Source: Nocardia ignorata NBRC 108230
GTDB lineage: Bacteria > Actinomycetota > Actinomycetes > Mycobacteriales > Mycobacteriaceae
DNA length: 64,000 nucleotides
Reading direction: 5' to 3'
NCBI RefSeq assembly: GCF_001612905.1
Contig: NZ_BDBI01000002.1
Location: 310,001 to 374,000, forward strand
Part shown: piece by piece, positions 1 to 64,000 of the stretch
Numbering within the stretch: position 1 is the stretch's first letter
How the letters are laid out: the number at the start of each line of letters is the position of its first letter
The notes under the pieces: generated by a model
Databases searched by the model: none
Told to the model about the DNA's origin: nothing
What the model saw: the letters and a program-made list of their open reading frames with translations, nothing else
Translations under genes and position numbers: made by a program

Positions 1-198
1 CTCACCGATATCACCGCCCCCACCCTGGTGATCGGCGGCGAACGCGACGAGTTCTACCCCCAGTCGATCTTCCATCAGACCGCCGAGGGCATCCCCGACT
101 CCCGCTTGATCATCTACCCCGACACCACTCACATGGGCGCGATCAAACACGAACGCTTCGCTCCCGAAGTCACCGAATTCCTAGGATCAGCAACGTAA
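1..198 (+). CDS. Alpha/beta hydrolase, C-terminal fragment (cut by window edge)
   Basis: An open frame runs from the first base to TAA at 196-198 and gives 65 residues. The fragment has a beta-strand-like stretch, TAPTLVIGGERDEFYP, and a late DTTHMGA motif. In alpha/beta hydrolases these positions carry the acidic residue and the catalytic histidine of the Ser-Asp-His triad. The nucleophile elbow lies upstream, outside the window, so the substrate cannot be inferred. The gene converges on the F420-type gene at 222-575 with a 23-base gap. The fold assignment is fairly sure; any specific function is not. Confidence 0.7.
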   Translation, partial: LTDITAPTLVIGGERDEFYPQSIFHQTAEGIPDSRLIIYPDTTHMGAIKHERFAPEVTEFLGSAT

Positions 199-221
199 TC
201 GAGGCCTCCGGCGAACGGTCT

Positions 222-575
222 TCACCGCTCGTCGAGGTGTACCCGGACCGTGACACCGCCGCGCTCGCCGCGGTGCGCGACAGCATGGCCGTAATGGTCG
301 AGGCCGTCGATGCGCAGGGTGATCGGCCCACCCGCACCGAGGAAGTTGCGCCACCACGTCTTCTGATCCGGCATGGCGACGCCGATGACGTACTCGTCCC
401 CGGACCGGCGGTAGTTGACGGGGGTGCTGAACGTGCGCCCCGAGCGGCGGCCGACATAACTCACCTCGGCGAAGGATTTGCCGAGAGCCTTGTGAAGGCC
501 CGGCGCCCTCGTCACGGCGAGGACGATCGCGTTGAAGACGCGCATGCCGCGTCGCATCATCGGATTCTGAAACAT
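222..575 (-). CDS. Nitroreductase/deazaflavin (F420)-dependent oxidoreductase, DDN-like family
   Basis: This 117-residue protein carries the conserved core of the DDN/FDOR-A split-barrel family: GRRSGRTFSTPVNY followed by a D-E-Y-V-I-G strand and a W-W-R-N-F element. Family members bind the deazaflavin F420 and reduce quinones, nitroaromatics or other small electrophiles. It is somewhat shorter than the usual 130-150 residues, mainly at the C terminus. The start ATG is at 573-575. It lies 81 bases downstream of another F420-type gene (657-1085) on the same strand, so the two may be co-transcribed. The substrate is unknown. Confidence 0.75.
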   Translation of the reverse strand: MFQNPMMRRGMRVFNAIVLAVTRAPGLHKALGKSFAEVSYVGRRSGRTFSTPVNYRRSGDEYVIGVAMPDQKTWWRNFLGAGGPITLRIDGLDHYGHAVAHRGERGGVTVRVHLDER

Positions 576-656
576 CTATCTGCCCCGGATCTGTCACGGA
601 ATGTGTGGTCTCGACCGTACCGATCGACTGTGGCAATTCATCGAGAGCTCACTGTG

Positions 657-1085
657 TCAGCGGACCTTGGCCCCGTAGACATGCTCGACCGCCATTATCA
701 TCAGGACGCGGCGGTCCGACACCATCACCTCGCGGTATTCGTCCCAGTCCGGGTGCTCGCCCGCGGCGGCGCGGTAGTAGGCGACGAGGGCTTCCACTTC
801 GGGGCCGTGTGGGTCGGTGCCGGGGCCGGTGAGCTCGGCGGTGCCTTCGGCGGTTGCCCAGGACCAGCCGTCGGCGCTGCCCACTTCGAGAGCGGCGCGT
901 GGGTCGCGGCGCAGGTTCGCGGTCTTGGCACGGCCCTCGGTCATCGAGACGTAGATGACGCCCGCCTCGCGGTCGTAGTAGGGGGTGACCGGTGAAAGCT
1001 GGGGTCTGCCATCGGCTTTGATCGTGGCGAGGACGCCGATCTTCGCCTCGGCGAGCAGGGCGTGCGGATCGAACTGTTCGGACAT
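657..1085 (-). CDS. PPOX-class F420-dependent oxidoreductase (FDOR-B type)
   Basis: The 142-residue product begins MSEQFDPHALLAEAK. It has the split beta-barrel signature of pyridoxamine-phosphate-oxidase-like F420 enzymes: GVLATIKADGRPQLSPV, a Y-Y-D strand, and TEGRAKTANLRRDPRAAL, which contacts the cofactor phosphate. The ATG at 1083-1085 was chosen because the fold starts there; a longer frame reading through the upstream region has no supporting homology. These enzymes reduce small substrates with F420H2, but substrates of individual members are rarely known. The neighbouring gene at 222-575 is another F420-type protein. Confidence 0.8.
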   Translation of the reverse strand: MSEQFDPHALLAEAKIGVLATIKADGRPQLSPVTPYYDREAGVIYVSMTEGRAKTANLRRDPRAALEVGSADGWSWATAEGTAELTGPGTDPHGPEVEALVAYYRAAAGEHPDWDEYREVMVSDRRVLMIMAVEHVYGAKVR

Positions 1086-1345
1086 GGGCCACTCCTGTTG
1101 TCGGCGTGTTCTGACGAACCGTTGTGCACCTGCGTTTATGCCCGCGCGGAAAACCTGTCGACAATCCCGGACCGGGCCGCGTACAAAGAGTCCATGTTTA
1201 CGGTACGTCCGCAGTCGCGGTTCTAGTTCGCATCGGGTCCGTGTGGCGCCGAGGCGACGCCGCGTGACCCGACGCCCGTGCCGTCCCCCGGAGCGCCTCA
1301 CCGGCGAGCGTCGATCTCTGAAACCGACTCGGCCGGGAGCCTCCC
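1086..1345. promoter_or_regulatory. Divergent intergenic region between the PPOX gene and the EF-G paralog
   Basis: 260 bases separate the divergent start codons at 1085 and 1346, so promoters for both genes must lie here. I see no convincing -10/-35 pair and no strong inverted repeat. The stretch is less GC-rich around 1125-1200 (for example GTTTATG and ATGTTTACGG), which would suit promoter elements. No supported coding frame is present. Confidence 0.4.
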
Positions 1346-3424
1346 ATGACCAGAACCGATCTCGCCCGCCTACGAAATATCGGCATCGCCGCCCACATCG
1401 ACGCGGGCAAGACCACGATCACCGAACGAATCCTGTTCTACACCGGTGTGATTCGCACCCTGGGTGAGGTGCACGACGGTACCGCCGTGATGGACCACAT
1501 GGTGCAGGAGCGTGAGCACGGCATCACCATCACCTCCGCGGCGACCACCTGCGAGTGGGCCGAGCACCAGATCACCGTCATCGACACCCCTGGCCACGTC
1601 GACTTCACCGCCGAGGTGGAGCGCACGCTGCGGGTGCTCGACGGCGCGGTCGCGGTGTTCGACGCCAAGGAGGGTGTGGAGGCGCAGTCGGAGCAGGTGT
1701 GGCGCCAGGCCGACACCTACGGTGTGCCCCGGATCTGTTTCGTGAACAAGATGGACAAGCTCGGCGCCGATTTCGCGTTCACCGTGCGGACCATCGCGGA
1801 ACGACTCGGTGTGCGCCCGTTGGTGATCCAGCTGCCGATCGGTGCCGAACGTGACTTCGAGGGCGTGATCGACCTGGTCGACATGACCGCGAAGCGGTGG
1901 CGCGGCGACACCGGAAACGGTGTCCGCTACGAGACCGTCGAGATACCGGAACAGCTGCGGACCAGGGTGATTCAGCATCGAGAAGCACTGCTGGCGACGG
2001 TCGCCGAAGCCGACGACGACGTGCTGGAAAGCTACCTGTCCGGCAAGCCGATCGCCGTCGACGTCCTCAAAGCCGCGATCCGGCGGATGACGCTCGACGC
2101 CACGGCCTACCCGGTGCTGTGCGGTTCGGCGCTGGCCAATATCGGCGTACAACCGCTGCTGGACGCCATCGTCGACTACCTGCCGTCGCCGGTGGATGTC
2201 GTCGCTGTGCACGGCTTCTCGGCGGAAGGAACACACGTGCACCGCGCTCCCGATATCGCCGAGCCGTTCGCGGCCCTGGCGTTCAAGGTCGCGGCGCATC
2301 CGTTCTTCGGGACGCTGGTGTATCTGCGTGTGTACTCCGGTACCGCCGAACCCGGTGCCACCGTGCTGAATTCGACGAACGGACGAAAGGAGCGCCTGGG
2401 CAAACTGTTCCAGATGCACGCGAGCACCGAGATCGCGATCGATCGGGTGCGGGCGGGTCAGATCTGTGCCGTGATCGGCCTCGAAGCCACCGGCACCGGC
2501 GACACCCTGTGCGATCGGCACGACCCGATCGTGCTGGAGTCGATGACCTTCCCCGCCCCGGTCCTGTCCCTCTCGATCGAACCGAGGACTCGCGCCGACC
2601 AGGACAAGCTCGGCATCGCCCTGGCCCGCCTGGCCGACGAGGACCCGACGTTCATCGTGCATGTCGACGCCGAAACCGGACAGACGGTGATCGGCGGCAT
2701 GGGCGAGCTGCATCTGGAAATCCTGGTCGACCGGCTGAAACGACAGTTCCGGGTGGACGCGACCATCGGCGAACCACGCGTGGCCTACCGCGAGACCGTC
2801 ACCGCTCCCGTCGACCTGCTCGAGCACACCCACCGCAAACAGGTGGGTGGACGCGGGCAGTACGCGAAGGTGGCGATCGCGCTGGCCCCGCACGTGGCCG
2901 ACGACGGCGCCGTCTACGAATTCCGCAACCAGGTCACCGGTGGGCGGGTGCCGAGGGAGTACGTCCCCGCGGTCGACGCGGGCGCGCAAGACGCGCTCGC
3001 GGTTGGCCCGCTCGCCGGCTTCCCCCTGGTGAACGTGCTGGTGACGCTGCTCGACGGCGCCGCCCACGTGCGGGATTCCTCGGATCTGGCGTTCCGGCTG
3101 GCCGGTGCGGCAGCGGTGCGCGCGGCGGTGGCGCGCGCGAAGCCGGTGCTGCTCGAACCCATGATGGCCGTGGAGGTCGTCACGCCCGAGCAGTACGTCG
3201 GCGAGGTGATCGGTGATCTGAACACCCGGCGTGGCCGGATCACCGAGCTGGCCGAGCGCGGCGGCGCCCACGTCGTCCGCGCGCTGACCCCACTGTCGGA
3301 GATGTTCGGCTACATCGGCGATCTTCGCTCGAAAACCCGTGGCCGAGCGAACTTCTCGATGACGTTCGACTCCTACGCCCCGGTCCCACCCGAGGTCGCG
3401 AAGTCGATCATCGCGAACAGCTGA
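1346..3424 (+). CDS. Elongation factor G paralog (EF-G2 type translational GTPase)
   Basis: This 692-residue protein has the full EF-G architecture. GTPase motifs are in order: G1 AHIDAGKTT (residues 16-24), G2 region [11 protein letters not shown]3 DTPGHVDF and G4 NKMD. Domains II-V follow, including the GGMGELHLE and RGRI segments. EF-G moves the tRNA-mRNA complex through the ribosome or helps recycle it. The length is near the ~700 residues usual for EF-G. The gene stands alone with no rpsL, rpsG or tuf beside it, which argues that it is a second EF-G copy rather than the str-operon fusA. EF-G2, a ribosome-protection factor and a tetracycline-resistance-like protein are the alternatives; sequence alone does not separate them. 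A strong hairpin follows the stop codon. Confidence 0.85.
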
Positions 3425-3431
3425 CCAGGAT

Positions 3432-3461
3432 GTCGGTGGCGTCTCCTCAGGCGCCACCGAC
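3432..3461. terminator. Bidirectional hairpin terminator between convergent genes
   Basis: A perfect 10-bp inverted repeat, GTCGGTGGCG at 3432-3441 and CGCCACCGAC at 3452-3461, encloses a 10-base loop. It lies exactly between the stop of the EF-G paralog (3424) and the stop of the convergent lipoprotein gene (3462). There is no long U tract, as is usual in actinobacteria. It can serve both directions. Confidence 0.75.
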
Positions 3462-3980
3462 TCAGGGCGCCAGGGTGCCGACCGTCCACAGAGGCGCGGT
3501 TTCCACGCGGGCGAAGCGCCATCCGTCGGGCGTGCGCACGGCATCGAATCGGTAGGTGCCGCCACCGGCGTAGAACGGTTCGGGGGCCACTCGGCCGGGG
3601 GTCGGTGCGCTGGGAACGAACGCGAACAGCGAGTTCGCCCGGACCTGGGCCCGATCGCCCGCGAGCTCGATGCGCACATTGCTGATGTAGTGCGGCGAGC
3701 GCTGCTGGTCGGAGTGGTTGCGGCCGGCGAGTGCGATGACCTTGTCGAGGCCGGTGGCCTCCCCGCCGGGTGATTTGGCGGTCACATCGGGGGTGTAGAT
3801 GGTGGCGAAGGCGTCGAATCGTCCTTCTTCCAGTGCTGCGGCGAGATTGTCGATGAGGGCGTGGATCTCGTTGCGGTCTTCCAGCTCACGCAGTCGTTGC
3901 TCGGAGGAGTCGGTGCAGGCGGTGGCGAGCAGCGCGGTCGGCAGCGCGAGGATCGGCAGGAGGTAACGGATTTCGGTCAT
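3462..3980 (-). CDS. SnoaL-like (NTF2 fold) putative lipoprotein
   Basis: The 172-residue product begins MTEIRYLLPILALPTALLATAC. It has a short basic start, a hydrophobic segment and a cysteine at position 22 in a lipobox-like LLATAC context, so it is probably exported and lipidated. The mature part reads as an NTF2/SnoaL-like alpha+beta barrel: RNEIHALIDNLAAALEEGRFDAF, the IYTPDVTA strand, and a C-terminal Y-R-F-D-A-V / DGWRFARVE pair. Many such proteins are small hydrolases or ligand binders; the role here is unknown. The ATG at 3978-3980 puts the signal sequence at the N terminus. It is divergent from the MarR gene at 4080 and probably controlled by it. Confidence 0.7.
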   Translation of the reverse strand: MTEIRYLLPILALPTALLATACTDSSEQRLRELEDRNEIHALIDNLAAALEEGRFDAFATIYTPDVTAKSPGGEATGLDKVIALAGRNHSDQQRSPHYISNVRIELAGDRAQVRANSLFAFVPSAPTPGRVAPEPFYAGGGTYRFDAVRTPDGWRFARVETAPLWTVGTLAP

Positions 3981-4003
3981 GATCCCAGCCTTCGGCTTGA
4001 TTG

Positions 4004-4057
4004 TTGGTATAACCAATGTAGGTGCGGCCAACGATAACATTCGTGGGTGCGACCAAC
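4004..4057. promoter_or_regulatory. Putative MarR operator region in the divergent promoter
   Basis: Within the 99-base gap between the divergent lipoprotein and MarR genes lies the perfect palindrome TTGGT-ATA-ACCAA (4004-4016). A 12-base motif, GGTGCGRCCAAC, then occurs twice, at 4021-4032 and 4046-4057, with starts 25 bases apart. The palindrome and both repeats share a CCAA half-site. MarR proteins usually repress themselves and a divergent gene through such palindromes. The assignment to this MarR protein is inferred from position. Confidence 0.5.
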
Positions 4058-4079
4058 AAGTGCTTGATACGATGAGGTC

Positions 4080-4532
4080 ATGGAACACGCGGGAGCGCAG
4101 GCGGCGGCGAAGCTGCGGGGGATGCCGACTCGATGCCTAACCCAGGTCGCGGTGCTGGCCGACCGGGCTGCCGAACGCGCCCTCGCCGACACCGGCTCGC
4201 GCAGGCATCACTTCGCGCTGCTGGCCACCCTGGCCGAGTTCGGTCCCGCCAGCCAGGCCGAGCTGGGCAGGCGCACCGGCATCGACCGCAGCGATATCGT
4301 TGGTGCGCTCAACGATCTGGCCGGGCGCGGCTTCGTCGACCGCACCCCCGACCCCGAGGACCGGCGCCGCAATATCGTCACGATCACCGAGCCAGGCGCC
4401 GCCCACCTCGCCGACCTCGACGGCAAGCTGCGCGCCGCCCAGCAGGAACTACTCGGTGCGCTGTCCGAGGGCGAACGCGACCAGCTCGTGGGTCTGCTCA
4501 GCCGCGTACTGGACGACCACGCGGGGCGGTGA
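4080..4532 (+). CDS. MarR-family transcriptional regulator
   Basis: The 150-residue product has the MarR winged-helix core. The recognition region is ASQAELGRRTGIDRSDIVGALNDLAGRGFVDRT, and the wing reads PDPEDRRRNIVTITEPG with the D-x-R-(R) signature of the family. MarR dimers bind palindromic operators and release DNA on binding small phenolic or other ligands. The length is typical. It is transcribed divergently from the SnoaL-like lipoprotein gene, with candidate operator sequences between them. The start at 4080 follows a weak GATGAGG ribosome binding site. Its stop is 20 bases from the convergent XRE gene. Confidence 0.85.
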   Translation: MEHAGAQAAAKLRGMPTRCLTQVAVLADRAAERALADTGSRRHHFALLATLAEFGPASQAELGRRTGIDRSDIVGALNDLAGRGFVDRTPDPEDRRRNIVTITEPGAAHLADLDGKLRAAQQELLGALSEGERDQLVGLLSRVLDDHAGR

Positions 4533-4552
4533 AGCTCACCCGTGCTATTCGA

Positions 4553-5455
4553 TCAGCGGTGCTCGCCCGTGAAGGCCTGGTCTTCGGGTGTCTGCCTTGT
4601 GGGCCGACGCGCAGCCGGTGCCCCGCGCAGCAGATGCAAGGCGTCGGCGTCGGCCTCGTTGCGGGCGGTGTAGACCTCGAGCCGGTGGTCGGGGCTGTCG
4701 GGTTGCAACCACACCTGATAGTCCACATCCACGCTGCCGACCGTCGGATGCTGTAGTCGCATCGTGCCGACGGTGCAGTCGGCGACTTCGCCCTCGGCCC
4801 ACAGTGTCGCGAATTCCGTACTGCGCATGGACAATTCGCCGATCAGTTCGGCCAGGCGTGCGTCGGTGGGGTAGCGGCCCGCCGTGAGCCGCAGGTAGCC
4901 GACGTGAATGCGGGCGAGTTCGTCCCAGTTGCGATGCAGGTCCTTGGTGAGCGGATCGAGGAAGAATTGGCGCGGGATCGAGGGGCGCTCGACAGGGTCG
5001 GCGGGGGCGGCGAAGTCGAGGTGTTCGGCGAAGAGTGCGTGTCCGCTGTGGTTCCAGGCGAGCACGTCGCCGCGCCTGCCGAGGACGAGGGCGGGCATGG
5101 TGTCGCCGAGCGCGTCGAGTAGGGCGAGGACGCGGGGGTGGGCGCGTTCGGATTCGTCGCGGGTGAGTCGTGGTGTGGTCGGTCGTCCGGCCAGGTTGTG
5201 CAGGTGTGCGGTTTCGGCGGCATCGAGGCGCAGTACCCGCGCGAGGGCATCGATGACCTGCGGTGACGCCGTGCCCGCCTGATCCTGTTCGAGCCGGGTG
5301 TAGTAGCCGGCGCTCACGCCCGCCAGCTGCGCGAGTTCTTCGCGGCGCAGCCCGGGCACCCGGCGGGTCGCGCCGTAGGTGCGCAGCTCGAGATCGGCTG
5401 GGGTGATGCGGTCGCGGCGGGTTTTGAGGAATACGCCGAGGCTTTCCAGCTCCAT
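4553..5455 (-). CDS. XRE-family helix-turn-helix regulator with MmyB-like ligand-binding domain
   Basis: This 300-residue protein has an N-terminal XRE helix-turn-helix (about residues 35-75: RREELAQLAGVSAGYYTRLEQ). A C-terminal MmyB-type PAS-like domain follows, typified by ALVLGRRGDVLAWN, a long R-N-W-D-E-L-A helix region, and the late Q-H-P-T-V-G-S strand. Members are common in actinobacteria and usually control a divergent neighbour, often an exporter or oxidoreductase. Here the neighbour is the MFS transporter at 5558. The start ATG at 5453-5455 gives the canonical short arm before the HTH. The ligand is unknown. Confidence 0.85.
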   Translation of the reverse strand: MELESLGVFLKTRRDRITPADLELRTYGATRRVPGLRREELAQLAGVSAGYYTRLEQDQAGTASPQVIDALARVLRLDAAETAHLHNLAGRPTTPRLTRDESERAHPRVLALLDALGDTMPALVLGRRGDVLAWNHSGHALFAEHLDFAAPADPVERPSIPRQFFLDPLTKDLHRNWDELARIHVGYLRLTAGRYPTDARLAELIGELSMRSTEFATLWAEGEVADCTVGTMRLQHPTVGSVDVDYQVWLQPDSPDHRLEVYTARNEADADALHLLRGAPAARRPTRQTPEDQAFTGEHR

Positions 5456-5557
5456 GCTCCCGATCGTAGGGAGCCCGGCGAGCTCGTGGGTATCCCTGCC
5501 GGGTGTACCCATCGCCGGGTCTGGTTGCCGTGCACGCCAGGGCCCAGATTCGGTGAC
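5456..5557. promoter_or_regulatory. Divergent promoter region with a candidate XRE operator
   Basis: 102 bases separate the XRE gene and the MFS gene. The arms GGGTA (5488-5492) and TACCC (5506-5510) form a 5-bp inverted repeat with a 13-base spacer, and GGGTATCCC at 5488-5496 is a shorter internal near-palindrome. Either could be the site through which the regulator controls both directions. This is positional inference only. Confidence 0.35.
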
Positions 5558-7039
5558 ATGAACAATGCTTCTCCGGTGCGGGCCTGGCTGGGCCTGCTGG
5601 TGGTCCTCGGTCCGGTTCTGCTCGTCGCGATGGACGGTTCGGTGCTGTTCCTCGCGATGCCCGCGATCACCGGTACGCTGTCCCCGTCCGCCGATCAGAG
5701 CCTGTGGATCCTGGACAGTTACGGCTTCGCCGTCGGCTCCCTGCTCATCGCCTTCGGCACCATCGGCGACCGCTACGGGCGCAAACGGCTCCTGCTGATC
5801 GGCGCCGCGATGTTCGGCCTCGGCTCGGTGGGCGCGGCCTTCGCCACCAGCCCCGAATCGCTGATCGCGTTCCGCGTGCTGATGGGCGTGGCCGGGGCGA
5901 CGCTGTTGCCGTCGGCGCTGGCCGTGCTCGGCACCCTGTTCACCGACCCGAGGCGCCGTGCACAGGCCATCGGTATCTTCGCGGCCACGTTCGCCGCCGG
6001 ATTCGCGATCGGACCGATCGTCGCGGGTCAGCTGCTGAGCCGGTTCTGGTGGGGTTCGGTCCTGTTGATCAATGTGCCGGTTGTGTTGTTGTTCCTGATG
6101 TTCGCGCCGATCCTGCTCGGGGAGGTGCGGGCCACGGTGGTCGGCCGTATCGACGTGGCGAGCGTGGCTACCTCGGCGATGGGTCTGTTGCTCGCCATGT
6201 ACGCCGTGAAACACACAGCGGCAGAAGGCCTTTCCACTTCGGCCACGGGCGCGGGCTTGGTGGGTGCGGTGCTGCTCGGCTGGTTCGGGCGCAGGCAGGG
6301 GCGGATCGCGAACCCGCTGATCGACTTGGCGTTGTTCCGCAACCGCGTGTTCACGATCGCGATCGTCACCGGCTTCCTGCCGCTGGCGGCGTGGTCGGCC
6401 ACCGCCTACCTCGGCGGCATCTATCTGCAGTCCGTGCTCGACCTCACCGTCACCGATGCCGCGCTGCTCGCGGTGCCCGGGGCCGTGGTCCTCACCGTCA
6501 CCGCCGTCGTCACCCCGGCGATCGCCGCCCGGATCGGCCGGTCGGCCGCGCTCGTCACCGCGCATTTCACCATCGTCGCGGGTTTGCTGCTGTTGCTGCC
6601 GACCGGCACGAGCACCGGCGCGGGCTGGTATATCGCGGCGACGGCCGTGGCGGGCATCGGCTACGGCATCTCCTTCAGCGTGGTCGCCGATATCGCGGTC
6701 GCGGCGGTCCCGCCCGAGCGCGCGGGGTCGGCCGCCGCGCTCGCCGAAACCGGCAACGAACTCGGCAATGCTCTCGGCATCGCCCTGTTCGGTTCCCTGG
6801 CCGCGCTCGTCTTCCGTATCGGCGGTCCGGACCTGGCGCCCACCCTCGGCGCAACCCTCGACCTGCCCGACCTGCTTCCAGCCGCCGCCGACGCGCGATC
6901 GGCGTTCGTCGACGGGCTGCATGTAGTCGCCGCGGCCGCCGCCGTGCTGCATGCCCTCCTCGGTCTGGTCGCGCTGCGCGTTCTGCGCTCGCGTCCAGTG
7001 GATGTGGAGATCACGCAACCCGCTCCGGCGGGCCTCTGA
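5558..7039 (+). CDS. MFS drug exporter, DHA2/14-TM (QacA/EmrB-like) family
   Basis: The 493-residue protein is strongly hydrophobic with about 14 predicted membrane segments. It carries the family motifs: LDSYGFAVGSLLIAFGTIGDRYGRKRLL (the G-x-x-x-D-R-x-G-R-K/R loop between TM2 and TM3), ATLLPSALAVLGTLF (the motif C region), and a late GNELGNALGIALFGS segment. Such proteins export lipophilic cations, antibiotics or intermediates by proton antiport. The ATG at 5558 starts just before TM1; an earlier in-frame ATG would add 24 atypical residues. The divergent XRE/MmyB gene is the likely regulator. The substrate is unknown. Confidence 0.88.
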   Translation: MNNASPVRAWLGLLVVLGPVLLVAMDGSVLFLAMPAITGTLSPSADQSLWILDSYGFAVGSLLIAFGTIGDRYGRKRLLLIGAAMFGLGSVGAAFATSPESLIAFRVLMGVAGATLLPSALAVLGTLFTDPRRRAQAIGIFAATFAAGFAIGPIVAGQLLSRFWWGSVLLINVPVVLLFLMFAPILLGEVRATVVGRIDVASVATSAMGLLLAMYAVKHTAAEGLSTSATGAGLVGAVLLGWFGRRQGRIANPLIDLALFRNRVFTIAIVTGFLPLAAWSATAYLGGIYLQSVLDLTVTDAALLAVPGAVVLTVTAVVTPAIAARIGRSAALVTAHFTIVAGLLLLLPTGTSTGAGWYIAATAVAGIGYGISFSVVADIAVAAVPPERAGSAAALAETGNELGNALGIALFGSLAALVFRIGGPDLAPTLGATLDLPDLLPAAADARSAFVDGLHVVAAAAAVLHALLGLVALRVLRSRPVDVEITQPAPAGL

Positions 7040-7161
7040 CGAAGAGTCCATCGGCGACGCCCCGAACGTCGGGCGGCATCACATCGCTGGCCGAATGCGA
7101 CGTGAACCACACTCCCGACCGGCGCACTGGTACAAACAAGCGAGAGGGAAGGACGAAATAT

Positions 7162-8358
7162 ATGAGCGCGCCGATCGTCATCGTCGGAGCGGGCCTGGCA
7201 GGCCTGCGCACCGCCGAGGAATTACGCCGAGCCGGGTACGAGGGGGGTGTGCTGCTCGTCGGGGACGAGGCGCGGCCACCGTACGATCGCCCACCGCTGT
7301 CCAAGCAGTTCGTGCGTGGCGAGACCGACGACACCACCCTGCGCCCGCCGGAGTTCTTCACCGAGAAGAACATCGAGCTGCGCCTCGGCACCGCTGTCGC
7401 CCGGGTGGACACCGCCGCGCGCACCCTCACCCTCGCCGACGGTGACACCATCGCCTACGACCAGCTCGTCATCGCCACGGGTTTGCGCCCCCGCCGCCTG
7501 CCCGGGGTGGAGGAGGTGACGGGCGTACACGTGCTGCGCGCCCACGACGACGCCGAATCCCTGCGCGCCGACCTGGCCGCCGCCCAGCGCGCCCTCATCG
7601 TCGGCGCCGGATTCATCGGCTGCGAACTGGCCGCGAGCTTCCGCGCCGCGGGCAAGGACGTGACCCTCGTCGAACCGCAGCCTGCCCCGCTCGCGTCGGT
7701 ACTCGGCGAGCAGATCGGTGGGTACGTGGCGCGTATGCACCGCGACCACGGTGTCGACCTGCGCTGTGGCGTCGGCGTCGACACGCTTCGGGTGGACGTC
7801 GACGGGCACGTGCGCGGCGCGCTGCTCAGCGACGGTTCCGATATAGATGCCGACCTGGTGGTCATCGGAATCGGGTCTGTGCCCGCCACCGACTGGCTGG
7901 CCGGTTCCGGTATCGAACTGGCCGACCCGACGGCGGGCGGCGGCGTGCTCGCCGACGAGCTGGGTCGTACGTCCGCTGAGGGCGTCTGGGCCGTCGGTGA
8001 CGTCGCTGCCTGGCGTTACGGTGACATTCGCAAGCGGGTCGAGCATTGGACCAGTGCGGGTGAGCAGGCGAAGCTGGTGGTTACCGCGCTGCTCGGCGGC
8101 GCGGCACCTACGGCTGCGCGGGTGCCGTACTTCTGGAGCGATCAGTACGACGTGAAGATCCAGGCTCTCGGTACGCCTCATCCGGCTGACGAGGTCACCG
8201 TCGTGTCCGAAGACGGGCACAAGTTCCTCGCCTACTACTCCAGGGACGGAATTCTCACCGCTGTTCTCGGGGCGGGGATGACGGCCCAGGTGATGAAGTT
8301 GCGTGCGAAGTTGGCTGCGCCTACACCGGTGGCCGATCTCCTGGCTGCTACGTCGTGA
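7162..8358 (+). CDS. FAD-dependent ferredoxin-NAD(P) reductase-like oxidoreductase
   Basis: The 398-residue product has an N-terminal FAD-binding GxGxxG (VGAGLAGLRTAEELR, residues ~7-21), the PPYDRPPLSK motif typical of oxygenase-coupled ferredoxin reductases, and the VIATG strand. An internal NAD(P) GxGxxG (VGAGFIGCELAASF) and the GVWAVGDVA FAD element follow, and then a reductase C-terminal domain (Y-F-W-S-D-Q-Y). These enzymes pass electrons from NAD(P)H to a ferredoxin that serves a P450 or Rieske oxygenase. No ferredoxin or oxygenase gene is adjacent. A good ribosome binding site (AGGGAAGGA, about 7145-7153) precedes the ATG at 7162. Confidence 0.87.
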   Translation: MSAPIVIVGAGLAGLRTAEELRRAGYEGGVLLVGDEARPPYDRPPLSKQFVRGETDDTTLRPPEFFTEKNIELRLGTAVARVDTAARTLTLADGDTIAYDQLVIATGLRPRRLPGVEEVTGVHVLRAHDDAESLRADLAAAQRALIVGAGFIGCELAASFRAAGKDVTLVEPQPAPLASVLGEQIGGYVARMHRDHGVDLRCGVGVDTLRVDVDGHVRGALLSDGSDIDADLVVIGIGSVPATDWLAGSGIELADPTAGGGVLADELGRTSAEGVWAVGDVAAWRYGDIRKRVEHWTSAGEQAKLVVTALLGGAAPTAARVPYFWSDQYDVKIQALGTPHPADEVTVVSEDGHKFLAYYSRDGILTAVLGAGMTAQVMKLRAKLAAPTPVADLLAATS

Positions 8359-8470
8359 CTTTGGTTGGGTAACTCCCGCGCGACCGGCTTCACGGCACCA
8401 CTTCGGTGTTTTGTGTACCACGGAGGTATTGACTCGCCTTCCGGCACGCGACTCGGATTACTCTGGCGCC

Positions 8471-8680
8471 GTGGGGATTTCTGAGTACGCACCCGGCGAC
8501 GTGGTCGTCTTTTCACACGGCCCGTTCGGCGGTATCTGTGCTGTTGTCCAGTCCGTCGACACCCGGCGGTCGACGCTCGGGCTGGAGTTCGCCGTGGGCA
8601 CCACGCACCGGGAGGGCGGGGTGCTGCGGGAGGATCGGCATCGGCTGACCGTCGGGTTCGACGAGGTCGAGTTGCTGTAG
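8471..8680 (+). CDS. Small KOW-domain (NusG-like) protein
   Basis: A 69-residue frame starting at GTG 8471 encodes (M)GISEYAPGDVVVFSHG, followed by PFGGICAVVQSVD and a basic strand pair ending in FDEVELL. The GDxVxF-x-x-GPFxGxxAxV pattern matches the KOW motif of NusG and ribosomal L24/L26 proteins, without the NGN domain of full NusG. Isolated KOW proteins may bind RNA polymerase, rRNA or nucleic acid, but the role here is unknown. A longer frame upstream exists, but its extra residues show no domain features. The gene lies 41 bases before the racemase homolog on the same strand. Confidence 0.55.
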   Translation: MGISEYAPGDVVVFSHGPFGGICAVVQSVDTRRSTLGLEFAVGTTHREGGVLREDRHRLTVGFDEVELL

Positions 8681-8721
8681 GCGGGACGGGGGGCTTCGCG
8701 GGCCTGTAATACGGTGGACCT

Positions 8722-9486
8722 GTGATCGTCGCGCTTATCGATTCGGGTCTCGGCTTGTTGCCGACGGCCGCGTGGCTGCGCAAACTGCGACCCGATGTGG
8801 ATCTGCTGCTGCTGCTCGATCCCGAGGGCGCGCCGTGGGGGCCCAAGCCGGAACAGTGGGTGGTCGAGCGGGTGCTGGCGACGGCGCGGCAGGCGCTGGC
8901 GCTGGGGGCCGAGGTGATCGTGCTGCCGTGCAATACGGCGAGTGTGACGGCGTTGGCTCAGGTGCGCGCCGAGGTGGGGGAGTCGGTGCCGGTGATCGGC
9001 ACGGTTCCGGCGATCAAACCCGCTGCGGCGCAGTGCCGTTCGGTTGCGGTGTGGGCGACGGCGGCGACGACGGCCAGCCGTTATCAGGCCGACCTCATCG
9101 CCCGCTTCGGCGGCGATGCGAAGGTTGTCGGGGTGGCCTGCCACGGCCTGGCCGACGCCATCGACCGAGGTGACGTGCCCGCGATCAACGCCTCGATCGC
9201 CGATGCCGCCGCCCGCACACCCGCCGATGTGGAGGGCGTCGTGCTCGGCTGCACCCACTATCCGCTGGTCGTCGACGCCATCGTCGCCGCATTGCCGGAC
9301 GGTGTGCGCCTGTTCGACAGCGCCCAGGCCGTCGCCGCCCAGACCGTCCGCAAGATGGACGAGCTCGGCAGGCCGAGCACCGGCACCGGCACCGTCATGG
9401 TCCGCACCAGCGGTGAACCGGGTGAATTGCCCGCCGGCGCGGCGACTTTCGAGTCCGGGCGGCTGCTGGGAGCCGTCGGTCTCTGA
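8722..9486 (+). CDS. Glutamate racemase homolog (Asp/Glu racemase family)
   Basis: The 254-residue protein (GTG start at 8722) keeps the two-cysteine catalytic layout of MurI: LIDSGLG near the N terminus, C70 in PCNTAS and C177 in GCTHYPL. Glutamate racemase interconverts L- and D-glutamate for peptidoglycan. The first motif (IDSGLGLLP) departs from the usual DSGxGGL, and the protein is slightly shorter than typical MurI. It may therefore be a paralog or a related Asp/Glu/hydantoin racemase rather than the essential enzyme. It is followed after 15 bases by the AlkD-like gene and is probably co-transcribed with it. Confidence 0.75.
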   Translation: MIVALIDSGLGLLPTAAWLRKLRPDVDLLLLLDPEGAPWGPKPEQWVVERVLATARQALALGAEVIVLPCNTASVTALAQVRAEVGESVPVIGTVPAIKPAAAQCRSVAVWATAATTASRYQADLIARFGGDAKVVGVACHGLADAIDRGDVPAINASIADAAARTPADVEGVVLGCTHYPLVVDAIVAALPDGVRLFDSAQAVAAQTVRKMDELGRPSTGTGTVMVRTSGEPGELPAGAATFESGRLLGAVGL

Positions 9487-9501
9487 CCCCAGGAGGTGCG
9501 T

Positions 9502-10242
9502 GTGTCCGAGTTGCCGACCGCCGAGCAGGTTCGTGCCGCACTAGCCGAACACGCCGACCCGGCCGACGCGCGACACCTGCAACGCTTCTTCAAAACCGGA
9601 CCCGGCGAGTACGGCGACGGTGATGTGTTCCTCGGTGTCCGCGTGCCTGTCAGCCGGAGGGTCGCCAAAGGATTCACCGCGCTGCCGCTCGACCAGGTCG
9701 ACGAACTCCTCGACAGCCCGGTCCACGAGGAACGCCTGGTCGCTCTGTTCGTCCTCGGCGCGAAGTTCGCCACCGCGTCGAAACCACGCACCCGTGACGA
9801 CAAGGCGCGCGAGGAGACAGTCGACCGCTACCTGGCCGCCGTGTGCCGGGGCCGGGTGAACAACTGGGACCTGGTCGACTCGTCGGCCGAATACATTCTC
9901 GGTGCCTGGTTGCTCGACAAAGACCGCACCCTGCTTTTCGAACTGGCACACCAGGATTCGCTCTGGGAGCGCAGAGTCGCCCTGCTGTCGACCTTCGCCT
10001 TCATCCGCGCGGGCGACGCGAGCACCACCCTGGCCCTGGCCGAGGAGCTGCTCGACGATCACCGCGACCTGATCCAGAAAGCCCTCGGGTGGATGCTGCG
10101 CGAGGTCGGCAAGAAGGTCGACCCCGCGCTACTCACCGGCTTCCTCGATGCCAACGCACGCGAAATGGGTCGCACCGCACTCAGTTACGCGACCGAACAC
10201 CTCGACAAGGAACAACGCGCCGCGTATCGGGCGATGCGCTAG
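9502..10242 (+). CDS. AlkD-like DNA alkylation repair protein (HEAT-like repeats)
   Basis: The 246-residue product reads as an all-helical HEAT-like protein of the AlkC/AlkD glycosylase family. Landmarks are RHLQRFFKTGPGEYGDGDVFLGVRVP, the VNNWDLVDSSAEYILG segment with its W-D-L-V-D, and LIQKALGWMLREVGK, which closely matches the family. These enzymes remove N3- and N7-alkylated purines using a concave helical surface. The GTG at 9502 is preferred because a perfect AGGAGG lies at 9491-9496, five bases upstream; the GTG at 9496 would overlap that site. The gene converges on kshB, and the two coding regions overlap by four bases. Confidence 0.85.
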   Translation: MSELPTAEQVRAALAEHADPADARHLQRFFKTGPGEYGDGDVFLGVRVPVSRRVAKGFTALPLDQVDELLDSPVHEERLVALFVLGAKFATASKPRTRDDKAREETVDRYLAAVCRGRVNNWDLVDSSAEYILGAWLLDKDRTLLFELAHQDSLWERRVALLSTFAFIRAGDASTTLALAEELLDDHRDLIQKALGWMLREVGKKVDPALLTGFLDANAREMGRTALSYATEHLDKEQRAAYRAMR

Positions 10243-11294
10243 AACTGGATTTTCAGGTGGTCGGTCACCGGCCGGGCCTGGCAGCCGAGGATGTACCCGT
10301 TCTCGATGTCCTCGGGGTCGAGGATCTCCGAATTCTCCATCTCCACTTTGCCTTCCAGCACCGTGCAGGCACACGACCCGCATTCGCCCTCCTGGCAGGA
10401 GTAGGGCACGTCGAGGCCCTTGTCGAGCATGATGTCGACCAGCGTCTGCTTGCGCGGCCAGCTCAGCTCGTGCACCTGCCCGTCGAGCTCCACCTCGACG
10501 GTCGCGGCGTCGGCGGCCTCTTCCTCGGACACCTCGGCGGGCGCGTGGTCGGCGAACGGGTCACCGGCCAGCGAGTTGAAGATCTCGGCGTGGGTGCGGC
10601 TGCGCGGCACGTCGAGCGCGGCGAGCGCGGTGTGCACGAGGTCCATGAACGGTTTCGGCCCGCACATGAACGCCTCGTAGGCGGTGTAGGGGCTCACCAG
10701 GCGGGCGAGCATGTCGGCGGTCGGCAGGCCGAGCAGCGGTTCGAGCCAGTGGATGACACTGAGCCGCTGCGGGAACTTGCCGACCAGTTCGCGCAGCTCG
10801 TCGGCGAAGATCACCGAGCCGGCGTCGCGGTTGGCGTAAACCAGCACGATCTTGCCGCTGCCCTTGGCGAGCGCCGACTTCAGGATGGAGATGACCGGGG
10901 TGATGCCGCTGCCCGCCGCGAACAGCAGCAGATCGGTGTCGAGGTCGCGGGGGGTGAACACGCCCGACGGCGGGAGTACTTCCAGCTCGTCGCCTGCGCT
11001 GATGTTGTCGCACAGCCAGTTCGAACCGTAACCACCCTCGGTGCGTTTCACGGTCACCTTGGGCAGGTCGTCGGTGAACGGCGAGCTGGCCAGCGAGTAG
11101 CAGCGGGCCACCGAACCGGTGAGCTCGCTGGGGATGCGCAGGGTGAGGAACTGCCCGGGCTGGTAGGCGAACCGTTCGCGCAGCTCGTCGGGCACCTCGA
11201 AGACCACGGAGCGGGTGTCGGTCGTTTCGGCGATGACTGCGGCGACCCGCAGTACCACCGAGCGCGAGCCGTGCGGAACCTCGACTGTGGTCAT
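10239..11294 (-). CDS. kshB: 3-ketosteroid-9-alpha-monooxygenase, ferredoxin reductase component
   Basis: This 351-residue flavin/iron-sulfur reductase has an FAD domain with the R-C-Y-S-L motif (SVARCYSLASSPF), an NAD(P)-binding domain (LLFAAGSGITPVISILKSAL) and a C-terminal plant-type 2Fe-2S ferredoxin domain (CQEGECGSCAC with a later GCQ). Residue-level similarity to mycobacterial KshB (Rv3571/Hmp) is clear from memory, for example FLTLRIPSE, VTVKRT and YGSNWLCD. KshB feeds electrons from NADH to the Rieske oxygenase KshA, which hydroxylates C9 of 3-ketosteroids during cholesterol ring opening. kshA is not in the window. A KstR-type box lies 21 bases upstream of the start. Confidence 0.9.
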   Translation of the reverse strand: MTTVEVPHGSRSVVLRVAAVIAETTDTRSVVFEVPDELRERFAYQPGQFLTLRIPSELTGSVARCYSLASSPFTDDLPKVTVKRTEGGYGSNWLCDNISAGDELEVLPPSGVFTPRDLDTDLLLFAAGSGITPVISILKSALAKGSGKIVLVYANRDAGSVIFADELRELVGKFPQRLSVIHWLEPLLGLPTADMLARLVSPYTAYEAFMCGPKPFMDLVHTALAALDVPRSRTHAEIFNSLAGDPFADHAPAEVSEEEAADAATVEVELDGQVHELSWPRKQTLVDIMLDKGLDVPYSCQEGECGSCACTVLEGKVEMENSEILDPEDIENGYILGCQARPVTDHLKIQF

Positions 11295-11314
11295 GTCGTC
11301 CTCTCGGGCAAAAC

Positions 11315-11328
11315 TAGAACGTGTTTCA
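11315..11328. promoter_or_regulatory. KstR-type operator upstream of kshB
   Basis: The 14-mer TAGAACGTGTTTCA fits the published KstR consensus TnnAACnnGTTnnA at every fixed position. It lies between the 3' end of the TetR gene (11332) and the kshB start codon (11294), where it would cover the kshB promoter. KstR represses cholesterol-catabolism genes until sterol-derived CoA thioesters accumulate. Confidence 0.8.
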
Positions 11329-11331
11329 GTT

Positions 11332-11970
11332 TCATGCTAAGTCCGGACGCGCCTGCAGGGCAAGCTGCGCCTCGAGCCCGGCCACGAGCACCTCCATCCC
11401 GAAGTCGTAGGAGTACTTGCCGCGCAGGTCGGACATGTACTTCGTGGCACGGGCCACCGCTTCGGGCAGCAGCACGTCCGCGGGGGCGGAGCGGTCGCGC
11501 GGATTCACCCTGCTGCGGCCGAACAGGTAGGTGTGAATGGTCGCGTAGGCGGCCAGCACGTTGCGATCGGAGAATCCCGCGTCGAACAGGATCTCCATCA
11601 CCGCTTCGATCAGGTCGAGCTGCTTGCCGAGCATCTGCTCGAGCAGGATGTCGCCCAGGCCGGGATGCCTGCGCAGTTTATCGTCTATCTGATCGATCAG
11701 ATCGCGCAGGCGTACCTGCCACGGGCCGGACTCGCGCGGCGGCTTGCGCACGCCGACCAGCGCCGCGCTGGCGACCAGGTCGAGGAGTTCGCGCTTGTCG
11801 GCGACGTAGTAGTAGGGCGCCATCGGCGACACCCCGAGCTCACGCGAGAGCCTGCGCATGGACAGCTTCTCCACGCCGTCCTCGCGTACTACGCGCAGCG
11901 CCGCCTCGACGATCTCCGCTTCCGAGAGTGTCGAATTCGCGCCGCTGCCGACCCCACCGTGGTTACGCAA
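11332..11970 (-). CDS. TetR/AcrR-family transcriptional regulator
   Basis: The 212-residue protein has an N-terminal TetR helix-turn-helix (LSEAEIVEAALRVVREDGVEKLSMRRLSRELGVSPMAPYYYVADKRELLDLVA) and a helical ligand domain. It is divergent from mftA and lies upstream of kshB on the same strand, so it could regulate either. As I remember the mycofactocin regulator MftR family, its HTH is of the type GRRTxFRYFxSKND; this protein is different, so I do not name it mftR. The KstR-type box lies just past its stop codon and therefore serves kshB rather than this gene. Confidence 0.85.
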   Translation of the reverse strand: MRNHGGVGSGANSTLSEAEIVEAALRVVREDGVEKLSMRRLSRELGVSPMAPYYYVADKRELLDLVASAALVGVRKPPRESGPWQVRLRDLIDQIDDKLRRHPGLGDILLEQMLGKQLDLIEAVMEILFDAGFSDRNVLAAYATIHTYLFGRSRVNPRDRSAPADVLLPEAVARATKYMSDLRGKYSYDFGMEVLVAGLEAQLALQARPDLA

Positions 11971-12133
11971 GCCTCTGCCTCACCTCTACTGCCGCTGGGC
12001 TCTCGGGCCCCTTCCGTCCTGCTCCCGGAAGTCTAGATGTCGTGGCCCGTCCAGTGAGTTTTTCCGAATCCCCCCTTTATGGCAGTGACTGACGTTAAAG
12101 TCGCGAGTGACCGTCAACACATGGGAGGTAGTC

Positions 12134-12238
12134 ATGGCCGAGAACCCGGCACCCGCGAGCGAGGACACCGGCGAGGACCTGATCGCCGAGACGCTGATCG
12201 AAGAGGTCAGCATCGACGGCATGTGCGGCGTGTACTGA
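12134..12238 (+). CDS. mftA: Mycofactocin precursor peptide MftA
   Basis: A 34-residue peptide starts at ATG 12134, preceded by GGGAGG at 12123-12128. It ends in the invariant mycofactocin core IDGMCGVY. In known systems MftC decarboxylates and crosslinks the terminal Val-Tyr pair, and the product becomes a redox cofactor after release and glycosylation. The leader is acidic ([23 protein letters not shown]), as expected for recognition by MftB. The fused mftB-mftC gene begins two bases after the stop codon. Two copies of AGTGAC lie upstream (12084-12089 and 12106-12111), about two helical turns apart, and may be a regulator site. Confidence 0.95.
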
Positions 12239-12240
12239 CC

Positions 12241-13731
12241 ATGGCGGCAGGCGTGCTCGATCTCGATGCCCGATGGGCGCTGCATCCCCGGGTCTCCTTG
12301 CGTCCGGAGTCCTTCGGTGCGCTGCTGTACCACTTCGGCACCCGCAAGCTCTCGTTCCTCAAGAGCCGCGAGCTGGTCGACGTGGTCCGGTCGCTGCCCG
12401 CACACCATTCCGTGCGGGAAGCGCTGCATGCCAAGGGCTTCAGTGCTTCGACGGCATATGTCGAGGCGCTCGACCAGTTGGCCCGCACCGACATGATCGT
12501 GCCCGCGCCGGGTCCGGTCACGCCGGTGGAACCGAGCCCGCCTGCCCCGGTCGGCGCCCCACAGGGCGGACGGCTGATCGACCGTTTCGAATCCGGTCTG
12601 GCCGCGCCGATCTGTCTCACCTGGGAGCTGACGTACGCGTGCAACCTGTCGTGCGTGCACTGCTTGTCGTCGTCGGGTCGCCGCGACCCGAACGAGCTGA
12701 GCACCGAGCAGTGCAAGGCGCTGATCGACGAGTTCGAACGCATGCAGATCTTCTACGTCAACATCGGTGGCGGTGAGCCGACCGTGCGCCCGGACTTCTG
12801 GGAACTCGTCGACTACGCCACCGCCCATCACGTGGGGGTCAAGTTCTCCACCAACGGGGTCCGGATCAACCAGCAGGTCGCCGCTCGGCTGGCCGCCAGC
12901 GACTACGTCGACGTGCAGATCTCCCTCGACGGCGCCACCGCCGAGGTCAATGACGCCGTGCGTGGTCCCGGCTCCTACGACACCGCCATCAAGGCGTTGT
13001 CGAACCTGGCCGACGCGGGCTTCCGTGACGCCAAGCTGTCGGTGGTCGCGACCCGCCACAACATCGCCCAGCTCGACGAATTCAAGGCCATCGCCGACCG
13101 GTACGGCGCCACACTGCGCCTGACCCGCCTGCGCCCGTCGGGCCGCGGCGCCGACGTGTGGGACGAGCTGCACCCGCTGCCCGAACAGCAGCGCGAGCTC
13201 TACGACTGGCTCGTGCGCAACGGCGAGGGCGTGCTCACCGGCGACTCCTTCTTCCACCTGTCTGCCTTCGGTTCGGCCCTGCCCGGCCTGAACATGTGCG
13301 GTGCGGGCCGGGTGGTCTGCCTGGTCGACCCCGTCGGCGACGTCTACGCCTGCCCGTTCGCCATCCACGACCGGTTCAAGGCCGGAAACATCCTCACCGA
13401 CGGTGGTTTCGACGGTGTGTGGACCAATGCCGAACTGTTCGCCGAACTGCGCGAGCCGGTCGACGGCGGCGCCTGCACCAAGTGCAGCCACTACGACGCC
13501 TGCCGTGGCGGGTGCATGGCCGCCAAATTCTTCACCGGTCTGCCCGCCAACGGACCCGACCCGGAGTGTGTGCAGGGGTACGGGGAGGCGGCGTTGTCGG
13601 CACCGGGCCGCGTCGTTCCGCGCCCGGCGGTGGACCACTCGCGGCCGGTGCGCGCCCGCACCCGGGTGTCGCTGCCGCTGACCGTGCGTCAGCCACCGGC
13701 CAAGGCGTGCAACGAGAGTCCGCTCGGGTAG
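12241..13731 (+). CDS. mftBC: Fused mycofactocin chaperone-radical SAM protein MftB-MftC
   Basis: One 496-residue frame holds two proteins that are usually separate. Residues 1 to about 88 are the MftB peptide-recognition protein ([26 protein letters not shown]). A Pro-rich linker (about 88-108, with [16 protein letters not shown]) follows. The rest is MftC, starting [18 protein letters not shown]. MftC has the radical SAM cluster motif C134-x3-C138-x2-C141, the GGGEP SAM-binding motif, and C-terminal SPASM cysteines ([23 protein letters not shown]). MftC decarboxylates the C-terminal Tyr of MftA and forms the Val-Tyr crosslink. There is no stop between the parts. An in-frame GTG at 12526 could allow a separate MftC, but no good ribosome binding site precedes it. 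Confidence 0.92.
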
Positions 13732-13864
13732 TCGCGTCGCGGTTGCCAGCGGTGCGCTGCCGATCTTGCTCGACACGTCATCCAATCGGTCGGAGCGGCA
13801 TTTCGAGCGGAGTTTCTTCCTTTTTTCTGGGGTGATGATGTTTGGCGGGCCAAGTGCGAATAGC

Positions 13865-15271
13865 ATGCGAGGAATGCGCCATGATCGTCTGCCCGACGGC
13901 TTCGGGGTACGGATCGATCCACGGGTACGCGCATTTTCCGGGGGTCGGATCCTGATCGGCGGATCGCCCGCACGGATGCTGCGCCTGGCACCCGAGGCCG
14001 CCGAATTGATCGGCGACGGGTACCTCGAGGTCACCGATACCAAGTCCGCGATCGTCGCCCGCAGACTCCTCGATTCCGGGGTCGCCAACCCGCGACCCCG
14101 GCTGCTGCCCTCACCCGACGACGTCACGGTCGTCGTCCCGCTCTACAACAACGCCGACGGACTCGTGCGGCTGCTCGGCTCGCTGCGCGGTCACAATGTG
14201 ATTGTCGTCGACGACGGTTCCGACGAACCGGTGCGCATCCCGCCCCGGCCGGGGCGCGGGCAGGTGACGGTGCTGCGTCACGAGCGCCCACTCGGCCCGG
14301 CAGCCGCCCGAAATGCCGGGTTGCGGGCGGCGTCAACGGGTTTCGTCGCGTTCCTCGACTCCGATGTGGTGCCGCGCAGCGGCTGGCTCGAGGTGATGCT
14401 CGGGCATTTCAGCGATCCGCAGGTGGCGCTGGTCGCGCCGCGCATCGTCGCCCTGGATTCGGAGTCCAACGCGCTGGCCCGCTACGAACACACCCGCTCC
14501 TCGCTGGATCTGGGCAGGCGCGAGGCCGCGGTGCACGCACGCGGCATCGTGTCCTACGTGCCGAGCGCGGCACTGCTCGCCCGGCGCGCGGCACTGCTCG
14601 GCGAGGGCGGGTTCGACGAATCCATGCAGGTGGCCGAGGATGTCGACCTGTGCTGGCGGCTCGAGCGGGCAGGCTGGCGGCTGCGCTACGAGCCGGCCGC
14701 CCACGTCGCCCACGACCACCGGGTCGAGTTCCGGGCCTGGTTCACGCGAAAGCTGTTCTACGGCACGGGCGCCGCGCCGCTCGGCAAGCGGCACGGGGAG
14801 ATGGTCTCGCCGCTGAGCGTGCCGAAGTGGACGGTGCTCGCCGCGATCCTGTTCGCCACCCTGTCGAAATGGGGGCTGCTCGGCGGACTGGTCACCCTGG
14901 CGACGGCGCTGGTCCGGATGCGTCGGGTGTTCGCCGAACTCGACAACTCCACCCGGATCGCGGCGGTGTATCTGGCGCGCGGATTCTTCGCCGGGCTCTG
15001 GCGATTGGCCTCGGCGATGTGTCGTGACTATTGGCCGGTGACGCTGCTGGCGGTGCTCGCGTCGAGGCGGATCAGGAAGATCGCGGTCACCATGGCACTG
15101 GCCGACGGACTGGCCGATTGGTTCACCCACCGCGATTCCGGTGGCCTCGATCCGCTGCGCTATGTGGCCTACAAGCGACTCGACGATGTCGCCTACGGCA
15201 CCGGGCTGTGGCTCGGCGTCATCCGGGCACGCAGCTTCGAGGCGCTGAAGCCGCACGTTCCGCCGAACTGA
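13865..15271 (+). CDS. mftF: Mycofactocin glycosyltransferase MftF
   Basis: The 468-residue protein starts [22 protein letters not shown]. It contains a GT2 catalytic domain with the nucleotide-sugar motif [11 protein letters not shown], the acceptor-side DSDVVPR (D-x-D), and the late [15 protein letters not shown] element, followed by a hydrophobic C-terminal region. MftF adds a beta-1,4-linked glucose chain to premycofactocin. Starts at 13838, 13865 and 13874 are all possible. The last lines up best with the known start but has its GAGG only one base upstream, so the exact N terminus is uncertain. The 133 bases before it hold no mftD or mftE. Its stop is one base before the mftG start codon. 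Confidence 0.9.
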
Positions 15272-15272
15272 G

Positions 15273-16661
15273 TTGTCCGCGTTGCCGAACACGCTGGTGG
15301 TCGGGGCCGGTTCGGCGGGGTGTGTGCTCGCGGCTCGGCTCAGTGACGACCCGGCCCACACGGTGCTGGTGCTCGAGGCCGGCCAGGTGTGGCCCGGAAC
15401 GGCCGACATTCCCGTCGAACTGCTCGACCCCGGCCATCTCCCGGTCGGGCCGGAGTCGGCGGTGCTCTGGCGCTACGCGGGAAACCTGGTGCGTGGCAAG
15501 CTGATCGGCGGTTCCGGGGCGATCAACGGCAGTTATTTCATCCGGCCGCCCGCCGTGAGCTTCACGGACTGGAACAGCGAGCGATGGACCTTCGACACGC
15601 TGCTGCCGTTCTTCCGGGGCCTGGAGAACGACCTGGATCACGGCACCGACCCCGGCCACGGCACCGACGGTCCGATCCCGGTTGTCCGGGCCACCGATCC
15701 CACTCCGTTCAGCGCCGAATTCGCCGAACGATGCGCGGCAGCCGGATTACGCGAGGTCGCCGACCTCAACGCACTCGACGCACCGGAAGGCTTCGGGCGG
15801 GTACCGCTCGCGATCTCGGGAAACCGGCGCGCCGGACCGGGCATCACCCATCTCTATCCGGTCCTCGACCGGCCCAACCTCACCGTCGTCGGGGAAACGA
15901 CGGTGACGCGCCTGGTCATGAACGGCAGCCGGGCGGTCGGTGTGGAATGGGTGCGCGGCCACGAACACGGACGCACCGACGCCGACCGGATCGTGCTCTG
16001 CGCGGGCGCCGTGGAATCGGCCGCGCTGCTGCTGCGCTCGGGCATCGGACCCGAGCGGCAACTGCGTGCACTCGGCATTCCGGTGGTCCGGCCCGCCCCC
16101 GTCGGGGCGTGGTGCACCGACCACCCCGAGATCGGTGTCGAGTTCCCCGGCCCCGAACCGGCCGCGTCCACCGTCGCCCTCGAATACGTGCTCGAAAACG
16201 ACGACCTCGAATTCCGCCCGTACACACCTGTGTTCTCACCTGGTCTGCGCAGGCTCGGGGTGGCGCACATGCGGCCGACCGGCGCCGCCGAACTGACGTT
16301 GCGTTCGGCCGACCCCACCGTGCCGGCCCATATCGATCAGAGCAGGCTGCTCACCGCGGCGGACCGGGCAAACCTGCGCGCGGGCGTCGAGCTGGCGTGC
16401 GAACTGTTCGACCTGAGGTTCGGCCCCGTCGACGACCACTGGCTACGTGCCAATAGTGGGACGTCCCAGCATCTGTCCGGTACCTGCCGGATGGGTCCGG
16501 CGAATGATGAGCAATCGGTCGTCGACGAGCTCGGTCGCGTGCACGGAATCGAAGGATTGAGTATTGCCGACCTTTCGGTCGTCCCGGTGCCGCTGACGCG
16601 GGGTCCGCAGGCCACGGTAGTGACGCTCGCCGCAGCCATAGCGGCGTGCTACGCGGTGTGA
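15273..16661 (+). CDS. mftG: Mycofactocin-associated GMC oxidoreductase MftG
   Basis: The 462-residue flavoprotein is of the glucose-methanol-choline family. It has an N-terminal FAD-binding VVGAGSAGCVLAARLSDD, the GGSGAINGSYFIRPP motif, and the C-terminal HLSGTCRMGP segment with the HIEGLSI-like region and VTLAAAIA end helix. MftG is reported to reoxidise reduced mycofactocin and pass electrons to the respiratory chain. The TTG start at 15273 begins one base after the mftF stop, so the pair is translationally close-coupled; no other start gives a full FAD motif. The length is close to the ~480 residues of mycobacterial MftG. Confidence 0.9.
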   Translation: MSALPNTLVVGAGSAGCVLAARLSDDPAHTVLVLEAGQVWPGTADIPVELLDPGHLPVGPESAVLWRYAGNLVRGKLIGGSGAINGSYFIRPPAVSFTDWNSERWTFDTLLPFFRGLENDLDHGTDPGHGTDGPIPVVRATDPTPFSAEFAERCAAAGLREVADLNALDAPEGFGRVPLAISGNRRAGPGITHLYPVLDRPNLTVVGETTVTRLVMNGSRAVGVEWVRGHEHGRTDADRIVLCAGAVESAALLLRSGIGPERQLRALGIPVVRPAPVGAWCTDHPEIGVEFPGPEPAASTVALEYVLENDDLEFRPYTPVFSPGLRRLGVAHMRPTGAAELTLRSADPTVPAHIDQSRLLTAADRANLRAGVELACELFDLRFGPVDDHWLRANSGTSQHLSGTCRMGPANDEQSVVDELGRVHGIEGLSIADLSVVPVPLTRGPQATVVTLAAAIAACYAV

Positions 16662-16691
16662 CGGAGTGACATCTGCTAGCACAATGTGACC

Positions 16692-16708
16692 TGCGGGACA
16701 AACCCGCA
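16692..16708. terminator. Hairpin downstream of mftG
   Basis: TGCGGG (16692-16697) and CCCGCA (16703-16708) form a perfect 6-bp stem with a 5-base loop, 30 bases after the mftG stop. There is no T tract. It could end the mycofactocin transcript or belong to the control region of the following GAF-regulator gene, which starts 58 bases further on. Confidence 0.45.
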
Positions 16709-16766
16709 CTTCTGGCGTTTGGCCCGATAACTGCCCGGTACAGTTTGTAGCGGGAAAGAAAGGCAA

Positions 16767-18137
16767 ATGGTCAGCAATCTTGCAGGTGGGCGGCCCCCAC
16801 GGCAGGCTACGGAGGCGGGCGCGCAGCTCGGTGCTCTGGAAGCCTATGCCGCACAGGCCCATGGTTTTCTCAGTGCCGGTGGTGAACAGCTGACCCAGCT
16901 GGCCGGTCTGTTGCGTCCGCTCGTTCTCGAGTCCTGGTTACGCAGCGTACGCGGTGGGATCGATCCCACCGATATGGTCGACGGCCGCGGGCTGCGCGGC
17001 GCCGACCTGGTGCGGTATCGCGATGCCCACCCTATCGCCGCCCTCATGCCGTTGATCGACAAACTGCTGGTCCAGGACGCGGCGCGGGCGGGGCTCATCG
17101 TCACCGTCGCCGACCAGTTCGGGCGGGTGCTCTGCGTGCACGGTCATCCCGACCAGGTCGCCGCGGCCGCCGAGATCGGTCTGCGCGAAGGCGACGACCT
17201 CAGCGAACGGCGCATCGGCACCAATGCCGTCGGCCTCGTCGTGCGCACCGGCCGGGCCACCTGGATCCACGGGCCCGAGCACTTCCTGCACCGCATGCAC
17301 CAGATCACCGGTGCGGCGGCACCCGTGCACGAGCCGGACGGCAGGCTCGTCGGGGTACTGATGATTGCCGGCGGGATGCGGGTGGCCAAGCCGGAAATCC
17401 TCGCTCTGGTCAAGGCCGCCGCCACCGCCGCCGAGATGGATCTGGTGCTGCGAGCCATGCGGGCGGGCCGAGGCGAAACCGGCTCGGTGCGCGGAAGCGA
17501 CCCGGCGGCCGAACCCGAACAGGCCAGGCTGGCGCTCGATGTGCTCGGGCTCGGGCAACCGCACTTGAGCGTGGCGGGGGAGCGGGTACCGCTGTCGCAA
17601 CGTCATGCCGAGATCCTGCTGTTGCTCACCGAGCATCCCGAGGGTCTGGGTTCGGATCATCTCGCGCTGCTGCTCGACGACACCGATCTGGACAACGGCA
17701 CGATCCGCGCCGCCATGTCCCGGTTGCGCGCGGTGGTCGGCGCGACGGTGGTCGCCTCGCGCCCATACCGTTTGCAGGTACATGTCGCAACCGATGTGGA
17801 GGCGCTGCGGGCCGCGCTGGATTCCGGTGATATCGAATCCGCATTGCGGTTGTACGCCGGTCCGGTGTTGCCGCGGTCCTCGGCGCCGGGCATCTGCGAC
17901 CTCCGCGACGAGTTGCGGGTGCGGTTGCGTACCGCTGTGCTCGCCTCGGCCGACCCGGCCGTGCTGCGCCGGTGGACCGCGTGTCAGGAAGGGCGCGACG
18001 ATGCCGCAGCCTGGGCCGCCTATCGGGCGACCGTCGATCGCGATTCACCCCTGTATGCGCAGATCGAAGCCAAGATTCGGGTGCTCGATCGGCGCCTCGG
18101 TGCCGATGCAACGCAGATGCAACGTTTCGGCTCCTAG
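16767..18137 (+). CDS. GAF-domain transcriptional regulator with C-terminal winged-helix-like domain
   Basis: The 456-residue protein has an N-terminal helical region, ESWLRSVRGGIDP, typical of AcoR-like activators. A GAF domain (about residues 90-225) follows, marked by RIGTNAVGLVVRTGRATWIHGPEHF and HQITGAAAPVHEPDGRLVGVLMI. The C-terminal part (about 250-440) resembles an OmpR/BTAD-type winged helix and helical repeat (SQRHAEILLLLTEHPEGL; MSRLRAVVG). No AAA+ sigma-54 domain is present. Related actinobacterial proteins often control alcohol or aldehyde dehydrogenases, some of them mycofactocin-dependent. It sits between the mft locus and the NRPS operon, so either is a possible target. An AAAGG ribosome binding site precedes the ATG. 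Confidence 0.75.
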   Translation: MVSNLAGGRPPRQATEAGAQLGALEAYAAQAHGFLSAGGEQLTQLAGLLRPLVLESWLRSVRGGIDPTDMVDGRGLRGADLVRYRDAHPIAALMPLIDKLLVQDAARAGLIVTVADQFGRVLCVHGHPDQVAAAAEIGLREGDDLSERRIGTNAVGLVVRTGRATWIHGPEHFLHRMHQITGAAAPVHEPDGRLVGVLMIAGGMRVAKPEILALVKAAATAAEMDLVLRAMRAGRGETGSVRGSDPAAEPEQARLALDVLGLGQPHLSVAGERVPLSQRHAEILLLLTEHPEGLGSDHLALLLDDTDLDNGTIRAAMSRLRAVVGATVVASRPYRLQVHVATDVEALRAALDSGDIESALRLYAGPVLPRSSAPGICDLRDELRVRLRTAVLASADPAVLRRWTACQEGRDDAAAWAAYRATVDRDSPLYAQIEAKIRVLDRRLGADATQMQRFGS

Positions 18138-18570
18138 TCTCCGGTTCTGAAAGTGTGCTAGCTCACATATCTGTAGCCGATGTGTTGGAGCGCACACTCA
18201 TGGCCAGGTCGTGCCCACCTCCGGAAACCGACTGGACGCCCGTCTGACTTTTTTATCGGAATAAGTTCCTTTTTATTAACTGAACGCCTAGTGTCGGCAC
18301 TGCATGGACAGGCGCCATGTGATGTAGGCGACATTGGAGGAACGATCAACAGCTAGACCAACCGCGGCCGACGATCTGTCCGCCGCCGCAGGCGGTCCGA
18401 GGAGGATCGCCGCTCTCGTCCACATGATCTGTCGGGGATCTGCGCGGATGTGGCGTTGTGCCCATCGCGCTCTTGGCCGGACCCATCGGCGACCACGAGG
18501 TACTTCAGGTGTCTTCGTGCTGCCCGAAAACGTTCGGACTGCTGTTTTTTCGCGATACGAGGAGGCTCTG
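18138..18570. promoter_or_regulatory. 433-base leader and promoter region of the NRPS operon
   Basis: No supported gene lies here. A near-palindrome GTGTGCTAGCTCAC (18153-18166) follows the regulator gene. An AT-rich island at about 18247-18284 (TTTTTTATC, then TTTTTATTAAC), striking in this GC-rich DNA, is the best promoter candidate. Close to the NRPS start, CCGAA (18524-18528) and TTCGG (18533-18537) form a short hairpin followed by T6 at 18545-18550, a weak attenuator candidate. The NRPS ribosome binding site AGGAGG is at 18560-18565. The open frame continues upstream to ATG 18334, but those residues do not look like protein. Confidence 0.5.
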
Positions 18571-21500
18571 GTGCACGGTACGGAGTTGGGTGGGTTCAGC
18601 GCGCGACCGCAGGAAGCGGAGGGTGCGTCGGCACCGTTCCCGCTGACCCCCGCTCAGCTGGGGGTCTGGTACGCGCAGCTGCTCGACCCCGACGTGCCGA
18701 TCACCATCGCCCAGTACGTGGACATCACCGGCGAGCTGGATCCCGATGTGCTGCAAGCGGTTACAGCCGAGGCGGCACACACCTACGGTTCGCCGCTGGT
18801 GCGGATCGGTGAGCGCGACGGTGTTCCGTATCAGGTGGTCGACCACTCGCTCCCGATCGAGAACGAGCTCCCGCTGATCGATCTGCGCCACCACGACGAC
18901 CCCGTCGCCGCCGCCCAGGAATGGATGCGCGCGGAATTCGGCGCCCCGCTCGACCTGCTCACCGACCGCCTCGTCGCGGGCGCGGTGCTGCGGGTGGGTG
19001 CGCAGCGCTGGTTCTGGTACCTGCGCGGACACCACATCGTGCTCGACGGGTACGGCGCGTTCACGCTGTCGCAGCGCATCGCGGAGCTCTACACCGCCCG
19101 GGTACTCGACTTCGAGCCGTCGCGGGTGGTGCCGGGTGACCTGGCCGAACTCGTCGAGGGCGAACAGCGCTACCGCGAGAGCACCCGTTTCGCCGCCGAT
19201 CGTGAGCACTGGGCCGAGCGCATCGCGGGCCTGGACAGCCCGACCGCGCTCGACCCGCGCACCGCGCCGCGCTCGGCGATCAACCTGGTCACCGGCGGCA
19301 GGCTCACCGACAAACTGGTGCAGCGACTGGAAACCATTGCCGCCAGCGATGATTCGACGCTGTCGGCGGTGCTGCTCGCCGCGTTCGCCGCCTACCTCGG
19401 GCGGCTCACCGACCGGCCGCACGCGGTGCTGAGCCTGCCTGTTACGGCTCGGACCACCGCTGTCATGCGGCGCTCGGCGGGCATGCTGTCCAATATCGTT
19501 CCGCTGCGCCTGCCGACCGGCGCGGCCGGGGCGAGCACCACTTGGGGCGAGCTGCTGCGCGCGGCCCGGGTGGAGGTGGCCGGTGCGCTGCGCCACCAGC
19601 GCTACCGCGCCGAGGACATCCGCCGCGACGCCGAGGACGACGGTCGCCCGGCCCGGCGCGCGCTGTTCGGTCCGCTCGCGAACTTCATGCTGTTCCGCAC
19701 CAGCCTGCTGCTCGGCAACACCACCGGGCGCTACCGGGTGCTGTCGACGGGTCCGATCGAGGATCTGAGCCTGAATGTGTACTACGGCGATCACGACCGG
19801 GTGCATGTCGATTTCGAGGCGAACCCCAACCTCTACGACGCCGATTCGCTGGCCCGGCATCACTGCCGTTTCCTGCGCTTCCTCGAGCGGCTGACGGCTG
19901 TCGACCTGGATACCCCGGTCGGCGCCGTCGAGGTGGCCACCGAGCTGGAACTCGAGGTCAGCACCAAGATCTGGAATGCCACCGGCTTCGATGTGACGGC
20001 CGTGCTCACGGAGCGCGCGGTGGCGTCGGCGACGCTGCCCGCGATGTTCGAGGCGCAGGTTCTGCGGACACCCGATTCCGTGGCTGTCCGGATGGCCGGT
20101 TCCGGTCAGGCGCTCACCTATCGCGAACTGTCGCAGCGGGCCGCCCGGCTGGCACGACGGCTGCGGGCGGAGGGCATCGGTCCGGAATCGCTGGTGGCGC
20201 TGAGTATTCGGCGTTCCACCGACCTGGTGATCGCCATGTACGCGGTGCTCGCCGCCGGCGCGGCGTACGTACCGATCGATCCGGACCACCCGGCCGATCG
20301 CATCGCCCACATCCTCGAAACCGCCTCGCCCGCCGCGGTTCTCACCACCACGCGAGAAGCCTCCCTCGCCACGGACGTGCCGGTACTCGCGGTCGACGAC
20401 ATCGACCTGAGCTGGTACGCCGACGAGCCGCTCACCGATGCCGACCGCACGGCGCCGCTGCGGCCGGAGCATCCGGCCTACGTCATCTTCACCTCCGGCT
20501 CCACCGGTCTGCCCAAGGGCGTGGCCGTCGAGCACGCCGCGATCGTGAACCGGCTGGTGTGGATGCAGCACAGCTACCGCCTGCACGGCGTGGACACGGT
20601 GCTGCAGAAGACGCCGACGACCTTCGACGTGTCGGTGTGGGAGTTCCTCTGGCCCTTGCAGATCGGTGCCACACTGCTGCTCGCAGAGCCGGACGGGCAC
20701 CGCGATCCCGCCTACCTGCGCCGGGTGATCGCCGAATACGGCGTCACGGTCGCACATTTCGTGCCGTCGATGCTCGAGGCCTTCCTCGCTCAGCAGGAGA
20801 TCGCCGAACGTGGTTCGTTGCGACTGGTTTTCGCCTCGGGCGAGGCGCTGCCCGCCCCGCTGGCGCAGCGGTTGCGGTTGCTCACCGGCGCCCGGCTGCA
20901 TAATCTCTACGGTCCCACCGAGGCCGCCGTCGACGTCACCTTCCACGAGGTGACCGACGCCGACCGGGTGACGGTGCCGATCGGCGCGCCGGTGTTCAAT
21001 ACCCGGCTCCATGTTCTCGACTCGCGGCTGCGGCCGGTTCCGGTCGGGGCTCCGGGTGAGCTGTATCTGTCGGGGGTACAGCTCGCCCGGGGTTATGTCG
21101 GCCGTCCCGAGCTCACCGCGGGCCGGTTCGTCGCCGACCCGGCGGCGGCGGGTGAACGTATGTACCGCACCGGTGACCTTGTGCGCTGGACGACCAACGG
21201 TGAACTGGAATACCTGGGCCGCACCGACTTCCAGGTGAAGTTGCGTGGCCTGCGCATCGAACTCGGTGAGATCGAAGCGATCCTCGACGGCGTCGAGGGC
21301 GCCGCGCGCACGGTTGTCGTCGTGCGTGACGACGCGGGTGTCGGCGAACAACTTGTCGCGTATGTGGTGGCCGAGGCCGGTGCCGTCACCGCCGACGCGC
21401 TGCGTGCGGCCGCCCTGCGCGCCCTGCCCGCCTACATGGTTCCCGCCGCGTTCGTGCTGCTCGACGAGCTGCCGGTGAACGCCTCGGGCAAGCTCGACCG

Positions 21501-24500
21501 CAAGGCCCTGCCCGCTCCCGCTCGCACCGTCGTCGCCTACACCGAGCCCGCCGGGCCGGTGGAGGAGACGGTGGCGCGGGTGTTCGGTGAGGTGCTCGGC
21601 CTCGAGCGGATCGGCCGTGACGACGACTTCTTCGCACTCGGCGGCAACAGCCTCGTCGCCACCCAGGTCGCGGCGCGCCTCGGCGCCGATCTCGGCTGCG
21701 GTCTGACGGTGCGCGACCTGTTCGGCGCCACGACGGTGGCACGGCTGGCCGCGGTGATCGCCGAGCGCGCCGACGCCGGTGTGAGCGCCCAGCTGCCGGT
21801 GCTCGCCGCCCGACCGCGCCCGTCGACGGTTCCGCTTTCCCCCGCACAGCAACGCATCTGGTTCCTGAATCGGTTCGACCCGGCCGCGCCCGGCTACAAC
21901 ATGCCCTTCGTGGTGCGTGTGCGCGGCACTGCGGATCTCCCCGCGCTGCTGAGCGCGCTCGAGTCCGTGGTGGACCGGCACGAGGCCCTGCGCACCATCT
22001 TCCCGGCTGTCGACACGGGGGGCGAGGTGGCCGAGCAGGTGGTGTGCCCGGCCGGGCTGGTGCGCATCGGTGCGCCGACCGAGGTGGCCGCCGCAGATCT
22101 GGATGCCGAGCTCATCCGATTCGCCTCCACCGGTTTCGATCTGGAGCGCGAGGCGCCGTTCCGCGCGCAGGTGTTCGTGGTGGCCGACACCGCCGCGCGA
22201 GGCGAACCGCACACGGACTCAGACGAGCTCGGCCCCGAAGCCCGTCACGAAAACGGCGCCGCGGTCGATGCGGGTGACGGTGAATGCGTGCTCGCCGTCG
22301 TGTTGCATCACATCGCGGCGGACGGTGTTTCGCTGCAGGTGCTCGTCCGCGATGTGCTCACCGCCTACCGCGCCGCCGCCGACGGCGTCGCCCCCGACTG
22401 GTCGCCGCTGACCGTGCAGTACGCCGACTACACCCTGTGGCAGCGTGAACTCCTCGGCGCCGAGAGCGACCCGAACTCGCTCGCCGCACGCGAAATCGCC
22501 TTCTGGGAAAGGGCTCTGGCGGGACTGCCCGATCAGCTCGAACTGCCGTCGGCGCGGCCGCGTCCGGTGGAACCGAGCATGCGCGGCGCGCGGGTGAGCT
22601 TCACCATCGACCCCGCCCTGCACCGGCAGCTCACCGACTTGGCTCAGCAGGCCGGGGCGTCGCTGTTCATGGTGCTGCACACCGCGCTGGCCGTGCTGCT
22701 CGCCCGCCTGTCGGGCACCACCGACATCGCCGTCGGCACCGGTGTCGCCGGACGTGGCGACCGGGCCATCGACGACCTGATCGGCATGTTCGTCAACACG
22801 CTCGTGCTGCGCACCGAGGTCGACCCGGCCGCCAGTTTCGCGGCCGCCCTCGAGCACACGCGCGAGACCGACCTTGCCGCGTTCGCGCACACCACGGTGC
22901 CGTTCGACCGGCTCGTCGATGTGGTGAACCCGGCGCGCTCGCAGTCACGCCACCCGCTGTTCCAGGTGGCTCTGAACTTCCAGGCGGTGCTCGACACCAC
23001 CTTCGAGTTGGCGGGCTCGCCGGTCACCGTGCACGAGATCGAACTCGCCATCACCAAGTTCGATCTGCAGATCACCCTGGCCGAAAAGCGTTCCGCCACT
23101 GGCGAAGCCGACGGTATCGAGGCCGTCGTCCTGTACGCCACCGATCTGTTCGACGAAACCGATATCCGTGACCTCGGTGCGCGCTTCGTGCGTTTGCTCG
23201 CCGCCGCCTCGGCCGCGCCGGAAACCGCCGTGGGCGAGCTGCCGCTGCTGTCGGTGGAAGAACAGGCCCGGCTCACCGGCATGCGTGGCGCACCCGTCAC
23301 CGCCACCGGTCTGCTACCCGACCTGCTCGCCGCCGCCGTCGCGGCCGACCCGGAGCGTGAGGCCGTCACCGACGGCGACCGCAGCCTCACCTACCGGGAG
23401 CTCGAGCGGGCCTCGTCGCGACTGGCCCGGGTGCTCATCGATGCCGGCGTCGGACCGGACGACGTCGTCGCCGTCGGCATTCCGCGTTCCATCGAATCGG
23501 TGCTCGCCGTGTGGGCGGTCGCGAAGGCGGGTGCGGCGTGGCTGCCCGTCGACCCCAGCTACCCGCTGGACCGGATCAACCACATGGTCACCGATTCCGG
23601 TGCACGCCTCGGCCTGACCGTCGACGGGTCGGCCGCCGCGCTGCCCACCTCGATCGAATGGCTGGCCCTCGACGAGCTCAAGCTGATGGCCGAATGCGCC
23701 TCGCGCTCCAGCGAACCCGTCACCGATCTCGACCGGGTGCGTCCGCTGCGGGCCGAGCACCTCGCCTATGTCATCTACACCTCCGGTTCCACCGGTCTGC
23801 CCAAGGGTGTGCTGGTGACCCAGGCCGGGATCGCCGGATTCGCCGCCGAGGAGACCGATCGCATGGTCGGCTCGCCGGACGCGCGGGTGCTGCAGGTGGG
23901 TTCACCGTCGTTCGACATCTCGGTGATGGAGTTCCTGCTCGCGGTGAACTCGGCCGCCACGCTGGTGATCGCCGTGCCCGGTCGGCATGTCGGTGACGAA
24001 CTGGCGCAACTGCTTTCGGAGCAGCGGGTCACACACGCGCTCATGACCCCGTCGGCGCTGGCCGTCCTCGATCCCGCCCGGCTCGAGCACCTGCGGATGG
24101 TGATGGTCGGTGGCGAGGCGTGCCCGCTCGAGCTGGTCGCCCGCTGGACCGAGGGCCCGGTGGGGCGCGTGTTCGTCAACGCCTACGGCCCCTCCGAGAC
24201 CACCGTCGCCACGAACATCAGCGCACCCCTCACCGCCGACACCCCGCTCACCCTCGGCACACCGCTGCGCGGCATCGCTCAGTGGGTGCTCGACAGCAGG
24301 CTCCGCCCGGTGCCCGCGGGCGTCACCGGCGAGCTGTACGTGGCGGGCGCCCAGCTCGCCCGTGGCTACCGCGACCGCGCCGCCCTCACCGCCACCCGCT
24401 TCGTCGCCTGCCTCTGGGAGCAGGGCGCCCGCATGTACCGCACCGGCGACCTGGTCCGCTGGACCCCCGAAGGCTCCCTCGTCTACGTCGGCCGCAACGA

Positions 24501-27500
24501 CGACCAGGTGAAACTGCGCGGATTCCGCATCGAACTCGGCGAAATCGAATCCGCCCTCCTCGCCGACGCCTCGGTTCGCCAGGCCGTCGTGATGGTCCGC
24601 CGCGATGCCCATCGCGGTGACCAGCTCGTCGCCTACCTCGTGCCGGCCACACGGTCGGGCAAGGGCTCCGAAGCGTTCCCGGAGAGGATCGCCGAAGGGC
24701 TGCGTGGTCGGTTGGCGGCGCATATGGTGCCGTCCGCGTTCGTGGTGCTCGACGCGCTGCCGTTGACGCCGAACGGGAAGCTCGATCGGCGGGCGTTGCC
24801 GGAGCCGGTGTTCGCGGCGAAGGCCTTCCGCGCACCCGCGCCTGGCACCGAAACCGTGGTGGCTCAGGTGTTCGGCGACGTGCTCGGCGTGGAGTCGGTC
24901 GGCGCGGATGACGACTTCTTCGCTCTCGGTGGCAATTCCCTGGTCGCCACGCAGGTCGTGTCCCGGCTCGGGGCCGCGCTCGGTGCCGGTGTGCCGTTGA
25001 AGTCGCTGTTCGAAGCGCCGACCGTCAGCGCGCTCGCCGCCCGCCTGGCCGGTGCCGAGAAGACCGCCGCGATGCCCGCACTCGTCGCAGGTGAACGGCC
25101 GCAGCGGATTCCACTGTCCTACGCGCAGCAGCGGATGTGGTTCCTCAACCAGTTCGACGCGGAGTCGGTGGCCGACAATATCGCCGCCGCCATCCGCCTG
25201 ACCGGCGATCTCGACCACACCGCGCTGGCCGCGGCAGTGGACGCGGTGATCGCCCGGCACGAAGCGCTGCGCACCCGCTACCCGGCCGTCGACGGTATCC
25301 CGTTCCAGCAGGTTCTCGATCGGTTCTCCGTGGCCCTCGAGCCCGAGGACATCGATCCCGCGACGCTCGACGATCGTGTCCGCGCACTCGCCGCCGTGCC
25401 GTTCGCGGTGGATCAGGAGCCGCCGGTCCGCCTGCGCCTGCTGCGCACCGCCGCCGACGAGCACGTCCTGGTGCTCGTGGTGCACCACATCGCCGCCGAC
25501 GGCTGGTCGGTGGCGCCGCTCACCCACGACGTGATGCTCGCCTACGCGGCCCACCGCGCGGGCACCGCTCCGGAGTGGACCGCGCTGCCCGTGCAGTACG
25601 CCGACTTCGCCCTCTGGCAGCGGGACGCGCTGGGTGCCGAGGACGACCCGTCGTCGGCGATGGCCCGTCAGATCGGTTTCTGGACAACAGAACTCGCGAA
25701 CCTGCCCGACCTGCTGGCGCTCCCCACCGACCGCCCGCGTCCGGCCGTGGCATCGGGTCGCGGAGCCCGCCACGCCTTCTCGATTCCCGCGACGATCACC
25801 GACCGCCTGCGTGCGCTGGCGGCCGAGTCCCACGCATCGCTGTTCATGGTGCTGCACGCCGTGTTCGCCACCACCTTGGCCAAACTCTCGGGCGAGGACG
25901 ACATTTCGGTCGGCACACCCGTGGCCGGTCGCGGTGACCAGGCTCTCGACCGGCTCGTCGGCATGTTCGTCAACACGCTCGTGCTGCGCACCCGGATTCC
26001 GTCGGATGCCACCTTCACCGAACTCGTCGGCACCGTCCGCGACGCCGATCTGCGTGCACTCGCCAACGCCGACGTCACCTTCGACCGGCTCGTGGAGGTG
26101 GTCGACCCACAACGCTCGACCGCACGCCACCCTCTCTTCCAGGTGATGCTCGACTTCCAGAACACCACCCGGACCGAACTCGAACTCGCGGGCCTCACCG
26201 CGACGGAAGTCGAGATCGACACCCACACAGCCAAATTCGACCTGCACCTGACGCTGCGCGAAACCTCCGACGGCCTGCTCGCCCGCTTCGAGTACGCCAC
26301 GGACCTCTTCGACGCGCGGACCATCACAGATTTCAGCACCCGGCTCCTACGGGTACTGGATACGGTGAGCGCCGATCCCAACGTCGTGATCGGCGACATC
26401 GACCTGCTCGGCGCCGCGGAGCGCACCCTGCTGCTCGAAACCTGGAACGACACCGCGTTCCCGGTGATCGAGGGGGCGAACCTGGTCTCGCTGTTCGAGG
26501 CACAGGCCGCCCGCACCCCGGGTGCGACCGCGGTGACATTCGAGGGTCGGTCCCTCACCTACGCCGAGTTCGGCGAGCGGGTGAATCGCCTCGCCCGCCT
26601 GCTCATCTCGATCGGTGTGCGCCCCGACCGCACGGTTGCCCTCGGACTGCGCCGCGGCACCGACCTGGTGGTCGCCATGTACGCGGTGCTCACCGCAGGT
26701 GGGGCGTACGTGCCGCTCGACCCCGACCACCCCGCCGAGCGCATCGCGCAGGTGCTCGACGCCGCCGACCCGGTGTGCGTGCTCACCCGTGAGGCGGACG
26801 GCCTCGATCTGGCCCGCGCCGAGCGCGCTGTCGTCCTCGACCTGGATCAGGTCGACACCACCGATTACCCGGCCGACCCGGTCACCGACGTCGACCGCCT
26901 CGCCACCATCACCCCGGACAATGCCGCCTACCTGATCTTCACCTCCGGCTCCACCGGCAAGCCCAAGGGGGTTGTCGTCTCGCACGCCGCGATCGTCAAC
27001 CGGCTGATCTGGATGCAGGACGCCTACCGCCTCACCCCCGCCGACACCGTCCTGCAGAAGACACCCGCCACCTTCGACGTCTCGGTGTGGGAGTTCTTCT
27101 GGCCGCTGCAGATCGGTGCCCGTCTCCTCCTGGCCGCCCCCGACGGTCACCGTGACCCGGCCTACCTCGCGGACCTCATCGACCGTGAAGCCGTCACCGT
27201 CGCCCACTTCGTCCCCTCGATGCTCACGGCGTTCGTCGGCGCGCTGGGTGCCGACATCGCCCCGATGACCGGGCAGCTCACCGCGCCCCGGTGCGCGTCG
27301 CTGCGGCTGGTCTTCGCCTCGGGCGAGGCGCTGCCGCCGACGCCCGCCCAGGCCGTGCGCGAGCTCACCGGTACAGCTGTGCACAACTTGTACGGCCCCA
27401 CGGAAGCCGCAGTCGACGTGACTTTCCACGAGGTCGTCGACGCCGACGAGGTCACCGTCCCGATCGGCGCCCCGGTCCACAACACCCAGGTCTACGTCCT

Positions 27501-30500
27501 CGATACCCGCTTGCGTCCGGTTCCGCCCGGCGTCCCCGGCGAGCTCTACCTGGCAGGTATTCAGTTGGCCCGTGGCTACGCGGGTCGCCCCGACCTCACC
27601 GCCGACCGCTTCGTCGCCAACCCGTTCACTCCCGGCGAGCGCATGTACCGCACCGGTGATCTGGTGAGCTGGACGGTCCTCGCCGACAGCGACCCGGCAG
27701 CGAGTGTGTCGCACATCGACGCCCGCACCAGTGGTGCTGATTCCTCGGACGACACCGATATTCGCGTCGGAGGAGACGTGGACAGAGCGCCGGTGCGCTG
27801 TGCACGTGGCGAGCTGCAGTACTTGGGCCGCACCGATTTCCAGGTCAAACTGCGCGGGCTCCGGATCGAGCTCGGTGAGATCGAAGCAGCGCTGTCGAGG
27901 GTGCCCGAGGTTGCCCAGGCTGCGGTTCTGGTCCGCGACGACGTGCTGGTCGGCTATCTCGTCGGCGCCCCGGATCTCGAGGCCGTCGAGTCGACGCTGG
28001 CTCGCACCCTCCCGGCCTACATGGTCCCGTCGGCGTTCGTGGTGCTCGACGAGTTCCCGCTGAACGCTTCCGGCAAGCTCGACCGGAAGGCGCTGCCCGC
28101 ACCGGTTTTCGAGGCCGCGGCATTCCGTGCGCCGTCGACCGAGGTGGAGCGGATCGTCGCCGCCACCTTCGCCGCCGTGCTCGGCTTCCCGGCCGATCGG
28201 CAGGTCGGTCTCGACGACGACTTCTTCGCCCTCGGTGGCAACTCGCTCACCGCCACCCAGGTCGTCGCCCGGCTCGGTGCCGCCCTCGACACCCAGGTCC
28301 CCGTGCGTCTGCTCTTCGACGCACCGACGGTCCATACACTGGCCGAACGATGCGCGGCTCTGCAGGGCATCGGCGGCCGGGTAGCGCTCACGACTCGCGC
28401 ACGCCCGCAGCATATTCCGCTTTCGCCCGCGCAGCGGCGCATGTGGTTCCTCAATCGCTTCCTCGCCGACGCCGACGGTCCCGGCGACGCCGTCGACAAC
28501 ATCCCGGTCGCCCTGCGCCTCACCGGCGACCTCGATATCGCCGCGCTCGAGGCGGCCCTCGCCGATGTGATCGACCGGCACGAAACCCTGCGGACCAGTT
28601 ACCCCGAAGGCCCTGACGGCGCCGAGCAGCGGATCGCCGCCGCCGCCCCGCTCGCGCTGACACCCGAGCCGGTCACCGAACGGGAACTGCCCGCCCGCCT
28701 GCTGGCATGTGCCGCGGTGCGCTTCGACCTGACCACCGAGATCCCGTTCCGCGCGGCACTGTTCGCGACGGACGACGCGCACGTCCTCGTCCTCGTCGTC
28801 CACCACATCGCCGCCGACGGTTTCTCCCTCGGCCCGCTGGCCGCCGACCTGATGACCGCCTACGCCGCCCGCCGCGACGGCATCGCCCCCGCCTGGTCGC
28901 CACTGCCGGTCCAGTACGCCGACTACGCCCTCTGGCAGGACGAGGCACTCGGCGACCCTGTCCACCCCGGCTCGCTCGCCCACACCCAGCTCGCCTTCTG
29001 GCAGCGCACCCTCGCCGGTCTGCCCGAACAGCTGGAACTGCCGACCGACCGGCCACGTCCGGCCGATTCGAGCTTCCGCGGCGGCGTGCACCGGTTCCAG
29101 ATCGACTCCGATCTGCACAGTGAGCTGCGGGAACTCGCGCGCAAGCACGAGGCGACCCTGTTCAGCACCGTGCACGCGGCGCTGGCCGTGCTGCTGGCGC
29201 GGCTGTCGGGCAGCGGTGACATCGCCATCGGCACCCCGGTCGCCGGCCGCGGGGAGGCCGCCATCGACGGCCTGATCGGCATGTTCGTCAACACCCTCGT
29301 CCTGCGCACCCAGGTCGACCCGCGCGCCGAATTCGAAACCACCCTCGATGCCGTGCGCGCGGGCGACCTCGACGCCCTCTCCCACGCCGACGTCCCCTTC
29401 GAGCAGGTCGTCGAGGCCGTCGACCCGGCACGGGCCCGCAACCGGCACCCGCTGTTCCAGGTGGCTCTCGTCCTGCAGAACTTCACCGTTCCCGCACTCG
29501 ACGCGGCCGGATTGCACGCGGCCCCCGTCGATTTCGACGCCGCCGTCGCGAAGTTCGACCTCCAGTTCACCCTGCGCGAATCCGACGACATCGACGGCCG
29601 CGCAGACGGCATGGCCATCGAAATCGCCTACGCCACCGACTTGTTCGACGAATCCAGCGTGGCTGTCCTCGCCCGCCGCTTCACCCAGGTGCTGGCCGCT
29701 GTCGTCGCGGACCCGACCGTCGTCGTCGGCGACATCCAGTTGCTCAGCGCCGAGGAGCAGCAGCGCACGCTGCACGACTGGGCGAGCGTCGAGGCCGCGG
29801 TGGCCGAGACCGGCGACAGCATGGTCGACCGGTTCGCCCGCGCCGCCCGCATCGATCCGCAGGCCGTCGCGGTGAAGGCAGGGGAGCGGCAGCTCACCTA
29901 CGCCGAGCTCGATGCCTGGTCCAGCCGTCTCGCCCGGCGTCTCATCGCGGCAGGAGTCGGCCCCGAGGCGCTGGTGGCCGTCGCTCTTCCGCGCACTGTC
30001 GAACTCACCGTCGCGCTGCTCGCGGTGCTGAAGGCCGGTGGCGGTTACCTGCCGATCGACCCGAACTATCCCGCCGACCGGATCGAGTACGTCCTCGACG
30101 ACGCCCGCCCGCTGTGCGCCGTCGCCAATGCGGAGACCGGCCTGCCGCGCGACTGGTTCGGCGGGCCGGTGATCGACCCGAACTGCGGCAACCTGGCCGA
30201 CTTCGGAGCCGAACCGCTCACCGACACCGATCGCCGTGCCCCGCTCGCACCCGCGCACACGGCCTACGTCATCTACACCTCCGGTTCCACCGGCCGCCCC
30301 AAGGGCGTGCAGGTGCCGCACGCGAACGTGCTCGCGCTGCTGGATAATACGGCCGCGAAGTTCGAGTTCGGGCCGTCGGATGTGTGGACGATGTTCCACT
30401 CCTACGCCTTCGACTTCTCGGTCTGGGAACTGTGGGGAGCCCTGCTGCACGGTGGCTCGATCGTCCTCGTCGACTACTACACCTCCCGCTCACCCGAACA

Positions 30501-33500
30501 GTTCCGCGAACTCCTGATCCGCGAACAGGTCACCGTCCTCAACCAGACCCCATCGGCCTTCTATCAGCTCATCGCCGCCGATCTGGACGCCCCGGCCATC
30601 GCCGCCGATGGGGTCGCGCCCGCCGTCGCTGCCGATCCGGTCGCATGCGCCACCGATGCGGACCGGCCGTGTGACCCGTCCGTCGGTGCTGAATCCGGCA
30701 GTGGGGACGCCGACCCGGATGCGCTTCCCGCGGGCGGCAGGGCAGACCGCGCCACGGCGGATGCGCAGGGTCTGCGTGGCTCGGCCGAGGGTGCTCCCGC
30801 CGACTTCGCGCTACGCGCGGTGATTTTCGGCGGTGAAGCGCTGGAACCGCAGCGACTGGATGCTTGGTTCGCCCGCCATCCGCACGCGCCTCGACTGGTG
30901 AATATGTACGGCATCACCGAGACCACCGTGCATGTGTCCTACCGCGAGATCACCCCGGACACCGGCTCGGCCAGCGTGATCGGCGGCGCCATCGCCGGAC
31001 TCACCGTGCGCGTCCTCGATTCGCGGCTGCGTCCCGTTCCGGCGGGCGTGCCCGGTGAAATCTACGTGTCCGGCCCACAGTTGGCGCGCGGCTACCTGAA
31101 CCGACCCGGCCTGACGGCGAGCCGCTTCGTCGCCGACCCGTACGGTCCGCCCGGGTCGCTCGCCTACCGGTCCGGCGACCTGGCCCGCTGGAAGGCGACC
31201 GGTGACGGCGCCGACCTCGAGTACCTCGGTCGTGCCGACCAGCAGGTGAACCTGCGCGGCTTCCGGGTGGAACTCGGTGAGATCGAGGCGGCGTTGCTGA
31301 ACAGCTCGGCGGCGCCCCGCGAAGTCGCGGTGCTGGTGCGTACGGATCTCGTCGACGAGCCAAGGATCGTGGCCTACCTCGTGCCGGGTACCGCGCACAT
31401 CGATGCCTCGGCGCTGCGCCAGGAACTGTCGCGCACACTGCCCGAGCACATGCTTCCGGCCGCGGTCGTGCCCGTCGAGCGGATTTCGCTGACGGTCAAC
31501 GGCAAACTCGACCGGGCCGCGCTGCCCGCGCCGGTCTTCGAGGCCACCGTGTACCGCAAGCCCGCCACGGTCACCGAGGAGATCGTGGCCGCGGTCTACG
31601 CCGAGGTACTCGGCACCGGTGACCAGCCGGTCGGCGCCGACGACGACTTCTTCGCCCTGGGCGGCAGCTCCCTGCTTGCGGCCAAGGCTGTGGCCCGCAT
31701 CGGCGCGGCACTCGACCGCAGGGTCGGTGTGCGCACCCTGTTCGAGGCGCCGCGCGTCGGCGACCTGGCCGCCGCCGTGGACGCGCAGGCGAAGGTGGAC
31801 CGTCCCGCCCTGGTCGGCCGGGCACGCCCCGACCGCCTGCCGCTCTCGCCTGCCCAGCAGCGCATGTGGTTCCTCAACCGCTTCGACCGCACCTCGGTGG
31901 CCTACAACATCCCGTTCGCCCTCCGCCTCACCGGCGACCTGAACATCCGCGCACTCCAAGCGGCCGTTGCCGATCTGATCGCCCGGCACGAATCCCTGCG
32001 CACCATCTACCCCGAAGTCGACGGCACCCCCGTCCAGTCGATCGTCCCCGCCGCGCAAGCGATCGCCTCCGGCGGCGGGCTCCCAGCCGCCGCGTCCTTC
32101 GACGTGGTCGAGACCCGCGTCGCCCCAGTAGCCGATCACGTCGCAGCCGCGACCGTCGATTCGACTCCTGCGCGGGCCGGAGCCATCCCGGCGCTGGTCG
32201 CGGTGGACATCACCGATGAGTCTGTGCCGCACGCTGTTCGGGAGCTGGCCGAAACCACCTTCGATGTCACCGCCGAAATCCCGGTCCGGCTGCGGCTCTT
32301 CCGCCTCGGCGAGTCCGAGTTCGTGCTGGCGGCGGTCCTACATCACATCGCCGCCGACGGTTCGTCGATCGCACCGTTCGTCGCCGATCTGATGCGCGCC
32401 TACACCGCCCGGCTCGCCGACACCGCGCCCGGCTGGACGCCGCCCGCCGTCCAGTTCGCCGACTACGCCCTCTGGCAGCGTGAACTGCTCGGCGACGACA
32501 GCGACCCCGAATCGGTCGCCGCCCAGCAACTCGCCTTCTGGCAGCGACAGCTCGCGGGCCTCCCGGATCAGCTGGCGCTGCCGACCGATCGTCCGCGCCC
32601 GGCCCGGCAGAGCCTGCGCGGCGACAAGGTGACTTTCACCGTCGACGCCGACCTGCACGCCGGGCTCGCCGCGCTCGGCCGCGCGCACGGCGCCACCCTG
32701 TTCATGGTGGTGCACGCGGCCTTCGCCGCCCTGCTCGCGCGGCTCTCCGGCACCGGCGACATCGCCGTCGGCACCCCGACCGCCGGTCGCGGTGAGGCCG
32801 AACTCGACGAGGTCATCGGCATGTTCGTCAACACCCTGGTGTTGCGCACCCCGGTGACGCCCGCGGCGCCGTTCACCGAGCTGCTGGCGGCGGCCCGCAC
32901 TGCCGACATCGCCGCCTTCGCCCACGCCGATGTGCCGTTCGAGCGGCTGGTCGAGGTGCTCAACCCGGCCCGCTCCACCGCCCGGCACCCGCTGTTCCAG
33001 GTCGGCTACTCCTTCCAGAACCACGATCGTGGAAACCTGGAGTTGCCCGGCCTCACCGTGACCGACATCGAATTCGATTCCGGCGTCGCGCAATTCGATC
33101 TGCACCTGTTCGCCCTGGACAACTACACCGCCGACGGGTCACCCTCGGGTATCGACATGGTGCTCGGCTACGCGACCGACCTGTTCGACGACACCACCGC
33201 CGAGCGGTTCGCCCGGTCTCTGCACCGCATCCTCGAATCCGTCACCGCCGTACCGGAAACCCGCGTCGGCGACCTCGACCTGCTCGGCGCCGACCGCGTT
33301 CGTGTGCTCGAGACATGGAACGCCACCGCGCACCCGGTCGCCCCGGCCACGCTGGCCGACCTCGGCGCCCGGCAAGCGGAGCGGACCCCGGACGCGACCG
33401 CCCTGATCGACGCCGATACCGGGGAATCCCTGGACTACCGCACCTTCGACGCCCGGGTGAACCGCATCGCCCGCCTGCTCATCGCCGAAGGTGTCGGCCC

Positions 33501-36500
33501 GGAACGCACCGTGGTGCTCGCCATGCGCCGAGGGCTCGACCTGGTGATCGCCATGCACGCCGTGGTCCGTGCCGGTGGCGCGTACGTGCCGATCGACCCC
33601 GACCACCCGGCCGACCGCATCGCCTACATCATCGAGACCGCCGCGCCGATGTGTGTGCTCACCACCGTTGCCGACGGTGTGCCCGTCACGGTGAACGTTC
33701 CCGTCTTCGAGCTGGATCATCGTGCGCTGGAGGAGGTGACGAACGAGCCGGTCACCGATGCCGAGCGCATCACCCGGCTGCGCCCGGAGCACCCCGCGTA
33801 CGTCATCTTCACCTCAGGCTCCACCGGCCTGCCCAAGGGTGTCACCGTCCCGCACGCGGCCGTCGTCAACCAGCTGGCCTGGCTGCACGACCGTTTCACC
33901 ATGACCGGCACCGACCGTGTCCTGCTGAAGACACCGGCCACCTTCGACCTGTCGGTCTGGGAATTCTGGTCCCCCCTCACCAGCGGTGGGGCGCTGATCG
34001 TCACCCGCCCAGGTGACGAACGAGAACCAGATCGTCTGCGCGACATCATGAACCGCTACGGCGTCACGGTGCTGCACGCCGTCCCATCACTGATCGGCAT
34101 GCTCCTCGCCGGTGCCGATGTCGACGCCCCGACCGCAACGACCCTGCCCCTGTCGCTGCGCGCGGTCCTCGCCATCGGTGAAGCGCTACCGGCCGCGACC
34201 GCCACCCAGTTCCTGGCGTCCGGCACCTCGGCTCGTCTGCACAACCTGTACGGGCCGACCGAGGCCGCTGTCTCGATCACCGAACACGAAGTCGCGCAGC
34301 ACCCTTCGCATGGGGTTCCGATCGGCTCGCCCGAGTGGAACAGCGCGGTGTACGTGCTGGATACCCGACTCAACCCCGTGCCGATCGGGGTGGCGGGCGA
34401 GCTGTATCTGGCCGGCGCGCAGTTGGCCCGTGGCTACCACGGCCGCTACGCCCTGACCGCCGATCGCTTCGTCGCCAACCCCTTCGAGCCGGCCGGGACA
34501 CGCATGTACCGCACCGGCGACATCGTCCGCTGGCGCGACGACGGCACGCTCGAATACCTGGAGCGCGCCGACTTCCAGGTCAAGATCGGTGGCTTCCGGA
34601 TCGAGCTCGGTGAGGTCGAAACGGCCCTGCTGCGCTGCACCGATGTGCGTGCGGCGGTCGCGATCGCCAAGGACGACGACCGCGCGGGCACCCGCCTGAT
34701 CGCCTACGCGGCGGTTGCCGACCTGACACCCGGTGACGAGCAGACCATCGCGTCGCGCCTGCGTGGCGAACTCGCGGGCCACCTGCCCGCCTATATGGTC
34801 CCCGCCGCCGTGGTGGTGCTCGACAGCCTGCCACTCAATGCCAACGGCAAAGTCGACCGAGCCCGGCTGCCAGAACCGGCCTTCACCGAGGCGGCCTTCC
34901 GCGCACCGGTCACCGCGCTGGAACAGCTTGTCGCACAGGTTTTCACCGAGGTGATCGCCTGCCCGAGCGCCGGTCTCGACGACGACTTCTTCGCCCTCGG
35001 CGGCAACTCGCTGATGGCGACCCGGCTCGCCGCCCGGCTCGGTGCCGCACTCGGCGCCCAGGTGCCGGTCGCGGCCGTTTTCGAGGCACCGACCGTCGCG
35101 GCCCTCGCCGAGCGGCTGGCCGCCGCCGACCGCACGGACGCACGCCCGCCGCTCACCCGGCGCACCGAGGCCGGACCCGCCGTCCTCGCACCCGCGCAGC
35201 AGCGCATGTGGGTGCTGCACCAGCTGTCCCCGCAGTCGTCGGCGTACCACATCCCCGCCGCCATCCGCCTCACCGGCGAACTCGACCTGGCGGCCCTGCA
35301 GGCCGCGATCGCCGACCTGCTCGCCCGCCACGAGAGCCTGCGCACCCGGTACCCGGACACCCCGGACGGACCGGTGCAGCAGGTACTGCCCGCGTGGTCG
35401 TCGGCGGTCGACCTGACGCCCATCCCGGTCGCCGCCGACGACGTCGAGGCCCGGATCGTCGCCCTGGTCGCCCAGCCGTTCGACATCACCGCCGCACCGC
35501 CGGTTCGCGTGGCGCTCTACAAACTCGGTGAGAACGAGCACGTACTGGTCGTCGTCGTCCACCACATCAGTGGCGACGGTTACTCGATCGCACCGCTCAC
35601 CCGGGATCTGGTGCGCGCTTACGTCGACCGTGCTCAGGGCAACGAACCAGGCTGGGCGCCACTGGAAATCCAGTACAGCGACTTCAGCGTCTGGCAGCGA
35701 ACCATGCTCGGTGACGAGCACGACCCGGACAGTGTGGTGTCCCAGCAGCTGCGGTACTGGTCGCAGGAGCTCGCGGGCGCACCGGAACTTCTGTCGCTCC
35801 CGACCGACCGCCCCCGCTCCACGCGACGCGAGACGCACGGCGCGACTGTCGAATTCGGGGTCGATTCAGCACTGACCCGACGCCTGGACGAGGTGGCTCG
35901 CAGCAACAACACCACCTTGTTCACCGTCGTCCACAGCGCTCTCGCCGTGCTGCTCGCCAAGCAGTCGGGCAGCAGCGATGTCACCGTCGGTGCCCCCGTC
36001 GCCGGTCGCGGTGCGCGCGAACTCGACGATCTCGTCGGCATGTTCGTCAACACCGTCGTGCTGCGCACCGAGGTCGACTCCCGTGCCCCGTTCACCGACC
36101 TGCTCGCCCAGGCCCGCCGCCGCGACCTGGCCGCCATCGCGCATGCCGATGTCCCGTTCGAGCAGGTGGTAGACGCGCTCGGGCGGACCAGATCGGGCGC
36201 CTACACGCCGCTGTTCCAGGTGATGCTCACCTTCCAGAACATGCCACCGGGCAGCATCGACCTACCCGGCCTACGCGTGCAGCCGCTCGACCCGGGCCTG
36301 ACCGAAGCCAAGTTCGACCTGCACCTGACCGCCGTGCAGCGCTACGACGCCGACGGCGAACTCGACGGCATCGACATGCATTTCGGTTACGCCACAGACC
36401 TTTTCGACGAGAAGACCATCCGGGTGCTCACCGAGCGATTCCGCAAGGTGCTCGCCGCCGTCGCCGCCGATCCCGCCGTGGTGGTTCGGGCCATCGACGT

Positions 36501-36846
36501 GCGCACCGACGCCGAGCAGGCACCCACCGCACCGACCACCGCCGACCTGCCGAGCCTGATCGGCTCAGCGGCCCGTGTGGCGCCGGCGACCGTGGCATTC
36601 GTCCACGGCGAGCACGCCATCTCCTTCGCCGAGCTCGACGCCAAGCTCACCGCCGTGAGCCGGTCGATGGGCGCGAAGATGAAACCCGAAGCGCTGATCA
36701 ACGTCGCGCTGGCCGGGCTGGTGCCCGGTGTGCTCGGCGCCCTCGGCGCGGCGGGTCTAGCCACCACTTTGCACACACTGGTGACCGATGCCGCCGCGGT
36801 GATCGCCGGGGCGGGGTCGGCTGACGACTCGGAAGGACAACTCTGA
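18571..36846 (+). CDS. Non-ribosomal peptide synthetase, five C-A-T modules plus terminal C and adenylation stub
   Basis: GTG 18571 is the chosen start: AGGAGG lies five bases upstream, and the C domain (FPLTPAQLG) begins at residue 23. Order is C1-A1-T1-C2-A2-T2-C3-A3-T3-C4-A4-T4-C5-A5-T5-C6-stub, 6091 residues. Condensation histidines H154 (HHIVLDG), 1246, 2305, 3411, 4591 and 5664 all sit in intact HHxxxDG. Phosphopantetheine serines are near 1027, 2123, 3225, 4367 and 5480. Pocket codes read by eye: A1 DVWHFSLVDK (Ser), A2 DIMLMGAVAK (hydrophobic, unassigned), A3 DVWHFSLVDK (Ser), A4 DFWNIGMVHK (Thr), A5 DLWHLILVSK (unassigned). C1 resembles the DhbF/EntF starter C, so an acyl or aryl cap is likely. 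There is no epimerase, methyltransferase or thioesterase. Residues ~5991-6091 match only the first ~100 residues of an A domain. Acidic, Ala-rich insertions occur in C2, A3, A4 and C5. The stop overlaps the next ATG (TGATG). Confidence 0.93.
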
Positions 36847-39389
36847 TGTCGCACACGAATTCGGTCACGGCCGCCGTCCCGTTCGACACGCTGGGGCGTG
36901 AGCTCCCGAACGAAGACGGGCGTGACCCGGCGACCCTGCTCGCCGCATTCATCGACCAGGTCGCCGACGACCCCGATGCGCTCGCTGTCGTCGACGGCGA
37001 ACGCGCCCTCACCTACGCCGAGATCGCCGACCGCGCCGAAGAGCTGGCGGCGGTGCTGGTGGAACGCGACGCCGGTCCCGAGACCACGGTCGCGGTGTGC
37101 CTGCCCCGTTCCGCCGAACTGGTGGTGGCCGTGCACGCCGTGATCGCCTCGGGGGCGGCGTTCGTTCTGCTCGATCCCGACGCACCCGCCGACCTGCGTG
37201 CCCGCACCCTTGCGCTGGCGGCGCCCACCCTGCTGCTCACCCGGACCGTTCCCCCGTCCGCCGACCCGGGTCTCGACACCGGCTCGACAACCGATGCTGT
37301 TGTCGAACAGGGTGTTTCGGTTCAGGTGTTGACCGGCGCGGACAACCCGCCTGCTGAAGGTTCCCGTGCTCTTCCCGGTCCGGGTGCCGACAATCCCGCC
37401 TACCTCGTCGTCGACCCGACCGCCTCGACCGCCGTCGTCATCGGACATCGTGCGGCACACGCCAATTCGGTCTGGCGGTATCGGATGTGCGGCATCGGGG
37501 CAGGCGATTCCGTGCTGTGGCACGCACCGCTCGCCTCCCAGGCCGCGATCGGTGAACTCCTGCTCGCCCTGCAATCGGGCGCGGCACTCGCACTGCCCGT
37601 CGGCGACACCCTCGCCGAGGCGATCGCCGAAACCCGGGTTACCACAGCCGCGTTCGACCCGGCCCAACTCGCGGAACTGACCGAGCTACCCGACGCCGAG
37701 GAACTACTCGACTCGCTACGCGTGGTACTGGCCCGAGGCGCGACCCTCCCGGCGAGAACCGCCGCGGCCCTGCGTTCGGTGAGTGGCGCCACCCTGTGGC
37801 AGGTGTACGGCAGACCGGAAACCGCGGGCGAGGTCGTCGCCCACGAGGTGACCGGCGCCGACCTCGAAGTGGTGCCACTCGGGTGCGCCGCCGACGACGT
37901 GGAACTGCTCGTTCTCGACGAACATCTCGAACCCGTCGCCGACGGTGAGGTGGGCGAACTGTACATCTCCGGCGTGCAATTGGCGCGCGGCTACCTCGGC
38001 AGGCAGGCGACCGCCGCCACCTTCCTCGCCAACCCCATCGGACCCGTCGACGACCGCATGTTCGCCACCGGCGACCTGGTGCGTCGCAGGCCACCGGGGG
38101 AGGGGTGGGCCGCCGAACTCGAATACGTCGGGCGGGTGGACGATCGCGCCGACCGGTACGCGGTCGTCCCGGTACGCGGCGGACTGCCGGGTGAACTCCT
38201 GCTCGACGAGTTCGAAGCCCAGGCCGCCGCGACGCCTTTCGATCCGGCCGTCGTCCACGCGGCGGGTTCCGGATCGATCATCACCTACGGTGACCTCGAC
38301 CGGCGGACCAATCAGCTCGCCCGGCACCTGGCCGCGCTCGGCATCGGGCCGGAATGCCCGGTGCTGGTGGATATTCCGTGCTCGATCGAGCTGGTCGTCG
38401 GTGTGTACGCCGTGCTGAAGGCGGGTGGCGCGGTGGTGCCGGTCGAGGCCGGGGTGCTGCCGCCGGTCGTCGGTCCCGCGCTGATCGTCACCGTGGCCGG
38501 GCGCGAACACACTGCGGTGTACGACATTCCGCGGGTGGTCATCGACGACGTGGCGCTGTCGGACTACTCCGACGAACCCATCACGCCCGGTGAGCGGCGC
38601 GCGCCCGTACTTCCGCAGCATCCGGCCTTCGTGCTGTATCCGCGCGGCGCCGGGCAGGGCGTCACCGTGAGCCACGCGGCGGCGGTGCACCGGATCACCG
38701 CCATGCAGAGCAGGCACGGGCTCACCGGCCGCGACGTGTACCTGCACCAGGCCACCGAATGGCACGGATATGTGCTGCCGTTGCGGGTCGGCGCCACCGT
38801 TGTCCTCACCGAACCTCCTGATCCGGCCCGGTTGACCGACCTGATCGCCACCTACGGCATCACCGCCGCCGACTTCACCCCGCAGCGGCTCACCGAATTC
38901 ACCGAACACCTCACCGGCGTCGCCGACGGTGTGCCGACCCTGCGCAGTGCCGTCGTGCTCGGCGCCCCGCTCACCGCCGCACAGATCCGCGACTTCGCCG
39001 CCGTCTCCGCCGCGCACCTGCACCACGACTACGGTCGCGCCGAAGCGACCGTCACCCTCACCTACCCCGAACAACCCCGCGCCGACTCGGGTGAACCCCC
39101 GCCGGTCCGGGTTCGGGAATGGAACCGCCGCGTCTACGTGCTCGATGCGCGACTGCGCCCGACCAGTCCCGGCGTCGCGGGCGAGCTGTACCTGTCGGGC
39201 GCGCAACTGGCTCGCGGCTACCGCGACGACCCGACCGTCACCGCCGAACGCTTCGTCGCCAACCCCTTCGGCATCCCCGGCGAACGCATGTTCCGCACCG
39301 GTGAACGCGCCCGCTGGGAAATCGACGGAACCACCGCCGCTCTGGTCCGCCTCGGCACTACCAACCCCACCAGGAAGGCACTCCCATGA
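36846..39389 (+). CDS. Tandem degenerate adenylation-like (pseudo-A) protein of the NRPS operon
   Basis: The 847-residue protein has two successive A-domain-like halves (about 25-430 and 455-840) and nothing else: no C, T or TE domain. Each keeps N-terminal A1/A2-like strands (ALTYAEIADRAEEL; IITYGDLDRRTNQL), the GELYxSGxQLARGY segment and a weak TGD/TGE motif. The ATP-binding core (S/T)GSTGxPKG is lost: PTASTAVVIGH in half 1 and PRGAGQGVTVSH in half 2. The pocket Asp is Gln-like or missing, the A8 R-x-E-L-G-E-I-E hinge is absent, and so is the A10 lysine. It cannot be a normal adenylating enzyme. Start and stop overlap both neighbours (TGATG, ATGA), so it is made in step with the synthetase and the MbtH-like protein. 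A structural, docking or decoy role is possible; a decaying module remnant is the alternative. Confidence 0.85.
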   Translation: MSHTNSVTAAVPFDTLGRELPNEDGRDPATLLAAFIDQVADDPDALAVVDGERALTYAEIADRAEELAAVLVERDAGPETTVAVCLPRSAELVVAVHAVIASGAAFVLLDPDAPADLRARTLALAAPTLLLTRTVPPSADPGLDTGSTTDAVVEQGVSVQVLTGADNPPAEGSRALPGPGADNPAYLVVDPTASTAVVIGHRAAHANSVWRYRMCGIGAGDSVLWHAPLASQAAIGELLLALQSGAALALPVGDTLAEAIAETRVTTAAFDPAQLAELTELPDAEELLDSLRVVLARGATLPARTAAALRSVSGATLWQVYGRPETAGEVVAHEVTGADLEVVPLGCAADDVELLVLDEHLEPVADGEVGELYISGVQLARGYLGRQATAATFLANPIGPVDDRMFATGDLVRRRPPGEGWAAELEYVGRVDDRADRYAVVPVRGGLPGELLLDEFEAQAAATPFDPAVVHAAGSGSIITYGDLDRRTNQLARHLAALGIGPECPVLVDIPCSIELVVGVYAVLKAGGAVVPVEAGVLPPVVGPALIVTVAGREHTAVYDIPRVVIDDVALSDYSDEPITPGERRAPVLPQHPAFVLYPRGAGQGVTVSHAAAVHRITAMQSRHGLTGRDVYLHQATEWHGYVLPLRVGATVVLTEPPDPARLTDLIATYGITAADFTPQRLTEFTEHLTGVADGVPTLRSAVVLGAPLTAAQIRDFAAVSAAHLHHDYGRAEATVTLTYPEQPRADSGEPPPVRVREWNRRVYVLDARLRPTSPGVAGELYLSGAQLARGYRDDPTVTAERFVANPFGIPGERMFRTGERARWEIDGTTAALVRLGTTNPTRKALP

Positions 39390-39610
39390 CCAACCCGTTC
39401 GACGACGACAACGCCCAGTTCTACGTCCTCGTGAACTCCGAAGGCGAACACTCCCTCTGGCCGACCTTCGCCGCCGTCCCCGGCGGCTGGACCGTGGCTT
39501 TCGGTGCCGCCCCCCGCACCTCGTGCCTGCACTACGTCGAATCCCACTGGCTCGACATGCGCCCCAATTCCCTCATCGCCGCCATGGCCAACGACCCCCG
39601 CCCCGAGTAG
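39386..39610 (+). CDS. MbtH-like NRPS accessory protein
   Basis: The 74-residue protein has the MbtH fold signature: NPFDDDNAQFYVLVNSEGEHSLWP, then PGGWTVAF, and a late LHYVESHWLDMRPNSL. MbtH proteins bind the N-terminal subdomain of A domains and aid folding or activity. Two usually conserved positions differ: the Gln of ExQxSxWP is His here, and the Thr of WTDxRP is Leu. The ATG overlaps the previous stop (ATGA), and AGGAAGG lies at 39372-39378. It is the last gene of the operon and probably serves the 6091-residue synthetase, possibly with the pseudo-A protein. Confidence 0.9.
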   Translation: MTNPFDDDNAQFYVLVNSEGEHSLWPTFAAVPGGWTVAFGAAPRTSCLHYVESHWLDMRPNSLIAAMANDPRPE

Positions 39611-39645
39611 GCCCGTCACCGTCGGGGCCGGCTTCGGCGGGACAA

Positions 39646-40857
39646 CTAGCCGAGCAGTACCCGGCGCATGAGGAAGCCGACTCGGGCGCGACCGGCCAGG
39701 GGTGTGTTGCCGAAGGCTTGGCCGAGGTCGATGACCATGGCGAAGGCCGCGTGGACGAGGAAGCGGGCCTCGGCGGGGGTGAGGGTGGGACGGACCTCGC
39801 GGACGAGGCGGGCCCATTCCTGGACGCTGAGACGCTGGATATTGCGCAGGACCGCGCGTTCCTCGGCGGGGACGTGGCCGAATTCGGCGTAGTAGACCAC
39901 CGCGAGAGCGCGTTCGTCGAAGGTGTCGGCGACGAACTGGTCGATCAGCACATCGAGGGCGGCGGCACTGTGCGGGGTGCTCGCGACGGCGGGACCGATG
40001 GCGCCGGACACCCGGTCGGCGGCGCGGCGGAACGCGGCGGCGAGGATGTCGCTCTTCCCACGGTAGAAGCGGTAGACCGCCGAAGCGGCGGAAAGACCGG
40101 CGGCGGAGGCGATGTCCTCCACACTCACATTCGGGTAGCCACGTTCGTGGAACAGCTCGACCGCTTTGCGCAGCAGCAGTTCGTGTTTGAACGCGGCGGG
40201 GATCTGTGCCCGCACCGACTGCTCGGAAGCTGTTGCGGCAGGCGGAAGCTCGCACTCGAGCAACGACATGCACGCCGAGCCGAGAAGCTTGTGCACCGCC
40301 CGCGCGGGGAGGGCGGCGTGGTGGTCGGCGAGGCTGGTGACCACGCCGAACATGGCCGTGGACACCAGGCGTAGCTCCTCGGCACTCAGTTCCGGACGCA
40401 GGACGGCGAGTTCACGGTCGAACCCGGCGAGGACGGAACTCTGCTGCCGATCGAGAACCGCCCGGTCGGCGGGCTCGAGATAGCGACCCTCCCAGCGCAC
40501 CAACGTGACGGTCGCCCGGTTCTCGAGGGTGGCGCCGATGAGCCCGGCGAGCCTGTGCCGCAACCGTTCCGGCGCCGACCGGACCTCGGCGGGTACCTCG
40601 ACGGCCGTGGTGAAAGCCTGGCCGACCCGCAGCAATTCCTCCCGGAACAACGCGTACTTACTGGGGTAGTGCCGGTACAGCGCGGCCGAGCTGATGCCGA
40701 GCGCGGCCGCGATGTCCTCCATGCTCACCCCGTGATACCCGGCGGCCCCGAACGCCGCCGCCGAGGTGGCCGCGATCTGCGCGCGCCGATTCTTCGGCCT
40801 GCGCCGCACACCATCGACTACCGACCCACGTGCCACACGAGACTCGCCGACATTCAT
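39646..40857 (-). CDS. Double-domain TetR-family regulator
   Basis: At 403 residues this is twice the usual TetR length because two TetR units are fused. The first HTH is AATSAAAFGAAGYHGVSMEDIAAALGISSAALYRHYPSKYAL (about residues 27-70). The second is LLRKAVELFHERGYPNVSVEDIASAAGLSAASAVYRFYRGKSDILAAA (about 225-272). Each is followed by a helical ligand domain. Fused TetR proteins are known in mycobacteria and relatives and are often tied to acyl-CoA metabolism. Its start codon is 12 bases after the acetoacetyl-CoA synthetase stop, so it is the last gene of the leucine operon. It converges on the mbtH gene. The effector is probably an acyl-CoA, by inference from context. Confidence 0.85.
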   Translation of the reverse strand: MNVGESRVARGSVVDGVRRRPKNRRAQIAATSAAAFGAAGYHGVSMEDIAAALGISSAALYRHYPSKYALFREELLRVGQAFTTAVEVPAEVRSAPERLRHRLAGLIGATLENRATVTLVRWEGRYLEPADRAVLDRQQSSVLAGFDRELAVLRPELSAEELRLVSTAMFGVVTSLADHHAALPARAVHKLLGSACMSLLECELPPAATASEQSVRAQIPAAFKHELLLRKAVELFHERGYPNVSVEDIASAAGLSAASAVYRFYRGKSDILAAAFRRAADRVSGAIGPAVASTPHSAAALDVLIDQFVADTFDERALAVVYYAEFGHVPAEERAVLRNIQRLSVQEWARLVREVRPTLTPAEARFLVHAAFAMVIDLGQAFGNTPLAGRARVGFLMRRVLLG

Positions 40858-40869
40858 ACCCGAAGTGTA

Positions 40870-42813
40870 TTAAACGGTGTCGGAGGGCGTGATCCGGGCA
40901 TACCAGTCGAGCAGTGCCGGGTCGTCGACCGCGCTGCGTTCCACGACGCGAGCCGGATCGGCGCCCTGGAAGAGCTTCTTGATGGGCACCTCGAGCTTCT
41001 TGCCGGTGCGGGTGTGCGGAATGCCCGGGGCGTCGCGGATCTCGTCGGGCACGTGCCGGGGCGAGACCTCGCTTCGGATGGCGGCATTGATCCGGGTTTT
41101 CAGCTCGTCGGTGAGTTCGGCGCCGGGTGCGAGCACGACGAACAGCGGCATCCAGTAGCCGCCGTCGGGCTGTTCGGCGCCGATCACCAGGGCCTCGGCG
41201 ATCTCCGGGAACTGCTCGACCACCTGGTAGATGTCGGCGCTGCCCATGCGGATACCGTGCCGGTTGAGGGTGGAGTCGGAGCGTCCGTGCACCACCACGC
41301 TGCCGTGCTCGGTGAGGGTGATCCAGTCGCCGTGGCGCCACACGCCGGGGTAGGTGTCGAAATAGGCGTCGCGGTAACGCTTTCCGTCCTCGTCGCGCCA
41401 GAAATAGACCGGCATCGACGGCATCGGCTCGGTCACCACGAGCTCACCGACCTCGCCGCGCACCGGCTTGCCCTGCTCGTCGAACGCGTCGAGAGCCACC
41501 CCGAGATACGGTGCCGACAGCTCACCCGGCCACACCGGTACGGTCGGCGCGCCACCGGCGAAGGCCGACACCACATCCGTGCCACCGCTGATCGAACTCA
41601 CCTGCACACGCGGGCCGACGTTCTCGCTCAGCCACAGCGCGCTCGTCTCCGGCAGCGCCGAACCGGTGATGCCGACCGTGCGCAGGGCGGACAGGTCGTG
41701 ATCGGTGCGCGGCACCGCACCGGCCTTGATGCAGCCGAGCACATACCCTGGGCTGGTGCCGAATACGGTGGCACCGACCTGGGCGGCGATGCGCCACAAC
41801 GCATCCGGGCCGCCCGCGGTGGGGCTGCCGTCGTAGGTGACGATGGTCGCGCCTGCCAGCAACCCGGCGACCTGGAAGTTCCACATCATCCAGCTCGGGC
41901 TGGTGTACCAGAAGAAGACGTCATCGGTGCCGATATCGGATTGCAGGGCAACCGCTTTGAGGTGCTCGAGCAGCACGCCACCGTGGCCGTGGACGATGCC
42001 CTTGGGCAGTCCCGTCGTGCCGGAGGAGAACACGATCCACAGCGGATGATCGAAATCGACCGGGGTGGTTTCGATGATGCCGAAATTCTCGTCGGTGACC
42101 GTGTCGGCCCAGGCCAGTGCGTCCGGCACCGAGAGACCGAGCTGAGGCACGACGACGGTCGCGCGCAGACCGGGCAGCCCTGCTCGCAGCGCGGCGATAT
42201 CGGCTCGCTTGTCGTGGTCCTTGCCGCCGAAACGGTAGCCGTCGGCGGTGACGAGCACCGTCGGGTCGAGTTGTCCGAGCCGGTCGAGCGCGGCCTTGGC
42301 GGAGTAGTCCTGTCCACAGGCGCTCCACACCGCACCGATGCTCGCGGTCGCGAGGAAGGCGACGACCGCCTCCGGGATGTCGGGCAGATACCCCACCACC
42401 CGGTCACCCGCCTCGACCCCGTGTTCCCGCAGGGTACGGGCGAGAACGGTGACCTGCTCGATGAGGTCGGACCACAGGATCTCGCGCGGTTCGGCGTCCT
42501 CGTGCAGGGCGATGATCGCGGGCCTGCCGAACTGGGCCATCCGGATGATCTGGTCGACGTAGTTCAACCGCGTGCCCGGAAACCATTGTGCCCCCGGCAT
42601 TTCCCGGGAACCGAGGACCTCGCCCGCCGTCTCACCGAGTTCGAAGTAGTCCCACAGCGCCTGCCAGAACCCCTCGAGGTCGTCGACCGACCACTGCCAC
42701 AGGGCTCGGTAGTCCGGATAGGAGACGCCGGTGCGGGCGGTGACGAACGCGGCGAAATCGGTGATCCGGGCAGCCGCGATGTCGTCGTCGGTCGGTACCC
42801 ATTGTGGTTGCAC
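40870..42813 (-). CDS. Acetoacetyl-CoA synthetase (acetoacetate-CoA ligase)
   Basis: The 647-residue acyl-adenylating enzyme has the length and landmarks of AACS: an N-terminal ACS-like region (FGRPAII, GAVWSACGQDYS), the ATP motif SSGTTGLPKGIVH, the GGTDVVSAF and HGDWITLTEHG segments, and a C-terminal R-T-G-K-K-L-E-V-P catalytic-lysine region. It turns acetoacetate, ATP and CoA into acetoacetyl-CoA. In this operon acetoacetate would come from HMG-CoA cleavage by the adjacent CitE-type lyase. The GTG at 42811-42813 is chosen because AGGAGG lies nine bases upstream (42823-42828 on the plus strand). Confidence 0.88.
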   Translation of the reverse strand: MQPQWVPTDDDIAAARITDFAAFVTARTGVSYPDYRALWQWSVDDLEGFWQALWDYFELGETAGEVLGSREMPGAQWFPGTRLNYVDQIIRMAQFGRPAIIALHEDAEPREILWSDLIEQVTVLARTLREHGVEAGDRVVGYLPDIPEAVVAFLATASIGAVWSACGQDYSAKAALDRLGQLDPTVLVTADGYRFGGKDHDKRADIAALRAGLPGLRATVVVPQLGLSVPDALAWADTVTDENFGIIETTPVDFDHPLWIVFSSGTTGLPKGIVHGHGGVLLEHLKAVALQSDIGTDDVFFWYTSPSWMMWNFQVAGLLAGATIVTYDGSPTAGGPDALWRIAAQVGATVFGTSPGYVLGCIKAGAVPRTDHDLSALRTVGITGSALPETSALWLSENVGPRVQVSSISGGTDVVSAFAGGAPTVPVWPGELSAPYLGVALDAFDEQGKPVRGEVGELVVTEPMPSMPVYFWRDEDGKRYRDAYFDTYPGVWRHGDWITLTEHGSVVVHGRSDSTLNRHGIRMGSADIYQVVEQFPEIAEALVIGAEQPDGGYWMPLFVVLAPGAELTDELKTRINAAIRSEVSPRHVPDEIRDAPGIPHTRTGKKLEVPIKKLFQGADPARVVERSAVDDPALLDWYARITPSDTV

Positions 42814-42832
42814 TGGCGTGGTCCTCCTCGGT

Positions 42833-43648
42833 TCAGGACAGGTCGGCGCGGCGCACGATCTGCTCGGCATGACGCAATACCGGTGCGTCCACCATGCGCC
42901 CTTCGAAGGCGAATACGCCACGGTGGTTCGGGACTTCGGCGAGAACCCTTCGCGCCCAGTCGGTTTCGGCCTCGGAGGGCGCGTACCCGGCGCGGATCAC
43001 CGGAACCTGACTCGGGTGGATGGCGACCTTGCCGTCGAAGCCGACCGCGACCGCGTCGAGCGTTTCCGCCGCCAGGCCGTCCAGATCCTTGATGTTCAGA
43101 TACACCGAATCCAGCGCGAACCGGCCGAACGCCTTGGCGGCGAGCAGGCTGGTGGAACGCACATGCCGGGCGATGTCGCGGTAGCTGCCGTCGGCGTGCC
43201 TGCTGGCATTGCCGCCGAGCCCGGCGATCAGGTCCTCCGCGCCCCACATCACCCCGATGGCATTGTCCACCTGCACCGTTTCGGTGACGCGCACGGCGCC
43301 CAGGGGTGATTCGACCAGCACGATCACCTCGCACTCGGCGAGATTGCGCACCTGCTCGGCGGACTCGCACTTGGGCAGCATCACCCGCCGGTAGTCGGTC
43401 TTGGCGAGCACCGCCAGGTCATCGGTGTGGTCGTCGGTGCCCGCGGCGTTCACGCGGATCACGGTGTGCTGCGGGTCCAGTGGGGTGTCGAGCAATGCCT
43501 GCCGAGCGGCGGCCTTGTCGGCGGGGGCCACGCCGTCCTCGAGGTCGAGGATCACCACGTCGGCGGCCGCGGCGGCTTTGGCGAAGCGTTCGGGACGGTC
43601 GGCGGGGCAGAACAGCCAGGCCGGACCCGTCGGCTGCCAGGCGCTCAT
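42833..43648 (-). CDS. CitE-like beta-hydroxyacyl-CoA lyase (HpcH/HpaI family)
   Basis: The 271-residue TIM-barrel protein has the CitE/malyl-CoA lyase motifs: LFCPADRPERFAKAAA, VILDLEDGVAP (acidic metal ligand), VRVNAAGTDDH, and VGFDGKVAIHPSQV near the C terminus. The same gene order is found around Rv2498c of Mycobacterium tuberculosis, whose product is reported to cleave (R)-HMG-CoA and citramalyl-CoA in leucine and itaconate breakdown. That makes HMG-CoA to acetoacetate plus acetyl-CoA the likely reaction. It overlaps the maoC gene by four bases and is followed after 19 bases by the AACS gene. Confidence 0.87.
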   Translation of the reverse strand: MSAWQPTGPAWLFCPADRPERFAKAAAAADVVILDLEDGVAPADKAAARQALLDTPLDPQHTVIRVNAAGTDDHTDDLAVLAKTDYRRVMLPKCESAEQVRNLAECEVIVLVESPLGAVRVTETVQVDNAIGVMWGAEDLIAGLGGNASRHADGSYRDIARHVRSTSLLAAKAFGRFALDSVYLNIKDLDGLAAETLDAVAVGFDGKVAIHPSQVPVIRAGYAPSEAETDWARRVLAEVPNHRGVFAFEGRMVDAPVLRHAEQIVRRADLS

Positions 43649-44124
43649 GTGGTCGGCGCCTTGCGTACCAGGGTCTGCCGGACCGCGGTCGCCACCACCA
43701 CGCCGTTCTGGTTGCGCGCGGTGTGCGTGAGGCTGACGATGCCCTCGCCGGGACGGCTCTTGGACTCGCGTTTGCCGGTGACCAGGGTTTCGGCGTACAT
43801 GGTGTCGCCGTGGAACAGCGGGGCGGGCACGGTCATCTCGGAGAAGCCGAGGTTGGCGACCAGCGTGCCCTGGGTGAGCTGGGCCACCGAGAGCCCCACC
43901 AGCGTCGACAGCGTGAACATCGAATTCACCAGTCGCTGGTTGAACGGTGGCTGGGCGTCGGCGAACGCCGCGTCCAGGTGCAGGGCCTGGGTGTTCATGG
44001 TGAGGGTGGTGAACAGGACGTTGTCGGCCTCGGTGATGGTGCGGCCGGGCCGGTGCTCGTAGATCGTGCCGATCTCGAACTCCTCGAACCACAGGCCGCG
44101 CTGCACCACGCGCTTCTCGGTCAC
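43645..44124 (-). CDS. MaoC-family hydratase (R-specific enoyl-CoA hydratase-like)
   Basis: The 159-residue hot-dog-fold protein has the MaoC region ITEADNVLFTTLTMNTQALHLDAAFA, followed by NSMFTLSTLVGLSV and PLFHGDTMYAETLV. The Asp and His of the hydratase motif are present in the mesaconyl-CoA-hydratase-like spacing. The likely role is hydration of 3-methylglutaconyl-CoA to (R)-HMG-CoA, which would give the stereoisomer used by the downstream CitE-like lyase. This is inferred from the conserved order acyl-CoA dehydrogenase, maoC, citE, as in mycobacteria. Four-base overlaps on both sides show tight translational coupling. Confidence 0.85.
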   Translation of the reverse strand: MTEKRVVQRGLWFEEFEIGTIYEHRPGRTITEADNVLFTTLTMNTQALHLDAAFADAQPPFNQRLVNSMFTLSTLVGLSVAQLTQGTLVANLGFSEMTVPAPLFHGDTMYAETLVTGKRESKSRPGEGIVSLTHTARNQNGVVVATAVRQTLVRKAPTT

Positions 44125-45281
44125 AGTCCGAGCTCCCTTGCGATCAGCATCAGCTGTACCTCCGTTGTGCCCTCACCGATTTCCAGGATCTTGCTGTCAC
44201 GGTAGTGCCTGGACACCACGTACTCGTTCATGAACCCGTTGCCGCCGAAGATCTGGGTGGCGTCGCGGGCGTTGTCCATGGCCGCCTCACTGGCCACCAT
44301 CTTCGCGATCGAGGCCTGCTTCTTGAACGGTTTGCCCGCCAGCATGAGGGCGGCCGCGTCGTAGTAGGCGGTGCGCGCGGTGTGGGCGCGGGCCTCCATC
44401 CTGGCGATCTTGAACGCGATGGCCTGATTGCGGCCGATGGCCTGGCCGAACGCCTGCCGCTCGCCCGCGTACCGCACGCTCTCGTCCACACAGCCCTGCG
44501 CGGCGCCGACCGCGAGCGCGGCGATGGCGATGCGGCCCTCGTCGAGGATGCGCAGGAAATTGGCGTAACCGCGACCGCGCTCACCGAGCAGGTTCTCGCG
44601 CGGCACCCGCACATCGGTGAAGCTCAGCGGATGGGTGTCGGAGGCGTTCCAGCCCACCTTGTTGTAGGCGGGCTCGGCCACGAAACCCGGCGTCGAGGTC
44701 GGCACGAGGATCGTGGAGATCTCCTTCTTGCCGCCGTTGTTGCCGGTCACCGCGGTGACGGTGACCAGGCGGGTGATGTCGGTGCCCGAGTTGGTGATGA
44801 ACTGCTTGCTGCCGTTGATCACCCAGCTGTCACCGTCCTCGACGGCCGTGGTCCTGGTGCCACCGGCGTCGCTGCCCGCGTCGGGCTCGGTGAGGCCGAA
44901 ACCGGCCAGCGCCTGCCCGCTGGTGAGCTGGGGCAACCACTCCGCGCGCTGGTCGTCGTTGCCGAACCGGTAGATCGGCATGGCGCCGAGGGACACACCC
45001 GCTTCGAGGGTGATGGCCACGCTCTGGTCGACCTTGCCGAGTTCCTCCAGCGCGAGGCACAGGGCGAAGTAGTCGCCGCCCATGCCGCCGAACTCCTCGG
45101 GGAACGGCAGGCCGAACAGGCCCATGTCGGCCATGCCTGCCACGACCTCGTACGGAAAGCTGTGGTCGGCATCGTGTTTCGCCGACACCGGGGCGACGAC
45201 CTGCTGGGCGAAGTCGCGCACGGTGAGGGCGAGCTGACGGTATTCCTCCGGCAGGGAACCGGTGGACAGGTAGTCGGTCAT
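44121..45281 (-). CDS. Acyl-CoA dehydrogenase, probably isovaleryl-CoA dehydrogenase (FadE19-like)
   Basis: The 386-residue flavoprotein has the acyl-CoA dehydrogenase signatures [18 protein letters not shown] and the FAD/ETF region [22 protein letters not shown]. Its C terminus is [14 protein letters not shown], keeping a glutamate at the common catalytic-base position. With the methylcrotonyl-CoA carboxylase genes directly upstream, the expected substrate is isovaleryl-CoA from leucine; other short branched acyl-CoAs are possible. Four-base overlaps join it to the carboxylase alpha gene and to maoC. Confidence 0.87.
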
Positions 45282-47389
45282 GCGGTGGTTCCTTCACGTT
45301 CGGTGTCGGCGTCGGCCGTGTTCGTGTCGTCGGTTTCGGCGGGATGGGCGACGACGCGCACCAGCACTTGGTCCAGCTTCACCTGGGTGCCAGGCGAGGC
45401 GAGCACCTCCACCGTGCCCGCTACCGGTGCGGTGAGGGTGTGCTCCATCTTCATGGCCTCGATCACGATCACCGGATCGCCAACGGCGACCGTCGCACCG
45501 TTCGCGACCGGTGCCGCGATCACCGAACCCGGCATGGGGCTGCGGATTTCGGCGTCACCGACGTGCGCGGCATCGCCACGCACACTTGCCTCCGCCACTT
45601 CGCGCAGCACGCAGACGCGCCCGTTGCCGCTCACCCACAGCTGGTCGTCGGCTTCGGCCACTCGCAGGGTGCGTCGCAGGCCGTTCACGGTGAGTGCGAG
45701 TCCGTCGTCGAGCAGCGCGGCTGTCAGTGAGCAGGCGACCGGATCGCCGGGGCGTTGCGATGTAGCCGGGTGCTGCGGGCTGCCCGGGTCTTGTGTGTCG
45801 TTCGCCAACCACACATTGGCGGAATCCGGTGTACCCGTGATGAACACGTGGCGCACCTGATCGCCCGAAGCGAGCCGGATCGCGGTCGGCGCCGGCGTTC
45901 CGAGTCGCCAGCCCGACGGAATCGACCACAGGTCGGCATCGGGCTTCGGCCAGCGACGCAGCCAGTGATACGTGGCGGCGGCGATGAATTCGTCATCGGT
46001 CGGCTCGGCGGGGGCGAAGTCGGTGACGCGGCGGTCGAGCAGCGCGGTGTCGAGGCGGCCCGCCTGCACATCGTCGTCGGCCAGCAGGAAGCGCAGGAAC
46101 TCGATATTGCTGGTGACACCGAGCAACACCGTCTGTTCCAGCGCCCGGTCGAGCGCGGCGAGCGCATCGGCGCGGGTGTTGCCGCGGGCGATCACCTTCG
46201 ACAGCATCGGGTCGTAGTCGCTGCCGACCACGGTTCCCACGGACAGCCCCGAATCCACCCGGATGCCCTCGCCTTCCGGCTCGGTCAGGGCGAGCACCGT
46301 GCCACCGGTGGGCAGGAATCCGCGGCCCGGGTCCTCGGCGTACACGCGGGCCTCGATCGCGTGCCCGACCAGGTGGATCTCGTCCTGGGTGCGCGCCAGT
46401 TTCTGCCCGGCGGCCACCCGGACCTGGCATTCCACCAGGTCGATGCCGGTGACCATCTCGGTCACCGGGTGTTCCACCTGCAGTCGCGTGTTCATCTCCA
46501 TGAAGAAGAACTCGTCGGGCCGGTCGGCCGAGACGATGAACTCCACGGTGCCCGCGCCCACGTAGTCGACGCTGCGCGCGGTATTGCAGGCCGCGGTGCC
46601 GATCCGGGCCCGGGTGGCGGCGTCGAGCAGCGGCGAGGGTGCCTCCTCGATGACCTTCTGATGCCTGCGCTGCAAACTGCACTCGCGCTCGCCCAGGTGC
46701 ACCACATTGCCGAAAGCGTCTGCCAGCACCTGCACTTCGATGTGCCGTGGCCGGGTGACGAAACGTTCCAGGAACAGGGTGTCGTCGCCGAAGGCGGCGC
46801 CGGCTTCGCGGCGGGCGCTCACCAGCGCGGCGGGCAGGTCCTCGGCCCGCTCGACCAGGCGCATGCCCTTGCCACCACCACCGGCCGACGGCTTCACCAA
46901 CACGGGATAGCCGATATCGGGTGCGGCGGTGATCAATTGGTCGTCGGTGAGGCCGGGTTCGGCGATGCCGGGGACCACCGGCACACCGAACGCCGTCACC
47001 GTCTTCTTCGCGGTGATCTTGTCGCCCATCACCTCGATGGCCTTGGCGGGCGGTCCGAGGAAGACGATGCCCGCATCGGCCAATGCGGCGGCGAACGCCG
47101 AATTCTCCGACAGGAAGCCATAACCCGGGTGCACCGCCTGCGCGCCGGAACGCACAGCGGCGTCGACGACCTTCTCGATCGACAAGTAGCTCTCGCGCGC
47201 GGGCGCCGGGCCGAGTCGCACCGCGACATCGGCCTCGCGCACATGGCGCGCGTTCTTGTCGGCGTCGCTGTACACCGCGACGGAACGAATGCCCATGGCA
47301 CGCAACGTCTTGATGACGCGCACCGCGATCTCACCGCGATTGGCGACCAGGACGGTGTCGAATTCGACGGGTTGGGATTTGTTCAGCAT
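45278..47389 (-). CDS. accA1: Acyl-CoA carboxylase alpha subunit (methylcrotonyl-CoA carboxylase type, biotin carboxylase/BCCP)
   Basis: The 703-residue protein has an N-terminal biotin carboxylase ([19 protein letters not shown]-grasp [28 protein letters not shown]), a linker domain and a C-terminal biotin carrier domain whose lysine K647 lies in AMKME. It carboxylates biotin with ATP and bicarbonate and hands the carboxyl group to the beta subunit. The neighbouring dehydrogenase and MaoC genes point to 3-methylcrotonyl-CoA in leucine catabolism. The start MLNKSQ at 47389 is used; a much longer open frame continuing upstream is out-of-frame reading of the beta-subunit gene. It overlaps the dehydrogenase gene by four bases. 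Confidence 0.9.
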
Positions 47390-47394
47390 GTCGC

Positions 47395-49002
47395 TCACAT
47401 CCGGAAGACGCCGTAGGAAACGGGTTCGAGTGGCGCTTGCGCACACACCGAAAGGGCTAGTCCGAGCACGGTTCTGGTGTCGGTGGGGGCGATCACGCCG
47501 TCGTCCCAGATGCGCGCCGTCGCGTAGTAGGGGTTGCCCTGGGTTTCGTACTGCTCGCGGATCGGGGCCTTGAATGCCTCCTGATCCTCGGCCGACCAGG
47601 GCTTGCCCGCGCTGTCGAGCTGGTCGCCGCGCACCGTGGCCAGCACCGAGGCGGCCTGCTCGCCACCCATCACCGAGATGCGGGCGTTCGGCCACATCCA
47701 CAGGAAGCGCGGCGAATACGCGCGCCCGCACATGGAGTAGTTGCCCGCACCGTAGGAACCGCCGATCACCACCGTCAGCTTCGGCACCCGCGCGCACGCC
47801 ACCGCGGTGACCATCTTCGCGCCGTGCTTGGCGATACCACCGGCCTCGTAGTCGCGGCCGACCATGAAGCCGGTGATGTTCTGCAGGAACAGCAGCGGAA
47901 TCTTGCGCTTGTCGCACAGTTCGATGAAATGCGCGCCCTTCATGGCGGATTCGCTGAACAGCACGCCGTTGTTGGCGACGATGCCAACCGGATGACCGTG
48001 GATGCGGGCGAAACCGGTGACCAGGGTCTTGCCGTACTCGGCCTTGAATTCCTGGAAACCGCTCTCGCCGTCGACGATCCGGTCGATCACCTCGCGCACG
48101 TCGTACGGTGTGCGCGGGTCGACGGGGACCACGTCGTAGAGCTCGTCCTCGGGCTTGGCGGGCGGGGTGCTCGGCAGCACCTCCCACGGGGCCTCGGGGC
48201 GCGGGCCGAGCGTCGAGACGATATTGCGCACGATGCGCAGCGCGTCGCGGTCGTCGTCGGCGAGATGATCGGTGACGCCGGAAGTGCGCGAATGCAGCAG
48301 GCCACCGCCCAGTTCCTCGGCGGTGACGACCTCGCCGGTCGCCGCCTTCACCAGCGGCGGGCCGCCGAGGAAGATGGTGCCCTGGTCGCGCACGATCACG
48401 GCCTCGTCGGCCATCGCGGGCACATACGCGCCACCGGCGGTGCACGAGCCGAGCACAGCCGCGATCTGCGCGATGCCGCGCGCGCTCATGTTCGCTTGGT
48501 TGTAGAAGATGCGGCCGAAGTGGTCGCGGTCGGGAAACACCTCGTCCTGGCGGGGCAGGAACCCGCCGCCGGACTCGACCAGGTACACGCACGGCAGGTT
48601 GTTCTGCGCGGCCACCTCCTGGGCGCGCAGGTGCTTCTTCACCGTGATCGGGTAGTAGGTGCCGCCCTTGACCGTCGGGTCGTTGGCCAGCACCAGGCAT
48701 TGCCGGCCCGCGATCCGGCCGATGCCCGCGATCACGCCCGCGCCGGGGCATTCGTCGTCGTACATGCCGTTGCCCGCCAGGGGCGCCAGCTCGAGGAAGG
48801 GGCTGCCCGGGTCGAGTAGTTCGTCGATGCGGTCGCGGGGGAGGAGCTTGCCCCGGGCGACGTGGCGTTCGCGCGACTTCTGCGGGCCGCCGAGCGCGGT
48901 CGTGGCCAGCCGTTGCCGCAGGTCCGCCACCAGGGCGAGGTGCGCGTCTCGATTGCTCGTGGCGGCCTCGGTGTCGTTGCCGAGGTCGTGTGTCACCGTC
49001 AT
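47395..49002 (-). CDS. accD1: Acyl-CoA carboxylase beta subunit (methylcrotonyl-CoA carboxyltransferase)
   Basis: The 535-residue carboxyltransferase has both crotonase-like halves: an N-terminal half with [19 protein letters not shown] and [27 protein letters not shown], and a C-terminal half with [27 protein letters not shown] and [23 protein letters not shown]. These are the diagnostic stretches of methylcrotonyl-CoA carboxylase beta rather than propionyl-CoA carboxylase. It moves the carboxyl group from biotin to 3-methylcrotonyl-CoA. It is the first gene of the operon; the ATG at 49000-49002 is the only in-frame ATG near the domain start. Two candidate TetR operators lie just upstream. 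Confidence 0.9.
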
Positions 49003-49020
49003 CGGGCCATCCTGCCATCC

Positions 49021-49064
49021 GGTTAATCGCCAATAACTGAAATTCAGGTTAATGTTGATTAACC
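49021..49064. promoter_or_regulatory. Two TetR operator candidates controlling the leucine operon
   Basis: A perfect inverted repeat GGTTAAT-GTTG-ATTAACC occupies 49047-49064. A second copy, GGTTAAT-CGCC-AATAACT with two mismatched arm bases, lies at 49021-49038, 26 bases away. Both fall in the 90-base gap between the divergent accD1 and TetR start codons, where they would overlap both promoters. Occupancy by the adjacent TetR protein is inferred from position. Confidence 0.75.
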
Positions 49065-49092
49065 AAGTTGTCCAGAGGTGGAAGGAGCGCCG

Positions 49093-49743
49093 GTGGCCGA
49101 ACCCGTCCAGGCGACCCGGCGCGAGCAGCTCAAGGCGCAGCGCCGCGAGCAGTTGCTCACGGCAGGCGCCCGGTTGATCGCCGACCGGGGTTTCCTCGGT
49201 GTGCGCCTCGACGACCTGGGCGCCGCCGTCGGTATCAGCGGACCCGCCGTCTACCGGCACTTCGCGAACAAAGAGGCACTGCTGGTCGAACTGCTCGTCG
49301 GCATCAGTGAGCATCTGCTCGCCGGCGGCCGCGCCGTGGTCGCCGAATCGTCGACGGCCGCCGAAGCCCTCGCCGGCCTGGTCGACTTCCACCTCGACTT
49401 CGCCTTCGGCAACCCCGAACTCATCCGCATCCAAGACCGCGACCTCGACAAGGTCCCCACCCCCGAACGCCGAGTCCTGCGCCGCACCCAGCGTCAATAT
49501 GTGGAGGTGTGGGTCGAAGTTCTCCGTGAACTGACCCCCGCCCTCCCTGAGGACACTGCCCGCATCCAGGCCCACGCCGCCTTCGGTTTGATCAACTCCA
49601 CGCCGCACAGCGCATCGGCGGCGAGTGCGGCCAAGGCTCGGCCGGTGCTGCGAGAGATGGCATTGGCCGCACTCGGGGGCCTGCGGGGCTGCGTCGAGCG
49701 GATCGGGTCCGAGGATTCCGGATCGCTCACCCGTCCACGGTGA
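49093..49743 (+). CDS. TetR-family regulator of the leucine/methylcrotonyl-CoA operon
   Basis: The 216-residue protein has a Tet[54 protein letters not shown], and a helical ligand domain of the TetR_C_33-like type ([24 protein letters not shown]). It is divergent from the carboxylase operon, the same arrangement as Rv2506 beside accD1-accA1 in M. tuberculosis. The GTG at 49093 follows GAAGGAG with a usual spacing and is preferred over the GTG at 49078. The 3' end overlaps the convergent ABC ATPase gene by 17 bases. It probably senses an acyl-CoA from the pathway. Confidence 0.88.
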
Positions 49744-50455
49744 CCGGGAGGTCCAGCGGGGCCAGCCGGCCGTCGTTCATGCGGTAGACGGCGTCCATGC
49801 GGTGCAGGTGGGTGGGATCGTGGGTGACCAGGATGGTGGCGGCGCGGTGGTCGCGGGCGATGGTGGTGATGAGATCGATGATCGCGGCGCCGCGCTCGGA
49901 GTCCAGCGCGCTGGTCGGTTCGTCGACCACGAGCAGGGAGGGGTCGTTCATCAGGGCGCGGGCGATATTGACCCGCTGACGCTGTCCGCCGGAGAGCTGA
50001 GCCGGACGCTTGTCCGCGTGCGCGGACAAGCCGACCGCGTCGAGTAGCTCCCTTGCACGCGAACCGGTTACGTCCCGCCGAGCGGGCGACCGAAAGAACG
50101 CGCTCCCGCCGAGGTGCGCGGTGACCTCCAGCTGTTCGACCGCTGTCAGTGCCGGAATGAGATTAGGCTGCTGGAAGACGATGCCCATCATGGTGCGGCG
50201 GACGGTGGCCGCTTCCCTCCTGTTGAGCCTCTCGAGATCGACTCTGCCCGTGCCTGTTTCGAGCATCACTGAGCCCTCGTCGGGTCGGATCAGGGTTGCG
50301 GCGACGGCGAGCAGGCTTGACTTGCCCGACCCGGACGCACCGGTGACAGCGGCGATCGTGCCGCCGGGCACATGCAGGTCCACCGTGTCGAGCGCGGTGA
50401 GCCGCCCGGCGCCGTCGGGATAGGTGAGCGTGACATCAGCGAGGGTGAGCGCCAT
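49727..50455 (-). CDS. ABC transporter ATP-binding protein, MacB/LolD type
   Basis: The 242-residue ATPase has Walker [11 protein letters not shown]-loop [19 protein letters not shown], signature [15 protein letters not shown], Walker [14 protein letters not shown] and the switch histidine VTHD. The short size and pairing with an FtsX-like permease place it in the MacB/LolD group, whose members drive lipoprotein release, peptide export or mechanical signalling rather than import. It begins ten bases after the permease stop and is probably co-expressed with it. The divergent two-component genes may regulate it. Confidence 0.88.
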
Positions 50456-50465
50456 GGGAAGTCCT

Positions 50466-51518
50466 TCAGCGAGTCGCGCCGAGCGCGGTCAGTGGATCGG
50501 TGGTGAACAGGAAGCGCAGCGCGACCGCGGCACCGGCGAGACCAAGCACGATCAGGGCGAGCGCGGGCAACAGAGTCGTCGAGAGCGAGAGCACGAAGGG
50601 CATTGCGTCACCGATGAACAGTGCGGCGGTCGCGGTGATACCCAGGCCGGCCGCGACACCGGTGACGAGCACGATCGCCGCCTGCGCCAATGCGTCGAGC
50701 ACCAGCGAACCCGAAGTCGCGCCGAGGGCCTTCAACGTGGCGATATCCGGCTGCCGCTGCACCGTCCACACGGTGAAGAAGGCGCCGATCACCAGCGCGG
50801 AAATGGCGAACAGCAGCACCGTCATCAAGGTGAGCGAGCTGTTCTCGGCCTGATAGGAGCCGATCGCCGCGACGGCGTCGCGGGCGGCAACCGTGTGCGT
50901 CCCGGCTTCGGCGTCGAGATTGTCGCGGGGGTCGTAGCCGAGCACGGCGAGAACCGTTGCCGCGCCGGCGCGGGGGCTTACCGCCTGCCAATCCGACATG
51001 CTCGTCCAGAGCACCGGGGTGTGGCTGTACCACTCGTCACCGGCGACGTCGGCGACGGTGAACTCGCGCCCGGCCAGCACCACGGTGTCGCCGGTGTCCG
51101 CGGCCAGTTCGCGCGCGGCACCGACACTCAGCACCACCGCACCCGGTGCGGTAGCAGGGCGATTGCTGAATGCGGACGGATCGCCGCCGAACACCGCGAC
51201 CTGTCCCGGGCTCCCGCCCGCGTGTTCGGCACGGGCACGCGAGATGCCGATCGGGGTGACCTCGATCCCGTTAACCGCCCGCCACTGCGCGAGCTGTTCC
51301 TCGGTGAGCACCGAGGAGTCGAAGGAGGGGGCGGCGCCGGTGTCGGCGAACACCACCCGGTCGGCGCGCAGGCCCTGGACGGCGGAGATGTTCTGGTGGG
51401 CCAGCCCGGCGGTGAGACCACTGAGGAAGCTGACAAGCACAGCGACCAGCAGGACAACTGTGGTGATCAACAGGAATCGTCCGCGGGCGGCCCGCAGATC
51501 TCGGAGTGCGACGAACAT
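50466..51518 (-). CDS. FtsX/MacB-like ABC transporter permease
   Basis: The 350-residue protein has one N-terminal membrane segment (FLLITTVVLLVAVLVSFLSGLTAGL), an extracytoplasmic domain of about 190 residues, and three C-terminal membrane segments, including LTLMTVLLFAISALVIGAFFTVW and the FtsX-type QRQPDIATLKALGATSGSLVLDALAQAA coupling region. This is the standard FtsX/MacB topology. It partners with the ATPase immediately downstream. The ATG at 51516-51518 follows directly on a GGAGG-like site and puts the first helix at the usual place. The exported substrate is unknown. Confidence 0.87.
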   Translation of the reverse strand: MFVALRDLRAARGRFLLITTVVLLVAVLVSFLSGLTAGLAHQNISAVQGLRADRVVFADTGAAPSFDSSVLTEEQLAQWRAVNGIEVTPIGISRARAEHAGGSPGQVAVFGGDPSAFSNRPATAPGAVVLSVGAARELAADTGDTVVLAGREFTVADVAGDEWYSHTPVLWTSMSDWQAVSPRAGAATVLAVLGYDPRDNLDAEAGTHTVAARDAVAAIGSYQAENSSLTLMTVLLFAISALVIGAFFTVWTVQRQPDIATLKALGATSGSLVLDALAQAAIVLVTGVAAGLGITATAALFIGDAMPFVLSLSTTLLPALALIVLGLAGAAVALRFLFTTDPLTALGATR

Positions 51519-51647
51519 GCCTCCACCCTCGTCGGATGCGCGTGCCGTGCCATCGCACCGGCGCAGGAAATCTGGTCCATCCAAGGTCGGCCCGTGTTTA
51601 CACCTTTCGATGGATGCCGCCGCGATAGCCGCACATAAGCTGGTCGG

Positions 51648-52826
51648 GTGAAGTCGTCCCTGCTGACGCCGGTCGTCACCACCCTGCGCCTCGGTCTGCA
51701 CGTGCTGGTGACGGTGCTGGCCGTGGTCGTTGCGGTGCGGGCGCTGCTGCCCGGCGGGGGCGGACACGGTGCCCTCGTGGTGGGGTTCACGGTGCTGTGG
51801 TTGGTCGTCTACTTCGCCGGCACCGAGATGCCGCTGCGCTCGGGCGATCGGAGCCCGCGGATCGTCTGGGTGTGGCTGGCTGCGCTCACCGGGCTGTGGC
51901 TGGCTCTGCTCGGGTTCACTCCCGACGCGGTCTACCTCGCTTTCGGACTGTTCTTCGTCTACCTGCACCTGCTGCCGAGGCCATGGGGCATCGCCGCCGT
52001 TGTACTGGCGACGGTGGTCGGAGTGGTCGGATTCGCGGCGCATCGTGGCTGGTCGGCGGGGGCGGTGGTCGGGCCGGTGCTCGGTGCGCTGGTCGCTGTC
52101 GGGATCGGGTTCGGGTATCAGGCGCTGTATCGCGAGGCCGTCGAACGTGAACGCTTGATCGACGAGTTGGTCAGCACCAGGGCGGTTCTCGCCGACCGGG
52201 AACGCACGGCGGGCAGGCTCGCCGAACGCGAGCGCCTAGCCAAGGAGATCCACGACACCGTCGCCCAGGGGCTCAGCAGCATCCAGTTGCTCCTGCACGC
52301 AGCCGAACAGGCCGCGCCGGATCACCCGGTGCTGGACCGGATTCGGCTCGCCCGCGAGACCGCCGCCGCCGATCTGGCCGAAACCCGAAGGCTCATCCAC
52401 GAATTGGCGCCCGCCGCGCTGGAAGGACAGTCGCTGGCCGAGGCGCTGGACCGGATCTGCGAACGCGCGGGGACGGCCACGCTGTCGACCCAACTGCTGG
52501 TGGAAGGCGAACCGGAACAGCTGCCGATGCCGGTGGAGGCGGCGCTGGTGCGGATCGCGCAGAGCGCCGTGGCCAATGTGGTGCAGCACGCCGCCGCCTC
52601 GCGTATGCGAGTCACCCTCACCTACGACGACACCGACGTGCACCTCGATATCGTCGACGACGGCGTCGGCATCGATACCGAGGTCCTACGCAGGCCACGC
52701 TCCGGGGCATACGGATTGGCCGCGATGCGCAGCCGCGTCGAGCAACAGGGCGGACGGATGACCATCGAATCGGAACCGGGACACACGGCTGTCACCGCGT
52801 CCTTTCCCCTGGGAGCGGGCGCATGA
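51648..52826 (+). CDS. NarL-type sensor histidine kinase
   Basis: The 392-residue kinase has four to six N-terminal hydrophobic segments (within about residues 10-150) and a short coiled coil ([36 protein letters not shown]). The HisKA_3 box [14 protein letters not shown] contains phospho-acceptor H202, and a HATPase_c domain ([38 protein letters not shown]) follows. No large sensory domain is visible, so it probably senses a membrane or lipid cue. It starts with GTG 51648, overlaps the response regulator by four bases, and is divergent from the ABC exporter, a common LiaSR/DesKR-like arrangement. Confidence 0.88.
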
Positions 52827-53440
52827 TCCGGCTGCTGCTCGCCGACGACCACGCCATCGTGCGGGCCGGTCTGCGCGCCCTGCTCGAGGCGGCAGGCGAC
52901 ATCACTGTCGTCGGCGATGCCGCCGACGCCGACGCGGCGGTGGCCTTCTGCGCCGCGAATCCGGTCGACCTGGTGCTGATGGATCTGCGCTTCGGGGACG
53001 GCCGCACCGGCGCCTTTGCGACGGCGAGCCTGCGCGCTCTCCCCGACCCGCCCGAGGTCCTCGTGGTCACCAATTACGACACCGATGCCGACATCCTCGG
53101 CGCTATCGAGGCGGGTGCCGTCGGCTACCTGCTCAAGGACACCCCGCCCGCAGAACTCCTCGCCGCGGTACGCGCCGCCGCGGCGGGGGAGAGCGTGCTC
53201 TCGCCGACGGTCGCGTCGCGCCTGATGACCAGGGTCCGGCGCGCCGACACCACACTCAGCCCGCGAGAGGTCGAGGTGCTGCGGCTGGTCGAGGCCGGGT
53301 TGTCCAATCGGGACATCGCCAAGCAGCTTTTCCTCAGCGAGACGACGGTGAAGTCGCATCTGGTGCACATCTACGCCAAGCTCGGGGTGAAATCCCGGAC
53401 CTCGGCCGTGGCGACCGCGCGGCAGCGACGTGCGCTCTGA
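52823..53440 (+). CDS. NarL/LuxR-type response regulator
   Basis: The 205-residue protein has a receiver domain ([19 protein letters not shown]; phospho-acceptor D54 in [33 protein letters not shown]) and a C-terminal LuxR HTH ([51 protein letters not shown]). All receiver acidic residues and the late Lys are present. It is the cognate partner of the overlapping histidine kinase. The divergent ABC exporter is a likely target, by position. Confidence 0.9.
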
Positions 53441-53451
53441 TATCGGCCGAC

Positions 53452-53485
53452 AGTGGCTACAATTAGTTATGCATTTGTCGCCACT
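53452..53485. promoter_or_regulatory. Inverted-repeat operator of the toxin-antitoxin operon
   Basis: AGTGGCTACAA (53452-53462) and TTGTCGCCACT (53475-53485) form 11-bp arms matching at ten positions around a 12-base spacer. The element ends 12 bases before the antitoxin ATG and contains a TACAAT hexamer that may be the -10. Phd-type antitoxins typically bind such repeats as dimers, alone or with the toxin, to repress their own operon. Confidence 0.75.
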
Positions 53486-53497
53486 ATAAGGAGCGTC

Positions 53498-53752
53498 ATG
53501 GAGATCGGTGTGCGGGGCCTGCGGGACCATCTCAGTAGCTATCTGGCTGACGTGCGAGCGGGCCGGACGGTGACAGTGACCGATCACGGCAAGCCGATCG
53601 CCCGGATCGTCCCTGTTGATCGGCTGACCGCACTGGAGCAGCTGCGGGCGGAGGGGCGAATTCAGCCGGCTCGAAAGCGTAAGCAACCCGCACCGGAACC
53701 GGTTCAGGGCAGTGGAATCGTGTCCGATCTGATCGATGATCAGCGCCGGTGA
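53498..53752 (+). CDS. Phd/YefM-family antitoxin
   Basis: The 84-residue protein starts MEIGVRGLRDHLSSYLADVRAG. It has the Phd/YefM N-terminal DNA-binding fold, with the typical VTVTDHGKPIARIVPVDR hairpin at about residues 26-43, and a disordered basic C-terminal tail that would wrap the toxin. The ATG at 53498 follows AAGGAG; an earlier ATG at 53453 lies inside the operator and is rejected. It overlaps the toxin start (GTGA), the usual arrangement in type II systems. Confidence 0.88.
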   Translation: MEIGVRGLRDHLSSYLADVRAGRTVTVTDHGKPIARIVPVDRLTALEQLRAEGRIQPARKRKQPAPEPVQGSGIVSDLIDDQRR

Positions 53753-54222
53753 TCGGCTACTTCGATACGTCGGCGTTCATCCCGCTGCTGGTCGTAGAGC
53801 CCAACAGTGCCGCATGTAGACGGTTCTGGGATCTCGCTGACGACGTCGTCGCAAGTCGGCTGCTCTATGTCGAATCGGCAGCGGCATTGGCTCAAGCGCA
53901 CCGGATGGGCAGGCTCGACACCTCGGCATTTCGCACGGCTTCGCGTTTGCGGGACGAACTGTGGCAACAACTCGACGTGACCGAGGTAGATGAGAGGTTG
54001 GTCCAAACTGCGGCGGTCTTCGCGGAGCGTTATGCGCTTCGGGGTTACGACGCCGTCCATTGCGCGGTCGCCGCACAACTCGATGACCCTGACCTAGTTG
54101 CGGCATCTGGTGACGGGAAGTTGCTCGCCGCCTGGAAGTCCTTGGGAATCGCGACATTCGATTCGAACGCACCTGACGACCAGCGCGATCAGTCGATCGG
54201 AGACCGATCCACCTTCGACTAG
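53749..54222 (+). CDS. PIN-domain ribonuclease toxin (VapC family)
   Basis: The 157-residue PIN protein keeps the acidic metal-binding set: Asp in YFDTSAFIPLLV near the N terminus, Glu in LLYVESAAAL, Asp in LRGYDAVHCAVA and Asp in ASGDGKLLAAW. VapC toxins cut tRNA or rRNA when freed from antitoxin. The GTG start at 53749 overlaps the antitoxin stop. The C-terminal ~20 residues after the PIN fold (DDQRDQSIGDRSTFD) are an extra polar tail. The system is intact as far as sequence shows. Confidence 0.88.
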   Translation: MIGYFDTSAFIPLLVVEPNSAACRRFWDLADDVVASRLLYVESAAALAQAHRMGRLDTSAFRTASRLRDELWQQLDVTEVDERLVQTAAVFAERYALRGYDAVHCAVAAQLDDPDLVAASGDGKLLAAWKSLGIATFDSNAPDDQRDQSIGDRSTFD

Positions 54223-54227
54223 TCAGG

Positions 54228-54683
54228 TCATAGGTCGGGGACCTGCGGGTCTATGTCGAGCGAAGTCGGTTCGAAGTCGATGTCGTCATCGTCCATGCTC
54301 AGGCGGGCGGCCGAATCCCGACTGTCGGCGATCTGATTCCACAGCCAGCTCGGGCCGACTGTCTCGGCGCCATGCGCTGCGACTCTTACGCGCAACTCCC
54401 GGTCGGCGGTAACTACGATGATCGTGGCGTAGTCCTCGGTGGCGACCACGTCGACGATCGTATCGTCGCCCGACCTTTCGGCGAGAACGGCTTTCAGCGG
54501 GGCGGAGGCCGCGTCCGCGCTTGCTTTCGCGGCACCTTCGAGCACCACGATGACATCGGTGGTGTCGGTGAGGCCGGCGAGTTCGGCAAGCAATCGCCGG
54601 GCGGCACCGGCTCGGTCCTTCCACCACCCGTCGGGGCGCGAACCGATGACGTTGGCCGCATCGACGACGATCAGCTGGTCCAT
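54228..54683 (-). CDS. NYN/PIN-like protein (YacP-related, often annotated NTP pyrophosphohydrolase)
   Basis: The 151-residue protein begins MDQLIVVDAANVIGSRPDGWW, an Asp-Asn motif at the tip of the first strand as in NYN/PIN-like nucleases. It continues with VIVVLEGAAKAS, a central VVATEDYATIIVVTADRELR with conserved acids, and an acidic tail. These features suggest an RNA-processing or regulatory nuclease, but the homologs are uncharacterised and often carry a doubtful pyrophosphohydrolase name. The ATG at 54681-54683 starts the first strand. It converges on the toxin gene with only five bases between the stops. Confidence 0.65.
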   Translation of the reverse strand: MDQLIVVDAANVIGSRPDGWWKDRAGAARRLLAELAGLTDTTDVIVVLEGAAKASADAASAPLKAVLAERSGDDTIVDVVATEDYATIIVVTADRELRVRVAAHGAETVGPSWLWNQIADSRDSAARLSMDDDDIDFEPTSLDIDPQVPDL

Positions 54684-54766
54684 CAGTCCAGTCTGCCCCT
54701 CCCGCGAGGAGCGACAGGCCTCGCGGGTTCCTGGGTGGCGGCGGGGGAGGGGCCTACGCTGGGCAC

Positions 54767-55192
54767 ATGACTTCCCTGACGGATCCTCAGGTGCGAGAGT
54801 TCCTTTCCCACGGCACACGGACGGGCAAGGTGGCGTTCACGGCCAAGGACGGGCGGCCGTTGGTGACGCCGATCTGGTTCATCGTGGAAGGCGATGAGCT
54901 GGTGTTCAACACCGGGAAGGAGACCGCGAAGGGACGGGCGTTCGCGCGGGATCCCCGGGTTGCGGTCTGTGTGGATCTGGAAGAGCCACCCTATGGGCTG
55001 GTGGAGGTGCAGGGGACGGTCGAGTTGTCGGAGGATCCGGCGGAGCTGGTGCGGACCGCGACCGCGATCGCCGCCCGGTACATGGGTGCGGACCGGGCCG
55101 AGGAGTTCGGCAAGCGCAACGGGGTGCCGGGGGAGCTCGTGGTGCGGGTGCGGCCGACGAAGGTCATCGCGCATTTCGACATGACCGGGTAG
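54767..55192 (+). CDS. PPOX-class F420-dependent oxidoreductase
   Basis: The 141-residue split-barrel protein has GKVAFTAKDGRPLVTPIWFIVEGDELVFNTGKETAKGRAFARDPRVAVCVD, a pattern characteristic of FDOR-B proteins, and ends in P-T-K-V-I-A-H-F-D. It probably binds F420, or possibly another flavin or heme, and reduces an unknown substrate. The ATG at 54767 gives the canonical N terminus. It is the third F420-type protein in this window. Its stop is one base from the stop of the convergent DUF3105 gene. Confidence 0.8.
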   Translation: MTSLTDPQVREFLSHGTRTGKVAFTAKDGRPLVTPIWFIVEGDELVFNTGKETAKGRAFARDPRVAVCVDLEEPPYGLVEVQGTVELSEDPAELVRTATAIAARYMGADRAEEFGKRNGVPGELVVRVRPTKVIAHFDMTG

Positions 55193-55193
55193 G

Positions 55194-55913
55194 TCAGCGG
55201 GGCGCGGGCACATCCGGTTCGGGCGGGAGGACGGGTACTTCGGTCGGGAAGACGGGCTCGTTGTTCATCGGTGCGGCGTCCAGGCCGGGAGCGGACGGGT
55301 CATAAGGCGCGGGATCGCGGTCGAAGATCGGATTGCTGCAGGAAGCGCCGGGTTCCGGTGTGGTGTAAGGGTTGTTGCGCAGGGCGGTGATGAACTGGTC
55401 GACGCGCGCGTCGGTCGCACTGTCGGGGACGAGCTGGTGGCCCCACGACTGCAGCGAGATCGGATCGGCCATGTTCGGGATGGGCGACATGAAGGTGTAT
55501 GTCCTGCCCTGCACCTTGTTCCGCAGCGTCGCCTGATCGTCCGCACTCACCCGCGCGGGGTCGTAGGCGATCCACACCGCGCCGTGTTCCATCGAGTGCA
55601 CCGCGTTCTCGGTCCGGATGCCCTCGGGATAGACGACACCGTCGCAGGCCGCCCACACCGCATCGTGCGTGCCACCCATCGGCGGGATCGACGTGTACGC
55701 CACCCGCTGCGTGCTCGGCACATGATTGCCGAGCGGGTATGCGGCGGTGACGACACCGGGGATGTCCTTCGCCGGGTCCTGGTTGTCCTCGGAAGGCGCG
55801 AAGCTGTCCATGGCCGTCGTCGGATGACCTTTGACGGCATCGTCACCACAACCCGCGAGCGTGACCGACGCGACCGCCAGCAGGCACGCGCTCACTCTGT
55901 TCCGTACCCGCAT
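55194..55913 (-). CDS. DUF3105 putative lipoprotein
   Basis: The 239-residue protein has a signal peptide with lipobox LAGC (MRVRNRVSACLLAVASVTLAGC) and a DUF3105 domain. Landmarks are the Y-P-x-G-N-H strand, PPMGGTHDAVWAACDGVVYPEGIRTENAVHSMEHGAVWIAYDP, and LQSWGHQL. The conserved His and Cys residues in the HSMEHG region suggest metal or heme binding, but the function of the family is not known. It probably sits on the outer face of the membrane. It lies 92 bases downstream of the TerD-family gene on the same strand. Confidence 0.8.
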   Translation of the reverse strand: MRVRNRVSACLLAVASVTLAGCGDDAVKGHPTTAMDSFAPSEDNQDPAKDIPGVVTAAYPLGNHVPSTQRVAYTSIPPMGGTHDAVWAACDGVVYPEGIRTENAVHSMEHGAVWIAYDPARVSADDQATLRNKVQGRTYTFMSPIPNMADPISLQSWGHQLVPDSATDARVDQFITALRNNPYTTPEPGASCSNPIFDRDPAPYDPSAPGLDAAPMNNEPVFPTEVPVLPPEPDVPAPR

Positions 55914-56005
55914 GGGCCCCTCCTCGTCGTGCCGGCGCTCGCCGTCCGAGACGAACTTACTGGCAGTCCGTCCACACCGCCGTGGAGTCGGCTCCGGCGG
56001 TGCGA

Positions 56006-57214
56006 TCAGGTGTTGGAACGACTGGTCGAGATGAACCGTTTGCCAGGGTCGACCATCTTGCGCACGGTCGCGCCTTTCGCATACTCCCCGAGCGCAGTCA
56101 TATTCCAGCCGTGTGCGTCGCGGGTGAGCATCGCGAGGAAGACGCCCGTGGTCGGTTCGCCCTGGGACAGTTCGAAGCGGACCAGTTCGGAGCCGGTGTG
56201 GTCGTCGAGGAGACGGCAGTGTGCGCGACCGACCTGATCGAACTTGTGGCCCGCGAAGGAATTGACGGTGAAGATCAGGGCGTAGACCTCGGCGGGTAGG
56301 GCCGTCAGGTCGACGGTGATGACCTCGTCGTCGCCGTCACCGTGGCCGGTCAGGTTGTCGCCGGAGTGTTTGATGGCGCCGTCGAATGCCTCGCGACGTA
56401 GGAACCAGACGTTGGTGAGTTTCTTGGCCCGGTCGTCGTAGGCGATGACGGAGGCATCGAGGTCGATCTTGGTGCCGTGGGTCGCCGGGTCCCAGCCCAA
56501 GCCCATTCGCACCTGGGCGAGTGGCGGTGCACCGGCCTTGGTGAGCGACACCGTTTCGCTCTTGCGCAGGGTCACATGTCCTTTCGACAGGTCGACCGTC
56601 GGGCGTCCGAAGCGCGGTGGTTCGGGGGAGGTCGTCGGTGCGGATCGAACCTCGGGCGGTGGGGCAGGCTGGCTCTCGGCGGGTGACGGCGGCTGCGCCC
56701 CGGCTGCCGAGTCCTGGGCCGGTTCGTCATCGACGCTGATGCCGAAATCGGTCGCGATACCCGCCAGCCCCTGCGCGTATCCCTGACCGACCGCACGGAC
56801 CTTCCACCCATCCCCGCGCCGGTACAGCTCGCAGGCGATCAGCGCGGTCTCCGGCCCGAGCCCGGTCGGGGTGAACGCGGCGAGCAGGGCGCCGGTCGAT
56901 TCGTCGGTCACCGTGATCCGAGGCGGTCCGGCCCTGCCCCAATCGGCGGGTCCGGTGCCGTCGAGGCTGACGGTGAAGGCGATCCGGTCGATCTCGGCGG
57001 GCAACGCACCGAACGACACACGGACGGCCTCGGCCGAGACGACCTCGACGCCCGGCCCGACCGGCTGGTTGTAGAAGACGAAATCGCTGTCGCAGCGCAC
57101 CTTTCCGGCGGCGGTCAGCAAGAGCGCGGCGAGGTCGGCTCCCGTGTCGGCCGCCACCGTGACCCGCACCTCGCTCGACGGCACCGGTGCGTTCGCGCCC
57201 TTGGACAACTCCAT
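56006..57214 (-). CDS. Double TerD-domain stress protein
   Basis: The 402-residue protein carries two TerD-like domains, about 1-165 and 210-400, joined by a Pro/Ala/Ser-rich linker ([17 protein letters not shown]). The N-terminal unit starts [18 protein letters not shown], and the second starts [20 protein letters not shown] with the calcium-binding-type GLGWDPA and [10 protein letters not shown] motifs and the HSGDN / GDDEVI acidic clusters. The second unit keeps all the metal-site acids; the first lacks several. TerD proteins are linked to tellurite resistance, phage inhibition and envelope stress. It is divergent from the secreted glycine-rich gene across 244 bases. Confidence 0.83.
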
Positions 57215-57458
57215 GGTCTACCTCAACTCATCGGGAGCCCGTCGTCGCAACGGCCTTCGTCGCCACCGAACCTACTGCCGTGCCCGGCGGGCATCCAGCC
57301 GAGCGAGCGCAAGGAACCAGGATTCCTTCTCCGCCAGACCCATCGACATCCCCGATGACCAGCAGAAATACGCGCGTCGTTGGCAGGTCGGGGCGGTAAC
57401 CGGGGCTACCGTTTCGACAAGTTTCGTAAGCGACGAGGCCGGCGAACGGAGTTCTGGC

Positions 57459-60400
57459 ATGGCCGGACGGACTGCGGCCCAGGCGTGGGTCGCCACGCTT
57501 GTCGGTGTGGTGCTCGTGCTCGGCACCGCGACGCACGCGTCGGCCCAGCCGCCGGGCCCAGCCGCCCAGCGCACGTCCGACCATTTCGAGGATCCCGAAT
57601 CCGGCTTGTCGATCGACGTGTTCTATTGCAGCGACCGAACCCAGACCTACCGGGTCCCACCGGGCACGACGAGCCTCTACATCGAGGCGGTCGGTGGACA
57701 GGGTCAGACGCCGAACCCGAACTTCACCGGCATCGGCGGGCTCGGTGGCCAGGTCAGCGGTGGGCTGCGGGTGAGTCCGCAGCAGGAGTTCCAGGTCCAG
57801 GTCGGGTGCGCGGGTGGCGAGAACGGCGGCTTCTCGCCGTACGCCTCCGGTGGTGCCAGGGGTGAAGCGGTCGATCAACTCACGAATTTCGGCACGGTCT
57901 ACTCGAGCGGCTGGGACGGCGGTGGTGGTGGCGGCGCGTCGGCCGTGCTCGGGCCCGACAACGAGCCCGTGCTTGTCGCGGGCGGCGGAGGCGGCGCGGG
58001 TGGCAACGCCCCGGACTGCTATTCCGTGTCGCCCGTGCAGGATTCGACGTTCTTCTATTGCGGTGGCGGCTCCCGTCGCGACGGCGGTGACGGTGGCGAC
58101 GGCAGCGCGGCGGTCGGCTGGCAGGAAGGCCCGCCGTGGACCGGCGGAGCGGGAGAGAACAACCCGGCGGGCACCACGCCGAGCGGTCTGACCTGCGGCG
58201 GCACCCGCGCGGGCGGTGCGGGCCACACCTTCGACAAGACCGGCGGCGGTGGTGGCGGGGGCGGCGGGGGCGGTGGCTACCTGGGGGGTGCCGGACAGGG
58301 CGGCGGCTGCGGCGGAGCGGCCGCACCGGAGACACCGATCACGCACGGACCGCACGCCGCGCCGGGCGCCGGTGGCGCGGGTGGTGGTGGCGGGACTTCG
58401 TATGCGTCGCCGAGCCTTTCGAAGGCGAGCGTGACCACCGCGTCGGTCTCCGGTGACGGCTACGTCCTGTTCCTCACCTCGGCCGACGGTGTCCGCACGA
58501 CGACTTTCGGTGTGCACGGCGAATCCGCGCAGTACTACTGCGTCGGCGACGGCGTGGATGAGATCTTCGCCGACGTACTCGGCGGGTCCGGCGCGGGCGG
58601 TGGTCACGACTTCGGCGATGTGGGCACCGGTGGCGCGGGCAGCGGTGTGCAGGCGGTGATCGCGGTGCAGGAACGCAAACAGCTGAAGATCGATGTCGGG
58701 CATTACGGCGGGCCCGGCGGCGGCTGGGGATACGGGACCGGCGGGGCGCGTGGCACCGCCGACTCCGGCGCGTCCTACAGCGGGGCGGGCGGTGGTGGCG
58801 CGTCGGCGGTGAGCCAGAACGCCGCCGACTGCGGCACTCGACCGTCCTCGGACAACCGGCCGATCATCGTCGCCGGGGGTGGTGGCGGCGGCGGGGGCAA
58901 CGGCTTCAGCGCCGATGGTGGCGACGGTGGCGACGGCGGTCCCCAGCCCGGCGACGGCACCAGTGGCGGCTTCGGTGGCGGCTTCGGCGGTGAGGGCGGC
59001 AGCGAGCGTGGCGTGCACGGCGGCCACGCCACCGGCAGCTCCACCGGCGGTGGGGGCGGTGGCGGTGGCGGCGGCAGTCACGGCGGCGGCAAGGGCCACG
59101 GCGCGCAGGACGGCAACGACGGTGGCGGTGGCGGTGGGGGCGGCGGCGAGTCGATCGTCGACAGCGTCGCGAACCAGCCACCGCACTTCTACAACGGGCC
59201 CGACGGCAGTCATGGGAACCGGGACCGGCTCAACGACGGCAAGGTGCAGCTGATCGTCCCGATCCCGTCGAAACGCAGTCGGGTGGAACTGATCTCCGGC
59301 AACAGCCAGAGCGCCTACTCGGGACAGCCCTTCGCCGAACCGCTGCGGGTGCGCTTCGTCGACGCGATCCACGGACCGCAGGCGGGCAAGTCGATCACCT
59401 TCGCCATGCCCGCCGGCCAGCCGCCCGCCGCCGTGTTCGACAACGGCCGCGACACGATCCGGGCGACCACCGACGCCGACGGCTACGCCCAGGTGAACCT
59501 GACCGCGCTGCCCGCGACGCGGCAGGGCGAACTGCCCGGCGGTTTCCTGGTCGACGCGTCGGCCACCGACGATCCGGCACACCTGATCGGCGGCGCGGTG
59601 TTCCGGCTGCACGACGACCAGGTGCCGACCGAGATCGAGGTGACGACGACCGCGCCGAACCACATCGCCCAGGTCGGTGAACCGGTCGGTTTCAGCGCGA
59701 AGGTGAGCCAGAAGCCGGGAACCACACCGGCGTTCGGGACACCCACCGGGCATGTGCGCTTCGAGATCGACGGTGTCGCGACACCGGGACCCATCGAGCT
59801 GGTCGACGGGGTGGCGACCCTGCCGCCGGTCGACGGCCTGCGGCCCGGCACCCACCACGTGCTCGCGACCTATCTGGCCGACGACCCGAGCAGGGTGTTC
59901 GCACCGGTCTTCGGCAGTGTCGGGGTGCTGGTGCAGACGGTGAAGGTGCCCACCGAGGTCCACCTGACCCTCCCGCCATCGCCGGTGCTCGCCGGTGCGG
60001 TCGTCGGCGCCACCGTCACCGTGCCGACGCCGAAGCCGGACGCGCCGAAACCCACCGGCGCCATTCAGTTCTCCCAGAACGGTTCCGCACTGGGCGATCC
60101 GGTGAGCCTCGGCCCGGACGGCACGGCGAGTTCGCCGCCGTTGCGGGCAGGCTCAGGCACGGTCGAGGCGCACTATTCCGGTGACGAGGTCTACGAACAG
60201 TCGACAGGCCGGGCCGAACTCACCGTGTACACCGCCACCTCGACGACGAAGGTGAGCGCCGGCCACAACCCGGTCACCTACTTCGAGCAACTCGACCTCA
60301 CCGCGACGGTCACCCGTGACCCCGCAGGCGCGATGGACACCGGCACCGTCCAGTTCTCCGCAGACGGCAAGCCGCTCGGCGCACCGGTCCCGGTCGACGC

Positions 60401-60926
60401 CGGGCTCGCCATCGCCCGTGATGTCGACGTCTCCCACCTGGGCTTCGGCACTCATCTGATCACCGCCGACTACTCGGGCGACGCGGAGTCCGGCGTGGCG
60501 CCCAGCCGCGGCACGATGACGCTGTGGGTGCTGAAGGTCGGCGGTTCGCCGGGCGACCACCCCAGCGACGTCGGCGTGCACCTCGACCTACCCCGCACCG
60601 CCGACCCCGGCCAGCGGGTGACCGCGACCGTCACCGTCACCAATGTCGGCGGACGACAAGCCGCCGACGTCGAAGCCCGGCTGTCGACCCAGGGCTGGCA
60701 CCGCCTGCTCGATCCCGGCGGCGGTGAGGTGCGGCAAACGCATGTGCGATTCCGGCTCCCCACCCTCGAAGCGGGTGAGACCCGGACCTTCAGCGTCGTC
60801 CTCGAAGCGCCACAGCGCCTGGCGCTGATCACCTCGTTCCTGCACGCGTCGAGTGCGAGCACCGACATGAACCCGGCCGACAACCTGCACCTCGCCTCGA
60901 CCTTTGTCCGGGCGCGAATGAGCTGA
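57459..60926 (+). CDS. Secreted protein with two glycine-rich (ALK/LTK-like) modules and Ig-like repeats
   Basis: The 1155-residue protein starts MAGRTAAQAWVATLVG, with a clear signal peptide probably cut after ASA at about residue 29. Two related Gly-rich modules follow (about 48-345 and 348-600). Each opens with a Y-x-C or F-Y-C segment, holds GGGGASAV then a P(V/I)(L/I)VAGGGGG element, and closes with a hydrophobic strand (DGYVLFL; GKVQLIVPIP). That order matches the glycine-rich domain of ALK/LTK receptors. Four Ig-like (Big_3/invasin-type) repeats follow (about 605-1020), marked by PTEIEV..., GxVxFxxDG and YSGD. A last beta-sandwich (RTADPGQRVTATVTVTNVGG) resembles CARDB/DUF11. There is no sortase motif or terminal membrane anchor. 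A surface or matrix adhesin role is an inference. Confidence 0.82.
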   Translation: MAGRTAAQAWVATLVGVVLVLGTATHASAQPPGPAAQRTSDHFEDPESGLSIDVFYCSDRTQTYRVPPGTTSLYIEAVGGQGQTPNPNFTGIGGLGGQVSGGLRVSPQQEFQVQVGCAGGENGGFSPYASGGARGEAVDQLTNFGTVYSSGWDGGGGGGASAVLGPDNEPVLVAGGGGGAGGNAPDCYSVSPVQDSTFFYCGGGSRRDGGDGGDGSAAVGWQEGPPWTGGAGENNPAGTTPSGLTCGGTRAGGAGHTFDKTGGGGGGGGGGGGYLGGAGQGGGCGGAAAPETPITHGPHAAPGAGGAGGGGGTSYASPSLSKASVTTASVSGDGYVLFLTSADGVRTTTFGVHGESAQYYCVGDGVDEIFADVLGGSGAGGGHDFGDVGTGGAGSGVQAVIAVQERKQLKIDVGHYGGPGGGWGYGTGGARGTADSGASYSGAGGGGASAVSQNAADCGTRPSSDNRPIIVAGGGGGGGGNGFSADGGDGGDGGPQPGDGTSGGFGGGFGGEGGSERGVHGGHATGSSTGGGGGGGGGGSHGGGKGHGAQDGNDGGGGGGGGGESIVDSVANQPPHFYNGPDGSHGNRDRLNDGKVQLIVPIPSKRSRVELISGNSQSAYSGQPFAEPLRVRFVDAIHGPQAGKSITFAMPAGQPPAAVFDNGRDTIRATTDADGYAQVNLTALPATRQGELPGGFLVDASATDDPAHLIGGAVFRLHDDQVPTEIEVTTTAPNHIAQVGEPVGFSAKVSQKPGTTPAFGTPTGHVRFEIDGVATPGPIELVDGVATLPPVDGLRPGTHHVLATYLADDPSRVFAPVFGSVGVLVQTVKVPTEVHLTLPPSPVLAGAVVGATVTVPTPKPDAPKPTGAIQFSQNGSALGDPVSLGPDGTASSPPLRAGSGTVEAHYSGDEVYEQSTGRAELTVYTATSTTKVSAGHNPVTYFEQLDLTATVTRDPAGAMDTGTVQFSADGKPLGAPVPVDAGLAIARDVDVSHLGFGTHLITADYSGDAESGVAPSRGTMTLWVLKVGGSPGDHPSDVGVHLDLPRTADPGQRVTATVTVTNVGGRQAADVEARLSTQGWHRLLDPGGGEVRQTHVRFRLPTLEAGETRTFSVVLEAPQRLALITSFLHASSASTDMNPADNLHLASTFVRARMS

Positions 60927-60954
60927 GACCTTCTCGGCGTTCTACGCTGCTGCC

Positions 60955-61704
60955 ATGACGGTGCATTTCATCGGGGCGGGCCCCGGCGCTGCCGACCTGC
61001 TCACGGTGCGCGCGGTGAACTTCCTGCGCGACAGCCCGGTCTGCCTGTACGCGGGCACCTACCTCGACCCCGAGGTACTGGCCCACTGCGCGCCCGGCAC
61101 GGAACTGATCGACACCCAGCGCCTCGACCTGGACCAGATCACCGCCCACCTCGTGCGGGCCCATGAGGCGGGTAAAGACGTCGCCCGCCTGTGCTCGGGC
61201 GACCCGTCCATCTATTCGGCACTCACCGAACAAACCCGCCGCCTCGACGCACACGGCGTCCCCTGGGACATCACCCCCGGCGTCCCCGCCTACGCGGCGG
61301 CCGCGGCCGTCCTCGGCACCGAACTCACTGTCCCCGAGGTGGTGCAGTCGGTGGTCCTGACCCGCACCCAGGCCCGCTCGACGAAGATGCCCGAGGGTGA
61401 GGCCCTGGCGAACTTCGCCGCCACCGGCGCCACCCTCGTGCTGCACCTGGCCATCACGAGGATCGAAACCCTCGCCGACGAACTGGCCGAGGAATACGGC
61501 TCAACCTGCCCGGTCGCCGTCGTCTACCGAGCCAGTCAGCCCGAACAAATGGTCCTGCGCGGCACCCTCGCCGACATCGCCGCCCAGGTCGAATCGGCGG
61601 GTCTGCGCCAAGCCGCCGTCATCCTCGTCGGCCGTGCGATGAACATCCCCGCCACCTGCGCCCAGTCACACCTCTACGACCCGGCCCGTCAGCGCGGGGA
61701 GTGA
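60955..61704 (+). CDS. cobM: Precorrin-4 C11-methyltransferase
   Basis: The 249-residue tetrapyrrole methyltransferase has VHFIGAGPGAADLLTVRAVNFL, YAGTYLDPEVL, the LCSGDPSIYSAL SAM-site loop and the DITPGVPAYAAAAAVLGTELTVPEVVQSV region that is diagnostic for CobM/CbiF. It adds the C11 methyl group in corrin (vitamin B12) synthesis. No other cobalamin gene or cobalamin riboswitch is in the window, so it looks detached from the main cob cluster. It starts 28 bases after the glycine-rich protein stop and may depend on the same promoter. A strong hairpin follows. Confidence 0.92.
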   Translation: MTVHFIGAGPGAADLLTVRAVNFLRDSPVCLYAGTYLDPEVLAHCAPGTELIDTQRLDLDQITAHLVRAHEAGKDVARLCSGDPSIYSALTEQTRRLDAHGVPWDITPGVPAYAAAAAVLGTELTVPEVVQSVVLTRTQARSTKMPEGEALANFAATGATLVLHLAITRIETLADELAEEYGSTCPVAVVYRASQPEQMVLRGTLADIAAQVESAGLRQAAVILVGRAMNIPATCAQSHLYDPARQRGE

Positions 61705-61738
61705 TCCGCGCCCGGGCATGTGACCCATCACTCAATCG

Positions 61739-61760
61739 CTCGCGCGCCCGACCGCGCGAG
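61739..61760. terminator. Hairpin terminator downstream of cobM
   Basis: CTCGCGCG (61739-61746) and CGCGCGAG (61753-61760) form a perfect 8-bp GC-rich stem with a 6-base loop, 35 bases after the cobM stop. No U tract follows, typical for this group. It separates cobM from the NRPS gene that begins at 62111. Confidence 0.65.
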
Positions 61761-62110
61761 TCGGGATGTGAGGTGCACGGAACAGTCAGCAAACCGGGTG
61801 CGACGGATCTACCTGGGTCGATGCCCGCCAGCTATGGAGGTGGTTGGTTGCGGGGCAGCGGCACCGGTAGATTGGTGCGATGGTTTGCGACGAGCACACC
61901 GGCGCGGTCGGCCGGACGGTCCGAAGCATGGTCTCGGCCATGTAACGAGATCGGCTGAGCCGACAGATAGTGCCTATGGACATTTTTTGCCTGATTGATT
62001 TCGAGAATTGAACCCGAGACGCAGGCGCCACCGCTGGATCTGGCTGGGCGTCTGCGTTCCGGTGTCGTCGGGGAGCGCCTGGAACGGGTGTTCCGGAAGC
62101 GAGGTTTGGG
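61761..62110. promoter_or_regulatory. 350-base leader of the second NRPS gene
   Basis: No supported gene lies here. The most AT-rich stretch is 61979-62012 (ACATTTTTTGCC, TTGATTTCGAGAATTG), the best promoter area in otherwise GC-rich DNA. In-frame reading of the NRPS is blocked by TGA at 62009-62011, so its start must lie after that. The ribosome binding site candidate GGAAGCGAGG is at 62095-62104. Confidence 0.45.
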
Positions 62111-64000
62111 TTGGACCGGCTGGATTTCGGCGGAAACGGCGAAACTGGTGACGGACGTGGAGGCTCTTCGGAGTACTTCCCGCTCTCGCCCGCACAGCTG
62201 GGTATCTGGTACGCGCAGCACGTCGACCCGCTGGTGCCGATCAATATCGCCCAGTACGTCGACCTGCGTGGCCGCCTCGATGTGGCCGCGCTCGAGCGGG
62301 CGAGCGCCGGTGCCGCCACCGACCTCGAATCGGGCTGGCTGCGCATCGTCGAGATCGACGGCGAGCCGATGCAGACCATCGACCCCACCCAGGACGCGAC
62401 GCTGATCTATGTCGATCTGCGTGGCGAGGCAGACCCGGAGGCCGCCGCCGCCGAGTGGATGCGCGCCGAGTACAGCCGCCCGCTCGACATCGTCGCCGAC
62501 CGTCTGGTGCAGGCCGCCGCGCTGCAGCTCGAGGACGAGCGCTGGTACTGGTACGCCCGCGTCCACCACATCGTGCTCGACGGTTTCGGCGCCAACAACT
62601 TCGTCAACCGCACGGCACAGCTCTACACCGCCGAGGTCACCGGCATCCCGGCCCCGCCGAACAAGGCCGCCGATCTGCGCTCGCTCTACGAGTCCGAGAT
62701 CGCCTACCGCGACAGCACCCGATTCCAGTCCGACAAGGAGCACTGGGCCCAGCGTGTGGCGGGCCTGGAAGAGGGCAGCAGCCTCACCGGTCGGTCGGCG
62801 CCGCCGTCGCCGGTCAACGACATCACGAGCGCCGCGCTGTCGCAGGACCAGGACGACCTGCTCGCCGCCGCCATCACCCGCCACGACAGCACCGCCGCCC
62901 CGCTGCTGATCGCCGGCTTCGCCGCCTACCTGGCCCAGATCACCGGCACCGAGGACGTCATCCTCAGCCTGCCGGTCACCGCCCGCACCACCGCGACCAT
63001 GCGCCGCTCCGGTGGCGCGACCTCCAATATCGTGCCGCTGCGCCTGCGCGTCGGACACGACACCACCCTCGCCCAGCTGCTGCGTTCGGTCACCACCGAG
63101 GTGTCGGGCGCGCTGCGTCACCAGCGTTACCGGCACGAGGACATCCGCCGTGATTCGGCGGGCGACGGCATGGTCTCCACGGAGTTCTTCGGCCCGTGGG
63201 TCAACATCATGCTGTTCGACAACCAGCTGCGCTTCGGTGACATGGAGGGCACGCTCAACGTGCTGTCCACCGGCAGCATCGAAGACCTGGGCGTCAACTT
63301 CTACCAGTCGCACGGCGGCACCCGCTCCCACATCGACTTCGAGACCAACCCGAACCTGTATTCGGCCGAGGAAGCGCGCACCCACCACGCCCGCTTCCTC
63401 GAGTTCTTCGACCGTTTCCTCGCCGCCGACGCCGAACTGCGCGTGTGGGCGCTGCCCGTCACCGGCGCCGAGGAGCTGGAACGCTCGCTCACCGAGTGGA
63501 ACGATTCCGCGCACGAGGTCCCCGCGACCACGCTGCCCGCCCTGCTCGACGCCCAGGTCCCGCGCACCCCCGACAACATCGCCCTGGACTTCGAGGGTGA
63601 AACGCTCACCTACGCCGAGTTCGCCGACCGGGTGAACCGGCTCGCGCGTTTCCTGATCGCCGACGGTGTCGGCCCGGAATCCCTCGTCGCCCTCGGCATG
63701 CGCCGCTCGCTGGAGCTGGTGATCGGCATGCACGCCGTGCTGCGCGCCGGTGGCGCGTACGTGCCGATCGACCCGGATCATCCGGCCGACCGCACCGCCT
63801 ACATCCTCGAATCCGCGGCACCGGTCTGCGTGCTCACCACCAGCCGTGACGACCTCGACCTGCCCGCCGATGTCGCCCGGGTGGAGATCGATCGACTCGA
63901 CACCACCGGTTTCGACGCCACACCTGTGTCCGATGCCGACCGGCTCGCCCCGCTGCGCCCGGACAACACGGCCTACGTCATCTACACCTCCGGTTCCACC
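62111..64000 (+). CDS. Non-ribosomal peptide synthetase, N-terminal part (runs off the window)
   Basis: 630 codons are visible. The TTG at 62111 is the best start: it follows GAAGCGAGG by six bases, gives (M)DRLDFGGNGETGDGR before EYFPLSPAQLGIWYAQ, and no ATG or GTG start precedes the domain after the stop at 62009. A DhbF/EntF-type starter C domain (about residues 20-455) has HHIVLDG, RYRHEDIRRDS and the STGSIEDLGVNFY region. An A domain begins at about 475 (LLDAQVPRTPDNIALDFEGETLTYAEF) and is cut within its A3 core, YVIYTSGST. Its pocket lies outside the window, so specificity is unknown. The C domain is a paralog of C1 in the synthetase at 18571. Confidence 0.9.
   Translation, partial: MDRLDFGGNGETGDGRGGSSEYFPLSPAQLGIWYAQHVDPLVPINIAQYVDLRGRLDVAALERASAGAATDLESGWLRIVEIDGEPMQTIDPTQDATLIYVDLRGEADPEAAAAEWMRAEYSRPLDIVADRLVQAAALQLEDERWYWYARVHHIVLDGFGANNFVNRTAQLYTAEVTGIPAPPNKAADLRSLYESEIAYRDSTRFQSDKEHWAQRVAGLEEGSSLTGRSAPPSPVNDITSAALSQDQDDLLAAAITRHDSTAAPLLIAGFAAYLAQITGTEDVILSLPVTARTTATMRRSGGATSNIVPLRLRVGHDTTLAQLLRSVTTEVSGALRHQRYRHEDIRRDSAGDGMVSTEFFGPWVNIMLFDNQLRFGDMEGTLNVLSTGSIEDLGVNFYQSHGGTRSHIDFETNPNLYSAEEARTHHARFLEFFDRFLAADAELRVWALPVTGAEELERSLTEWNDSAHEVPATTLPALLDAQVPRTPDNIALDFEGETLTYAEFADRVNRLARFLIADGVGPESLVALGMRRSLELVIGMHAVLRAGGAYVPIDPDHPADRTAYILESAAPVCVLTTSRDDLDLPADVARVEIDRLDTTGFDATPVSDADRLAPLRPDNTAYVIYTSGST

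What the first reader, a model, noticed from the sequence alone, without database searches (positions are those of the whole stretch)
36846..39389. A protein built only of two ATP-site-less adenylation halves, coupled between an NRPS and its MbtH-like protein
Both halves keep the A-domain scaffold (GELYxSGxQLARGY and neighbours). Both lose the phosphate-binding A3 motif, the pocket Asp, the A8 hinge and the A10 lysine, and no carrier domain is present. The reading frame is intact over 847 codons and joined to both neighbours by stop-start overlaps, which argues against simple decay. It may be a structural partner that occupies the terminal C6 domain, a docking scaffold, or a partner for the unusual MbtH-like protein.
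Basis: partly seen in the sequence, partly recalled or inferred. Interest (0 to 1): 0.8.

Follow-up and report, generated by a model that had tools for sequence, protein, structure and literature searches.

The report
Selected twin of dead adenylation cores
In one branch of the bacterium Nocardia, the gene slot that holds a giant eight-module peptide-making enzyme in related species holds a short protein made only of two adenylation cores without their ATP loop; its sequence is kept by selection about as strictly as the adenylation cores of the neighbouring enzyme, and it likely serves as a non-catalytic holder for the small helper protein (MbtH-like) encoded next to it.

Summary
ORF 36846-39389 (847 aa) is two adenylation (A) cores; both lack the A3 P-loop, the A4 Asp, most of A8 with all that follows, and an A10 Lys, and no carrier is present. 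It overlaps the NRPS gene before it and the MbtH-like gene after it. It is not a freely decaying pseudogene: 17 of 148 Nocardia genomes carry an open orthologue in the same slot, and 30 database clusters form a family named only from Nocardia. Mean dN/dS is 0.17 (half 1) and 0.16 (half 2), within the 0.12-0.20 of four A cores of the neighbouring NRPS in the same genome pairs; neutral simulations give at least 1.0. Half 1 groups with the first and half 2 with the sixth A domain of the giant NRPS (8429 and 8652 aa in two genomes read) that fills this slot in other Nocardia, each on a long stem. Half 1 models as a complete A core (pLDDT 88). Its A6-A7 face, including the two alanines that touch MbtH-like proteins, is its best-conserved part, but the salt-bridge Arg there is lost. 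I read it as a pseudoenzyme, likely a structural holder of the MbtH-like protein; that binding is untested. The MbtH-like protein is canonical, not unusual.

The parts
36846..39389 (+). Twin pseudo-adenylation protein, 847 aa (database name 'AMP-binding protein')
   Evidence: ORF; Pfam AMP-binding x2; orthologues in 17 of 148 Nocardia genomes; dN/dS
36927..38141 (+). Half 1: A core that groups with A1 of the giant NRPS2, without C-terminal subdomain
38187..39368 (+). Half 2: A core that groups with A6 of the giant NRPS2, without C-terminal subdomain
   Evidence: tree (100/98 with NRPS2 A6)
37413..37433 (+). Site of the lost A3 P-loop in half 1 (3-residue gap plus substitutions)
38640..38660 (+). 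Site of the lost A3 P-loop in half 2
38007..38072 (+). Half 1 segment ATAATFLANPIGPVDDRMFATG: A6-A7 face that in active A domains contacts the MbtH-like protein; two contact alanines kept, salt-bridge Arg replaced by Ala
   Evidence: residue roles from PMC7593251 passages, mapping mine
39240..39302 (+). Half 2 segment TAERFVANPFGIPGERMFRTG: the same face with alanines, Glu and Arg all kept in the window (segment present in 13 of 17 genomes)
18334..36846 (+). NRPS1, 6170 aa: C-A-T x5, then C6 and an A-domain N-terminal stub; no thioesterase motif found by the scan (start codon not resolved)
   Evidence: motif scan; P-loop and A10-like Lys in all five A domains, A8 altered in the fifth; C6 HHISGDG/HHISADG in 17 of 17 genomes
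36529..36843 (+). C-terminal stub of NRPS1 that resembles an A-domain N-terminus
36540..36885 (+). Stretch with depressed synonymous divergence (stub codons plus first codons of the 847-aa gene; borders approximate); cause unknown
36831..36837 (+). Shine-Dalgarno-like GGAAGGA before the 847-aa gene
   Evidence: sequence; GGAAGG at this place in 17 of 17 (read)
39372..39378 (+). Shine-Dalgarno-like AGGAAGG before the MbtH-like gene, inside the last codons of the 847-aa gene
   Evidence: sequence
39386..39610 (+). MbtH-like protein, 74 aa, canonical
   Evidence: Pfam MbtH 94.5 bits

Best explanation
The 847-aa ORF encodes two adenylation cores that have no P-loop, no C-terminal subdomain and no carrier domain, that group in a tree with the first and sixth A domains of the giant NRPS filling the same slot in other Nocardia, and that are under purifying selection; it is predicted to be a catalytically dead structural subunit that likely holds the MbtH-like protein encoded next to it for the remaining NRPS. 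Shown: anatomy, place, orthologues, grouping of the carriers in one clade, purifying selection, grouping with NRPS2 A1 and A6. Inferred: an ancestor lost the internal and terminal parts of NRPS2 by in-frame deletions, and the two A cores lost their active sites and took on a fixed new consensus. Inferred and untested: made beside the MbtH-like protein, the pseudo-A protein binds it through the A6-A7 face of half 1 (and of half 2 where present) and so keeps it folded and near NRPS1, possibly next to C6, which lost its original partner A domain. Release of the NRPS1 product would then need C6 itself or a partner in trans; this too is untested.
For: Orthologues in 17 of 148 Nocardia genomes (E 2.6e-180 or better; the next match is 3.0e-110; 148 of 148 match some A domain at E 0.001), in open frame after NRPS1 and before an MbtH-like gene. 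The 17 genomes with the closest NRPS1 stub (E 5.5e-43 or better, next 6.2e-33) are the same 17. Database family: window protein plus 29 clusters at E 1.5e-228 or better, all named ones Nocardia, then 1.1e-78 (candidates limited to 0.55-1.75 times the length and to 7996 scored). dN/dS 0.11-0.24 in 13 of 13 pairs (NG86). Over 11 pairs, which share genomes, means are 0.17 half 1 and 0.16 half 2, against 0.13, 0.12, 0.20 and 0.17 for NRPS1 A1, A2, A3 and A5 cores. Neutral simulation: means 1.34-1.72, lowest 1.01. A-core tree: half 1 with NRPS2 A1 100/99, half 2 with NRPS2 A6 100/98, on stems of 1.14 and 0.60. 55 positions (9 of them gaps) at which 90% or more of 22 intact A1 and of 17 half 1 sequences are fixed for different states. 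The A6-A7 block is the best-conserved stretch of half 1 (0.93 and 0.95 mean pairwise identity). Contact alanines kept in 17 of 17 genomes and 30 of 30 clusters. Half 1 folds as a full A core; best Foldseek match is FscH in complex with its MbtH-like protein.
Against: Binding to the MbtH-like protein is not shown. In half 1 the Arg that salt-bridges MbtH-like proteins is Ala in 17 of 17, and the neighbouring Glu is Ala. Half 2's intact-looking segment is deleted in 4 of 17 genomes (and absent by pattern in 13 of 30 clusters). In active A1 domains the same face is also strongly conserved (0.91 and 0.86), and the intact set spans deeper divergence, so the high value in half 1 is not a special signal by itself. 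Only one fixed change separates the MbtH-like proteins of the two lineages, so there is no sign of co-adaptation. The gene still loses pieces: lengths 705-1061 aa, with half-2 or C-terminal losses in three sub-lineages. The N-terminal third of half 1 is less constrained (0.12-0.37). The whole-protein model is poor over the A5-A7 part of both halves (pLDDT 70, pTM 0.43). NRPS1 itself is split into two frames in 2 of 17 genomes, G146 and G031, in draft assemblies; error or real break was not tested. A domains of NRPS1 probably also need the MbtH-like protein, so its upkeep does not depend on this protein.
Confidence: 0.42

Rival explanations
1. It is a pseudo-A partner of the orphaned C6: half 1 takes the place of the lost A domain in the C-A platform, stabilising C6 so that C6 can release or cyclise the NRPS1 product. 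The MbtH-like protein is only a neighbour.
For: Half 1 groups with the A domain that follows C6 in intact genomes. C6 keeps HHxxxDG in 17 of 17 and has dN/dS 0.11-0.22 over 11 pairs. The 17 genomes with this NRPS1 type all have the protein.
Against: The N-terminal stub of NRPS2, which lies opposite the NRPS1 stub in intact genomes, is lost. The N-terminal part of half 1 is less constrained (dN/dS 0.12-0.37 before residue 181, against 0.00-0.22 from the LDSLR motif to the end of half 1); that the A-core N-terminal part is what meets a C domain is recalled, not tested.
Confidence: 0.25
2. The frame is kept only to carry ribosomes to the MbtH-like gene (translational coupling); the amino acids do not matter.
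For: Stop-start overlap or contact with the MbtH-like gene in 12 of 17 genomes, with a Shine-Dalgarno-like sequence inside the last codons in the window and several relatives.
Against: In 5 of 17 genomes the overlap is gone (MbtH-like start 12-29 bases past the stop), yet the frame is intact, and G037/G060, both of these, still show 0.24. Amino-acid constraint lies in the range of the NRPS1 A cores.
Confidence: 0.06
3. It is a slowly decaying remnant of NRPS2 with residual constraint.
For: Groups with NRPS2; piecewise losses (1061-1019, 847, 717-705 aa). Half 1 is less conserved than active A1 once the shallower depth of its clade is considered.
Against: No frameshift or stop in 17 of 17 genomes, though neutral simulation expects only 1.2-3.1 stops per pair. 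dN/dS 0.11-0.24 against simulated neutral 1.0 or more. A fixed new consensus at 55 positions of half 1.
Confidence: 0.1
4. It is an active protein of another kind, for example one that binds a nucleotide or an acyl or aminoacyl ligand in the remodelled pocket.
For: Fixed new residues lie in the former A3, A4 and A5 motifs. The YG and E of A5 are mostly kept.
Against: No P-loop, no A4 Asp, no A10-like Lys, no C-terminal subdomain.
Confidence: 0.1

Closest known systems
NRPS2 of other Nocardia (8429 and 8652 aa in G070 and G074: 8 A domains, thioesterase), same slot between NRPS1 and an MbtH-like gene
   Same: Place, neighbours, and tree position of both A cores
   Different: All carrier and thioesterase domains, the condensation domains (except an end piece in some relatives) and six of eight A domains are gone, and both remaining cores lack catalytic motifs
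Stand-alone trans adenylation domains that need MbtH-like proteins, such as Cal22 and Cal23 (PMC7539972, abstract and section list seen)
   Same: Free-standing A-domain proteins beside an NRPS, with an MbtH-like protein
   Different: Those activate amino acids and are essential for their product; this protein has no catalytic motif, is a tandem and has no C-terminal subdomain
A domains solved with MbtH-like proteins or domains (FscH-FscK 6EA3, EntF-YbdZ 5JA1, TioS 5WMM, SlgN1 4GR4/4GR5)
   Same: Fold and the contact alanines in the A6-A7 segment
   Different: Active enzymes; half 1 has lost the contact Arg and Glu
NRPS docking domains (COM, PAX, beta-hairpin; review PMC9113145, passages seen)
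   Same: Non-catalytic parts that join NRPS subunits
   Different: Those are short terminal elements; this is a separate 847-aa protein, and no docking was tested
Pseudoenzymes in general (recalled)
   Same: A dead enzyme fold kept by selection
   Different: My searches listed no tandem pseudo-adenylation protein from a collapsed NRPS subunit (titles and abstract starts, open-licence papers only)

Membership tests
Active NRPS adenylation domain | A3 P-loop SGSTGxPKG | tested here: not met
   gap and substitutions in 34 of 34 halves; 0 of 17 genomes and 0 of 30 clusters by pattern
Active NRPS adenylation domain | A4 motif with pocket Asp (FDxSxWE) | tested here: not met
   Asp in 0 of 34 aligned halves
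Active NRPS adenylation domain | A5 motif YGPTE | tested here: not met
   Y[GS][RK][PA]ET in half 1 of 17 of 17; Y[GD]RAEAT in half 2 of 12 of 17, deleted in the other 5
Active NRPS adenylation domain | Full A8, C-terminal subdomain and A10 Lys | tested here: not met
   only the first residues of A8 in half 1; QVKxxG in 0 of 17; NGK/SGK in 0 of 17 and 0 of 30
Active NRPS adenylation domain | A-core fold | tested here: met
Active NRPS adenylation domain | ATP-PPi exchange | not testable with these tools
   bench assay needed
A domain that binds an MbtH-like protein | Two contact alanines in the A6-A7 segment | tested here: met
   half 1 TAAxF[LV]ANP in 17 of 17 and 30 of 30; residue roles from PMC7593251, mapping mine
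A domain that binds an MbtH-like protein | Salt-bridge Arg of the same segment | tested here: inconclusive
   Ala in half 1 of 17 of 17; Arg kept in half 2 in 13 of 17 genomes (17 of 30 clusters by pattern)
A domain that binds an MbtH-like protein | Binding itself | not testable with these tools
   no complex prediction available; co-purification needed
MbtH-like protein (39386-39610) | Pfam MbtH match and NPFD...SLWP...W-DMRP-SL signature | tested here: met
Pseudogene in decay | Frameshifts or stops in relatives | tested here: not met
   0 of 17
Pseudogene in decay | dN/dS near 1 | tested here: not met
   0.11-0.24 over 13 pairs; neutral simulation 1.01 or more
NRPS docking domain | Binding between subunit ends | not tested
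   only stub homology was seen

The most novel reading that the evidence does not exclude
A whole assembly-line subunit collapsed into a twin pseudo-adenylation scaffold: two dead A cores, pruned at the same structural points, that clamp the MbtH-like protein and cap the orphaned terminal C domain, turning a two-subunit, thirteen-module peptide line into a five-module line with a structural rather than a catalytic second subunit.
Probability: 0.3. Interest if true: 0.8.

Novelty: new variant of a known kind. Interest (0 to 1): 0.62.

Why it matters
Dead NRPS pieces are usually taken for junk. Here one is kept by selection across a clade, which gives a natural test of what an A domain does apart from catalysis: holding the MbtH-like protein, supporting a C domain, or both. 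If it holds the MbtH-like protein, it could be a ready-made helper for expressing MbtH-dependent NRPSs, and a natural model of how a thirteen-module line is cut to five without losing its helper.

Tried and rejected
Decay: disfavoured by dN/dS and intact frames. Coupling-only: 5 of 17 genomes lack the overlap. Unusual MbtH-like protein: canonical. Co-change of the MbtH-like protein with the reduction: one fixed difference only (MbtH-like genes found in 17 of 22 intact stretches looked at, 5 not found by my pattern).

Synonymous conservation of the last ~100 codons of NRPS1: RNA structure was tried. The window stretch folds with z -3.17, but RNAalifold over 13 sequences gives an unfavourable covariation term (+1.33) and only 3 of 108 pairs with changes on both sides, so no support. 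No Rfam match in the window at gathering scores, no sigma-70-like promoter in 36300-39700. Stops in the other frames were listed: one forward frame is broken in all 17; the other forward frame and one antisense frame are open over most of the stretch in many genomes, which is common in GC-rich DNA; an overlapping gene was not tested further. It stays unexplained.

Pfam scans of 20 other window ORFs and 3 found no further NRPS, carrier or thioesterase gene; several of these ORFs are likely spurious frames, and not every gene of the window was scanned.

Conservation of half 1 against intact A1 is not corrected for depth; the intact set is deeper, so I rely on same-pair dN/dS instead. In one search the A3-core value of pair G057/G146 rests on a split NRPS1 frame and is unsure. 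dN/dS by YN00 failed for 1 of 13 pairs. A first regional run stopped with an error after two and a half pairs and was redone. The A-core tree used half 1 of 8 and half 2 of 6 of the 17 genomes and two intact genomes, and is rooted at the midpoint for drawing only; its crown branches reach 0.53. Pattern search of intact junctions found 14 of 23 (a first attempt, picked wrong stops). Complex prediction of the protein with C6-stub or MbtH-like protein was not available.
Full report
What is there. The ORF 36846-39389 is real, intact and 847 codons long. It matches Pfam AMP-binding twice and nothing else at E 0.001. It starts inside the stop of a 6170-aa NRPS (NRPS1) and ends inside the start of a 74-aa MbtH-like gene. 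NRPS1 has five C-A-T modules, then a sixth condensation domain (C6) with HHISGDG, then a stub that resembles the N-terminus of an A domain. All five A domains of NRPS1 have a P-loop and an A10-like Lys; the fifth has an altered A8.

What is missing. Set against the five A domains of NRPS1 and the A1 and A6 domains of two intact NRPS2 proteins, both halves lack the P-loop (a three-residue gap plus substitutions) and the A4 Asp, in 34 of 34 halves from 17 genomes. Half 1 stops within A8, keeping GR and mostly VD after it; half 2 stops just before A8. A pattern count finds no P-loop, NGK/SGK, carrier or condensation motif in 17 of 17 genomes and 30 of 30 family clusters. The two halves were changed at the same places: P-loop cut, C-terminal subdomain cut, and the P of A5 (YGPTE) turned to R (K in one half 1), giving mostly YGRPE and YGRAE.

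Where it comes from. In other Nocardia the same slot holds an NRPS2. Two were read in full (8429 aa in G070, 8652 aa in G074): eight A domains and a thioesterase, followed by an MbtH-like gene; a third (G019) was cut by the fetched stretch. Open frames at this place in other genomes range more widely. In a tree of A cores, half 1 groups with NRPS2 A1 (100/99) and half 2 with NRPS2 A6 (100/98). Each sits on a long stem (1.14 and 0.60 changes per column), and most branches above it are shorter (up to 0.53 in half 1 and 0.42 in half 2; 8 and 6 of the 17 genomes used). The carriers form one group by their C6-stub sequences (17 rows against 14 intact rows, one change, support 100/99). Among them are N. 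coubleae, N. rosealba, N. caishijiensis, N. neocaledoniensis, N. rhizosphaerihabitans and N. alba. Seven relatives have 1019-1032 aa and one 1061 aa, with an extra piece that reads as the end of a condensation domain (by eye); four have 846-847 aa, the window's included; four have 705-708 aa and one 717 aa, with parts of half 2 lost. In a family-wide sample of 121 genomes from 31 genera (at least 7 of them Nocardia) only the window's own genome matched at 1e-100.

It is not decaying freely. All 17 frames are open. Whole-gene dN/dS (NG86) is 0.11-0.24 in 13 of 13 pairs; YN00 gives 0.04-0.10 in the 12 it could compute. Over 11 pairs, which share genomes and so are not independent, half 1 averages 0.17 and half 2 0.16 (half 2 is partial in the 705-708-aa group). 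The A1, A2 and A3 cores of NRPS1 average 0.13, 0.12 and 0.20 in the same pairs, and the A5 core 0.17 (from the table). So the halves lie within the range of presumably working A cores. The condensation remnant of the longer relatives, in the four pairs that have it, shows 0.15-0.35. Neutral simulation on three pairs, 100 runs each, never gave less than 1.01; it expects only 1.2-3.1 stops per pair, so the lack of stops alone says little. At 55 positions (9 of them gaps) half 1 has one state in at least 90% and intact A1 another (17 against 22 genomes). So a new consensus arose and is being kept. Half 1 is, however, less conserved than active A1 once the shallower depth of its clade is considered.

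Why I favour the MbtH-like protein as partner. In PMC7593251 (passages seen) two alanines of the A domain are predicted, and seen in SlgN1, to meet Ser and Leu of the MbtH-like protein, an Arg 12 residues after the second alanine makes a salt bridge, and a Glu next to the first meets an Arg. I map these to TA-E-RFVA...MYR-TGD; the mapping is mine. Half 1 keeps both alanines in 17 of 17 genomes and 30 of 30 clusters but has Ala for both Glu and Arg. Half 2 keeps the segment with its Arg in 13 of 17 genomes; the other four have lost it. The A6-A7 stretch is the most conserved in half 1 (0.93 and 0.95), while the P-loop, pocket and A8 stretches have fallen relative to A1. The two genes are neighbours in 17 of 17 genomes. 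This is suggestive, not proof: the face is well conserved in active A domains too, an important contact is lost in half 1, and the MbtH-like proteins themselves show one fixed change only. The window's genome has a second MbtH-like gene elsewhere.

The C6 rival. C6 has lost the A domain that follows it in intact genomes, and C6 stays under constraint (0.11-0.22) with its active-site motif in 17 of 17. Half 1 groups with just that A domain, so it may complete the C-A platform. Against this, the N-terminal stub of NRPS2 that lies opposite the NRPS1 stub in intact genomes is gone, and the N-terminal part of half 1 is less constrained. NRPS1 is split into two frames in G146 and G031; whether these are assembly errors was not tested.

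Coupling. The stop-start overlap or contact with the MbtH-like gene exists in 12 of 17 genomes; in the other five the start lies 12-29 bases past the stop, but the protein is still intact. So coupling alone does not explain the open frame.

An extra, unexplained result. The last ~90-100 codons of NRPS1 show little synonymous change: about 0.10 of fourfold sites differ, against 0.21-0.48 in the 700 codons before them, and the first 33 codons of the 847-aa gene show 0.13. In intact genomes the dip is milder (0.16, with dips of similar depth elsewhere). No covarying RNA structure, Rfam family or sigma-70 promoter accounts for it.

Literature. Searches for Nocardia NRPS, inactive A domains, MbtH-like proteins and docking listed no description of such a protein in the titles and abstract starts shown; the library holds open-licence papers only. 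The main text of a genome paper on N. mangyaensis, a species with a member of the family (P0009), holds neither 'MbtH' nor 'AMP-binding'.

Verdict. Origin by collapse of NRPS2 plus purifying selection I would put near 0.9; the holder mechanism near 0.4.

Noticed in passing
window 36540-36885: Synonymous sites of the last ~100 NRPS1 codons and the first codons of the 847-aa gene are strongly conserved across the reduced clade (about 0.10-0.13 of fourfold sites differ, against 0.21-0.48 in the 700 codons before); dN and dS are both low in the stub, as for a DNA- or RNA-level element.
   Followed up: partly
NRPS1 C-terminus (window 36529-36843) and NRPS2 N-termini, e.g. G027:C25:68103-68761: The C-terminal stub of NRPS1 and the N-terminal stub of intact NRPS2 resemble each other (31-42% identity to the window's stub) and both look like A-domain N-termini; the adjacent pair is seen in 43 genomes among the listed rows (counted by hand, list truncated) and in none of the 17 reduced ones there. 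It may be an undescribed docking pair.
   Followed up: partly
window 39646-40857, - strand: A protein with two TetR DNA-binding domains (two PF00440 stretches) lies just past the MbtH-like gene on the other strand.
   Followed up: no
window 16767-18137: A GAF-domain protein ends about 200 bases before the listed NRPS1 ORF on the same strand; possibly its regulator.
   Followed up: no
G000:C24:17204-17470: A second stub-like sequence lies in a 7792-aa open frame elsewhere in the window's genome, and several reduced genomes have the like.
   Followed up: no
NRPS1, window 18334-36846: NRPS1 open-frame length varies between close relatives (6170, 6294 and 6378 aa). The fourth A domain holds an Asp/Ala-rich insertion before A5 and has the longest end branch in the A-core tree.
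   Followed up: no
P0122: A 117-aa unnamed protein on a 13.6-kb contig is 85% identical to the NRPS1 stub; a free stub or a fragment of a gene call.
   Followed up: no
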